From NCBI GenBank assembly GCA_021234155.1, contig JAJEKV010000063.1, positions 2,944,948 to 3,008,947 of the forward strand: a stretch of 64,000 nucleotides of DNA, in the 5' to 3' direction. The notes beneath the pieces are model-generated. The model had not been told where the DNA came from. It worked only from the letters and a program-made list of their open reading frames with translations, and searched no databases. This stretch comes from Isoetes taiwanensis. Taxonomy: Eukaryota > Streptophyta > Lycopodiopsida > Isoetales > Isoetaceae. Shown one piece after another: positions 1 through 64,000 of this stretch. A program made the position numbers and the translations under genes. Positions within the stretch are counted from its first letter, which is position 1; each line of letters opens with the position of its first letter.

Positions 1-1010
1 ACTAGTTGAATAAATGCAAGTTTAAAGGTCATCCTACTAATGAGCACAATCTTTCTTCCTCTGCTTTCTTTATAGTCCAGCCTGCCCCAAACATCTCGCC
101 TATCATGAGAAATATGTTTATTGCTTGGAATAAGATCTCAGGTTGTTTTGAGCCTGAGGTTGCTGTTTCAAATGCATACTTCTATCTTACGGAACTACGC
201 TCTTTCTCAATCGAGGATGCCTTTGTTTAGAAGCATTCTAGGATCCATAAAGAAATGGAAAAGTGTGGGGATTACTACCATTGGTGATTTAAGGGTGGAG
301 CAGCCGTTGGATTGTGTTTGTGCTCAAGAGAGAAAGATAAGAGGTACTCTATCACGATAAAATTGCTAATTATATTAAAGCTACATTGTTGAATTTTAGC
401 ATTACTCCCACCTCATGTGTTATTGATTGGATCTGTAGAGGCAAAGCAAATTACAAAGTCTCTTCTATCTATAATATGCTTGCAAACAATGACATACCTT
501 CAAAAGCTAAGCTTTACTGGAGAATTAATGATGAAGAGAATATAAAACTTTGTAAAAATATTTGGCTGTCCTATTGTACCCCAAAGGTATCATACTTTAT
601 TTGGCTCATGGCCAATAAAAGCCTCCCAAACATGGAAAATGTTGCAAAGCTTTTCAAGCCTAGTAGACGCAATTGTGGTCTTGAGCCTTTATCCTCAAAT
701 TATTCTATGTGATAATTCAGCTGAGTCAATGGTTCATATTTTCCATTGCAGAAAATTATGTGATGTGTGGAACAGTGTGAGGAGGATTTCCAAGTTAAAA
801 AAGCTAATTCTTTTCTTGAGGAATGATGCTTACTATAATACTATTGTCTTTATCATTTTATGGAACATTTGGAAACCACGGGGAGCGAGATGTACGTATG
901 GGAAGCATACATCCCATGCGAGTGGATTAAAATTAATACATTATGGTTGCAAAATCACTCTTGCTCCGCGATTGAGAATGAGGATAAGCTCCTTGATGGC
1001 AGTCTGAATA
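1..1010 (+). mobile_element. L1-type LINE ORF2, C-terminal part (zf-RVT region), decayed
   Basis: Translation of about 386-900, with frame changes, gives the zf-RVT domain that closes plant L1 ORF2 proteins. Landmarks are KNIWLSYCTPKVSYFIWLMA (about 553-612), a Cys/His cluster of the form MVHIFHCRKLCDVWNSV (about 730-780) and ILWNIWK (about 858-880). Bases 1-360 correspond to the connection between reverse transcriptase and zf-RVT. Several stops and frameshifts make it non-functional. The inverted partner is at about 21,930-22,773 on the minus strand, where the same element continues outward into a reverse-transcriptase domain. The L1 family assignment rests on established domain order; the exact family is not identified. 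Confidence 0.75.
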
Positions 1011-2029
1011 ATATTGGAAATTTCTGTAAGCCATTATAAATTTGACTAAATTCCATTATTCCATCTTGACAACAATTTTGTTCACGACTACGCTAGAATA
1101 TGGAGTTCTACGCGGGGATCTGGACACTAGTTTTGACTATCTTGGGGCATCGGATATTTGGAATGATAAATACTCAAGTCAAAGCTTTTGAGATGTTTGG
1201 AATCTAAGATGCACAGCGGAGATATTCCCAAAGCGAAGATTTTTCTAGTCGAAATTCAGTGGGCATATAGATTTTGCAGAAGGCACATATCAAATGTACA
1301 CATTATGGTTTATAGAGACCAAACATCACGGATAGCGGTTTCTATTCTACGAGGAATACTACTAATGCATATAGGGAAAGGAAGATGCTTATGACAATTT
1401 ATTGCTCTGTGGCTACTTCTTGTGTCACGATCCTGCAAGGATGCCTTGACTGGGAAAGCATACCAATTTAGCCTTCCTTCGATCACTTTCCATTTCTCAA
1501 TCCTTAAAAATCCATTATACATTTTCCCTTTAACATGTCTTTTTAGTGGCTGGGTTAATGCTTTGTCAAGATGCAGGGCCGGATGTTTCATTTTCGGACA
1601 CCAAGATTTGCAATCCTAAGTCATAATGGAACCATGAATACGACATTTGAAATTTGTTCTTGTTTACATATCTACTACAATAACTATTGACAATTTTGAC
1701 AACATTTATGCTTTAATATTGTTAAATATGCATTTCTCTATGCATAACATTTTGATATGCTTATTACTATTGCGTGTACAGTCTATCTAATAGATTAAAT
1801 ACTTGAATAGTATGTACTTTTCAATCTATAATTAATGAAAAAATATCTCATTCCACATCACAAAAAAATAAAAAAAATTGGTGAAGGCAGTGAGAAATTA
1901 GATCCCAGCTACTAGATATCTCATCTCTTTACCTTGACACGCTGTACATTACTATTTTTGCAATGCTTCTTTTACATTTCTATTTTAGTTTGTTCTATTT
2001 CCACTTTTTTTTTTTTTTTTCCCTCAAGT

Positions 2030-3119
2030 TCTTCATAAAATTTGCGTCCTTGAAGGAGTTGTATGATTGGACCATCAGTCACACTGTTCAAAGTCTTAGT
2101 GGAGCTTTGTCCTTTTATCTGAGGGTTGAAGTATGGGGCGGTGTCCCTGCAGCTACTTGAGATGACTTGGAGCAGGTGCAGCCTTCTTGAGTACGAGCAC
2201 TAGGGGTGAAGTCCAGTCCCATATCAAATTCTACTGCGGAAAGCAGGTTGCCTCTTGAGGCTGACCCATGTCGCCACATTGTCTATTTTGAAGGTGGTCA
2301 ACATAGGCCCGTGCTTCGTCTCCCAAAACTAACCATATCGCCCAGCAGTAGGGGCCACAGCGCCTCAGGCCTGCTGGAAGAGAGCTCAATGGATGGCTTC
2401 GATGGAATATGCGGGAACACGGTGCATGTGTGCAACGGTCGCCATAGCAGGGGGCAATATCTGGCAGCTTGCTTCGCCAGTAAACTTTTGGGATACCGGC
2501 CAAACGGTCAAAGGCCGGCCACTACGGCCGCCATAATCCCACATTGGGCAGGCCTGAAATGCGCTACCCTCGCGGCACCCACTTACCCATGGCCTTGAAC
2601 TTCATTGCCTCCATTACGCCACGAATTTTATCATCACCCGAATTGAGGCGGTGATGGATTGGTAGAGCCCGCGTCGGGCGAGCGCTCTGTCAATGCGCCA
2701 AATGGGAGTCGTGAGGATGAATCTCATACCTTCAAGTTGCAAACATATGAAATCCGGACGCTATACTGAGTTGGTGGGGCGGCAGCGGTATATGTGACAT
2801 TGAGCGGCGTAGATGCGGATCTAGGATCATACAACCGGAGGTCATGGACATCGCGAGATCCAGCTATGTCCACCGAAGACGCGCGCGAACGTAGCCACAT
2901 ACACATTTATTTCGCGGTAGTGTATACTTATACGGTTTGGCGGCCATTCTTAATGCGCCGCGGTTTTTCCCTGAAAACCCGCCCGGTGAGGTTTTGCTGG
3001 GGCCGGTAATAAGTTTCTTTGCGCTCCCTTCCCAGGTCCCATAGGCCGATTGGGTCTCGATTGGACCCGATAAAAAACTATTCTATTCTATTCTATTCTA
3101 TTCTATTCTATTCTATTCT
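2030..3119 (+). mobile_element. 3' end of a non-LTR element with (TTCTA)n tail, copy A
   Basis: The sequence ends with the block CCCATAGGCCGATTGG, then an A-rich stretch and eight perfect TTCTA units (3078-3119). Comparable blocks ending in the same pentamer occur at five other places in the window. A 3'-terminal conserved segment followed by a short tandem tail is the usual signature of non-LTR retrotransposons, and I believe of an RTE-like plant LINE, but no reverse transcriptase is attached here. The body (about 2,160-3,060) is CpG-rich. Its inverted partner is 19,671-20,800. The boundary at 2,030 is a guess. Confidence 0.5.
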
Positions 3120-3284
3120 CAATTTTTTCTTTTTGTTGTTTTGTTTCCCTTACCCACAAGGAAGCATCATACAAGTCTATAAACATCTCCGGTGAAATCC
3201 TAAGCAACAGCACCAATTTTGAGGTCCTGCATTTTACTTCGAGGTTCATGCCACGAAGTTCCACTTACATATGAGAGGGATAGA

Positions 3285-3350
3285 GAAATAGAGAGATAGA
3301 ATAAAATAGGTTTTTTTCGTCCACGAAGACCAACCGGCCTATGGGACCAA
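3285..3350 (-). mobile_element. LINE-like (TTCTA)n 3' tail, copy A' (minus strand)
   Basis: A degenerate AGATAGAATAAAATAG tail is followed by GTCCACGAAGACCAACCGG and CCTATGGGACC, which is the reverse complement of the conserved 3' block of copy A. The tail of this copy faces the tail of copy A about 170 bp away, so two tails point at each other. The partner in the other arm is 19,440-19,515. Confidence 0.5.
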
Positions 3351-4249
3351 AAAAAACACCATTATAAGAATAAACCTTGTTCATTTAGAGAGTCACTTCT
3401 CCTAATTCCCTAGGTTTGCCAAAATCTTAACTTTAGTGCAGTGGCTATCCCTAAAGGTCTTTTAATTTTGATATCTTGTAATTAAATGGTTTACAAACTA
3501 AATGCAATGGATATTGGATTGACTATATCTCAAACAGAATTTACTACGCCTAAAGTTGGATTACTAAAGAAAAATTATGAGAGAGGCCCACATTTCCAAT
3601 TGGAAGTAATATGAATAATTCCTTCTTTACTAGAACAAGAGAGCCACCCATGATGAGGTGACAACATACGAGTTCACGTAAGTTTTCCTTCGATTATAAG
3701 GGAAACAATGCATTACTACATGCATTATAAAGATGTGTTGAATATGGGACACTATAAGTAAAATTAACACTACAAAACTGAATTCTGATTGTGCGTTGCG
3801 GACTTTACTACAATTTGAAGGTGGTTGTTTGATTGTTAGCTAGAATAGAGGTCACAAAGAAAGGAGAGCCAAATTAATCAAGAAATGATATCACATCTTA
3901 GATATCCATAAGATTAACCATATAAGTGACTTTTGCAATGCATAAAATATTTTGGGGTCATTGGCTTGTAAATGCCAAAAAGATACTATAGGTTTCTAAT
4001 GCTCCTAAGACAATGTGCATTCAAATTATTGAGGACTTAGATACAATTATTTTTTATTATTAGTTTACATTTTGCATGTAATTTTGCAAAGGGTTGCAAA
4101 GGGATATGTGATATTAGGTGTTGCTTTATTAAGAAAAAGTATTTAAATAGATGAGCTTTGACACTTTTTAGATCAAAGTAAACCAAATACCCATATAGAT
4201 AGAAGTCTCTTTCAATAGCAAAGTACAATATATTCATCGATATTCCACC

Positions 4250-4505
4250 ATATGGTGCACAATTGTCCCTCTGGGCATTTTTAAGCAAAATGCCAATCTA
4301 ATATTTCCTTTTATGTTAAGTAAGATTTGAAGGCGACCTACAATAACCATCTTGTGTAATTTTGAAGGATTCCCACTTAGGTATGATGCACAATTGTCCC
4401 TCTGGAGCATTTCAAGCAAAATGCCAATCAAATATTTCAACACATGTGAGTAAGATTTCCAGCACGACCTACATAACCATCTTGTGTAATTTTTGAAGGG
4501 ATAAG
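4250..4505 (+). repeat. Tandem duplication, about 130 bp x 2
   Basis: Two consecutive copies run from GCACAATTGTCCCTCTGG through AAGCAAAATGCCAATC to CATCTTGTGTAATTTT. They start near 4,257 and near 4,390 and differ by substitutions and small indels. The partner block in the right arm, 18,300-18,560, has the same two-copy structure, so the duplication predates the palindrome or is shared by both reads of it. Confidence 0.75.
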
Positions 4506-7169
4506 TCATTCATATTTCTTTATTTTACATTAGGTTCTACCATAGTTCATAATAGAGAACTGTACTATATAACCAAATAATTTCTTTTCGATATACATTA
4601 TGTAACAAAATAATAGGGGGGTTCGAGGAGGTTGATATGGATGTAAAAATAACAATTCACAGAAACCATAGACCATATATCATTAAAAACAATCAAATAA
4701 AGTTGTTATAAAAGAAAAACATAAGATTCAAAATAAAAAATAACCGCGGCTAGCTCAAACTGGGTATATTGGTTAAAGAGTAGTCTTAGTTAAGACATTG
4801 AATTATTTTGGTAGAGGTTGACTCAGGTATTTTATATTCCTAAAAGCAGGCAAAAAGTCATTATGGGGTTCAAATATTCTCTCCAAAGGCAACAGAAGTA
4901 ATCGTGTTTCATATTTCAAATCATGGAGGTGCCTCAATCATAAGCAAAGCGAAGTGCAGGGGCCCCAGCTTATACGATCTAGGTCATGGGATCAATGAGA
5001 TCAGCGGCTGTGGTAGTCCGGGGGTGCACCCTCGTTTTAGAATAACCGGGGGGTTTCAAAGGGGATTTGATATGGATGTAAAAATAACAATTCCTGAAAC
5101 CATAGACCATTCATTCCCTCGATCTGAATACATGGATACTTGATCATTTGTGCTTGTGGGGTGGTATGATTGTACAAGTTTGGTATCTTGTATAGTGAGA
5201 TTTGAAAAATATTTATAGGGGTTTCTGGTAATGTACTAAATAGTGTTGATTTTGTACATTTTCTTTATTAAAATGGAATGGCTTTGATTTCCGAGGCGGA
5301 GCGCCGCATGTGCAAAAGCGGCGCATGCGGCGTTCCGGGCTGCCGTGTCGCCAATTTAAACTACTCTGGTCTCTTGGTGTGCTTGCCTTTTGGGCCCACC
5401 CCGCCATGCTGGCTTCGAATGCGCCATCGCAGCGCCGGTCTTTGCTTCATCGATGTAAGGTTAGCCCGATTACCTTCGCGCATTATCAGTTTGATTTTGA
5501 TCTCCATCATTTTCCTTCATCGGATGATCATTTACCTTCCATCATTTGACCCTGCTTCAAAATGGGCGAGCCCGAGAACAGGAAATCGTGAATCCCTGGA
5601 ATTTTTCACTTCCTATCTTCAAAGAGCGAACATTAGAGTGGTTGGGGTCTCAAAATGGCCCATATCTTGGATGCCAGAATTCCCGTCATGTTTCTCAGCG
5701 ACCAATGATGTTTAGCATTTTCCAAAGTGGGTATTAGTTGGCAAGTAGAAGGAGCGACTTGCATCCACATAGCCGAAATTTCATGGGACATGTTTGTGCA
5801 TTCATTGCAACCCACATTAATGGCCCGCATTTTTTGAAATCGTATCAGCGGACCAAATAATGGCTACTTTTCTGCGCCCTCTGCATTGCATGCCCACATG
5901 CACCAACCACCTTAATAAAATTTTGGCACCAAGATTTCCATTGTTCACATTGGCCTTCTACGTGCATCCTCTCATGCCGGTCTTCGTGTTTTGGAATCCG
6001 AGTCTCCATTAGATAATACGTGTTTTGCGGACATAGAGTTAAGCAACTGCTTGTGAGGCGATGTCTTGAGGACAAACAAGCGTCACGTTACATGCCATGT
6101 TTTACTACCCAGAATTTTCATTGAAGTTTTCCTACTTTTCAGCTCTTCCCATTCATGCATTATTGCTCCACACCCATTTCATTCTTACAATTCAGCATTA
6201 GTATCTCTAATTGCATCCCATCATTGCTCTAGTACTCCTACATTGCTTCTGCAGTTCATCACTTACAAAACAATAAAGGCATGGCCCGGTGGAAGGATAT
6301 CTATCCATAGGCTGCGTGGGTGAGAATGCTATCCTTAGCGAAGGGTGACTATGGAGTTACATGGCGGGCGCATTGTTCATACGCAATGAATAGGTAGAAC
6401 TATGGGGTTCAAAGTAAATGCTATGGATAGTATATTGCAAAAAGGGAAGGGGAGGAGGATTTGAAGAGGGAGGGATATTTGCAATTTTGTACCCTCAATG
6501 TACATGGATCCACCATGCGAAAATGCATATGCGCTGTAAATGTGTAGTGAGATTTGGCGTCGTATTGATCCTGTACTGCCCTCTTCGAGTTTATATTCCC
6601 TCGGCTGAATTAAAATATTTTTCTTTGGGTATATTGCTCCGGTCTGAGGATTTGAGACTAGGGAAAAGCATTACTAGCATCGTTGTTGTCCAACATATGG
6701 ACATAAGAGACATGCTTTTCCAAGATATACATTCAGGGCAATGGGCATCTAGTTTCACGTTGTAAAGTTGTAGAACCCGAGCTTGAAAGTAGATCCCATG
6801 ACCACTAAGCGAGGTGTGCAAAATATGAGAATGGTGTCCTTGCAATGGAAGAAATGTTTGATAAGGCGATGCATCGGGTTGTTGAAAAAATAGGTTACAA
6901 AATATTTGCTCCATTAGAGGTGTTTACTAATGCCCGCGACACAAAGCTCCAAAGACATGTGTATAAAATGTAAACTTTCATGAGAACTGGATCGAGTTAA
7001 TAAAAGTGTCACATATGGAAACATTGTTAGGTTTGATAAAATAACATAAAATCTTATTTAATAAAGCTTTGGTTGTTGGTAAAAGTGTTGGCTTATTGAT
7101 TAAGTGTTTGTATTTTGCTTTGGGACCCTCTTTGAAAAGTTTAGTTCATAAAACATAATATAACTTGGA

Positions 7170-8190
7170 ATGAAAATTACCATATTTGTATACAAATGGG
7201 AGACTATTGATGGGGACTTGGTGTTATTATCTATTGACAACAAAACAGAAAGTGGATCACACCATGCAATTTAATTATATTCCAACCTTTTAGCTTATTC
7301 AAAATTAAGCTTGGGTAGTGATCTTTTTGGAAAAAGATGACTTCCTATAGTAAATTACTTTGATTATCTTTTAATAAAAGAAATATATATGTGTCTTATT
7401 TGAAGTTAAGATGTGGATATGTGACGTACTCATTTATTGATAAAGTGTTTGCTTTTTGAAAAGGGCTAGCAACATGTACTACTAGAGTTGGTAAAATTAT
7501 TTTAGTGCAAATGGGATGCTTGATGTGATCATGTAAAAAGCGATATGCTCTTTGAAAAGGACTAACTTTATACTTGGGGTGGTAAAAGCATTAAATAGAA
7601 TAAGTGAAATAGAATAAGTTCTTTTATCGTCCAGAGACCAATCGGCCTATGGGACCCGGAAGGGGCTGACAAACTTATTCTTGTCTAGGGTTAAAAACCC
7701 TTTAGAAGAGTTCCGAGAGGAAAGAGCGTAAGCGATGTAAAATCTTTGTCAAACTTTACAAAGTACATCATCGAAATAAATGTGTATGTACATGTCAGTC
7801 GTGCCGGACGCTGATCTACCATGTCCATGACCTCCTGAGAGGGCATGATCCCACAGCATCCGTCACCCGGATGCCGTGCTCAATATCACATGTATTAAAT
7901 GAGAAGGGGTACTTGTGTTTTAATTTCAATTTGACAAGCAAAATAAGAAGTGGATCTACGATCTTGGTGGGTATGTTCCATTTTTATTTGCATATGTACT
8001 AAACTGGTGTGATCCTTCTTGAAAAATAATATGCTCTTTGAAAGGGATAATGGCTTATGTGCCAAAAAGGTGGTAAAGCATTTTAGATACAAATAGGAAT
8101 GAGTACTTGTGTTTAATTTTTAATTTGACAACAAATAAGAAAGTGGATCACATAATGCCAATTTAGTGTGTCCCCTTTTTGCATATGTAT
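7170..8190. repeat. Dispersed direct repeat, three diverged copies
   Basis: A segment with the pattern TTTGACAACAAATAAGAAAG followed by TGGATCACA recurs near 7,225, 7,925 and 8,125, each followed by T-rich sequence and TTTGCATATGTA-like text. The copies are not exactly tandem, and copy B of the LINE-like 3' end (7,595-7,885) lies between the first and second. No coding capacity is seen. Counterparts are at about 14,750-15,650. Confidence 0.5.
7595..7885 (-). mobile_element. LINE-like 3' end with degenerate tail, copy B (minus strand)
   Basis: Read on the minus strand it resembles copy A: GAGGTCATGGACATGG, then ACATTTATTTCGATGATGT, then CCCATAGGCCGATTGG, and a weak tail of TTATTCTATTTCAC. It is 5'-truncated with no reverse transcriptase. 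The inverted partner is copy C at 15,045-15,297. Confidence 0.55.
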
Positions 8191-9576
8191 TATTAAGCGG
8201 TGGCGATCCATCTTGAAAAAAAATAAGCTTTCAAGTAAAAGAGGAAAAGAAAGAAATATCTTATTTAAAAGTGTAAAGTGTTAGTATATAAAGTGTTGGT
8301 TTATTAAAATACTATTTGTTTATGCTGAGTTATTAAGTTCAATGTTGTGTTTCTATTTGCACTGCATAAAGGGAATCCACACCCGGCCGAATTTCTTATA
8401 TGCAATTATACAACATGAAGATTTAGCATCATATGATGATCCTCTTTAAACAAGGATGGCTTTGACCTTCAATGTTCATAAATTTTATGAATGTTTGCAT
8501 ATAAAGAATGTCACATATCATATTTTCTTAAAATATTCATCGAATGGATAACTAGTCAAAAGTTCTTCTACTACTTAAAGAGTTTCAAAACTCATTTGCT
8601 ATAATTTAAATGGCAGTAGATTTTAAGGAATCTATTGTTAAAAGTAGTCAAAAGACTTACTTGTATTAAGCGGTATCTAAACACAAACACCATAACCTTT
8701 GTACTTCAAAGATGTATAAACCCTTCACATTGCAAAGTATAATGTCATTTATTAGCATCTTCACCGGACATTTCCCCTTCCTTATAGGAGTATCTCATCT
8801 CAAGGAAATGTATTGTTAGATTCGAATACCTTCCACTTCATCCTCTCTCAAAATCTCTGCAATATCTAGGAGGCGAGTTACCGTCACCCACAAAATCAGA
8901 CTAAACTTGAAGCGTCCACGAGAAATAGCGGTTTCTTGCCTCAACGGATCAATGGATAAAGCGCCATCGCCCGGATGTCGACGCACTTTGAGCACGCAGA
9001 CCATTCGAGGTCTAAGTTCTTATTTTAGACCTCTTTTTTCGCGATTGAAGACTGGAGCATATTAAGTAGGTCAGTTGGATCCTTATCCACACATCATTTG
9101 GAGCTTCCACATCTTTGGAAGTGGATGCTTACGGCCAGCGAAATGAAGGTGTACAATTTGTATACTTGACACAATTAAACGTGTAGGCGAGAGCGTCGGA
9201 AATACTAACCTCATTTTGAAATTTACAGCGTGCATGGAAATCGAAAAGTCCATTCTCCTACAATCCATGCTTTTGCCATTAAGCAAATTCAAATTTCGAA
9301 TTGTAGGGGTGGGAAGCCTGTATTGGGATGATAAAGATCCCGGTTAATGCTTTGAGTTCACATGGGCCTGACTGGCCGGCTTCACCCCACCCGCTGGGCA
9401 GAGTGAGGCAAAAATTCCAGCCCGTTTTGGAAAATCCCAGCCGCAGATCCAGCTGCGTAGCTGATGCGGCGCTGAATTTTTAATGGAGTGCTGGCTTTCC
9501 GCAGGCTCAGTGAGGCCTAAGCTTCTCCATGTGAACCACCCATAAGGTCGCGACAGCGGCCCTCGAAATGAAGTCA

Positions 9577-9637
9577 CGATACAAGCTTCCAACCTACACA
9601 TTCAAATTTTGAAATGTAGGCCCGGAAGCTTGTATGT
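9577..9637. repeat. Short imperfect inverted repeat (hairpin)
   Basis: The stretch reads as ATACAAGCTTCC, a short gap, CTACACATTCAAA, then TTTTGAAATGTAGG, a gap, and GGAAGCTTGTAT, so the two halves pair with almost no loop. A related CGAATTGTAGGGGTGGGAAG lies at about 9,297-9,316. It may be the end of a small non-autonomous element. No partner hairpin is clear in the diverged right arm. Confidence 0.5.
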
Positions 9638-9639
9638 AT

Positions 9640-11700
9640 AACCTCCCTAAATGAAAATAAGCATAAAGTCGGTGAAACCATAGCTTGGTATCGACAAACC
9701 AAGAGACAGATCATGAGTTGCGGTATGCTATAATGCAGCTTTTTTAGAAAACCCCATGTTGCACATCATTTTGTCGACAACCAACAGAATTAAATACATA
9801 TGAAGCCATGAATCATGATCTATTCGGAGAATATTCCAAAGTAAATCTGTAATGATAGAGATTTGGTATCCTGGTGCTGTATAGGAAAAAGGAAGCGAGA
9901 ATATAGTGGAATGGCTGATATAGAGCCATTTGAGACCCCAAATCCCCCTAATGGCCGCTTTGGCAAAACTTCAATATGTTTTCCAGTTTAGGTTGGGGCG
10001 GAAGGGGTGGTTTTCAGCTTTTTCTCTTCTATTGTAGTTTAGCATTTGAAGAGTGCTCTAAACTAATTTAGATCCTGCGGTGTTAAGAGTCCAGTTAACT
10101 TAGGTTGGAGATTCAAGGAAGTGTTGAAATGGTAAAATGGTTTTCTGGATGCCTCCTACATGTTTTAAAACTTATTCTCTTATCTATAAACAAGCTTCCA
10201 GTTTCTTTGAGTGAAAGTATTTGAAGCGTCACGGGTTAGATATAAAGCCCGAAATAGAGGTAAATGGTGAAGCTCGACTAGCATGGCTTGGGTTGCTAAG
10301 CTTTGGTTTGTGCAAAACATGCTCTCTGGTAGAGATTACATCACGACAAACTTAATCTAATGGGAAATTGTTGATAAACCTGGCATCCTTTTTGAGTTCA
10401 GTAGCTAGCTATCTCTTTGGTTACCGTTTGGATACACATGTACATTTATTTTACACTCGAGGCTTTTGGAGTTTCTTGAAGTTGGCTTATTGGTCTTTAC
10501 ATGTAGTAGTGTCATTACTTGATCTTACGACAGGTATGAAATTGGTCGCGGAATAAAGGCAAAACACCGGTTTGTTGCTCAGACAAACTAAATTAGAAAC
10601 AAATTAAGCATTAAGGTAACCATTTAACTCTAAAGAGGGTTTTATTTACCATATCCCATCTGACCTCTGAGACAATGTCTAATTATGTAAAGATCCTTAG
10701 CTATTCTTAGATTATGCATTGCTATCTCCGCGAAGATTAGAGAAACATGATGGTTTTTCTTACGTGCTTGGAAACATGCAAGCTATAGATACATTGTTTC
10801 TATCTTTGTTTGTAGAGTCTGGGACTTCAGAACCCTCTTGATCTTGGGCAAACTATCGTGTCTGTTTGTAGGGCTTGATTTCTCGGGAGGCGACCATTAC
10901 TTGGGTTGTACATCCATTTAGGAGGCTCCATCTCATTTGACATCATTATTTTAAAAGCAACATTCTGGTGATCACTTAAGGTCCATTCTGCGGACATTTC
11001 AAAGGTTTTAGCATCTAAATGCGTCAGCATTTGTGTAGATATCTAGTTACCTTTTGTACTAGGGACTAGAAAATCGTTTTATGCATTACTTGGAAAGTAT
11101 TCAATAGGAAGAAACTTATGCTCGACCTGTGCTATAGTTGGTGTTTATAATGCGAGTCCTTAGCGAATTTTCTGGGGTTTGAAGATATTCAAGGAATGGT
11201 GGAATTCACAGCGTTTGTGTATTGCTATCAGGGATGCAGTCACACAATAATGAAGATTATTCTTATTCCGAAGCAATTATAGTATATCGTACCTTGCTTC
11301 TTCAAAATCGAGAGTCTTTCGACATGCTCAACATTTGCATTTCCATTTTGGATGCCCTCGGTTCTCTTGGTCTGCTATACCTTCATCTTGCTTGCTCTCT
11401 TTTTTGGTGGTTGCTTACTATGCAATTTATTGGCTATTTAGAGATGGAATATTGGAGCATATGTCAAAGTATCTCATTTGCAGTAAGCTCATGAAATATT
11501 TAGAAGTCATAGCGGTCTTGGTATAAAGGAAATAAGAAGCGTTGAAACACTCAAATTGTATGTCATAGCAACAAAGTACGGATCTACTTTGATTAAAGGT
11601 AAACAAGACAATGAAATCAATGTCTGAATCACGGTAGTTAAGCTCTCTATATTGGTGTTTCTACATTTGTCTTTTGCAATGTCATTGGCATTGCCATAGT
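9640..11700 (+). other. Inner left arm, no gene seen
   Basis: A+T-rich sequence with only short open frames and no recognisable domain, tail or long tandem repeat. It pairs with 11,780-13,560 of the right arm in interrupted blocks, for example around 10,935-11,000 and 11,420-11,570. Confidence 0.6.
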
Positions 11701-11710
11701 AGATGATGAT

Positions 11711-11767
11711 GACGCGGTATAGCTACGTTTTGGCTGAGGCGTGACGCGGGGGTGAGAGGAACGGCTG
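11711..11767. other. Loop of the giant palindrome
   Basis: About 57 nt separate the last recognisable paired bases of the two arms: left arm ends near the GATGATGATGAC run, right arm begins near TAATCATTACTG. The spacer is G+C-rich and CpG-rich compared with the arms. Such a tiny spacer between arms of more than 11 kb is unusual for a stable chromosomal sequence and is typical of fold-back or hairpin products. Exact edges are uncertain by about 10 nt. Confidence 0.7.
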
Positions 11768-11829
11768 ATAAATAATCATTACTGTAACAATGCCAATGTT
11801 GCAGATGCAAATGTGAAACGCCAATACTC

Positions 11830-14150
11830 AGAGAGTTTTAACTTCGAATGTATTCGAACATTGATTTCTCGGCCAATCTTCTGCCGCTGCTGAGAGTAGT
11901 GTTCGCGCCGACATGCCGCCAGTGTTTCAACGCTGCTGACCCACGCTGCCTGCCGACTATGACTTCTAAGCCTAAGCGAGCTGCAAATGAACAGCTTGAT
12001 GCTTTCAATATTCCATCTCTAAATGTCCAATAAGTAAGATGGCTGGCTCCCGGCCAAACAGCTGGAGCTGAATAACGGCAAAGAAAGAGCTGAGAACAGA
12101 AATGCAAGCCGAACAGCTGTCGAACTTCGGTACGAAAACTTTGAGCATGACTGAAATATGCCCATTTCACGGAGATAGTAGAATATTCGACCCGACCTAT
12201 TGACTGCATCGACAACAATACAACAGCGCGAAACTGTCGCTTGATCTTTCAGGCTTTAATGACGAGTTCCACTGCGCATAAACGCCAGCTTTATAGCGAC
12301 ATTTCTTTCAGTGATACTTTCACGCAGCAAACGTGATTTTGTCCCCTGAGCACAAAGGTATTGAATGTCTACTGACGTCACTGACTCTTTGAAATGATCG
12401 CAATGTTTTTAGTGTCACTGTGTGTTGCTTTCGTAATGATGTCAAATGGAGATGAACCCTCGGTGAATGTGCTGAAGTAATGAGGCTGCGCAAAATCGGC
12501 AGCGACGCTTGCTCCCAGATGCGAAGGAAACGAAAGGCTCTGCGCTTCCTAGCAAAAGGTGAAGCGATCAGAACCGCTGATGGAAGCAAAACCATCATCA
12601 CTCCCAGTAGGTGAGGATAACAATGCGCTAATCAGGCAACCATGATGGCACATGGTGAACTCTGTGGCTGACTGTTGAAGCGCTGCTCTTTGGCGCAGTT
12701 GAGACGCAGCAATAACATTCTGTTCACGCGGCTGTCACGCAGCTGTGTTTGCGCGTACGCACCATTCGCTGGCTCAGATGGCGTGACTTTTCCGAACCAA
12801 TGGCTTCAACGGCTTTCAAAGCCGGAGATAATGGCAATGTGCATGTCCCAAGCGGGCAATGCGTGAAATAAAGGAAGATGCCGGTTTATCGGCAATTTCC
12901 GATAGTGGTTCGCGCATGTATCTCTACACAGCACAAACCAAAAACTTAACAGCCGACCGTACCGCTGGAGCCTTCACCGACACCATTGCATCTTTCAACA
13001 CCATCACCTTCATAAAGCTGAGCTTTGTTTGCCAGGCTTCAGAGAATAAACTTTTAAAGGCCCGTAACCGGGAGAACGTACGCGGGCTCATTTACCATTC
13101 CTTAATCTCCAACCGTTGCTATCTGGACTTCTTAACTGCGGAGCAGGGCTTGCTCTTCCAAATGCTAAACGAAAGCAGGCATTCGCCGGCGGCTATTGGC
13201 GGTAGCGTAGAGCGATTTGAAGATGTCAAAATGACTCATATCGGCTCATTCCATTCGGCTCCTTTCGCACCTGAAGATGCCAGATGCATCGTGCAATTTG
13301 AATATTGCTAAGATGGGGAGATGGCGTTCGTAATACATATCCAGTTGTCGACGACGATATGCGGCATGTATTTCTAAACCGCGCTTGCGCGTATAACATG
13401 CGGAAACGGCTACGCTGGCGATAACGGTTGTACTGGCGTCGCGATATCGCCGTCTTCCTGTTGAAGGCCGTAATACGCTTTCCGCCTTCCATTCCGGAAA
13501 CTGTATTGTGGAGATGGCTTTTGTGTCGATTTCGTTACGACATTTTAGCATTTTACGCCCATGGTGGTTCACATGGAAGTTTAGGCTTCACGTGATTACG
13601 GTAGTCGACGGCGATTGGGAACCGTGACTGGCGAGATTGATTCTTCTTGTGATTTTCGGCGAACTTTAATTTTTGCCTGTTAATTCCGGCGGGAGTTGAC
13701 GAACCGTCCATGTGAGCGTGCTTGAGATCTTTACTTCGTCAATGCGCTTCCCGCCCACGGTCGAGAATTTGTTTGTTTAATACGCTAGTGAGGATTGTGA
13801 GGCGGGCTTTGCCATTTTCGTATACCCGTTAGCAATTTCAAAGGCGGTGATGGGCGTTAAACTTCACCGCCGGCGGTATCAACGGGAACGTATGCACTTC
13901 ATTCGGCGTCGTTTTCATCGCGCTTTATTCGAAGCCAAATGATATTCGGACCAGATCGACTTTCAGCCATCGCCTCAGGTCTTCAATCGCAAAAGATACA
14001 AAAAGAACCCGAACACCGGCGTCAGGCCGATGATAACAGAACTCCAGAAAATGGGCATGCGGGCGGATGGCAGTTTATATCCATTGAATCCGTTGAGAAT
14101 AACGGTCATTCGAGCGTTCAGTTGATACGTTACAACAATTGACGACAACC
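11830..14150. other. CpG-rich, highly diverged inner right arm
   Basis: This stretch is much richer in CG dinucleotides than the rest of the window and superficially looks bacterial. It is nevertheless the reverse-complement partner of the left arm: anchor blocks such as TTTAGAGATGGAATATTG (about 12,005-12,025 by complement) and GCGTTGAAACACT (about 11,925) are shared. The open frames here (for example 12,859-13,311 on plus and 13,246-13,572 on minus) match no family I know and are not conserved in the left arm. I regard the composition as degraded or mis-called sequence and not as a gene island. Confidence 0.6.
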
Positions 14151-15044
14151 AACATAGAAACAGAGATTGAGGGTGGTGAGCATTAGGAATCACGATACCA
14201 TTTCAGCAGAATGAATGCTTCGTGGGAAATAAGATGAATATTAAGTGACATACTTTGCAATGTGAAAGAGGTTTGCTCACGATGTGAAGCAAGGTTATGG
14301 TGTTTGTGTTTGAATCGTATCTGAAGTCTTTGACTACTTTGGCTATTAGATTCTTTAAATATTGCTATTTAGAAGTATAGCAAAATGAAGTTTTAACTCT
14401 TTGAAACAGTAAACTTTCTTTGACTAGTTGGCATTTTTAGAAATATGATATGTGTTTCGACTAACATAATACGAAACATTCATAAAATTATGAACGTGAA
14501 AGGTCAAAACCATCCTTGTTTAAAAGGATCATATGATCTTGAAATCTTGGCGGCTCAAATACGTAAATTAAGCACAGTGTGATCATGGCGTGCGTAAATA
14601 GAAACACAAATATTGAACACAACCAGCACTCAAACAAGCTCAGTATTTTAATAAACCAACTATATACTAACACTTACACTGAAAATAGACTGTTCTTTCT
14701 TTCCTTTACTTAAACTATTTTCAAGATGGACTCATAACGATAATACATATGCAAAAAGGGACACCTCGTGCATGTATGATCCACTGTGACGATAAAATTA
14801 AACACAATACTCATTCCTATTTGTTGTCTAAAATAACTTTACCACTCTTAGTACTGAGATCGTATCCTTTTCAAAACATATTATTTTTTCCAAGGGGATC
14901 GCACCCGGTGAGAATATGCATTATGCAGCAATGGGCATGCTTAGAGATTGGCGTCGTGTGATCCACTTTCTTCATTTGTTTGTCAAATTGGAATTAAACA
15001 CCGGTACTTCTGGGTTTTATTGCGTGACGTGGGCATGGAGTGGG

Positions 15045-15297
15045 ATGCTAGGATTATACGCCGGCATGGACATCGCGAGATCAATTTATGTCTCGAACTG
15101 CCGCCGGCAATGTACATACATTATTTCCTTATTGATGTATACTTGTAAAGTTTGTGACATTCTTAATGCTATACTTTCCCTCGAAACCCTTGGTGAGGTT
15201 TTAACGGACGGTAATAAGTTCTTTAGCTCATAAGGTCCGTAGGCGATTGGTCTGGGTCAGATGATAAAAGAATATTCTATTCATTCTATTCTATTTA
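15045..15297 (+). mobile_element. LINE-like 3' end with (TTCTA)n-type tail, copy C
   Basis: It contains GGCATGGACATCGCGAGATC, the TTATTGATGTATACTTG stretch, GCGATTGGTCTGG, and a short tail of ATTCTATTCATTCTATTCT (15,272-15,297). It is the right-arm partner of copy B and is better preserved in its tail. No coding part remains. Confidence 0.55.
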
Positions 15298-18200
15298 ATG
15301 CTTTACCCCAGGTGCGCCAGAGTTATTGGTCCTTTTCAGGCATGGTTTTGAAGGGATGCATCGAGCATCATTTCATCCACGGAAATCCCTTTGGAGCTCT
15401 AGTAGTGCGTAAGTTGGCTTCAGCCCTTTTTCAAAAGCAAACACTTTATCAATAAATGGTACATATCCACGTAACTTCAAATAAGACATATATATTTCTT
15501 TTATTAAAGATAATCAAAATGTAATTTTACTATAGAGTCATCTTTTTCCAAAGATCACATAAAGCGAATTTTGAATAAGCTAAAAGGGTTGGAATATACT
15601 AAGTGCGTGGTGTGATCCACTGTATTTGTTGTCAATGAATAATAACACCAAGTCCCTCATCAATAGTCTCCCATTTTGCATATAAAATATGTATCATTCA
15701 AGTTATATTATGTTTATGAACTAAACTTTCAAGGGTCCCAAAACAAAATACAAAACAGCAATCAATAAGCCAACGCTTTTACCAACAACCAAAGCTTTTA
15801 TTAAACAGATTTTTATGTTATTTTATCAAACCTAACAATGTTTCCATATGTGACACTTTGAGTTAACTGATCCAAAAGGCTCGTAATGACATTTTATACA
15901 ATATGTCTTTTGGAGCTTTTGTCAATAAGTGGCGATAGCTACCTCTAATAGACAAATAATACACCATAAAACTCCATTTTTTCAACAACCACTGGATGCG
16001 TCTTATCAAACATTTTCTTCATTGCAAAGGGACGCCATTCTCGCCGAGGCTTGCACAATTGGCTTAAGGGTCATGGAACGACTTTCCAGGCTAGGCTCCC
16101 TGGCTTTACAGCGATAAAACTAGATGCCATTACCCTGAATGTATATCTTGAAAAACATATGCTAAAGATATTCATATGTTGGACAACAGCGATGCTAGTA
16201 ATGCTTTCCTAGTCTCAAATCCAGAACATCGATAAATATAGCCCAAAGAAAAATATTTGATTGATAGTCGAATATAAATCGAAGGGGAAGAAAAACAAAG
16301 GATCGCATGTGCTTGAAATCTCACCACATTTTACAAAGTGCGTATGCATTTTAGCGTGAGATTGTGATCCATTATTGAGGTACAAAGGTACCGGAAATAT
16401 CCTCTCTTCAAATCCCTTCCCCCCCTCCTTCCCTTTTTTTGCAATATACATCCATAGCATTTATTTTGAACCTATAGTTCTACCTATTCATTAGCATTAT
16501 GAATGTGGCTCCGGCGAATTAACTCATGAATCGCCATAAGATTCAGGATAGCATTCTCCTTGCGAGCCTATGGATGAATATCCTTTATGATCATGCACTT
16601 TATTGTTTGTAAGTGATGAGCTATGGCTAATGTAGAATACTGAGCAATGATGGATACAGTGGAGAATCTGATTAGTCGTTGAATTGTAGAGCAGATGGGA
16701 ATATCTGATGAATGGGAAAACTGAAAAGTAGGAAAACGAATGAAAGTGGGTAAAATAAAACATGGCATGTAAGCCGCGTTTGCTTGTCATACATGCATAG
16801 CGTTATTGCTTAACTCTATGCTGCGCCCACGCCAGAAACACGGACACTGTGGAGACTTAGTTTAAATGAAGACCCGGCGGAAGGATACTGCGATAAGCGG
16901 CTAATGTGAACAATGGAAATCTTGGTGCAAAATTTGATAAGGTGGTTGGTGCATGTGAGCATATTACTTGCGATGGCCGAAAAGTAGCTGTACGAATTAC
17001 GCGTGATCACGATTTTCAAAAATCTTGAGACCATTAATGTGGTTGCAATGAATGCACAAGCATGTCCTAATTTCGCCATGTGGATGCCAAGTAAACACGC
17101 CCTCTTTCTACTTGCCAACTGTCGCGACTTTGGAAAAAATGCGCCAAACATCATTCAGTGCGAGAAACATGGCGTGGAGATGGCATCAAGATATGGGCCA
17201 TTTTGAGACTAAATCCGCCTAATGTTGCAACTGTGAAGATGAGTGAAAAAATCGCCGGGATTCACCATTTTGCCTTCCGCCATTTTGACGAGGCGAAATG
17301 ATGAGCAATGATCACATCGATGAAGGGAAAGTAGTGGAGGATCAAAAATCAAAACTGGATGTCTGCGCCAAGGGGCAGCAATCCCTTACATCGATGAGCG
17401 ACGCGGCGTTGCGATGGCGATTAAGTAACCGCGTAAGCGGTGGCCCAAAAGGAAAAAAAACACCGAAGAGACTTAGAGTGGTTTTAAAATTGAGCACGGA
17501 GCCAAAAGGAGATCTGCTTGAGGGGGCTTGTATGGCGCTGCACATCTTGACGTTAAAATTTCAAAGCCATTCCATTTTTAATAAAGAAAATGTACAAAAA
17601 ATCAACACTATTTAATTTACATTCTTTTGCCAAACCTCATAATATTTTCAAATCTCCTATAGGTATACCAAAACTTGTACAATCATACCTAAACGCAAAT
17701 GGGGTCGCTATCCCTTGGTCTAGATGAGGAATGAATGGTCCTATGGTTTGGAATTATTATTTTTACATCCATATCAAATCCTTGAAACCCTGTTATTCCT
17801 AAGCGAGGGAGTTGCACCACGGACTACCGGTCGTTGGATTAAAATTCGATCCTATGACCCTAGATCGTATGTTGGGGCCCTAAACTCTCGTTTTGCTTAT
17901 GATTGGGCACCTATGATTTTTTGAAATATGAAATACGATTTTAAGCTAAGGTTTTGAAGGTATTGAAGACCTCTATCTGACTTTGCCTAGCTTTTAGAAT
18001 GTAAATCACGGAGCTTCGAACCTCTACCAAAATAATTAGTAATGTAACTAAAGACTGCACTTTAACAATATACCAGGTGAGCTAATGCGGTTATTTTTAT
18101 TTGAATCTATGTTTTTCTTCTTAACTTATTTGATTGTTTTAGGATATATGGTCTATGGTTTCAGGAATTGTTATTTTTACATCCATATCAAATCCTCCTG

Positions 18201-18299
18201 GAACCCCCTATTATTTTGCTACATAATGCATATATATATCGAAAGAAATTATTTGGTTATATAGTGTTAAAGTTCTCTATTATGAACTATGGTAGAACC

Positions 18300-18560
18300 C
18301 ACGAAAATAAAGAAATATGAATGACGCCTATCCTTCAAAATTCTAAAGATAGTTGGGTGGCCCGAAATCTTACTTCACATAAAAATATTTGATTGGCATT
18401 TTGCTTGAAATGCTCGGAGGACAATTGTGCATCATCACCGATTGGAATCTTAAAATTACACAAGATGGTTATTGTAAGGTCATCCAAATCTTACTTTAAC
18501 ATAAAAGGAAATATTAGATTGGCATTTTTGCCAAAATGCTCGGAGGGACAATTGTGCACC
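18300..18560 (-). repeat. Tandem duplication, partner of 4,250-4,505
   Basis: Two copies of the GCATTTTGCTTGAAATGCTC-type unit, read in reverse complement to the left-arm pair. They confirm that the internal repeat structure of the two arms is the same. Confidence 0.7.
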
Positions 18561-19439
18561 ATATGGTGGAATATCAGATGGAATATATTGCATGCATATA
18601 TATTGAAAGAGACTTATCTATATGGGTATTTTGGTTTACTTTGATCTAAAAAAAGTGTCAAAGCTCATCTATTTAAATACTTTTTTCTTAATAAAGCAAC
18701 ACGAATATCACATATCCCTTGCAACCCTTGCAAAATTACATGCAAAATGTAAACTAATAATAAAAATACTGTAATTAAGTCCTCAATAATTTGAATGCAC
18801 ATTGTCTTAGAGCATTGGGGAACTTCCATAGTATTTTGGCATTTACAAGCTAATGACCCCCAAAATATTTTGCGATTGCAAAAGTCACTTATATGGTTAA
18901 TCTTATGGATATCTAAGATGTGATATCATTTCTTGATTACTTGCCTCTTCTTTAGACTCTATTCTAGCTAACAATCAAACAACCACCTTTCAAATTGTAG
19001 TAAAGTCCGGCAACGCCAGACACCGTAACTAGTTTTGTGTTAATTTTACTTATAGTGTCCCATATTCAACATCTTATACGATGTAGTACGATTGCTTCCT
19101 TATACTGATGAAAATTTACGTAACTCGTATGTTGTCACTCTCATCATGGGTGGCTCTTCTTGTTCTAGTAAAGAAGGAATTATTCATATATTATCTAATT
19201 GAAATGGGCCTCTTCATAATTTTCTTTAGTAATCCAACTTTAGGCGTAGTAAATTCTGTTTGAGATATAGTCAATCCAATATCCATTGCATTTAGTTTGT
19301 AAACCATTTAATTACAAGATATCAAAATTAAAAAGACTTTAGGGATAGCCACAGACTAAAGTTAAGATTTTGGTAAACCTAGGAATTAGGAGAAGTGACT
19401 TCTTCAAATGAATGTTTATTCTTATAATGGTGCTCTTTT

Positions 19440-19515
19440 TTTTCTTTGGTCCCATAGGCCGGTTGGTCTTCGTGGACGAAAAAAACCTATTTTATTCTAT
19501 TCTCTTCTATTCTAT
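19440..19515 (+). mobile_element. LINE-like 3' tail, partner of copy A'
   Basis: GGTCCCATAGGCCGGTTGG, TCTTCGTGGACG, an A-run and then TTTTATTCTATTCTCTTCTA. This is the best preserved version of the conserved 3' block in the arms and is the inverted partner of 3,285-3,350. Confidence 0.55.
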
Positions 19516-19670
19516 CCTCTCATATGTAAGGAACTTCAGGGCATGAACCTGAGAAGTAAACAGAGACCAAAATTGGTGCTAAGCTGCTTAGGATTGTATT
19601 TGAGATGTTTATAGACTTGTATGATGCTTCCTTGTAAGTAAGGAAATGTAAAACAACAAAAGAAAAATTG

Positions 19671-20800
19671 AGAATAGAATAGAATAGAATAGAATAGAAT
19701 AGAATAGAATAGTTTTTATGCGTCCTTGAGACCAATGCGACCTATGGGACCAGAAGGGCCCTTGACAAACTTATTATACATCAGGGTTAAAAAACCCATA
19801 GAAGGGTTTTGAGAGGAAAAAGCAGAGTAGCGATATGGAATCTTGTCAAGCGTAAGTATACATCATCATGAAATAAATGTGTATGTACATGTCAAGTACG
19901 TGCGAAGGACATAGCTGATCACCATGTCCATGACCTCGAAGGTATGATCCTGCTGTCAAATGCGGATCTTTGGAGTGCTCAATATCACATACCATTTGCA
20001 GCGGTTACGATAACTTCGGCATAGCAGCGTCAGGATTTGATCATATCTTTGGGCAACTTGGGGTATGAGATTCATCCTCAATGACTCCCATTTTGAAGAG
20101 CATTGGCGAACTTTGTCGGCGGTGGCTCGCAATCCATGCACATCTCAATTGAAGATGATGTGCCACAATGCGAATGGAGGCAATGAGTGCGTCTTTCATG
20201 GGCAAGTGGGTGCGCGGGTAGCATTATGAACCTCGTTCCAATGTGGGATTTATGTGGTACGGTAGTGTCGTCTTGACTACATTCCAAAGGCTGGCATCCC
20301 AAAGCAAACTTAAGCGTCGAATATTACCTCAAGCTATGGCGGTCGCCTCTGTTTGCACATGTATGCACACATTATCTGCACATTCCATCTAGCCATCCAT
20401 TGAGCTCTCTTTTCCCTCAGCGGAGCCTTGGCGTTGTGGCCCCATTGCCATGATATAAGCTAGTTTGGGAGCCGAGCAGCCGTCCATATTGGCTCCTATA
20501 CAAAGTAGACAATGTGGCCAGTCAGGGAGCCATCCCTCCTAGAAAAGAACAAGAATCACATTTCTACTTGGGTAGAATTTGATATGGAACATGGACTTCC
20601 ACCTAGTGCCATTACCAAGAGAGGCTTCTGCTGCTCAAGTCATTCCAAGTGGCAGGGACTCAGGCCCCATACTTCAACCCAAGTGTAAAAGGGCCAGTCA
20701 CTGGGCAGGCAGTGTGGCCGATGGGTCCTTACAACTCGCTCTATGGCCAGAGTCTTATGTGAAAGAACTTGAGGGAAAAAAGAGAATAGAGGAATAAATT
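19671..20800 (-). mobile_element. LINE-like 3' end with (TTCTA)n tail, copy D (minus strand)
   Basis: Eight AGAAT units (19,671-19,712) are followed by the complement of the conserved block and then by sequence that pairs with copy A at 2,160-3,060. This version is less CpG-rich than copy A, so it is probably closer to the true sequence. No reverse-transcriptase motif was found in the 1.1 kb adjoining the tail. Confidence 0.5.
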
Positions 20801-21929
20801 AAGAATAGAAACGATGCTTGATTGCAAAATGCGTCACGTTGTCATTATCCAGAAATTAAAGATGAATCGTAAAAGTATGGTTGGACGACTTCGGTCGTCT
20901 TCATAATTTTTTATTTTTTTATTTAGGAATGAGATATTTTTTTCATTAATTATAGATTGAAAAGTACATACTATTCAAGTATTTGACCCATTAGATAGAT
21001 CAAAATACCAAGAATAGGTAATAAGCATATCAAAATGTTATGCATAGAGAAATGCATATTGGCACAATATTAAAACATGTCAAAATTGTCAATAGTTATA
21101 GTAGATATGTAAGCAGTAAAGCAGTTCAAATGATGGGATTCGGTAGTCTCTATAGTATGACTTGATTACCGTCTTGGGTAATGCATTAAACATCCGTCGT
21201 ACCTGCAGTGACGGTACAATCAGCAATTACACGAAAAAGAGACATGTGTTAAAGAGGAAAGCAGGATGGGGCTGATTTTTAGGGTTGAAAGAAATGGAAA
21301 GGTGATCGGAGAAGAGGCTAGGGTGGGTATACTTTTGATTCAAAGCATCCAAGCGGTGGGAGGCGCAAAATTAGCCATTATGAGCAATAGAATTGTCATA
21401 GCATCTTCTTTCTACTATATAGTAGTAGTAGCATTCACTGTAGAATAGAAAAGCTCTGTCATCACACATGTTTTGGTCTCTATAAACAGAATAATGTGTA
21501 CATTTGATATGTGCTACAAAATTCATATACCCACTGAATTTGAGACTAGAAAATCTTCAAACTGGGAATATTACAGCCGGGTATCTTAGATTTCAGGTAA
21601 AACATCTTGGCTTTGACGGTGTTTATCATCCCAAATATCGATGCCTCGGTATGATCAAAACTGGTATCAGATCCCTCATGTAGAACTCCATATATTCTAA
21701 ATTAGGTAGAACGAGAATTGTTGTCGGTATGTGAATAATGCAATTTGAATAAATTTATAATGGCCATAGAAATTTCAATATTATTGCATCGTCATCAAAG
21801 GAGCCATCTCATTACGCAATGCGTGAAGAAGCCGTGCTTGACATTTTGCAAATCATCGGTATTAATTTTTAATCCCGGCATGGGTGCTTCCCATCTGGAG
21901 ACATGCAGATGCAATAGCTGCAAATGTTC

Positions 21930-24130
21930 CATGGAAATGATAAAGACAAATGAGTATTATAGTAAGCATCATTCTGAAAAAATTAAGCTTTTTAGCAGAG
22001 TACTCTCATACGTTCCACCACATCCATGGAAATTTCTACCAAGTGATATGAACCATTAACTATTAGATTATCCCATAGAATAATTTGAGGGATAAAGGCT
22101 CAAGACCACAATTTGATCTACTAGGCGAAAACTTTGCAACATTTTCCATCATTTTAGGAGGCTTTTATTGTGTGACCAAATAAATTATGATACCTTTGGG
22201 GTACAATGGGACAGCCAAAATATTTTTTACAAAGTTTTTATTCTATCGTCATTAATTCTCGATTAAGCAGCTTTTAGGGTATGTCATTGTTTGCAAGCAT
22301 ATTATAAGATAGAAGAGACTTTGTAATTTGCTTTTGCCTCACAGGGATGATCAATAACACATGGGGTGGAGTAATGCTAAAAGATTCAACAATGTAGCTT
22401 TTAATATAATTGAAAATTTCTTATCAAGAGATAGAGGTACCTCTCATCTTTCTCTTGAGCACAATCCCATGTGAAATCACCTATTGCCCACCTTAAATCA
22501 TAAATGGTAGTGAAATCCCACTTTTCATTCTTATGGATCCTAGAATGTTTAAGTAGCAAAGAGTCCCTGGTTGAAGAGCAGAAGTTTAGAGATAGAAGTA
22601 TGCATTTGAGTGTTACTCCTCGTGCTCAAAGCAACCTTACAGAATCTTATTCCAAGCAATAAACATATTTCTCCTTGATAGGCAGAGATGTTTGGGGCAA
22701 GAATTTTGGATAAGCGGAGGAAAAGAAAGATTGTGCTCATTAGTAGGATGACCTTTGAAGCATTCCAACTAGTACTTGAAGTAAAAGCGATTGAAGCAGT
22801 TGTTTTATGGAAAAGGAGCTCTCGGATATATTTACCAACTAAAATGAGCCACAAAGAAAAGGTTTTGCAATATTCCAGTTTGGGCTCGGTTAAATAATTC
22901 AGTTTTGATCCGGATACCTTTTTCCCCAAATAAAGTTCCTAATAATTTTTCTGGAGTTTGAAGATAGGCAGTTTTGGGCAAAGCAAAATGAGAGGAGAAA
23001 TAGATGTAATGAACTTACAATAACGGCTATGTGGTGCTTCCAATAAGAGAGAGACAATATGGGATTCCACCGGACATATTATTATTGTCTAAAGAAAAGA
23101 GAGTAATCGAGAAGGTTGGTAGCTTGAGAAGTTGAGACAATTAATTCACATATACTTTGTTGATCTATCATAATTATGCTACATTTAGAGATTAGAGGTA
23201 CGGTACCAAAACTAGGAATTATATCAGAGATACATGAGATGTTTGGTGTCATTTTAGGGAAACTAAAGAATCATGACATATTGCAAGATGTTCATGTTGG
23301 TAGTATTATCGGTGGAAATCAATCCCTCAATATTCCCTAGATGAATGTGATGATTAATAACTCTAACAAGGATCTCGGTAGTAATAATGATAAAAGGGCC
23401 AAGGGCGACCTTGTCTAACCCCTCATGAGGAAAAAAGGTTATGGAGAGAGCCATTAATTAGCAGGTGGGTGAGATCGAGTTTAAACCATGGATAGGTTTA
23501 GTATTTTATGGAAAAAAGCTTACCAAAGGCATGTCCATGGAATTCTGATGAGCAGGTGTCAAAAGGCTTTAGAGAAGTCCAATTTCAAGAGGCCACAATT
23601 TTGTTTGGTATACTTGTTCAATGAAGACCTTCAACATGACAATATAATTGTCACAAGATATATCTATTGGGGGAGAAATGAAGATTGAGAAGGACTAATA
23701 TTATTTTGAGATGTCCGGGCGGCAGTTTTACGTCGGTCAAGGGTAAAGATATCCTCGACCTGCGTCTCAAGCAGTCCTTCAAAGGGTTCTCTGTTCAAAT
23801 GGTTTAATATTCTAGTACATTATAGAAGATTTTTGTGCGGATACAATAGGAGCCAATTGCCTGTCCCCTCGCTGACAATTCCCACGAACCAATTATCCAT
23901 CAAACACCTGATCTCATTGACCTTTCCCGAGAAAACAACCAACCCTTAATTCTAGATAGATTTGATGGCTTATCCCAGTTGCAATCCAGTTGAGCACAAG
24001 AAGAAATAAGCACAAAGATATGGTTGTTCATGATTCGAGAAAAGCAATTAATAACATGGACTTGATTGGCTTCGGAGCCCAGGTTATTAGAAAATAATGA
24101 TATCAATGAGGAAATACAAATTATCAAAGG
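21930..24130 (-). mobile_element. L1-type LINE ORF2, reverse transcriptase to zf-RVT, decayed
   Basis: On the minus strand, with frame changes, the reverse-transcriptase motifs appear in order: RYIL then DNYIVM (about 23,660-23,630), LDFSKAFDT (about 23,590-23,560, the first catalytic-Asp motif), a GVRQG block with PFIIITTEILVRVI (about 23,425-23,360) and NMNILQYVMIL (about 23,295-23,265) where the FADD motif should be. The catalytic Asp pair is not visible in that last motif. Downstream (22,300-22,000) is the zf-RVT region that also occurs at 386-900. Stops and frameshifts throughout make it inactive. At its 5' side it meets an oppositely oriented piece carrying the missing N-terminal half. 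The inner part from 22,773 downwards is inside the palindrome arm. Confidence 0.8.
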
Positions 24131-24249
24131 CGTTTAGGTTTCGATTAAATTCATGTGCATCAATTTAGATCAAATTGGACAAAGGCATCATTAACTTCAA
24201 CATTGGGAATATGGACACTATTGAACAAATAATGAGTTGGTTCCATTAA

Positions 24250-26250
24250 CTCAGAAATTTCACAACTCAAGAAAACCGGGCAAAACCTTGTGCATATTAA
24301 AGATTTGGAGCTTTTCAAGTTCAGGCAAGTCCTAAACTCTCCAATCCAGTTAATTTGAGTTCTAACATCTCTTTAAATTATGATTCCTATAACTCTAAAT
24401 TCTCGGACTGCTCTCATTCTATAGCTAATTTAAAATGTGGTAAGGAAAATTCCAACCCAAATTCCCTTATTGAGAGCAATTGGGAAGATGCTTCTTAATT
24501 TACAAGCCTTGATGCAAGGTGGGGAAAGCCATAAGACCCTTACTCTTGGAAGTAAATCTAAAGGAAAAGTACAATTATCCTCCAAGAAGGGCATTTGGAA
24601 CCCCCAGCACACTAAGACTAAGGCAATCAATAGAAGATTGAAAAATCATCTCTAAGTCAATCTGATGACATTCCTTGTTAGTTTGCTTCTTTTATGAAGA
24701 TTTTATCATGGAATTTAAGGGGAATTAAGGGTCCCCTTAAAAGAAGACGAGCCATTGCACAAATAAGACAATACAATGCAGACATTATTATGTTGCAAGA
24801 ACTGAGATTGCCGCAATTTGAATGCTCAAATCCCCAGTAGATTAGTTCTTAGGGCAATTCTTCTATCTGGATTGAAGACTCTGAGCACTTAAAGGTCTTT
24901 GTATCATTTGAAGAACATGAAGCATATTTCATTATTCACTTGACCCTTGCAAATCTTAGCAAAATTTGTCACTTTCTCTTCATGACAACCGATTTGGAAT
25001 TTTTAAACATTTATGCTAAGCTAATTCCAATAAAAATTCTGTGGCTGAATATTGATGATTGGCTACAAAATCAGTATTTCAAATTGGATCTTGGGAGGGA
25101 TTTTAATGTACTCATGCTTGGGATCTCCAAACTGGGTAAACATCTTAATTTGTCCTGCAAGACTTCTTGGAATAACCTTATGGATAATTACATACGCATC
25201 ATATTCCCTCTTCCTTGCTAGTTCTGGTGTAACAATGAGGGATGGCAATAGGATCCTCTGTGCCTTGATGAGGTCCTGTTACAAAATTTGAACAATGAAT
25301 TTTTGGGATAAGCTGTTTGGTAACTAATTGATAGATGCACTTCTATTTGGATCATCAACCTCAATTCATCCATTAAGACGAGGTTGTACTAAGATGAATG
25401 GGCGATATTTTAGCGTCACTTGAGAACCCAATCCCGGTTATGGGACCCAATACAAAGATAGGTATTAAGCAGATGGCGATAACAAAGTGAAGAATATCGC
25501 TTGTAAGAAAAACACAACAAGAGAATTATAATAAGTAGCTAAGCTTGCGTGCACATGAGCTAAGTGTACCCAAACCATAGGTTAAAGGACCTTGGTCTCA
25601 GGATGCTTGTACCTCCAGATGCCGCCCACTTTTTCTTTGCGTGAGCCCTCTCGCACTTTACACAATTCATAGCCGTGCAGTGTTGGGCGGGAGAGAGATC
25701 TTCTTGAACCGAGAAGTGGGTGTCTTTAAGCGACTTCCATCTTTGAAGGACTAGCCTGGCTTGTCACAGTAAGGCTAAGGAGGCAAGACAACATCCCTTT
25801 CAAATTTAATTTATGCTTCTTTGGAATACAGTGACCTTTGTTACAGATTTAAATTTTATTCTCATCTCCCAAAAGGTTGGTATGAACAATTCTTGTTCTA
25901 TGAAGAATTCTATCGCGAAAATTAAAGCTTCAAGTTGAATGGTGAGCTAAAATGTGATCAAAAGAAACTTGGAGAAGATAGATATCTTAAGATTAAGCCC
26001 CAGGTGAGAATGCAGCTCAAAGGACTACTGATTTGACCTTCTACATCTGTTTGGAAGGAAATTTGGAGACAGCAATAAAAGTTATTGAAGAAATTGAAGC
26101 CAAAGGTGCTACAATCAGGTGTAAACAAATATCATTCAAACATGGATAAGGGTATTCTAAATTTTTCTTTAAGGTGGCTAAGAATAAGCTTTTGAAATCA
26201 AATATTTTTTGGACGATGTTGAGGCAGGTCAATGTAGCCCTCATCCTAAA
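24250..26250 (+). mobile_element. L1-type LINE 5' half (ORF1 end, endonuclease, linker), inverted
   Basis: On the plus strand a probable ORF1 tail (24,300-24,655) is followed by a clear APE-type endonuclease start at 24,693: MKILSWNLRGIKGP, then RRRAIAQIR and ADIIMLQELRLP, with the Asn and Glu typical of the active site. The linker before the reverse transcriptase is visible at about 26,080-26,200: IEEIEAKGATIRCK, then SKFFFKVAKNKLL. Frames are broken repeatedly. Between about 25,380 and 25,800 lies sequence that does not read as L1 and may be a secondary insertion. The reverse-transcriptase half of the same kind of element lies next to it on the opposite strand (21,930-24,130). The two pieces are complementary in content, which suggests one element with an inverted 5' part. 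Confidence 0.8.
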
Positions 26251-26766
26251 GCGTCAGCCTTTCCCTTGCGATAGAGGCCAGCGGGCAATTATATAATGTT
26301 GAAGATGCTTGGCAGGTTAAGTGCACGGAGGAGAGGCAAAGGGTGAGATATGAACGAGGGTGAGGGAAAGAGAGGAGGACCAACATGTGCCGCATTCCTA
26401 GGAACACTAACATCATACCGGTTAAAATCAGGAATTTCCGAGAGGGCAAAAGAATTCCAGGAAGTTTTTTGGTCAAAATCTTTGGGGTTTTTTAATACTT
26501 TTCTGTATGAAATCTAAAATTTCATAGGCCTCTTCCGCCTAGCTTAAATTATATAGGGAATATACTTCTTAGGTGTTTAGAGTCAGTGGCACAGTGAGGA
26601 GGGACGTGGTCAAGGCAGGGGTCAGAGATGGTCAAAGTCAAAGAAGGGGGCAAAGGAAAGAATAGGCAGCAATATGGAAATTAGGAAAAGACTGATCAGA
26701 ATCAGGAAATACCTAAGGAAACGGGACATGTGCTATTTTCTTTGCCCTTGTTTCCTTGCATATATA
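26251..26766 (+). other. Intergenic sequence upstream of MYB gene
   Basis: No gene is seen. The last 30 bases include a TATA-like GCATATATAATGG that overlaps the candidate MYB start codon, so it is either part of the 5' UTR or a chance match. Purine-rich sequence (26,590-26,700) precedes it. Confidence 0.4.
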
Positions 26767-28146
26767 ATGGCCACCGCCTGGCCCCTTCCCTCACAAGAAA
26801 CCCAACCGTCGGTACTTGCGCCCTGGCTCAGCTGTGAACCCCAAAACCGTCATTACCTCCGCCAAGCTCCACAGCTGCTCGGCCCCCTTCCGGCCCTCTT
26901 GCACCTGCGGATACGCCCATCAGCCATCCCTCAACAAAGGCCCCTGGACCCCTGAAGAAGATCGCATCCTTTCGGATTATATTTCTACGCATAGTGACCA
27001 CGGTAACTGGCGTAAGCTCCCCACCGCTGCTGGTACTTCTGCTTTTCCTTTCAATCTTTTCCTTGTTCGGTTGTTTCTTCTTGCATTTTTTTTCTTGGTT
27101 TTTTCTTTATCTGAATTGTTCTTGCTTTGGGTTCTTGATTTGATTTTCGAGTCGTACAACGGATTCTGTATTGATCTGTTTCTGTTCAGGCCTTATGCGA
27201 TGCGGTAAGAGCTGTAGATTGCGCTGGCGTAACTATCTCAGGCCGGATTTGAAAAGGGGTGAATTCGATGAAGATGAGGATAATTTGATCATCCAGCTAC
27301 ACGCTCTTCTTGGCAACAGGTTCAAATTCAGAGCCAAATTTGATCCACTAGATACATATTTCTGCATATCTAAAACTATTCACTAAATCCCTAAATTCGT
27401 GATGTGCAGATGGTCTTTAATAGCTGGAAGGATTCCAGGTGCCACGGATAACGAGATAAAAATTGAATTGGCATCTGGCCAAAAACTTGGCATAGATCAA
27501 AGACTCATGACCTTCGAGCTATACCACCGGAATCCATGAAAAGAGGAGCAGGAAACTAAAAGCTGCACAGAGGTTTAAAATCTCAAGCCAAAAATCATCC
27601 ACCAATATGAAGCCGAGAGTAAGAGCCGATTATCTTCTTTCTCCAGTCTAGGAAGCAGGAACAGCAGTGCAAGTAGTAATATCTCCATATCAGGAGCTTG
27701 TCTTTTAGCTCATGAGCACCAACTTATTCATCCCTGAAGAAACAAGAGAAGTCAGTTGTATCAGAAACCATCTGAGACCATGTGAGACCATATCAAAACA
27801 CCCACATGTCAATTTCCATCTCCAGAGCTCCAGCCGGATGTGGAGCTCAGAATTTGAAGGTGGTTCTACATCTTCCTCTATCATGGCTCCTAGCTCTCCA
27901 AATCCAGAGTTTCTTAGAACATTTACAGATTCTGATGGCATAACTGAGCAAATATACAGTGGTTTTTCTTCTAAGTTTCAAGATTGCTGGATCAACAGTC
28001 CTCCTGGAGCAGATAACATGTTGAATAATAACATTTACCAGAATCATCAGCAAAATAATCAGTGGAACCTGGATCTTCTGGAGGACTTAGATTGTAGCCA
28101 GTTTTGGGAACAATGCTTGCACTCAATAAGCGAGCAAAATAACTAA
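26767..28146 (+). pseudogene. R2R3-MYB transcription factor gene, three exons, frame-broken
   Basis: R2R3-MYB proteins bind DNA through two helix-turn-helix repeats. Exon 1 ends at 27,032 with the R2 start [12 protein letters not shown] and NWRKLP. Exon 2 is 27,190-27,319, the classic 130-nt second exon, giving [20 protein letters not shown] and [13 protein letters not shown]. Exon 3 opens at 27,410 with RWSLIAGRIPG and TDNEIK. Introns (157 and 90 nt) have GT-AG ends at the canonical MYB positions. The N-terminal 26,767 frame shifts before R2. After NEIK the expected NYWNT motif is lost to a small deletion. A C-terminal Ser-rich part (27,627-27,710) and an acidic tail reaching LDLLEDLDCSQFWEQCL (stop at 28,146) need two more frame changes. 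Either it is a young pseudogene or the indels are sequencing errors in a real gene; the clean splice sites favour the second. Subgroup not assigned. Confidence 0.85.
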
Positions 28147-29950
28147 GAATCAGTTTTCCATTTTCCGATGGTAACAGACAGCCAATCAGCGGAGGTGAAA
28201 CCTAACCATATAGATAGGTAGTATCTTTTAGGCTTGAGGCACCTTGATAACATAAAGACAAAATATTGGGTTGAATCCCTTCAAGTTCACACTAATGGGT
28301 GAGAACATGGGGATACCCCTTTTATTGAAACTCTCAAGACTCAAGGACTCAAAGGTCCTATACGATCTTTCCCCACGACTGCCATAGCCGTCATCCCTGA
28401 GGAAGGCGGCCATCCCAAGGAGGAGTGGAGCAATCAAACCTAAACTGTAATGTACGCTCTTCCTGTATGGAAATAGTTTCAGATTTGCATCGAGGCCTTC
28501 ATTCAATATAGAAAAAACTTGATAAACATTATGCATCATGTGGGACAAACTCTAAATATCAACATGTAAACTTCTTGTATAATTTAAGCTAGCCGGAATG
28601 GGTCTACAAAACCTAGATCTTAATTGAAACAAAAATAAGAACCCCACAATGTGACTAGTTTCGGGCAAATCCCAGGGATGGATATAATGCAGAAGGGATA
28701 TGCTTAATATATTCTTTCTGAATGGTCAAGATAGGTATCAATTGAAGGCTGAGATCGCATTAGAGCTAAGCTCAACTTGAAAGCCGTGAATACCCACAGA
28801 TTTTCCATTTGGAGCCTGTTTTCAATGATGGTCAAGTAGTAGCTGAGTTCGCATGCATGCAGAAGAGGCATTTACGTGGATGCTTGTGTGAGCTCGCATT
28901 TGAGCTGTCAACATATATTTCAGTTCTCTTTACTGGGCGTGTTATCGCTATTAGACAAGCCGTCTTCTGAAATACTTTCCCTACTTGTTACCTGACCCTG
29001 ATCTTCAATCCGATGCAAATGTGGCTTCTTAGGGATGATCCGTCGTCATTTGCCTAGTCTATCTCTTCATTTGCTTGATTTGTTTCTCTTCAAGTTAAGT
29101 TCGAGTCGTCAACACCCAATGGGTTAAATTTGAACTCGGATATAATAGCTTGGAGTTTATGCTCCGGACCACCACATATCCATATGGTAGCTTGGATTCA
29201 TGGACCAGGTTAGCTTCGACATCAAGCCGCGTGGAACTTCGAACTCGCGGAACCTTTCGACACCCAAGCCGATGGTTCGCTTCAGGACTATAACGGGTTT
29301 ATCTTTCAAAAGCCCAGCCTGTATGGGTGAACCAGGACAATGGACATCTAGGTTAACCCTGAACGCTTCAAACCCGTTTGAACTGGCTGAAGCAATCACC
29401 GGGCACTTCGACCATTGAATGGTAGAAGGTGGTTGTCTGGACTGATAAGTGTGGTTGAACATGGTTGAACGCGAAAGGACCTATCGTGGAGTGAACCGAG
29501 GGCTTTGATATCTCGATTAACTCGTGGGTCCATGGTCGAGGTTCAACCACCCTGAGGGCAGGTGTTATCTAGCTAAGCCCATGTTACACTAGTCACATAA
29601 GTGGACAGTTATCCTGCTGATCCATGGTTCAAGTTAAACTTTTGAGTGAAGTCCTAAGTTGACCATGTGGATCTTGGTGTGAAGTGACCACGGTTTTCAA
29701 AGATGGGATTTGGTAAGCTATTGTCCGGTTGGTAACAATAATTTTTATCTTTTGAAAGTATAATAACTTATTATACATGATCGTCTATCATTGGTATCCT
29801 TTGTAAATATTAAATGGTCCTAAGTGCTTAAATATCTAGCACAATAACAAGGGTTTTTTTTGTGTTTTTGTACGCTTTTCACTAAAGTTTTCCTATGATT
29901 TCGTGATGTATTGAATGGATGTCTTGTCACGATACATCCAGAGTGCACCA
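28147..29950 (+). other. Intergenic, no gene recognised
   Basis: This contains the MYB 3' flank, then unremarkable sequence. The stretch 29,160-29,570 is rich in GGTTGAAC- and TTCGAAC-like words and has open frames on both strands, but they match no family I recognise. Confidence 0.5.
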
Positions 29951-29955
29951 TTTAG

Positions 29956-30122
29956 ACCATTGATTTTAGCCTTTTTTTCAATGGTCAACAATAATGGCTC
30001 ACAACAAAGCCCCTTTTTTGTCGCGTGTGGTTTTTATAATGGGCACATGAAGGGCCATTGATTTTAGCCTTTTTTTTTCAATGACAACAACCAATGGCTC
30101 ACAACAAAAGCCCTCTTTTGTG
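29956..30122 (+). repeat. Tandem duplication, about 97 bp x 2
   Basis: ATTGATTTTAGCCTTTTTTT followed by CAATGG, AATGGCTCACAACAAA and GCCCC appears at about 29,961 and again at about 30,057. Copies differ in the length of the T-run and a few bases. Confidence 0.75.
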
Positions 30123-32420
30123 TGTGTGTATGTTTGTAGTAAGCATAACTTTGTCTTTTTGTATGTATTTTGTAGAATCAATAGAGGCGGATCATTATGC
30201 TATCCCGGTGTGCTTTACTTTACAGTAGATACTGCATGAGCATCAATATTATTAAAGTCACTATTTTCCAAATATATGATTAGTGCAAACTTCATAACAA
30301 GTTAATTCAACTAATTTTTGTTTTAAAGGACGTCAAACTTTATTGAAACTCACAATGACCCCAATTTTTGGTCCACAATTGTTTTTGGTTATGCCAAGGA
30401 GAGTGTTGTTTCACGCCAAAAACAACACCAAATAACTAAAAAGTCCACATTAGCTCATTTATCGGATTTGCACAAAGGCAGTGGTTTTTGGCAAAACATT
30501 CTTGTGGTTTTGGCTGACTTTTTGTTTTGATCCAACGTGTCCTTTTTTTCGCAGCCGTTTTTCGAACTTTTGTCCAGCGTGTGGTTTTCTTGGCTTGTTG
30601 TTTTTAGACACGTTTGTTGTATTCCAACACATGTAGGTTGAATATTAATAAGTGGAATTTGAAAGAATAGTTTTTCCCTTTTTCAATGTGTGTTATTTTG
30701 TTTTCCTCACTTGTAGTTCTTTAAGTTAACATTGTTTTCACAAAGAAGATGCAGTAATATCTAAGAAATCCACATGTATTATTTTTAGAATAATTGTTGT
30801 TTCAAATGTTGTTTTACTCGACAATATGTAGATGTGGAAGTATATCTTTGTTTTCTAACATATATTATGTTTTCTTTATGTTGGTTTTTAAAGTTATCAT
30901 TGTTTTCTTAAAAACAATCATTGGATTTCAAGAAAACACATATAAAGGGAACATTGTTTTAAGTGATTTGATATGTAGGCTAGAAGTAGATACGTTGTTA
31001 TTTGTTAATCTCAATGAAATAAAATATGTGGCTTTTATTAAATTCCAGAGAAACAACTTGGATTTAGTCAGCTAACAATCAAATGTTGATACGTGGCACT
31101 CAATTTTCAAAAAAGCAATTATTTGTGCTTTATTGATAATTTCAATCCTACTTGAAAGGAAAAAGGTATCATGGAGCAAGCATCCATTTAAAGTACAATA
31201 GTCTGACATTGAATTTCCACTAAACTCAGTTTGCCTTTAAAGTTTTGATCTTAATTGATTCCCATATTTAAAGCTCAAGCTTGCCGTGAAACACGGATCA
31301 CATTTCACAAAATTTATGTATTGTATAAAACTCAATTTTGCTTGATTGAGTCTTGCCATGGGTGATTTGATACATAGTATGATATGCATATTCTTCTTTT
31401 CATGCTTGCCACCTTGCAAACACAATACGTTTCCTTTCATTATGCCAAAATATTGAAGAAGAAAGATCCCTTTTTAAGCATGTTTCTTTACAAATGGGCT
31501 GCCAAATGCATTTTTGCGGTTCTAATCCTCTCTATACATAATAAAACAGGTAATGTCACCCCCTTCATACAGAAAAGCCCGGTGCCAATGCTCTTCACCT
31601 TGAAACAAACACAATAGAATGAGTGCTCAATTGATCTTATTTTGAAGTAGAAGCGAGAACAATCCTATGCTCATTGCAAATTTTGGGCCGGAACCTTTTA
31701 TTCCAAGAATTGGTTTAAAAGACAACAATGTTGGTGGTTTAGAAGAAGACAACAATGTTGGTCCTTTTCGATTTCAAGGCATATAAAAACAATTAGCTTG
31801 CGGTGCTTACTACATCCCTAGTTTCATATTCATAGAAACAGTCTATGTAGTTTCTAGAAATACATCATGGGCATATACAATCGGGGAATAGAGAGTAGAA
31901 TAAGATTTACCCGATCCACGAGCCCCCTCACAGCGACAAAGGCGCAAGCCTTCTTGATCCCCTCATTCCAGGTCTACTACTGTTGGATTAGGTCATCTTT
32001 AAGGATCTACGCGGAAGCTCGGATGGTGGACTAGGTCATACGTGATTGAAAGAAACGATTAGATTTTTTACAAGATCAAGAGAAGCTGACCCCGAATATG
32101 CTTTTTGCTGGAGTTACCTTGGAGTCAAGCCACATCTTCTATGATCCCTCTACCGCCATAGCCAGACCTCAAACTTCCGAACAATTCTTTTCTTTGAGCA
32201 CAGGATATTTAGAATCTAAGAGGCATCAGTTGCCTTGTCCGGTTATTGCAGCTCATGTCCATTTGACTACCCTTACGCATCCAGTGTTTCGAACCATTTA
32301 GGGCTCCATCGGTGGATCTATGTAATGACCTTGTGTTCTTGATATTTTCACGGCGCACACAGGGCAGGTATACGATTGTCTGACAGCCAGGCACCTACAT
32401 CAAGCTTTGCCATGTGAAAC
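30123..32420 (+). other. Intergenic, A+T-rich, no gene recognised
   Basis: Long T-rich plus-strand sequence with words such as TTGTTTT recurring, and no domain-bearing frame. A G+C-richer island at 31,900-32,060 carries no recognisable coding sequence. Confidence 0.5.
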
Positions 32421-32424
32421 AAGG

Positions 32425-32665
32425 AGCTACGCCCGGATGCATGGCATGAGGCGCCATAGCCAAAGGGGAGGAAAAAGCTGGGAGAAGGAGAGAGGAAAAC
32501 GGGGGAGGAGCTCGCGGATTCGCCATCGCCAAAGAGCGCCATAGCCAAGGGTAGAGAAAAAGCGAGGGAGGAAAACCGCAGGGGGAGGGAAAAATATAGG
32601 GAGGAGCTACGCGGATCGCCATCGCCATGGCATGCATAGTCAAGGAGAGGAACAAAGGTCTTTGC
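32425..32665 (+). repeat. Purine-rich tandem repeat, about 90 bp x 3
   Basis: A unit built from CGCCATAGCCAA, then GGGGAGGAAAAAG and GGAGAAGGAGAGAGG, then GGAGGAGCTACGCGGATCGCC recurs about three times with indels. The minus-strand open frames here simply translate the repeat (Ser/Pro/Phe-rich) and are not genes. Confidence 0.65.
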
Positions 32666-34655
32666 TTGCCACGGAGGTTTACCCTCCCATGGCGAGGTAA
32701 TGTATTAAATCATAATCAGCGAAAATTCAAATTGCTACTTCCTAGACAATGGGAATACTTGATACCATGACTTTATGGGAATTGGCCTCATGGAGTTGTG
32801 AAGGGGCAATGAGAAATGAATAAAAGGGACCAAATTTGATGCAAAGGCGGTAATTAATTACAGTTGGCAATATTGAGGTTAATAAGCTAATATTAAATAG
32901 GCCATTAAAATTATATGTCCTTCCCTAATATCATACTTTAAAATGTTGGCAATAGTTGGTTGAATGACTTGTTGGCTATCAATTATTTGGTTTCAAGTTC
33001 AAAGTCCTTCTACATGCAATATGGTCTTTCTTTTGAACATGATTTTGTGTGATAACTCATGCCTTATTACCTTGATCGAACTTGGGCTTTATTAGCTCAC
33101 AATTGGTATATCACTCATCACCTCAAGGTTTCTTTTGTTTTCCAAGAGCATCCATTTAACCCTATGAGCAGGTACATTGACTTACTATGAAAATCAAATG
33201 TACAAAGCTCATCACTTGGAGAAATAAAAGAGGAACATTAGCCATTTCAATAAAAGAACAAAGAAAATTTCATATACCTTACTCTACATTAATTCATCAT
33301 GAGACATGTACCTGAGTGAGTTGGTGAGAATCTATATGCATATTTTTTAAAAATATAGAGAGATAGAAATGGATGCCTCAACAATCCTGTAGTGACAAGA
33401 ATTATTTGTTAATAGATGGAACGTTTGAGCACTCAGAAAAAGGAGGACTTGCCTTATGAGTTGGCATCCTCGTTACCTCAAAAATCTGTACCATATATAT
33501 TGCTCTACATGTTCTTTGGTGATTGTTTCTCCTTGATGGCGTGAGATATCATACGTACTCTTACAACTCACAATGACCCAATTTCCTTTTACGAGGGAAA
33601 TCTTGGCTAGGTGAAATAACACAAGAAAGTAACCACAATAACCATGAACAAATCTCTTGGTGCTAGTAGAGTTCGCAGGTTGAATAATATGTTAGAATAG
33701 TGGTAGCAAATAATTATTACTAATCAAAGATGGAAAGACATTTGAGCTCCATGACTCTTCCTATTATACAAGGACATACTATTGCTTGTCCAGCTTTTTC
33801 GAACATTAGATAGTCGAGAATGGCCAAATGTATGTGGGACATTACATATTGTTGCTGGACCAAATAAAACAACTCACTTTAATTAAAGGTGGACCTTGGA
33901 CTTCGTGAACTTGTAATTGAAATAAAAAGAAAATGTAAAGATCATATAATCATGTTGAGAGAAAAGTCTATTCCGGTTAGCACATGTAATATCGACCTTG
34001 GGGCCATCATATTGTTGCAAAAATGATCATGTAACTAGTCCAGGGTAATTTAGCCATTCAGGACTGACATGGCTGATTAGCATCTCCATTCAGAGCCTTT
34101 ATGCGCCCGAGCGACAAAATACTTGGTTTTCTGGTCAACCAGCGGGGCCTTAGGTGGTTTGATAAGTTCTCCGGGGCGGATCTTGGATTTTTAGCACGCA
34201 CCGAAGCGGAGTTGCGATAATGATTCAACGGTGGGATAGGAAAATTGAGCTCGGGAGAGGATTGGCATTTCTCCTCCCAGGCCCGGCCCGATAGGAAAAG
34301 GCGCCTCAACAACGCTGGGGAGTTCATCTCACGAAGTGCAGCCTCTCCCTGGTGAAAGAGCTGCGCAAAAGTCTAACACAGTTCGATTTGAAGGGTGTGA
34401 CACTTTAAGTTCTTCGAGGATCCCTCTATTCTATCCCTTGCCAAACTCCTCTACAAAAATTCCAAAAGGATTATCATATTTCTTACATGAAGTCTAGTCA
34501 TCATATCAATGTCACCATCATCTAAGCCATGTCACCTAAAATTTGGCAACATCATGATAGAAAGAGACCAAAGATGGACATCTTTTTCATTTTAGGAGAA
34601 AACTTGACCTTACTTGACATGCCATGCTTTCACCCAGGTGCTGCCTAGGTGCTGC
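32666..34655 (+). other. Intergenic, no gene recognised
   Basis: A+T-rich with a short G+C-rich patch at 34,060-34,380. That patch has an 89-codon minus-strand open frame without recognisable domain and I do not call it a gene. Confidence 0.5.
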
Positions 34656-34659
34656 ATCA

Positions 34660-36445
34660 CTTGAGCCTAATGCACAGGCCACTAATGTTGAACCTAAGAT
34701 GGCATGTTGGAGCACGTGGTGGCATATTTGAACCTGCCAGTACGGAGCCTAGGTGGCATGTTTCGAAACCAGGTGGCATGTTGGGCCATGTGGCATTATG
34801 GGTGCATTGGCATGTTTGGTACCTTGGCATGTTAGACCTAGGTGGCATGTTGGGCACCCTGGAGTGGCATGTTTGAGCCCACCTTGGCGTATTTGAGCCT
34901 GGGTGGCATGTTGGAACCTAGGTGGCGTTTGAGCCACCTTGGCGTATTTGAGCCTAGGTGGCATGTTGGAGCACATGGCATGTTGAGCCTAGGTGGCATG
35001 TTGGGCCACCTTGACGTATTGAACCACCTTGGCGTGTTGAGCCCTGGGTGGCATGTTTTACAACAGCGTATTTAGATTACATGGCGTGTTGGAACCTATG
35101 TGGCATGTTAAGATTACATGGCGTGTTTGAGCTCCTGTGGCGTGTTTGAGCTGCGTTGGGTGCTGGCGTGTTTGAACCACTTGGCGTATTTGCAGACCAC
35201 CTTGGCATGTTGAACCTGAGTTGCCATGTTGAACTAGGTGGCATGTTTGAACCTGGGTGGCATGTTGGAGAAACGCGTGGCATGCTTGAACCACCTTGGC
35301 GTGTTGGGGCCATGTGGCATATTTGAGCCTCATGACGAGTTCGCGTGACATGGGTGGCGTATTGGAGCCGATGGCATGTTTGAGCATGTTAGGAGCCTAG
35401 GTGGCGTGTTGGAGTCCCACCTTGGCATTTTTTAGCCTAGGTGGCATGTTGAGCCACCTTAATGTTGGAGCCTAGAGCGTTGGGCAGGTGAACCACTGGC
35501 ATGTTGGAGCCTAAGTGAGCACGCATGCATGTGTTTGAGCCACCTAGAGATGTTGGAACCTAGGTGGCATGTTGTACGTTGCATATTTGAGCCACCTTGG
35601 CAAAGTTGGAGCATAAACGTGTTGGAGCCCACGTGTGGCAGTTTGAAACGTTGAACCCCTGGGTGGCATGTTTAGTATTTGTCATGTTGAGCCTAGGTGT
35701 GTTGGAACCACCTTGGCATGTTTGAACCCGTGGCATGTTGGAGCCTAGGTACATTGGCATGTTGAAGACCACCTTGGCAAGTTGGAGCATAGGTGGCATG
35801 TTGGGCAGGTGTGGCGTTTGAGCCGCGTTAGACCTGGGTGGCATGTTTTGAGCCATTTTGTCATGTTGGAGCCCTAGATTGGCATGTTAGACCACCTTCT
35901 CATGTTTGAGCCGCATTGGCATGTTGAATTGGGTGGCGTGGAACCCATGGCATGTTTGAGCCACCTTGGCATGTTAGACCTGGGTGGCATGTTGAAGCCC
36001 ATGTGGCATGTTTGAACCACCTTGTCATGTTAGAGCCTGGGTGGCATGTTTGGCTCCACCTTGAGCGTAATTTGAATTACGGTGGCGTGTTTGGGCTCCG
36101 TGGCATGTTTGAACCCTGGGTGGCGTATTGGAGCCCGTTAATGTTAGACCTAGGTGGCATGTTTGAGGCCAACGGCATATTTAAGCCTAGGTGGCATGTT
36201 GGCCCAGGCCACCTTGGCGTATTTAGACCTAGGTGGCATGGTGGAATACGTGGCATGTTTTCGCCACTTATGGCATATTAGACACACATGGCATGTTAGG
36301 GCTTCAGCGTTGGCATGTTGGAGCCACCTTGGCATGTTAGACCACCCTGATGGCATGTTTGAGCCACCTTGTGTATGTTTGAGCCCACCTTGGTGGCATG
36401 TTTGGCGACCAGCGTGTTTGAGCCTGGGTGGCATGTTTGAATAGT
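34660..36445 (+). repeat. Minisatellite, 20-bp unit, about 1.8 kb
   Basis: Roughly 85-90 degenerate copies of a 20-bp unit. Two subtypes alternate irregularly: type A GCATGTTGGAGCCTAGGTGG and type B GCATGTTTGAGCCACCTTGG. The 11-bp core of A (GCCTAGGTGGC) and the reverse complement of the core of B (GCCAAGGTGGC) differ at one base, so the core is effectively flipped between subtypes while the flanking ATGTTTGA is not. Many units are one to several bases short. Translation gives repetitive MPPR or GGML peptides in all frames, which are artefacts of the repeat. Confidence 0.9.
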
Positions 36446-38176
<1,731 letters not shown>

Positions 38177-38489
38177 GTGGATCACATTAGACTTTCTTTG
38201 GTCCCCATGGATGTTAAGTTAAATTCAGTTCAATTCAATTTTGGGATCTTCATAAATGCCTTTGCATTCTAGTTTTCTATAAGCATGAGGGTAGAGGGAC
38301 AATAGATGAAGATATTGCATTTTTACATGGGATGTAATGACAACATGAATACTTTATAGGGTGCTCATATGGATAAGAATAGATGCAATGATTGTATAAT
38401 GATGCTTACAAGAGTGGCTATAAAGAGGCAACTTAAAATACCACACCTTTAGAGAACCAGCCCATCTTTTGAAAAACTATACTCACCAA

Positions 38490-38805
38490 AACTACACTTA
38501 CTTATAAACCTCACCTCCAAATACTACACCTCCTTAGAAACATCCACCACCTCAAAAGAAAAAAACCACAGTTCCTTTAACAAAAAACATACCTCCTTAA
38601 AAAAACCACGTCCCTAAAAACAAAGACCCTGACTCCTTAAAAAAAAAGCCCCACTTGCTTATAAACCACACCTCAAAAACACACCTCTTAAAAGCACCAC
38701 TACCTCAAAAGAAAAAACCAGTTCTTTTAACAAAAACATACTTCCTTAAAAAACCACTAGATCCTAAAAACAAAAACCTGACTCCTTAAAAATACTTGAT
38801 TGGAC
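38490..38805 (+). repeat. Tandem duplication, about 155 bp x 2, A+C-rich
   Basis: Copy 1 starts at about 38,495 (CACTTACTTATAAACC) and copy 2 at about 38,650 (CACTTGCTTATAAACC). Both continue through CACCTCAAAAGAAAAAA, then TTTAACAAAAA and CCTGACTCCTTAAAAA. Plus strand is almost free of G. Confidence 0.8.
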
Positions 38806-40400
38806 ATTCCTTGTCCTTAAAAACAATACAGTTAGTTAAAGGTAAACCACACACCTCCGCGGATCTCTACATGTAGGTTTTTGGAAATCTCTGAGATCTA
38901 AAGAACATGGACCTAAGAAAAACTATACTTTCAACGATGGACCAAAGCAGCGAATTGGAGTGTGACTCCAAACCAAAAGCGGATACAAATCCACATGTGG
39001 GGAATAAAATCTCGAGAGGATAATCATGATCCAGTGAGGAACCACCGACTATGCATAAGACAACACATCAAGCGTAAACGGGAACCAGGAAGGACAATGG
39101 TGAGCCTTAACAATTGCTCAGCAATAGTCACGGAGGTTCGCTGAGGAGGGAATATTCAAATACGAAAGACACACACAATCTTATAGCTTCTAGATGGACC
39201 ACAACAACCATCCTCATACTAAATGAAATGCTTGGCTCCATAACTTATTTCAAATATCCAGGATAAATAACCGAGAGCCACTTAGACTTGTCAATTTCAT
39301 GAAAAAGAGAAGCCAAACCAAGCAGACTAGAGATGATCACATAAAGAAACAATGCTCAATAATATAGTCATACAGCACACGATGGGCAAGTAACCAAATA
39401 AATATAATTAGAACTTACCTCTTTTTCAAACCGTACTATTAGTTTTTCAAGGCTTCAATGACAAGATAATGCATGTGCCAGATAAATTTGGAAATCTTTT
39501 TATAATACCAATCTTGTTTGACATCAGCAACTTGATAAATCTCGAGTTATAATTGCCATATAACAGTTGTCAATGCAAGGTTCCATAACTTCACATATAG
39601 GTGAAAACGCAAGTGTCTTTTCTGCATACTTCTTCTACAATAGGCTCATATCTCGTAAAACTATGTTATGGTACAATAACTTATAAAGATACAAAACCTA
39701 ATATCAGAATCAAGAATTGCCAAATAGCTCCTATTGTAGTCGAATTCAACTGAAGTTTGAATAGAAAAAGTTAGTGCACAACTTTAACATCTACACAACA
39801 AACACTAAGCTTCATAGAATAGTAAGTTGCAAACAAAGAAAATAAAATCGTATTCTAGCATACCAACATTGGTGTATTTGAGTGATAAGGAGTAAAAGAC
39901 TGGAAATTTTTAAGTTTTCATAAATCCCATATTTTACTCCATCACTAACAACAGTCTGATGCAAGAATTCAATGAATGTTACTAGCATTTCAGGCATAAT
40001 TGTAGATATCATTGATATTAACATCATGCCTAACTCCTAAAATTATTCACAAATATCATGATGTCTGAGATCTTTGTTCAACAAATCAAACTTCGTAAAG
40101 GACTACTCACAACTAAGAAATGGCCATTCTTAGGAAAAAAAAATATGTATATTATAGGGCAATCATGTGAGAAAGTTATCACTCATTATCCTGGCACATA
40201 TCCATATGAAGATTTATGAGACTTGACATCAGGAAACTTGATTCTTGATAATGATCAACTATAGGCCATGTGGTGACCATTGCTTAATCAAAATAGAAGT
40301 GTCTCTCTCCATTCTTGGCGTGACTGCTGCAACAAGTCGTTTGATCTTTTATGTCGTGCAACAAGTTATTCATGATACTACCTCAAACAAAAGCAGGAGG
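38806..40400 (+). other. Intergenic, no gene recognised
   Basis: A+T-rich sequence with short open frames only; no tail, tandem repeat or domain seen. Confidence 0.5.
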
Positions 40401-40402
40401 AG

Positions 40403-41500
40403 TTGGTGCAGGAATATTTGAAAGAGCCAAAGGAGTTTTGGAGTAAGTTGAAACAAACTAAACCAGTTAATGTTCCTCTTGCACAAGATTTGTGGAAATA
40501 TAATTCATTATATTATATGGAGAAGATAGGAAATGAAAGGAAAGGAATCTTTGATTTAATTATCATTGAGGATGATGGAATCAATAGGTTGGCCAATAGC
40601 AAGCCACGGGATGCTCAAGGCATGGGAGCTGAGCTCCTAAAATGGACAGATAATAAATTGTACAAAGGGGTCACTCAAATGTTTAATTGCGGCATTGGTA
40701 GAAGGATCTCCAAAAGCGTGGCAAACCAATTGAGTTATGTCAACTTTAAAGGAGGAGACACACAAAATGTAATAACTAATGCATATTGATGGTAAGTGGC
40801 ACGTTCTCAAAGTTATTTACATCAATCATAGAGAAAGGGCTTAGCCAGTGGGCAAAGAAGGAGAATGCAAGAGCAACGACTTAAGCAGGATTCTGAACTA
40901 AAAATATTTACCCTGGACTAACGGCTAACTATAAAGACAATCGTGGATCACGTCAAAGATTACAATAAACCAGTTTATATTCTTTTTGTTTATTTGAAAA
41001 AGGCATTTGATAAAGTGCCGAGGAATAAACTATGGGAAAGAATAGGGCTACTACAAGTACCCATTGTGCTGAAAGCAGCAATGCTGACTTTATATGAGAA
41101 AGTATTAGTGCAATTATAAGTTCCTTTCTTGTTTGATGTCCCTCACAGAATATCTAGTAATATGGGAGTCAAACAAGGTTGCTCACTATCTCCAACGTTG
41201 TTTGGGCTATTCATTGATGGCTTGGACAAGTGGCTCAGAGTGAATGGACGCGAGGGCACAAACTTTAATGGGTATGTGGTAAGACTCTTGATGTCTGCGG
41301 ATGATGTGGTGATATTTTCTTGCTGGCAAACACATATGCAAAAGCACCTTGATGCATTAGTATTGTTTCATATCCACATTGACATGCAGCCGAATTTGGA
41401 TAAGACAAAGGTCATGGCTGTTGGGTACTTAAACGAGAATTCAGCTTTCAATTCAATGGAAATGACATACAAAGTTATGATTCTTATAAATATTTAGACT
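40403..41500 (+). mobile_element. Non-LTR reverse-transcriptase fragment
   Basis: The plus-strand translation, in two to three frames with stops, shows consecutive reverse-transcriptase motifs: KKAFDKVPRNKLWERI (about 40,995-41,045), MGVKQGCSLSPTLFGLFIDG (41,162-41,220) and LLMSADDVVIF (41,286-41,320), the last carrying the catalytic Asp pair. An upstream frame (40,403-40,789) encodes the segment that usually precedes the catalytic domain. The sequence type differs from the L1 copies at 22-26 kb and belongs to another non-LTR clade that I cannot name with certainty. Truncation, an internal stop near 41,120 and a missing C-terminus make it inactive. Confidence 0.8.
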
Positions 41501-43180
41501 TGACTGTACATAGAAATCACAGATGGAATGTATGCATAGCACAGAAGGTGGCTTAAGGCACTGTACCATAAAACCAAAACAAAAAAATCCACCTATGGAT
41601 ATGGATTCTGAAAATTATGCTCTTTTTGGGTTGCGTGAAGGACAAACCTCTGAGAGGTAGGCTGGTGGAATATTATTTTTGTACTGCTGGATGTGCCGAT
41701 TTGACTGTGTAGATGGTTGATTTATTTAGCATTATGTAAAGTTTTTAGGTGCCTGGGTCGTCATTGATCCTCGCAAGCTTACGTTAAAGGGCCATCCAGC
41801 CATCGAAAGAAAGTACTCTGCCCAATCCCAGATTGAAGAGCGACAACTTCTTCATCCAACCCTAGATTGAAGATCTCTATTATAGATTAAAGAGCAACAG
41901 CTCCTTTGCCCAATTCTACTCTTCTCCAAGCACATAAAATTTGCCAATCAAAATAATTCCTTTGGCTTCAGCCCTCTCCTGGGTCATATTAGGATCATGG
42001 CCTTCGACAGCCACAATGTATTCCCCTAAAACCTCACAAGCAAAGAAAGAGCATGAAATGATTATACCGAAGCTTTTCTCCAATATGCTGAGTACAAATT
42101 GAAGGCCGATACATAAGAAATTATATCATATGTGCCGAGATTCCAGCCCCCGATCAAAAACAATTCTTCATTCACATAGGCACATTGGCAGAGCATTGAA
42201 AAGCTTTGTGGGAAGCCTAGAATTCGAGGAAGCTCTATCCAGCTGTGGTTTCTAAAAATGAATCCAGCATATATAAATGGAAAGGCACCCTCTCTCTTTA
42301 CTTAAAAGATTTGCACGTACAATTACAAAGCCTTGTGGGATACTCATAAAACAAAGGATTGTGATTGCATTTCATCTCTTACCAAACTTCTTTGCATTCG
42401 ACATGGTCTTAATTAAAACCCATGACTCTTCCATCCTTGCAGGATCCACTAAATTGGGAATGAATAGTCGCGACAAATCTAGCGAGATTGAATGTTATTC
42501 TGTAATTAAGTATGTCTCTACCCACATGCATTCACTTTACTATTTTACTTGTCTGAGACAATCATACTCTATGGGTATGAGGTTTTACCTTTACACAGAT
42601 TATCTAGCCACAAAGGGCCTCACCGGGAGGGTTGTGAACATGTATTAAAGAAATTCTTGAGACAAGAAACAAGTGTGAAAATGTAGACTCGATTCCAAAT
42701 CTGTTATATGGTGTATCAGATAAATTAATAATGAAAAAGGTTGAGACAACAAGATGATGTTCACGCATAAGAAAGTAAGGTACTAGTGATATGGATGTTA
42801 TCTGCAGTGTTAATTTTAATGGTTGACAGATGGGATATATTTGTGAGAAGTAGTAGATATGATGCAGAATGTGTGATTTAAATAGAAAGTGAAAGCAAAA
42901 ATATGGTTGAACCTACAGTCTAAGATGAGTATGTACAAATAGAATATGAATTTGATGTTGGCACAAGCAGTACATTTGCCAGCAAATATCTCTGTGGTTA
43001 AAAGGCATGAATGTGAAGCAAATACACACATAGGGACAATAAGAAATGTTCTTGAAAACAAAATTTGTAAAGCATGTGGGAGTAATGTATGGAGGTATTA
43101 TTATTTAATTTATAGACTTTATTATATGATTTTGAGAGTGCTGATGATTGGGAAGAGAAATCACGGGTTGGGAAGACGGT
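41501..43180 (+). other. Intergenic, no gene recognised
   Basis: A short imperfect tandem (AGATTGAAGAGC-type unit, three copies, 41,830-41,910) is present. The open frame at 42,277-42,648 (123 codons) resembles nothing I can identify with confidence, although 42,190-42,430 has some likeness to Copia gag text in another frame. Confidence 0.4.
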
Positions 43181-43199
43181 TGGGGTTGTGGCCGGATGA

Positions 43200-43335
43200 C
43201 AGACGGACAGGTAAATATCTTTAGGTATCCCAATTCTTCTTTTTTCTCATTGTATTAGCCCATTGTATGGGTCCCATGACCTATTGGTCTCCTTGGACGT
43301 TAAAAAAACTATTCTATTCTATTCTATTCTATTCT
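43200..43335 (+). mobile_element. LINE-like (TTCTA)n 3' tail, copy E
   Basis: GGGTCCCATGACC, TATTGGTCTCCTTGGACG, an A-run and five ATTCT units (43,310-43,335). It matches the conserved 3' block of copies A to D and lies outside the palindrome, so the family is dispersed in this genome. A possible source is the reverse-transcriptase fragment 1.7 kb upstream on the same strand, but the linking sequence is not recognisable. Confidence 0.6.
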
Positions 43336-43530
43336 GAATTCAAATCAAATCAATTCAGTTCTCTTCTTTTCTTCTCTCTCTATTATTCGCTTACTAAATT
43401 CTCTCCCTATTCTATCTCTATCCCATCTCTATCCTCTCTCCACATTTTCTTTCACTATTCTCTACCTCTTCTCTCTCTTTATTTTCTCTATATTCTATCC
43501 TCTATCTCTATTCTCTTCTCTCTCTTTTAT
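43336..43530 (+). repeat. Pyrimidine-rich tract following LINE tail
   Basis: A nearly pure CT-rich strand with TATTCTATCTCTATCC-like words, plausibly a decayed extension of the pentamer tail. No coding meaning. Confidence 0.6.
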
Positions 43531-43848
43531 GGGATATTTCTAGTTCTTGCAGATCTGGGTAGGAAGTAGCAACAGATCTGGCCACGAGGTATTTCCTGGA
43601 TTTAATTTGCTGGATGTACTAGAATCTTCTGGGCTACTAGCAGATTTGAAATTTTTAACCTTGGCAAACAAGGTTTTTTCCCACGGATCTGGTCTTGCTA
43701 GGCATGATCATCATGCTCCTTAGGGCTCTCCTTCTTGGGTTTGCTTTATAGAAATTCTGTTTTGATCAAATGAGTTGCTTGATCTCATGAATATCTATGA
43801 AGATGATGCCCGATTGCTTGAAGATAACAAGACTTTTTTTTTGTGCAG

Positions 43849-44088
43849 CCTCAGAAATGCTACTATCCGCTCCTTCCTGACTCAGAAGGCCACCAAGAAG
43901 GTTTTGGGTCTGTCCAAGACAGACCACACAATGGGATAACACAATTCTACAGAATGAAGAGGGCAAGCTTTGAGAAATTTATAAGTCTTGTTGTTTTTTA
44001 TCTCCATAGGCCGGGTCAGAAAGTTCGAGCCCTTGTTGATCCTAGGAAAGCAGTAGCAATAGTTCTTTATAATTTATCTCATGGATAA
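43849..44088 (+). pseudogene. PIF/Harbinger transposase, N-terminal part
   Basis: The translation includes FYRMKRASFEKFISLV and then RALVDPRKAVAIVLYNLSHG, the typical N-terminal region of plant Harbinger-type (HARBI1-like) transposases, and it reaches a stop right after that motif. It begins behind a T-rich tract and TGCAG acceptor at 43,848, so an upstream exon is likely. The rest of the protein (catalytic domain) is found in the same orientation at 49,762-50,435, about 5.7 kb downstream, so the gene is either interrupted by an insertion or has a huge intron. Confidence 0.75.
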
Positions 44089-44454
44089 AACCATTGAGAC
44101 GGATTATAAAGGAAAATCAGTCAGAAATGCAAATCCGTCGGACATCAAATTCCGGACAAAGAGCCATCGGACAAAATTGTCGTCGATGTCGATCAAAAGA
44201 TCATCGGCAGATCCGATCTTTGGGGATCTTTCAAAGAATAAAGTCAAAATCAGTTAAAACAAAGTCGTCGGCAAATCAACAAAATCGGTCAAATCGCTCA
44301 AAAAATCTGGCAGAGTTGGGGGAAAGAGATGAAGGGGGGAAGGAGGGAAAACCAAAATAACTAAAGGGAATATATCCTTGAGATTAAAAATGATAATATT
44401 AAAATATCATTAATAATTAATTTAATTAAATATAAAATAATTTAATTAATTTAA

Positions 44455-44960
44455 TAAAAAAACCATGTTCTCGACTACTGAGTCGAGAATTGATAATATA
44501 ATAACCAACGCAACACCATTGGCATTAATAAATAATATAACCATGGAACCAACACATTTTAAATTAAATCCCTTAAACCCCTTTGGTTTGGGTGCATATT
44601 CACGGGGGTGACTCAGACATCGAAGTGTCAGGATTGGCATATTAGCCCCATATTCCTTAATCTACACCGTCGTAAAGTTCCTCATTATTTGTGGGGTATG
44701 CAAGTACAAGATTTGCTATCTTGTATAACAAGATTATAAAAATACTATAAGATTTCAACGGAATACTATATGGTGTTAGTTTTAAAACCGTGCAAAATAT
44801 TGAGGGCTCTTGCTTGCCCTCACGATGCACCCAGGTGTGAATATGCACCCCAAACCAAAGGGGGTTTTAGAGACATGTTGACTAATGATTACTATTTATT
44901 AATGTCAATAATGGTCTAATGTTGGTGTATATAAGCCCTTGGACCATAAAAAAGCAGGCG
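44455..44960. mobile_element. Fold-back (MITE-like) element
   Basis: Long imperfect terminal inverted repeats: 44,573-44,603 (CCCCTTTGGTTTGGG then TGCATATTCAC) pairs with 44,837-44,870 (GTGAATATGCACC then CCAAACCAAAGGGGG). Pairing continues outward, as CATTAATAAATA at about 44,523 matches TATTTATTAATG at about 44,892. The internal 230 bp has no coding capacity. Ends and target-site duplication could not be fixed. A TATATAAG box at 44,929 lies within the right repeat. Confidence 0.65.
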
Positions 44961-46389
44961 TGAGAATATATATGAGACATGTAATAATAGCGTGTAGCAA
45001 AGATTATCACAATTGGGCACCTTGTTTATGGAAAACTATTCAAATCTCCGAGAATCAAAATATACAATCTTAATTTATGAAAAAAAGTAGAGAACATAGT
45101 TAATATAATAGGTTACGTGACCTTACAGGTGCTTTCATGTGCATGCAATGTTTTTGTACATTAAGCACTTGTAGCAGTTAGTATGGTCTTTGATGAAAAT
45201 CATTACAAAAGGCTGGCGGGGAGTTGCACAATATGCGCGCTCGCTTTCTTGATGCTGAAACTCATGACTTCTTTCAAAACTTCTTCCATGCATCTTCGTC
45301 ACTCTCCTTGCATAGAAGCTTCTCTTCTTCAGGATCTATGAATTTCTGCGCTGGTCAACCAAAGATGTTCTATCTACCGTGTACCTTGAAGAAGACTTCG
45401 GCAACTTCATTAGACCTACAACAAATTATGTAAGTGTTTAGCATGATATCTAGGCCATGGTTCACGCTCTTGGCTACATAAATTCTCGCGTCACCTTCAA
45501 GGACCTCCTAATCTGTTCATGATCATGAAAACATTTTAAGCTAACTCTATGTGCTCATGGAAGCAATCAGCAAGAGAGGACCTGTTGCTCTTCAGCTGTA
45601 CACATGAGCAGAGGAACAACACTTCCACATGCTATTGGTATCCGGTGCGTGTCAAGACCAATATCCCTAAGGATGAATTACCTCGTCTAGTCTTTGTAAT
45701 GAGTGGTACATTTGTACTGATTTGCATGGATTGTGGAGGAGATTTTGAAACTATTGTTGAGTTGGTCTAAGTGGTGAACCGAGGCTAAAAAATGATTTAG
45801 ATCAGCAAGCAAGAAGACATTGTCGAGACCAATCAATTGCGACGTTGAATTTTGTTCTTGTGGGAAGAAAGCGGCTTCTAAGGTGCTTGCCAAAAGGTCT
45901 TAATGCTTATTTGAGAATACATTATCCTTGGGAAGAGGCAGTTTATACGAGCCCTTTGGAGAGGCAAACAAGCGATTGGAGAGCTTTGCTGATTTCACAA
46001 AGTATTCAGATTATTGACTCATAGAATACTTGCTTCCATTATCCCTAAATCAATTATTGGAAAAATGGCCCAAAAGCATAACTGAGAATACGTATTCTTT
46101 AATAGCATCCATCGTGAAAGAGTTAAAGAGAATGCTGTAGAAAACAATGCTTTAACCATTAACGTATATTTAGGAAGGTATGAATAATGTGAAGAGGGTA
46201 AAACAAGCGAGAGGCCTCTGGCGTCTGACAGATCAATCAGGCAGATCAATGCATGACTACGGAGTCACATTTACTACGTTTTTAAAAGATAGGCCATTCG
46301 GAGGATGAATGATTGCTTTCCCGAGGAGAAGAAACCATGTACCTTCTTACCTTGCCCGGTGGAAGCTTAGGGCCTTTGCATAAGAGCAT

Positions 46390-46560
46390 TACTACAACCA
46401 TGGAAAATGCTTAGCCCGTCAAATCCCTCCATGGTTACGCCATTCTTGAAAATTGCCCGCAGGCTGACGGGAAAAATAAACCCCAGCCATCCAATCCCTC
46501 CATGGATTTGCGCCATTACTTGAAATTGCCTGAAGCGGGGCGAAGAACAACCCGAGGCGA
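46390..46560 (+). repeat. Tandem duplication, about 95 bp x 2
   Basis: AATCCCTCCATGG followed by a CGCCATTCTTGAAAATTGCC type segment occurs at about 46,420 and again, slightly changed, at about 46,492. Confidence 0.55.
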
Positions 46561-48284
46561 TTTGGGGTATCATTTTAGGAGGAGAACCCTAAAGTAAAAG
46601 CTCTCGAGCCTTGCATGCCATGTTAGAAATTTTTTATTTTTGAAGGGATAAACCATTGTCTAAGTGCCATAAAAATAATGGCGTATCACGCCCTCTGAAT
46701 ATGCGCATTAGTACATCAATTGAAATACCACAAAAATCATATGAAAACCTTAGTGGCATTGCAAAAATACAAAGGAAACCCCTGTTATTATGCTACATAT
46801 TCTTTCACCGCGAAGCAATTGCACTAACTCTTGCAATGGAGTCACAAAGGTTAAACGTTGAGAATTGATAAGTCTTTCACGCAAAGCAATTGCACTTACT
46901 CCTTTAACCAAAGCGAATGAATCACATATACGTATCTCTGGTTCTCACGATTTGCAATTTGATTGCAATTGACGATTAAGCGGCAAATCCACCCACCGCA
47001 AAAATGGGTGCAGACGGCGGCTCCCATAGATATACATCTGGGTTCTAATTAATTCTGCCCGAGCGTCGGACCTGAAAGCGAGAAGAAAATGTCTTGAAGT
47101 TTCAGCCTCAAGAGAAATGGGGATGAAGGCAAGCACAAATCGAGCTCAAATCCGGGCAATCCACGGCAATGGGCTCGAGGCATTCTGTGGCCTGTCAGCC
47201 AGATTCAAAGTACATAGCGAGGAGTGCATGGAGGAAGGAAGAATTATGGCCGAGAATCGAGAAGCGGAAATCTGAGATGTGGAGGTGAAAATGAGGTAGG
47301 CGATGGCTGTAAGATACATCCCATGGCCCGCCCGACTTCGAAAGCCATAGCGGCCTCAGCTTTGACAACGTATTCTCCCACCTAAATGTCACCACCATCA
47401 AGCGGTAGTTCTCTATTCCTTCAATGTCAAGGTATAATTTGTAAGATTTTGGGATTCTGCTCCAGCATTTTAGTATTGTTTGATTCCTTCCTTTCCCCTA
47501 GCCATTGCCGGCTAAGCCCATCTGGCGCATATTTCTCAATTTAGATTTTGTCTGCATTGCATTTTTCTCCACATGGACGCCCTTTTTTCTCGATCTTGAC
47601 TCCTTCCGGTCGGCTCCTTTTTGCCACTGTTTAGGTCACGCTTTTGGAGTCGGTGCTGATCCAACATGTCAGAACTTGGCATGTAGCTCCTCTTCTTTGT
47701 GTTTGGCTATGGCTATGAATGTATAAATGGAGAGCGAAGATGGAGATGGAGCACCACATACTGAGTTGCTGCACCGCTAGGTCATTGCAGCCGAAGAGAT
47801 ATGAAGATCCCACATGAATCGGCTGAAGAATCGGCTGAAGAAAGGAGGCTTGCAAGATCTGCCCGGAACGAGTGCTTTCTCCTTTCCGAAGGTGGTACAA
47901 GCGGGATCAGCGGCACAAAAGGTGTGTACCAAATTTCAAAATTCAAATATTGGGGGAAAAAGAATTTGAGGGTGCAAGAAACAATTAGAATAAGTCTTGG
48001 GGAAAAGTGAGAATTATAAGAAACTTGAAAATAAGTCCGTGAGTTTTGAAGTCTATATGTTGTATAATGCATTATTATTAATGGTTATGTAAGGGTAAGT
48101 AGGAATTAAATTATTTTTAGGTTGGTATAATGTGCATTATAGGTGCATATGATGTCCATTAGATAAATACATGGGAGGAATCTGTTATCATAGAAAATAC
48201 GCTAGGATATTTATGGGAGGGTAATTTTTCATACAGAAAATACATAAAATATTGTGTTTTATTAAAAATACATAGTATAATATG

Positions 48285-48505
48285 GTATTAGTGCTAATAC
48301 TAATGTGTGCTATTATAAAAATGCTAATGTGTGCTAATACTAATGTGTGCTAATATGCTAATGTGTACTAATGTATAAAAATGCTAATGTGTGCTATCTT
48401 GATTGTGGTAGTATAAAAGTACTAATTGTGTGCTAATTATTGGTAGTATAAAGTACTAATGTGTGTGCTAATTAAAGGGTGTGCTAGTATGAAATGCTAA
48501 TGTGG
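48285..48505 (+). repeat. Degenerate short tandem repeat (CTAATGTGTG type)
   Basis: About fifteen occurrences of CTAATGTGTG or close variants, spaced by TATAAAAATG-like fillers. No coding capacity. Confidence 0.8.
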
Positions 48506-48589
48506 ATGAATAGAAAATGATGGAAAATTAGATGGATAGATAGATAAAATGATGCTCATAAAAATAATCTACGGCCCTTGAAATTGCCT

Positions 48590-49020
48590 TTTTACTCTTA
48601 AACGCCTTTCTCCTTTCATGAGCAGAAAGGCCCTAAAACATGCGTTTTAGCTTTTGTGCCTTTCTCGACTTCAGCGAGAGTCGAAACCCTTCAACCCCTA
48701 AAACCTGCATTTTTAAACTGAGCTGCCTTTCTCGACTCATGAGTAGAAAGATATCTGACCTAAAACTATGTTTTAAAGCTTTGAGCTACCTTTCTGTTCC
48801 TTGGTCGAGAACCGACCCCTAAAGCTGGCGTTTTTAAGCTTTGAGCTACCTTTCTCGACTCTGGCGGTCGAGAAAGTCCTCCCGGAAACCCTAAAAGCCG
48901 GCGTTTTTAAACTGTTGCCTTTCTCACGACTTCGCGAGTCGAAAAGTACTCTGACCTAAAACTGCGTTTTTGCTTTGTTGCCTTTCTCGACTTCGCTTGA
49001 GTCGAGGCTCTGAACTGTAT
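48590..49020 (+). repeat. Tandem repeat, about 75-85 bp unit, each with a palindrome
   Basis: Five to six copies of a unit made of CCTAAAACTGCGTTTTT, then GCTTTGAGCTGCC, then a TTTCTCGACT...AGTCGAGAAAG inverted repeat. A well-kept palindrome is 48,850-48,876. The same TTCTCGACT/AGTCGAGAA hairpin, perfect with a 4-nt loop, occurs singly at 44,468-44,489 near the other end of the inserted segment. Confidence 0.8.
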
Positions 49021-49385
49021 TTTCAAAAATGGCCCTAAGAGCGTGTTTATTTTATTTTTGCACATCGCATCACTTGACTAACTTGTTTTGTCTTTTCGGT
49101 CCTTCGACCGGATGGTATTGCATGCTTGGGAGCAATGAAAGACTAGTTCATTGAAGAAAAAGATGCGAAGAAGATTGGTGACATCGGTTGGACATACAAA
49201 CCGTGGCCTATGAAGACTACTCATACAAATTTCTATCGTCGCTAAGTTGCTCCGTGACTTGAATGGCCGAGCTCAGCGCCCGTTCACGATGGAGTTGGTT
49301 CATGTGTGAAGGTGTAATCATTGTAAATATCACGACCACTATGGTCTTCACCTTGTAATGTATATTATGTGAGCCCATTTGTAAA

Positions 49386-49393
49386 TATAAAAG
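49386..49393 (+). promoter_or_regulatory. TATA-like box in possible LTR-like sequence
   Basis: TATAAAAG preceded by T/A-rich sequence and followed about 60-100 nt later by further A+T-rich sequence, like the core promoter in a plant LTR. There is no matching second LTR in the window, so this is weak. Confidence 0.25.
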
Positions 49394-49761
49394 GCATCCT
49401 CAAACTAGTATTCTTTGGTGATTAAGTACACACAATTTGCTTAATTTTTATTTGGAATTTATGATCTCTTGTCTACCCTGAAAATAGGCAAAAAGTCTTG
49501 GTGAGAATTCACCCTCCACCTTGAATAACTCTTACGAATGACAAATAAGCCCCAAAACAGGGACTCGACTTCGATATCCAAGAAGTGGGAAAGCTTGGAT
49601 GCAGTTTCAGACAAAATTTGAATTAAGGACGATTTTGAATTCGGGTTGCTCACTTACGTAACAAAAATATGAGGGTTAGAAAAAAAGTAGAATGGGAATG
49701 AGTCCCACTTTAGTGCATCTGACTTCACTTTGGCTTTTAACGCCGAAGACCATGTTATACT

Positions 49762-50435
49762 TTAGATTTATTGCAATGCCAATAGCCAAAGGCTGCTAGA
49801 AATTATTGGAGATTTTAAGGAAGCCACATGCATAGACAATATTTTTGGGGCTATAGATGGTTCTCACATGTTTTTGTACAAGAAACCATGGAAAAAAGAC
49901 CATGGAGATGATTATTACAATAGGCACAAAAGACATTCTTGTCTTATGCAAGGAGTAATTCTTTATGATAGAGCTCATCAATGTTTTTGTCACATCCAAG
50001 AACATGAGTGCATCCATGATGCAAACCAATTCAGAAGAGCGGCTTATGCAGGAAACTGGTACCAAAGCAGATCATCACCGGGAACCAATTGTCATCTTGT
50101 GAATAGTAGAACGTGTCAAGGTCCTCACTTACTAATCATGGCATGCAATTCTCCTATGTTGCTTAGATGCATTATGGCCAGTAGAATTTCCTTTTGAAAT
50201 TATTCTTTCTTCTATGGGGCCTTTTGCAAGGTTCAACAAAAGGATATGCAGAGGCAGGGTTTTTGTTGAAAATGGATTTGGTATTGTCAAGGAAAAGTTC
50301 AGAATTTTGAAGTCCCTGAATATTCATGGTGCTTTATGGAATTTCTGCATAATGGAGGACCTTGGCATGGAAATGTTATCTATTGAGCAGGATTTGCCTC
50401 AAGTTCATTATGAGAACGCTTTGGCATATATATGA
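49762..50435 (+). pseudogene. PIF/Harbinger transposase, DDE catalytic part
   Basis: The frame from about 49,788 reads LEIIGDFKEATCIDNIFGAI then DGSHM, the first catalytic Asp of Harbinger transposases, followed by DDYYNRHKRHSCLMQGVI and CIHDANQFRRA, which holds the second Asp. After a stop and frame change near 50,197, the continuation FARFNKRICRGRVFVENGFG then IVKEKFRIL (50,220-50,310) carries the expected Glu. All three acidic positions are therefore visible, but at least one frameshift and stop interrupt the chain. In the intact family the part between the N-terminal LSHG motif and the first Asp is about 60-80 residues. Here it is missing or displaced by the 5.7-kb segment upstream. Confidence 0.85.
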
Positions 50436-51657
50436 GGATGAGCAATAGGATGAACAAGGAAGATGATCAGGTGAGGCACATAATATTCCAGCAATTAAAG
50501 GGCCAGAACATGGTTAGAAACTCGAGAAGAGCTTAGCTTTAGTACATGTCAAAATTATTGCATTGTAATATACCTACTTCAATGAAATTTCTACTTGCTT
50601 GGTATTTCTACTATTTGTTTTGGAATTTCGAGTTTTTCATTTCTAATAATTGTTTGCATCGTTGATTTGCATTGACCAATATTTGACTTGTGTTTGTAAT
50701 CAACTTTCTCCTAGATCTGACACCAAACTTATAGCAGCATATCGTGGTAGTTTTTAAAACTTTAACGCCCAGTATGCAAAATATCAAGCTTGATGAGTTT
50801 AGCGGTGAAGAAGCGGAATGACTTATACGGTCATTTGATGGCCTGTTCAATACATTAACAGGAGGGTTGAGCTTCAACACAAATTTTCAGAACAGTGGAA
50901 TTTCGCAAGAACAAAAAATTCATGCACTCACCTTCGAATTTGATCGAAGTTGTTATCGATTGGATCGGTGGTTTCCGCCAAGGATGAATTCACAAATGTG
51001 TAGAAATTTCCATTCTTGTTAGCAGCTCGAAATTGGATCGAATTTATTTTTTATTTTTATTTTGCTTACGCCAGCCTAACCAAGCATGCAACCCTCCTTG
51101 CAATTCCCTGGCCTATCCACGTGTCTATTCCACACCATCATATGATGTGACCTTACCGCCCGTCCGATCTTTAATTTTATGAATCTACGGATGCTGAAAA
51201 TTAGAAAAGCACGGTAAAATGGCCTACGGAGATCGAATGGGTTGCCAGCTTAAGTTTACGCCTCGTTCTACCAAGGGTTATCGTTCCACATTGTTTCTAA
51301 GTTAGATCTTGATCTAGAAAGGATGGTGAAAATATGCTGGAGGACCGTGCCTATTCCGGAACGTCGCTATAGCTCAGGAATTAGCACTTATCTGTCTCCT
51401 TGTTTTCTTCCTACAGTTTTTTCCTTGCTGGCTTACCGCCAGACAATCATCTTTCCGCTATGGCAGACAGAGCGCATCCGGCAAGCCTGGATATTTTCTT
51501 TTTTAAGGTAATAGAAATGTTTTCCTCCTTTTCCGTTTTATGTGGTTCAAATGTATCTCTGATTCATTTTGAAGGCTGATAAACACATTCTTGAAGGAAC
51601 TATGCGGAAATGTAGGCGATAGACCCTTTGCTTGTGCCAGCTAGGCGTATGAACACA
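50436..51657 (+). other. Intergenic, no gene recognised
   Basis: Harbinger 3' flank, then sequence that could be the promoter and 5' leader of the MSH2-like fragment. A 62-codon open frame at 51,323-51,511 matches nothing known to me. Confidence 0.45.
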
Positions 51658-51848
51658 ATGGAGAACATGGACCTTGTTGACGGAGTGGATGAGCCCAAAT
51701 TGCCGAAACTCAAACTAGGTATCTCAATTCGGATTTTACATGTGCGTCTTATTTTGCTTCCATTGATTTAGTAGGCTTCGAATTAATGCTCACATGCAGA
51801 TGCAAAACAAGCACAGGTTCTATAAAGTTTTATCAGAAGCTTTCAAGG
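51658..51848 (+). pseudogene. MSH2: MSH2-like DNA mismatch-repair gene, 5' fragment (two small exons)
   Basis: Exon 1 (51,658-51,718) encodes MENMDLVDGVDEPKLPKLKL, and a GT donor follows. After an AG acceptor at 51,799, exon 2 (51,800-51,848) continues DAKQAQ and, with one base skipped, FYKVLSEAFK, ending at a GT. Plant MSH2 proteins begin with a short acidic leader followed by LPE(L/F)KLDAKQAQGF and a Phe-rich stretch, so the join gives a convincing match with the correct phase across the intron. The next expected part (a conserved FDRKDYYTAHG motif) was not found in the following 12 kb. Either the intron is very long, or only the 5' end of the gene is present. One frame slip lies right after DAKQAQ. 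The identification rests on about 25 residues. Confidence 0.5.
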
Positions 51849-52590
51849 TACCAAATATTTTCCAACTCACATTTCTGGACATTTTGAATCTTCCAGATAC
51901 AGTGTTTGCATGTACTCCATAGACTAAAAACTCCTTTTGCTTGGCTCAGTATTTTATTTGAAGGAGTAGAAAGCAAATGTGATTGTAGCATGGAGGATTC
52001 TCAAAGTACCTCAGCCTGAAGCCAGTGCTCAGGTTTCTCAAGCATCTATTGTGTGGAACTTTGGAAATCTATTTCTTAAATGTTGCTGCTCTCGTTTAAA
52101 ACAAAGATTATGGCTCCGGGTTATAAAACCTTTGACAGGTCAGTCAACTGTTTTTTGTAAGGATCCTGAGGTCTTCTGATTCACCTTGCATGCAGGAGGC
52201 TTGCCACATCAAAGAAAAAAAAATGTGTATCCATTTTCCAGCTTTAGTCTCCGGTTCACCTGTCAGCACATGGAAGCTTGCCACATCAAAGAAAATCATG
52301 TTGTCCATTTTCCAGCTTTAGACATACCTTTCCCTACTTTTCAGACATCATTACCACTTTTCGAACATCATTCTGATTCTGGCCTGCTATTAACCTTGGC
52401 GAGTTTGAGACTAATGAGATTACTAATGGGGCTTCTAAAGCATCTAATTTTAAATGAAATCAACCCCAAATGATATAGATCTGGACCAGATTTTTATTAA
52501 GTTTGGTCCCTTCCTCAATAATCATTTAAAGACCTAGTGAAACCCATTACAAGAAAACTTCTGAAAGATTCTTCTCTTTTTATTGTTGCC
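51849..52590 (+). other. No further exons recognised downstream of the MSH2-like fragment
   Basis: Open text such as the 66-codon frame at 51,979-52,179 has no recognisable domain. A near-duplicate of about 70 bp containing TTGCCACATCAAAGAAAA and CCATTTTCCAGCTTTAG occurs at 52,200-52,255 and 52,278-52,322. Confidence 0.4.
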
Positions 52591-54720
52591 ATCATTATGT
52601 TTCCATGGATTTTACATGCATCAATCAGAATATCAATTGTATAGGCTGAAGGAAATAAGCAGCACTATAAAATATCCTCCATGTCCCAAAGGGATTCGAG
52701 AACTTATATTTATTTATTATGCCATTATTCTTTTAATTGCATCCTGCTTTTCCACTGCATGGAAGTATCTTTTCCTGCCGGTATTTGTTTTTCTTCTATT
52801 TGCAGTGTAAAGAAGCTGGTTTCCAGAGCACTGGATTATCAGAGCCCTCTAGGCCGTGTGGCTCTACATCCAATATTTGCTTATTGTTGCTTGGCGGTGA
52901 AATACTTTTTACACCTTTTCTGCCTGTTATTTGCTTAGGTGTTATATGGATGCTCCTCCTGTATAAGATGGACCGTTAAAACATGCTATTGCATCACACT
53001 GAAAACATAAGCAGGGATCCTTGGCCAAAGCAGCAACTAAGATGACTGGCGCTATTATAGGGGAACCTATAGCCTGTTCTTCCTTCCATTTTCTTTGTTG
53101 TGCAGAAACATGATACCCATTTTTTCAATCTCATTACCAAATGTTGCACAAACCTGATCAATTAAGCAGCATGTATCTGATCATTAGCAGCATGTATCTT
53201 ATATTTGTCCGGACACTAAAAATATTTGCAGCTCTTCCTATATTTTGGCCATGAATCTAGGTAGAGTCTGGTTTCAAAAATCCCCTAGAGTTTGGTTCAA
53301 GATGCCGCAGAACAGAGATCTCTAGATCCTGATAATGGCTCTAGCTTCAAATACAGGTCAAGTATTTCTTTTATCAAAGCCATCACTTTAGAGATTAATT
53401 GTCTGAGAAAGTAGCTTGAAACTATGCTATTCTTTTACTGCTCAAGATGCCCAAAACATATCAGAGAAGTTAGAAATAGCGACATCTGGTCAACCAACCG
53501 ACCTTTATAGAATGAAGTGAACATGTTTTCGTGACACTCTGTTACCCTTGCAGTAACAAATGACTCAGTACCCGTCCATATGGTTTCCAGGCAAGGTGTG
53601 ATCACCTAAAATTTGTTCTATCATATGGATTCGTGTTAATTATAATGCCATATATTAAAAGAAGATGCAAAATATAGAAGAATATAAAGCTGGTACAACT
53701 AAGCCAGGAAGGTGGAAAGGTGGCTGAAAGAGTGATGGCCAGATGCCTGATAAAATTCTGGGACCAGCTCATTATGGGAAAGGCATATGCTTCAATAGCC
53801 CAAGCACAGAATAGCATTTTACTGTTTCACAGACCCAAGACACGTAATAGAAATACAGGAAATGTTGGCTGAGCAGAAGTTGACACTGAGCTTAACACCC
53901 TATAAGTAAAAAGTCATGTCCATCTCCACTACCATGTACAGCAGCATAACTCAAAGCCATCACCGACCAGGAAGTAACATTCCTTAGGGCACTAACTCAA
54001 AGCCATCACCGACCAGGAAACAACTTATTCCTTAGGGAGAATTGTTGAACATTTGATGTCTTCACTCAAACATTCACATTTAACAGACATGTCCATACTG
54101 CATTTCTAAATATATCATAATTACATCCAAAGCTAAGTGCATTGGCATGCACCAGCTCCTTGTATCAAACACTTTATTGCAGCACAGCATTTATATCATT
54201 AACAAAACTAACATTGTTTGGTTCCATTTCATGTTGCATCTTTGCAAAGTGTGATAGCATAGGTACCATCACTGTATGTGCAGCAATTATTATATTCCAT
54301 GAGATGAGCATCGCGTCAAAAGTGAATCAAAACTTACTCACATCATTTATTATTGCATACATGTCAAGGCCACAACTAACGTATCTAAAGCTCCCACACA
54401 TTTATTGCATACATGTCAAGGGAGCTAGTATCAAGGAGACTACAACTAGCGAATGTATCCAAGTGAAACCCAGCTTCGATGCATTGGCATGAATCAACTT
54501 TCCATGTCCCAAGGCTGAAGTATTGGTCTTGAGGGCAATCAAAATCTCAACAATAGTAATTTTTAATTTTGGTTTCATATTTTTCGCGATGGCATTTGTT
54601 TTAAACACCACAATGATTCCATGGCACAACAGAGATGTATTGGTATCAAAATATAAATCCTTGAGGCCTCCTTTATCCCCACATTTGGCATACATGTCTA
54701 GGTGCTACCAGCAATGCATC
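52590..54720 (-). pseudogene. PPR (pentatricopeptide repeat) protein gene, decayed
   Basis: PPR proteins bind organellar RNA through 35-residue helical repeats. On the minus strand, 54,695-54,402 starts with MYAKCGDKGG and reaches ALGHGKLIHANASKLGF, the pattern of PLS-class repeats. Further on, with frame changes, SWNIIIAAHTVM, FAKMQHEMEPNNVSFVN and KELVHANALSFGCNYDIF (about 54,330-54,080) and NVTSWSVMALSYAA (about 53,985-53,940) extend the array. A separate LIDACKIHGNI (about 52,655-52,600) resembles the conserved segment near the C-terminus of such proteins. Stops and frameshifts occur throughout, and a 47-bp tandem duplication (53,948-54,040) interrupts one repeat. Only about three to four repeats are recognisable, fewer than in a typical functional member. 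Confidence 0.75.
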
Positions 54721-56555
54721 TATCGCAAGCCGGATCTCGGAGAAACGACGCTCCGACCCATTTCCCCTTCACGCATAAGGTGTGGCATGGACCCATTTCC
54801 CCTCTGCAGATAACATGGAGGTACGCTCCTAGAATTCTGAATTGTAATATGTTCTAGTTTCATATTTTCTTACTGCATCTAGTGAAATACCATCAAAGCT
54901 GCCTTTGCCTTGCCATCTTGAGCTTATATCCTCCAATCATTAAGTTCCATATCCTCCAATCATTAAGTTCCATGACCTGAATTGTCCTATAATTCGTTAC
55001 GTCAAAACATGCACTCCACGGCGGCATTATTCCTGCCACGTTTTTCAGCGCTTATTAAAAGTGCATTAACCTCTTCATCCAACCAACCGATGGTATACTC
55101 TGAAGACATAAAAACAACAACCAAAACAAAAGCCGTAAAATGTCATCTAGTAACAGCAAAACACTAGAGCGACTCCACGATGCGCTATGTAAACATTTGT
55201 GGAGTCGAGGCCAGCCAAATATCGTAAAGGGTTGGCAAGCGGTCACCGGAACTCCAGGCGCTAAAAATAACCCGAGTAAATGAAGGTCTTCAACAAGCTT
55301 GAAGAACCAGCGAAGGTAAAACCTAAAAAATAAGAAACACGCCGCGAATATGAATCAGCTGACAATTCTTTTTCACATGATGTATCCAAACACATCCTAA
55401 GAAAAAGAATGTGAAATATCTACGACAACATGACCAAAAAACAAAGAATTCAACACCCCCTTGCAACCATCTGAAGGGCATCACAACCTATCAAGCTTCT
55501 ATATTGCCGTCGGCTATAACTTGGCGATAGGCGAATGTCTATCTCCTAAATAAACAAAATGAATGCGGTGGTAAATAGCACTAATGAAGTTATATAACCA
55601 TGATCACTAAAACCAACAATCAATGACAGAAAATGCAGCATATGTGACGGCTGACAAACTTGCCTTAGAGTATTTGGAAATATTGACTCCTTTCGGACTA
55701 AGCACTCCGATGGCAGGTTAATAGACTCATAAAGCCTCACTATCATATTTTGATATGCTAAACTATTCATCTGCTTAAACTGTCCAAATATAACACAACA
55801 TAATTTCAATCTCAAAATATGGTACTTTAATAATCATAAACACATATGATAAAACTAAATAATAAAGGAACAAACAAACATCTACATCACAAATCAACTC
55901 CTAGCACACCTAACAATACGGGCAAAACAACACTTAGAAGCGATAAAGATATATTGCCTAGTGCAATAAGAGCAACAAAGAAATACAGCCAGTTCGCAAA
56001 CAACAAAACCCATCAACAAAGGTACCAGCAGCACAAATCAAACTAAAATCTCAAATGGCGATTAGGCGTCCGGAAATTACAACCCGTCGAAAGAACTTCC
56101 ACATCGACCTTCTAGAAACCAAAACCAAGAAAATGGCGTAAGCGAAATCGAAAAGCGTTACATAAACCACTACAACACAACAAAAGATGGCTACAACAAC
56201 CTCTTATCTTGCCCATCTAAAACTAAGAAATCACGGTATCTTAAGCGAAGAGGGATCCTTATAAACAGCGACAAGCTGGCTTCAACCGCTTGAAGAATAA
56301 ATTTCAATACAAATTTCCCTCCTTGCTAACATAAAACAACTCATGATACCTAAAACGCCAAGAACATTATTTATAAACCTTCCATTACATTACCATAACA
56401 CGGCAACGACCTGCGGCGTGCCTTTTGCTAGTTTATTTTTTTTGGGGGATGATTTTGGTGGGCTCTTTCATAATGGCGGTCTTGATGGGAGCGAGCCCTA
56501 ACAATCGTTAACTGTGTTTTCTCTCAAAGTCGAGTAGGGTTTTGCCAACTCTTGA
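54721..56555 (-). other. No gene recognised
   Basis: Could contain the 5' part of the decayed PPR gene or its flank. An 89-codon minus-strand open frame at 55,546-55,815 has no identifiable domain. The sequence is A+C-rich on the plus strand. Confidence 0.4.
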
Positions 56556-56556
56556 C

Positions 56557-56733
<177 letters not shown>

Positions 56734-57632
56734 GCACAGGAAACAACGACCTTGACCTTTAGCGTATTTGAATGCTTGAAGTTGCCTTCATAGAATAGAA
56801 TTGTTACATTGCTTTGAATATTGTTATTAGTTTATTTTAAGGTCTTATTTCTATTACTGTCTTACATTTATTCTATTAAGATTTAGCTTTATTAGGTTTA
56901 GCTATTGCTAAGGTATGGTTCTTAGATGAGGGTGATAGAATGAGTTTTTTTGTGGATCTGTAAACTCTTGGCATCAAAGCGGGCAAAAATCTTAGTCCAC
57001 AATCACTTGAAATATTACGGAAAAAAATTCTACCACATGAAAAAGAACCAGCAGGCACAACCATTACATCTTTAGATATATCCATAATATGCCCCAAAAT
57101 GTTAAGACTAACTCTTTCCCTAACGAATTGCCCCTTAACAAATGGCAATTCAAAAATATTCTTGAAGCTTAGCTTGTGTATTTTGAGAGGCCTTATCCAC
57201 CATTGCATATTCCCACTGATTTAATCAGATAACTTCTACAAACCATAGAATTAGAGATACAAACCTCTTTAAAATGAGAGACGTCCAATTTTAATCAAGG
57301 GAATCACTTCATTAAATAGAAAACAATAATGATTGTTAATGCACATGATCTTGAAATAACTACTTCAAGACTAAAATCAACAAGAATTATAAGTAACAAG
57401 TTATTATGTAGCAAAATGACTTCTAACTCACCATCTCCATGCCAATCTCCTCTGCTCGCACATGCCACATTCCTTCAATTTGTATAATGGCATTGGATCT
57501 TTCTTTAGTAATGCCCTTTCAATTGCTTTGTCATAATAGATTCTCAATTAGACCACTTCCGTAAGCTATAGCCATGCTACTTAATTGGTATCATAGTAGA
57601 TACATTGGAGAGGATGATATCGTGTTATATGG
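56734..57632 (+). other. No gene recognised
   Basis: The longest frame is 110 codons on the minus strand (56,876-57,208). It contains a non-repetitive, protein-like stretch (FVKGQFVRERVSLNILGHIM), but I recognise no family and leave it uncalled. Confidence 0.4.
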
Positions 57633-57772
57633 AATGGGAAGAGGGAGGCGATTCTTGTGTGAGCAAGGCAAGCTGGCTACTGCCAGCAGCCATGAGCAAC
57701 GTTTAAGTGAGGCCGGGTGCTGGCCATGCCAGCTTGCCTTGCTCACATGAGAATCGTCAACCTCTTCCCATT
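57633..57772. other. Long near-perfect hairpin (candidate small-RNA precursor or tiny MITE)
   Basis: 57,633-57,677 pairs with 57,728-57,772 over 45 positions with five mismatches. The inner 20 of these (TGTGAGCAAGGCAAGCTGGC) pair perfectly, and weaker pairing continues inward through CCAGCA/TGCTGG, leaving a loop of about 20 nt. No coding sequence. It lies about 600 bp upstream of the UBTD-like gene. The arms do not match a conserved plant miRNA I know, so a lineage-specific miRNA, a siRNA hairpin or a miniature transposon are all possible. Confidence 0.7.
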
Positions 57773-58178
57773 TCCACGGTGTCAAGGAAAGCCACGACCT
57801 AATGATCCAAAGATGGCGTAGATGATCTGGCAATGGTGTAGATGCTTCAGGTTTCAAGCAAGATTCGACTTTAGATTTTCCTTCAGCTCTGACGATTCTT
57901 CAGCTACGACGACGATGCTTCGAGTTTTAGGTATAGATAATTGGCTATACAGGTCATTGCGAGAAGGCTTTGCTATCATTCTTGATTAGAATGGTGGCTA
58001 GATGGTAGCCGTTCATTGGATACAAATCAAGAATGTGAATTTATTGTTCTTGACGTATGCGAAGAATCACTGGAGAGGGCTAGAGCTTGGTGTGAAAATG
58101 TCAACAAAGACGTCGACACGACCATGGGGAGCCAATATATTGAGGAGGCTTCTATGTGTTCATGTTCATGTAGGTTAA
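57773..58178 (+). other. Upstream region of UBTD-like gene
   Basis: No gene seen. GATGATT- and CTTCAGCT-like words recur between 57,840 and 57,930 without clear periodicity. Confidence 0.4.
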
Positions 58179-58220
58179 GAAGGGCCTTTTTATAAAACCC
58201 TTTATAAAAATAGGCCCTTC
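58179..58220. repeat. Short hairpin near UBTD-like promoter
   Basis: GAAGGGCCTTTTTATAAA (58,179-58,196), loop ACCC, then TTTATAAAAATAGGCCCTTC (58,201-58,220). The two arms pair almost perfectly and each contains a TATAAA, so the core-promoter-like word appears on both strands about 160-190 bp before the proposed start codon. Confidence 0.75.
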
Positions 58221-58381
58221 AGAAGCAGCAGCAACCCACGAAGCACGTCTCTCTTTCTTGGCCCTTGCCGGACATCTTTTTTGCCCTTTTAGCTATGCCT
58301 TTTATCTCCTTCCTAAAAATAACCATATTTCCCCCCTTCCAATTTGCTAAAAGTAAACTGGGACCTCTCATAGTTTCAGCT

Positions 58382-59474
58382 ATGGGCTTGTTGCAGCTTT
58401 TTCTTCTTCCCGCCTAGATGGTGAGTTTTTGTGAACCTTTTCAGCTTTTTCCTTTTGTTGATCCCAACATATGGAGTAGCTTTTCCATTGAATTGGTCCC
58501 CCAAAATTGGCTTGATTGAAGCAAAATTAAATCGACTTGGAATTCGGGGGCCTGGGCACACATGTTGATTCAGGGAACTAGTTACTGTTTGGACAATTCT
58601 GCCCTAAAGCCGCCAAAGTAGGAATTACACTGGAATTTGCCCTTCTGTCCCAGGCTCACAGAAACAAATTGCCTACTAACATCACTGGTCGGTTGAGTGA
58701 TAAATCAGGGATAAAAGTGTTTTCTTGAGCTGTTTCAAAACTGTTAAAGAATGTGGAAATATTATTCTGATCAGTTTTCTTGTGCACTAAGATACCAGCA
58801 GGGACCCTTAACTGGGTCATTCTCTGTAAAGTGTGAAAATGGGTAAAGGCACTTTCTATCTGTATTCCAATGTCTATATTATAATCTGAGCATTCCTTCT
58901 AGATTTCTGTCTGGCCTCCAGAAATATTAATATATGATAATCCTGACAATCCCTGTGGAAGTTGTGTTATGGCAAATTTGTTAATGCAGTTGATGGACTT
59001 TAAATTACTTTTTTCAGCGCATAAAACAAAAAGGTTGAAAAAACCTAAGCCTTGGAAGCACTCACAACCTCTAACAGCAGCAGAACTGAAGAAAATGAGA
59101 GAAGAATTCTGGGATACTGCACCACACTATGGTGGAACAAGAGGTGACAAATTCTTTCTAATGTTTGGACTAGCAGGGCAAACGTATTTTTGTTTTGATC
59201 TTTATTATTTCTGGTTGTAGAAATTTGGGATGCACTTAGAGCTGCAGCAGAAGCAGACCTTAATTTAGCACAGGCCATTGTAGAAGGTGCAGGAATCATT
59301 GTTAGATCAGATGACCTATCTACATGTTATGATGAAAGAGGTATTGGAAATTTTCCGCAGATTTACTTTTAGTCTATGCTTCCTCTAACTGCCTAGATTG
59401 CTTATTCAGGAGCGAAGTATGACCTCCCCAAATATGTACTCAGTGAACCTGTGAACATGACAAAAGATTCTTAG
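58382..59474 (+). CDS. UBTD-like protein (ubiquitin-domain-containing-protein N-terminal domain), four exons
   Basis: Exons 2-4 are clean: 59,018-59,143 ([20 protein letters not shown], then [12 protein letters not shown]), 59,221-59,340 ([20 protein letters not shown], then [10 protein letters not shown]) and 59,410-59,474 ([20 protein letters not shown], stop). Introns of 77 and 69 nt have GT-AG ends in phase 1. This is the conserved domain of UBTD1/2-like proteins; plant homologues are about 115 residues and lack the ubiquitin fold. The proposed exon 1 (58,382-58,420) starts ATGGGCTTGTTGCAGC and ends at a GTGAG donor, but is out of frame as written. Removing one T from each of two TT pairs would give MGCA at the N-terminus, the myristoylation-type start of the plant family, and the correct splice phase. 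The molecular role in plants is not established; animal UBTD proteins work with ubiquitin E2 enzymes. Intron 1 is 597 nt. Confidence 0.85.
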
Positions 59475-59672
59475 CCCACCTTCTCAATACTGTTTTTAAT
59501 TTATGGCCATTTTTCTCTCTTGTGCCACTGATTTGCATGAGAGAAAATTTACCCTGTTCGTCAGAAAAGACACAGGCGTCGTATATATCTTGTATTGTTT
59601 ATAAAATTCTGTTCATATATAAAGCGTGATTTCTCTCAACAAGAGAAAATGTTTTGGTTTTTGTTTATCGAA

Positions 59673-59758
59673 GGGGTGGTGGCGCAGTTGGCTAGCGCGT
59701 AGGTCTCATAGCTACAAGTGAAATCCTGAGGTCGAGAGTTCGAGCCTCTCTCACCCCA
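59673..59758 (+). tRNA. tRNA-Met: Elongator tRNA-Met (CAT) with intron
   Basis: The cloverleaf is clear: acceptor GGGGTGG (59,673-59,679) pairs with TCACCCC (59,751-59,757), discriminator A at 59,758. Box A is GCGCAGTTGGCTAGCGC, the anticodon CAT lies at 59,706-59,708, and box B is GAGAGTTCGAGCCTCTC. An intron of about 11-12 nt (GCTACAAGTGAA region, 59,710-59,721) sits one base 3' of the anticodon, the position where plant nuclear elongator tRNA-Met genes carry introns. A CAA-rich leader is absent, but a T-rich stretch (AATTTTTATT) follows directly and can serve as the RNA polymerase III terminator. Confidence 0.96.
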
Positions 59759-59768
59759 ATTTTTATTC
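59759..59768 (+). terminator. Pol III terminator-like T run after tRNA-Met
   Basis: The first uninterrupted run of five T residues lies three bases after the discriminator base, as in most nuclear tRNA genes. Confidence 0.7.
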
Positions 59769-59774
59769 CCATTG

Positions 59775-60230
59775 TTTGGTCATAATATTTTCTCTTCGAT
59801 AATTTGGCCATAAGCCTTGGTTGTTTTGCCCAAGTATATTTTCTCCTTGAACACAGTCTTATTCCCAATGTTTCTGTCTTTGCTATAATATTTTCTCCTT
59901 TTTGACAATTTGGCCATAAGTTTGTTCTTTTTGCTCAAATATATTTTCTCCTTGCACACAATGTTGTGTTGGGTTTCTCCTTCGACACACTTTGCCATAA
60001 GTTGTGGTTGTTTTGCCCCTCTCCTTAGACACAATGTTATGTTGGGTTTCGTCTGTGCCCAATAAGTTGTGGTTGTTTTGCCCCAATATACTCTCTCCTT
60101 CGACACAATGTGTTGGGGTTTCGTCCTTGCCTCAAGTTGGGAGTGATCATTGGTTGAGTGGGTTGTCTTTGGGGTTTCGTCTTTGCCTCAAGTTGGGAGT
60201 GATCTTTGGTCTAGTGGTAACAGAGCTATA
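59775..60230 (+). repeat. Degenerate tandem repeat, about 75-100 bp unit, after tRNA-Met
   Basis: Four to five copies of a unit with ATATTTTCTCCTTCGACACA, then ATGTTGTGTTGGGTTTC, then GCCATAAGTTGTGGTTG and TTTTGCCC. The last 100 bp contain two copies of TTGCCTCAAGTTGGGAGTG followed by ATCTTTGG. The last copy runs into TGGTCTAGTGG and GAGTTTGAGCC, which resemble tRNA box A and box B but are too close together for a functional promoter. Confidence 0.7.
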
Positions 60231-60319
60231 TCTTGAGTTTGAGCCTGTTTAGAGTTTCATTATATCTACTTCTGTCCTATGTCGTTATCTTTAATAAAGT
60301 GGAACAATACACAGAAGGT

Positions 60320-61110
60320 TACTATGGCCCTTGCGCAAGGATGACTTACATAAATCGAGAAATGGTTACTGATGATACACATAAATCGAGAAATGGTCCT
60401 ATATCAGACCTATATATGTTCTTATATTTGCGTTATCACGGACCATCAGTTCGATTCGACCCGTACGGTATTAAACTTTGGGCCCACATCGTTTTGGGAC
60501 GGATCCTACGGCCCTCACATTTAGTGCATGTAGCATATATAATCGATCCTCGGTCCGGTTTCATTCAAATCTAAACCATCGTTCGAGATCCTCGACTCCG
60601 TGGCATAGATATATCTATGTGATTTGCACAAAGGATGATGCACATAATCGAGAAATGGTCAATGTCCGGACCTATGTGTTTCTTATATTTTGCGTTATCA
60701 CGGATAAATGGGTTCGGATTCTCTCTGACCCGATGGCTTTGGGCCCTTCATTTTGGGGACGGATCCTCGGCCCTGCGACTTGGGGAGTTCATGTAACATA
60801 TATGTCAGTCCTGCGGTCGAGGTTCGTCGATCTAAACCATCGGTCCGAGATCCTACGGCTCACGTTGCTTTAGATATATCCTATGTGATCCTACAGTCTA
60901 GATTGATCTTGAACTTTGAGAGTTTGTATATAATATATGTAATCAATCCTATGGTCCAGATTGATTTGATCTTAATCGTCGATTAGGATCCCTGACTCCG
61001 TTGCTTTAGATATATCAGCGTGATCCTACGGTCCCGAATGATTGATCTTGTCGTCGATTCGAATCTGACTCCGTTGCTTTAGATATGATTATAGTCCAGA
61101 TCAACCTTGG
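60320..61110 (+). repeat. Complex tandem array (about 280-bp and about 90-bp units)
   Basis: The segment with CACATAAATCGAGAAATGG, then TTATATTTGCGTTATCACGG, occurs at about 60,350-60,470 and again at 60,640-60,710, so a unit of about 280 bp is duplicated. The end of each unit, GATCCT(A/C)(C/G)GG(T/C)C, then AAACCATCG, GATCC, ACTCCGTTGC and TTTAGATATATC, is further repeated four to five times to 61,110 with a shorter period. No coding capacity; open frames through it (60,233-60,986) only follow the repeat. Confidence 0.75.
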
Positions 61111-61180
61111 TCCAAGACCTTACAGCTCATGTTGCATGCTCGAGCCTTAAGGGGGGGCTTTTATAAGTTTTTATGTTGCT

Positions 61181-61243
61181 TGGAGGATTTGAACTCTAGT
61201 CATTGCCTCCCAAGCCTCCCATTCTAACCACTAGACTAGGCAT
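61181..61243 (-). mobile_element. tRNA-derived SINE-like head (minus strand)
   Basis: On the minus strand TAGTCTAGTGG (61,238-61,228) fits the Pol III box A and GAGTTCAAATCC (61,195-61,184) fits box B, 32 nt apart as in tRNAs. There is no proper acceptor stem or anticodon arm, so it is not a functional tRNA. A T-rich stretch follows on the minus strand. This is the usual appearance of a SINE promoter; the body family is not identified. Confidence 0.6.
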
Positions 61244-61309
61244 TGATTCATTAAAAAAGTTGAAATTTCAAATATGCTTAAGGATAAAGATCTAATTAAG
61301 ACAAAATAT

Positions 61310-62000
61310 TTAAGAAAGTTCTAGATATTCTAGACAGTTCTACAAAGTTCTAGAATGTTCTGTAAAGCTTTGATAGTTCTGGAGTGCTCTAGTTCTAGAT
61401 TCTTCTAGAATGTTCTTGAATATTTTGATGAGCACGATCTGTGTTATCATATCTAGTGGCCCATCTCATTCGTCCCTTCGCGCACAGAAAAGACTCATTT
61501 TTTAGTATAAAAGAGGGCCATCCACATGAGGATGGGCATTTTAGTTCATGGTTAGAATGTTCTAGAATGCTTTAGAAAGTTCTAAAATATTCCAAATAAT
61601 TCTGGAATGTTCTAGAAACTTTAGAGTTTTCCATCTAGAATCTTCTAGATTGTTCTAGGACATTCTAGAATTCTAAAACGTCCCAAATATTCTCGAGCAT
61701 TCTAGAATACTCCAGATTATAAATATTCTAGAAGGTTCTAGCTCTAGAAAGTTCTAGCATCTTCGGAAAAGTTCTAGAAGATTCTAGAAAATCTAGAACG
61801 TTCTAAAGGTTCTAATCTCATAAAATCTAAGGGTTAAACTAAGGGCATTTCATAAAATCTAAGGGAATCTCATAAGATCTAAGGGAATCTAAAAGAATCT
61901 AAGGGCATCCTCATAAAATATAAGGGATTTTAGGAGAACCTAATAAAATATAAAGGAATATTGAAGAATCTAGTAGAATCTTAAGGATTCTAGTTTGGGA
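61310..62000 (+). repeat. TTCTAGAA-rich degenerate array with heat-shock-element motifs
   Basis: A run of about 10-11-bp words, TTCTAGAATG and variants, fills 61,310-61,830 and drifts into AATCTAAGGG words to 62,000. Three blocks are perfect four-unit heat-shock elements of alternating TTC and GAA at 5-bp spacing: 61,403-61,420, 61,600-61,617 and 61,772-61,789; a three-unit element lies at 61,348-61,360. The motif density could be a by-product of a repeat whose unit happens to be TTCTAGAA. Similar sequence is known in some plant LTRs, so this may be part of a retrotransposon LTR; no second LTR is seen in the window. Confidence 0.8.
61506..61513 (+). promoter_or_regulatory. TATA-like box within heat-shock-element array
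   Basis: TATAAAAG lies about 85 bp after a perfect four-unit heat-shock element (61,403-61,420) and is followed by a small hairpin, GCCATCC/GGATGGGC (61,518-61,537). The spacing is that of a heat-inducible core promoter. No downstream open reading frame of note follows. Confidence 0.35.
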
Positions 62001-64000
62001 TAGCCTTTGGAAATGTAGGAGAACCTTATGTATTGACAAGAACTTGCATCGTAAGAACATGCTAAAACAGAAATATTGTACCATCTTTTATATTATAATG
62101 TTTTAGTGCAAGTATATAATGGACCACACCCTAATCGGTGACTTTGATGCTGATGCCTGCGTGGCAACATCTTGACCTTTCCTTCCAACATACCTTTTCT
62201 TAGGGTTTCTTTTTTATGGCTGGAATCCTCGGGGCCTTGTTGTGATGCGTGTTGTTTCTAACTTGCATGCAGATCAGACTATGCAATAGTCGATTGGAAA
62301 GGGCAGCTATTTTGCATAGAATGTACATAACTCTTGCACAATCACGAGATTAGGGTGAGTTAAGGAGCTCTCTCTTTTGGGCGACACATTATTGAAGGCG
62401 ACCATGGCGACTTTTTGAGGTGGAGGTCGATCTCATGTGTGGCTGAAGTGCCATCAAGCGTAACCGAATTTGGTAGAAAGGTAAGGGTTCTATGCTTGAT
62501 TACTTTTGTTGCCCGATTCTTTCATCAACAAGGTTGGATTTGGTTTTAATGTCGCCCAGTGTGGCCCTTTTGGTAGAAACGACCCGTGGCAACATCTGTT
62601 GCTATAGCGAATGGTAAGATGATTGTTAATAGGCTGGCGCGAATACGACCAAGGCGGTTTAGACCCTTGTGTTGGGCTCCAACTCAAGACCTTTCACATG
62701 GCATCAATGGCATTTTGTATTTGTTAAGATCATTGAATGGAAGAGTTAAACCAAAGATAGATTGATACGTCTGAGTTTGATTATCACGGGAACAAAGAAT
62801 CCACAATTGTTTAAATGGGATTTGTTCGCGACTTCACCCTAATCGGACCACACGAAATATATTATCAAAGGGATTTGAAGATCCGGCATGAAACACATTT
62901 TGTGTTCTAGAATTATAGATGAATCCAGGATTTAGGATCATGGAATTAAATGGAGAAGAGTAACCGCATTGTTGTGTTGGAAATTAGAACCAAGCTCATG
63001 TGTAAATGGAGGGATGATAAATTGCATTTGGTGAAAATCGTTGAGGAAATGATATTTACATCAATGCTATGTTCATATAGTGAACTAAGCGTGAGCCGGC
63101 GATGCCAGGGCATTTCAATAAATGAAGATGTGAACTTTAGGGTTAGATTCTGTAGGATACTCGGCACGATTGTCTTGTACTTATGAGTGTGTAGATAGAA
63201 CAAAAGTGAGAGTGCATAATGTAATGGGTAGTCGGTGCATCCCAATAATGATAAAATCAGAAACCAAGTTAAGTATGGTGTATAGTGCTCAACATGTGAT
63301 TTTCGCCAAATTAGTCTGATGATATTGTCCCCAAATGCTAAAGTTTTAATTTTTGTTGTTGCGGATCCAGAAGTTTCGCATAGAAGTAGCATATAATTAT
63401 TGCACCAAACAATGTATAGCTGATAACACCTTGAAGTGAGAATATTAATGGGTTTAGAATAGTGCATTATGTTGGTGTTGGTATGTAGATTGCACTATGA
63501 TGTGGAATGTAAATAGTGATCCATGGCAATGAGAGCATCAAATCTAACAATTGCCATTAGTCGTAAAATGTATGGTTAAATTCAATTAAAATAAAGTGAC
63601 AATTGATTTATTTGCTGCACTATACATCTTTGAACAAATAAAGTGCACTGATTCTTGTAGATTTAAATAAATGAGCATAGGGTATGTCAAATGTAGGGTG
63701 CAAGTTAAAATACATATAAAGCATTATCTAGGAAGTATGAATATCTAGAATTAGTCCATCTTAAATATTCCTTGTTTGTTTCATGTGGCAATGTTTCTTT
63801 GGCATTTTAGTATGAAATTGAAACAAAAATAATAATAATTTGAAAAAGCATACTTGAAACTCTATATTTAAAAAAAAATGGGAATTAAGGAAAAATATAC
63901 CAATTTGAGAATGTCGTTTCCAGCAGGATGAAGCTTAGATATAATGAACGAACATCTCCTTCAATGGAAGTGAATATGTAAGTACATTTGTCTATGAATA
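62001..64000 (+). other. No gene recognised
   Basis: A 173-codon minus-strand open frame (62,946-63,467) is the longest in the window outside repeats, but its translation is hydrophobic and Ser/Leu/Thr-rich without any recognisable domain. The plus strand opposite also has a 78-codon frame. I see no splice pattern or motif that would decide between them. The rest is A+T-rich sequence. Confidence 0.4.

Follow-up and report, generated by a model that had tools for sequence, protein, structure and literature searches.

The window analysed here is a stretch of 64,000 nucleotides (C1071:2944948-3008947) within an 8.56-Mb scaffold of the Isoetes taiwanensis genome assembly, which comprises 1.66 Gb in 1,110 contigs. 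On its plus strand it carries an R2R3-MYB gene at 26,768-28,146 (PF00249, E = 5.5e-6) and a LINE reverse-transcriptase fragment at 40,215-41,199 (PF00078, in an open reading frame at 41,120-41,494). This gene content has a plant-like character. The LINE pieces of the window comprise zf-RVT and reverse-transcriptase domains; a DDE_Tnp_4 match is weak and falls below the curated cut-off, and a polyubiquitin gene lies outside the window. Coordinates are those of the window throughout, with negative values to its left. A mirror copy of the MYB gene is found near -4,200 to -5,100.

Extent of the palindrome

Self-comparison, extended to the neighbouring stretches, places the whole window inside one palindrome of about 148 kb of scaffold. 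Within the window, 21-8,761 and 22,759-14,231 form a single inverted alignment of 9,097 columns with 74.5% identity, which is the full-length anti-diagonal looked for in a self dot-plot, and it runs on beyond the window. The mirror match passes both window edges and reaches -61,879 on the left and 85,798 on the right. The two halves are reverse complements of one locus, as in a fold-back read.

The left arm (plus strand) occupies 1-11,710 of the window and extends to -61,968, where it is followed by an adapter sequence and a gap of Ns. The right arm (minus strand) begins at 11,772, fills the window to 64,000 and continues to 85,802, then past an insert of 2.96 kb to about 88,845. Between them lies an unpaired centre of 61 nt at 11,711-11,771, assigned to neither strand, with flanks 11,613-11,710 pairing with 11,868-11,772. 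The arms measure 73.7 kb (left) and 74.1 kb (right), lengths derived from the left end alone; the right end of the read proposed below would be hidden under consensus.

Close to the centre the arms are hard to align: the inner 3 kb of each share only about 57-59% identity in global alignment. Their pairing is nonetheless well above chance, as three blocks score 98-178 and the best among 40 unrelated genomic stretches per block reach -122.5, -125 and -66. A genome search with 3,035-4,500 returned full-length matches in the two arms only, among the best candidates listed.

The original prediction had described a palindrome of at least 22.7 kb centred near 11,740, with a loop of about 57 nt. Its existence and the pairing at that centre are borne out, with 22.7 kb now a bare minimum and the spacer measured at 61 nt. 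The claim was to be given up if the arms aligned only at transposon fragments; since they are collinear in anonymous sequence too, that objection falls.

Differences between the arms

Across 71,908 aligned columns the arms are 78.0% identical. This alignment retains four collinear pieces and drops the others; it omits the inner 8,978-11,735 / 11,736-14,055, aligned separately, 3.8 kb at -43,797 to -40,000 and a few short stretches between pieces, including a CT array at 56,557-56,733. It contains 5,816 mismatches and 6,001 gap openings; 5,623 of the latter (94%) span 1-3 bp and 11 span at least 10 bp. In the largest piece we count 64 gap openings per kb, or 0.48 per mismatch, against 14 and 0.10 for nine ordinary repeat pairs outside the palindrome under the same scoring. 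When three polyubiquitin pairs with 0-2 gaps are set aside, the ordinary pairs show 21 gap openings per kb and 0.20 per mismatch. Gap-rich pairs also exist among loci from other contigs, above all with locus L007 (138 gap openings and 219 mismatches between L006 and L007). We read L007 as probably another noisy stretch, so that raw-read noise would not be unique to the palindrome.

Identity is also patchy. Of 717 windows of one hundred columns, 31 are identical between the arms, and exact runs of 702, 548 and 319 bp sit within surroundings of 70-77% identity; about 39 bp are expected if divergence is even. The longest lies in the LINE reverse-transcriptase fragment; the run of 319 bp falls between 27,694 and 28,666, around the MYB gene. 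A diverged duplication should be rich in substitutions, with long-tailed indels and strand-symmetric differences, a pattern from which the arms depart when ordinary repeat pairs serve as controls. Judged by their form, the differences look like sequencing errors, not mutation.

The noise is local: at a distance of 0.5 Mb on this scaffold, a repeat is 88-94% identical to 11 other copies over 768-1,233 bp, which would be impossible at the noise level of the left arm. Within the palindrome it is unevenly shared. Compared with third copies on contigs C1042, C1037 and C1045, the outer right arm is 90, 91 and 89% identical, and the outer left arm 67, 70 and 72-78% at the same places. At 18-19 kb, the right arm matches loci L004, L005 and L006 at 91.6, 91.4 and 93.4% with two gap openings each; the left arm reaches 85.2, 83.0 and 85.3%, with 11, 11 and 6. 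Five short-unit arrays are kept in the right arm and two in the left, and matches to U6 and tRNA genes found in the right arm have no counterpart in the mirrored left stretch. An early argument that the noise ends exactly with the palindrome was dropped, the outer right arm being clean.

Errors are not limited to the left arm. Within the MYB gene, small indels occur in either arm at sites where its partner lacks them, and the right arm carries small deletions where the left reads on. The right arm is moreover degraded at its start, a segment delimited as 11,736-14,236 (plus strand): it has 2,501 bases against 2,981 in its left partner, 16% fewer, with a GC content of 0.48 against 0.40 and a CpG observed/expected ratio of 1.22 against 0.71.

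The differences depend on the strand. Were mutation the source of divergence between inverted copies, left-T/right-C and left-G/right-A sites together should be as frequent as sites of the complementary class; over all sites we count 1,806 against 1,318. Among sites whose flanks are clean, only CG (98:22) and CHG (80:17) contexts show the excess, together 178:39, with 282:255 in CHH. The 95% block-bootstrap range of the CG/CHG ratio is 3.0-7.5 (74 blocks), and none of 20,000 sign-flips reached the observed difference. Errors linked to the strand being read would produce such an asymmetry, and its direction, plus, is that of the adapter described below. Our first reading, methylated C miscalled as T, was abandoned when per-segment counts and the CpG excess of the worst stretches proved to fit A-to-G errors at least in part. 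As the CG/CHG class also holds A-to-G errors through which a CG or CHG arises, the claim is limited to read-strand-specific differences. If methylated bases were their source, the asymmetry would argue against amplified DNA; the A-to-G cause competes with that reading.

Outer ends and centre

At its outer end the left arm adjoins a run of Ns, with -61,999 as the first base after it. Ns fill all sequence examined from there out to -93,346, a span covered except for 10 kb. Stretches of N can have other origins, so the run by itself is no proof of a contig end. The first 31 bases of the arm contain the Oxford Nanopore ligation adapter in plus, that is reading, orientation: 23 of 24 bases match, with one base inserted, and the score of 21 compares with a maximum of 17 in 20,000 shuffles. 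The identity of the adapter sequence agrees with that given in PMC9965538 and PMC7490894. In a scan of 812 windows, no other scored above 15 except one that overlaps it. This is the arrangement of a nanopore read with the adapter at its start.

The right end differs by the 2.96-kb insert at 85,803-88,762, present on that side only. Copies of it on contigs C1056 and C1026 are 99-100% and 98-99% identical, respectively, and it is absent at paralogous places, for example on C1045. Beyond it the pairing of the arms resumes and lasts until the left end is reached at the adapter. Aligned to the empty site, the last 130 bases of the left arm before the adapter score 140 (shuffles at most 79.5); aligned to the insert they score 72.5, inside the shuffle range. 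The left arm is thus without the insert. Unlike flanks, once concluded from the lack of a match 80 kb off centre, were dropped as an argument, the left side there being N.

At the centre, tests for the adapter gave 12 of 28 for the top strand (shuffle p = 0.037), 9 of 22 for the bottom strand (p = 0.27) and a score of 15 for the two joined (p = 0.12), with no clear adapter, and the centre is not among the top-ranking of the 812 windows scanned. Since sequence quality is poor there, an adapter could be hidden. A missed adapter in a PacBio read was rejected as the source of the palindrome: the SMRTbell sequence compared with the centre scores only 9 and 10 of 45, and the adapter at the end is a nanopore one.

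Origin of the palindrome and its consequences

We conclude that the 148-kb palindrome is very probably an artefact of assembly, made from one long nanopore read folded back on itself, and not a real feature of the genome. The original prediction had left the choice between an exceptional natural inverted duplication and the linear assembly of a read comprising template and complement; the adapter, the error-like and strand-asymmetric differences and the poorer left arm speak for the latter, and the former is not supported. The read would begin with the adapter at -61,999, run 73.7 kb down one strand as the left arm, turn at about 11,740 and come back on the complementary strand as the right arm, a single molecule presumably having made both. 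We read the right arm as the genuine locus, and the left arm as the first pass, largely raw sequence in which some patches are identical to the right arm. The true locus would consist of the right arm and the sequence beyond it, in a contig that stopped a few kb before reaching the fold point. The assembler may then have taken the fold-back read as an extension of this dead end, probably because such a read gives the longest overhang. That overhang, made up of the left arm in full and the initial kilobases of the right, would have stayed mostly uncorrected by other reads; later polishing would have mended patches only, those of exact identity being places where both arms were reached. The degraded start of the right arm would be the second pass just past the fold, where no other reads were available to correct it.

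An insert on the right only speaks against this reading, since with both arms from one molecule it calls for a second haplotype. If one molecule did make both arms, the outer right sequence would derive from further reads, which may represent the other haplotype. The errors of the right arm in the MYB gene and the noisy copies elsewhere in the assembly also count against a fold-back read.

Fold-back reads account for 0.55-0.6% of nanopore genomic reads according to PMC12870357. As in the artefact described there, the second half here maps to the locus of the first on the opposite strand, there is little or nothing between the halves and the source is a native-DNA nanopore read. Our case differs in being seen through an assembly and not in reads, in its passes of about 74 kb each and in being built into a scaffold. 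In nanopore reads of inverted duplicates, missed and wrong bases begin at the junction, and the poor stretch extends for roughly the length of the arm before it (PMC7229812). The degraded right-arm start fits this drop, with missing bases and poor calls right from the centre, in the arm read second. Severe loss of quality is confined here to the first 2.5-3 kb, in contrast to the arm-long stretch of that report; this counts against the fold-back reading and is explained solely by the consensus presumed further out. Long artificial palindromes that harm assembly are also the target of Pacasus (PMC6218980); those arise from whole-genome amplification, whereas we see no sign of amplified DNA.

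An old natural inverted duplication with arms diverged to 78% would account for that identity and for different flanking content. We regard it as practically impossible, and reject it on the indel spectrum, the exact runs, the strand asymmetry and the adapter: indels are about as numerous as mismatches and nearly all of 1-3 bp, their density far exceeds that of ordinary pairs, runs of hundreds of bases are exact inside noisy surroundings, and the differences are strand-specific with an adapter at the end. A recent duplication, with nearly identical arms of about 74 kb and almost no spacer, is harder to dismiss and still very unlikely. The left arm would then be recorded by one ultra-long raw read only, whose errors would account for the differences between the arms, and the 2.96-kb insertion would mark one arm. 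Such an insert comes naturally between two true arms, patches seemingly corrected in both are identical over up to 702 bp, as in a young duplication, and a nanopore quality drop past the centre occurs in true inverted duplicates as well (PMC7229812). Identical arms should, however, both receive consensus, and the outer left arm trails the outer right by the margin given above (67-78% against 89-91% to third copies). The left arm also stops where a read-start adapter adjoins a gap of Ns, the ending expected of any overhanging read. Nanopore genomic data commonly contain fold-back reads (PMC12870357). Palindromes of 148 kb that nearly lack a spacer are rare.

A narrower choice concerns how one read came to hold both strands. 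Instead of a covalently folded molecule, the two strands may have passed successively through one pore and been left unsplit by the basecaller. The unpaired 61 nt are close to the 50 nt that an end adapter and a start adapter make up together, and the top-strand adapter scores slightly above its shuffles at the centre, in one of three tests. The joined adapters and the bottom strand do not stand out, nor does the centre in the wider scan, and most fold-backs are argued in PMC12870357 to arise during library preparation. We consider successive strands a possible but rather unlikely variant.

If the palindrome is a folded read, the left arm falsely duplicates the right, and counts of genes and repeats at this place, including the MYB gene and the mobile elements, would be doubled; we read the left-arm MYB copy as a false duplicate, and the left arm as unfit for biological use. 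A fold-back read in a finished assembly can be recognized from sequence alone by four joint signs: an adapter that adjoins a gap at the outer end, differences rich in short indels, exact patches in noise, and differences that depend on the reading strand. The adapter core occurs 273 times in this assembly (137 forward, 136 reverse; none for a reversed control), which adds to the evidence for an artefact and means that its other contig ends merit the same check. Among ten copies inspected, eight lie 5-10 bases from a run of Ns and two lie inside sequence.

The outer right arm and its flank

In the outer part of the palindrome's right arm, to the right of the window, lies an insert of 2.96 kb (85803-88762 in window coordinates), which runs from L031:9601 to L017:2560 across two adjoining stretches of the same contig. 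Neither the left arm at the mirrored position nor paralogous loci contain it, and another contig of the assembly, C1056, carries a copy of it at 99-100% identity. The insert is perhaps a young, heterozygous mobile-element insertion. Just outside the palindrome, an intact polyubiquitin ORF of four 76-residue repeats is found at L017:4907-5935.

An array and a tRNA inside the window

A G+C-richer, irregular array occupies positions 34769-36402; its recurring units resemble TGGCATGTTGGAGCC and measure roughly 18-20 bp or multiples of that length. At 59673-59758, ARAGORN predicts a tRNA-SeC with anticodon tca, whereas the Rfam match is to a plain tRNA. Because tRNA-SeC is not known to be used by plants, this may be a base-damaged tRNA gene.

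Adapter remnants, N runs and a gap-rich repeat

Across the whole genome assembly, the core of the nanopore ligation adapter is still present 273 times; in eight of the ten copies inspected, N runs adjoin the adapter. At C996:21000588-21000887 and C974:427021-427320 the adapter sits within continuous, N-free sequence, which suggests joins via untrimmed or chimeric reads. Long N runs also occur in five 10-kb samples of the palindrome's contig (L016, L018, L023, L024 and L029), three of them wholly N and two partly; these may be sized gaps.

On contig C998, the stretches L006 and L007, 27 kb apart, form a 3.2-kb repeat pair with 86.9% identity, and their alignment has 138 gap openings next to 219 mismatches. 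Against other copies, too, L007 is rich in gaps; it may therefore be a further uncorrected stretch or a false duplication.
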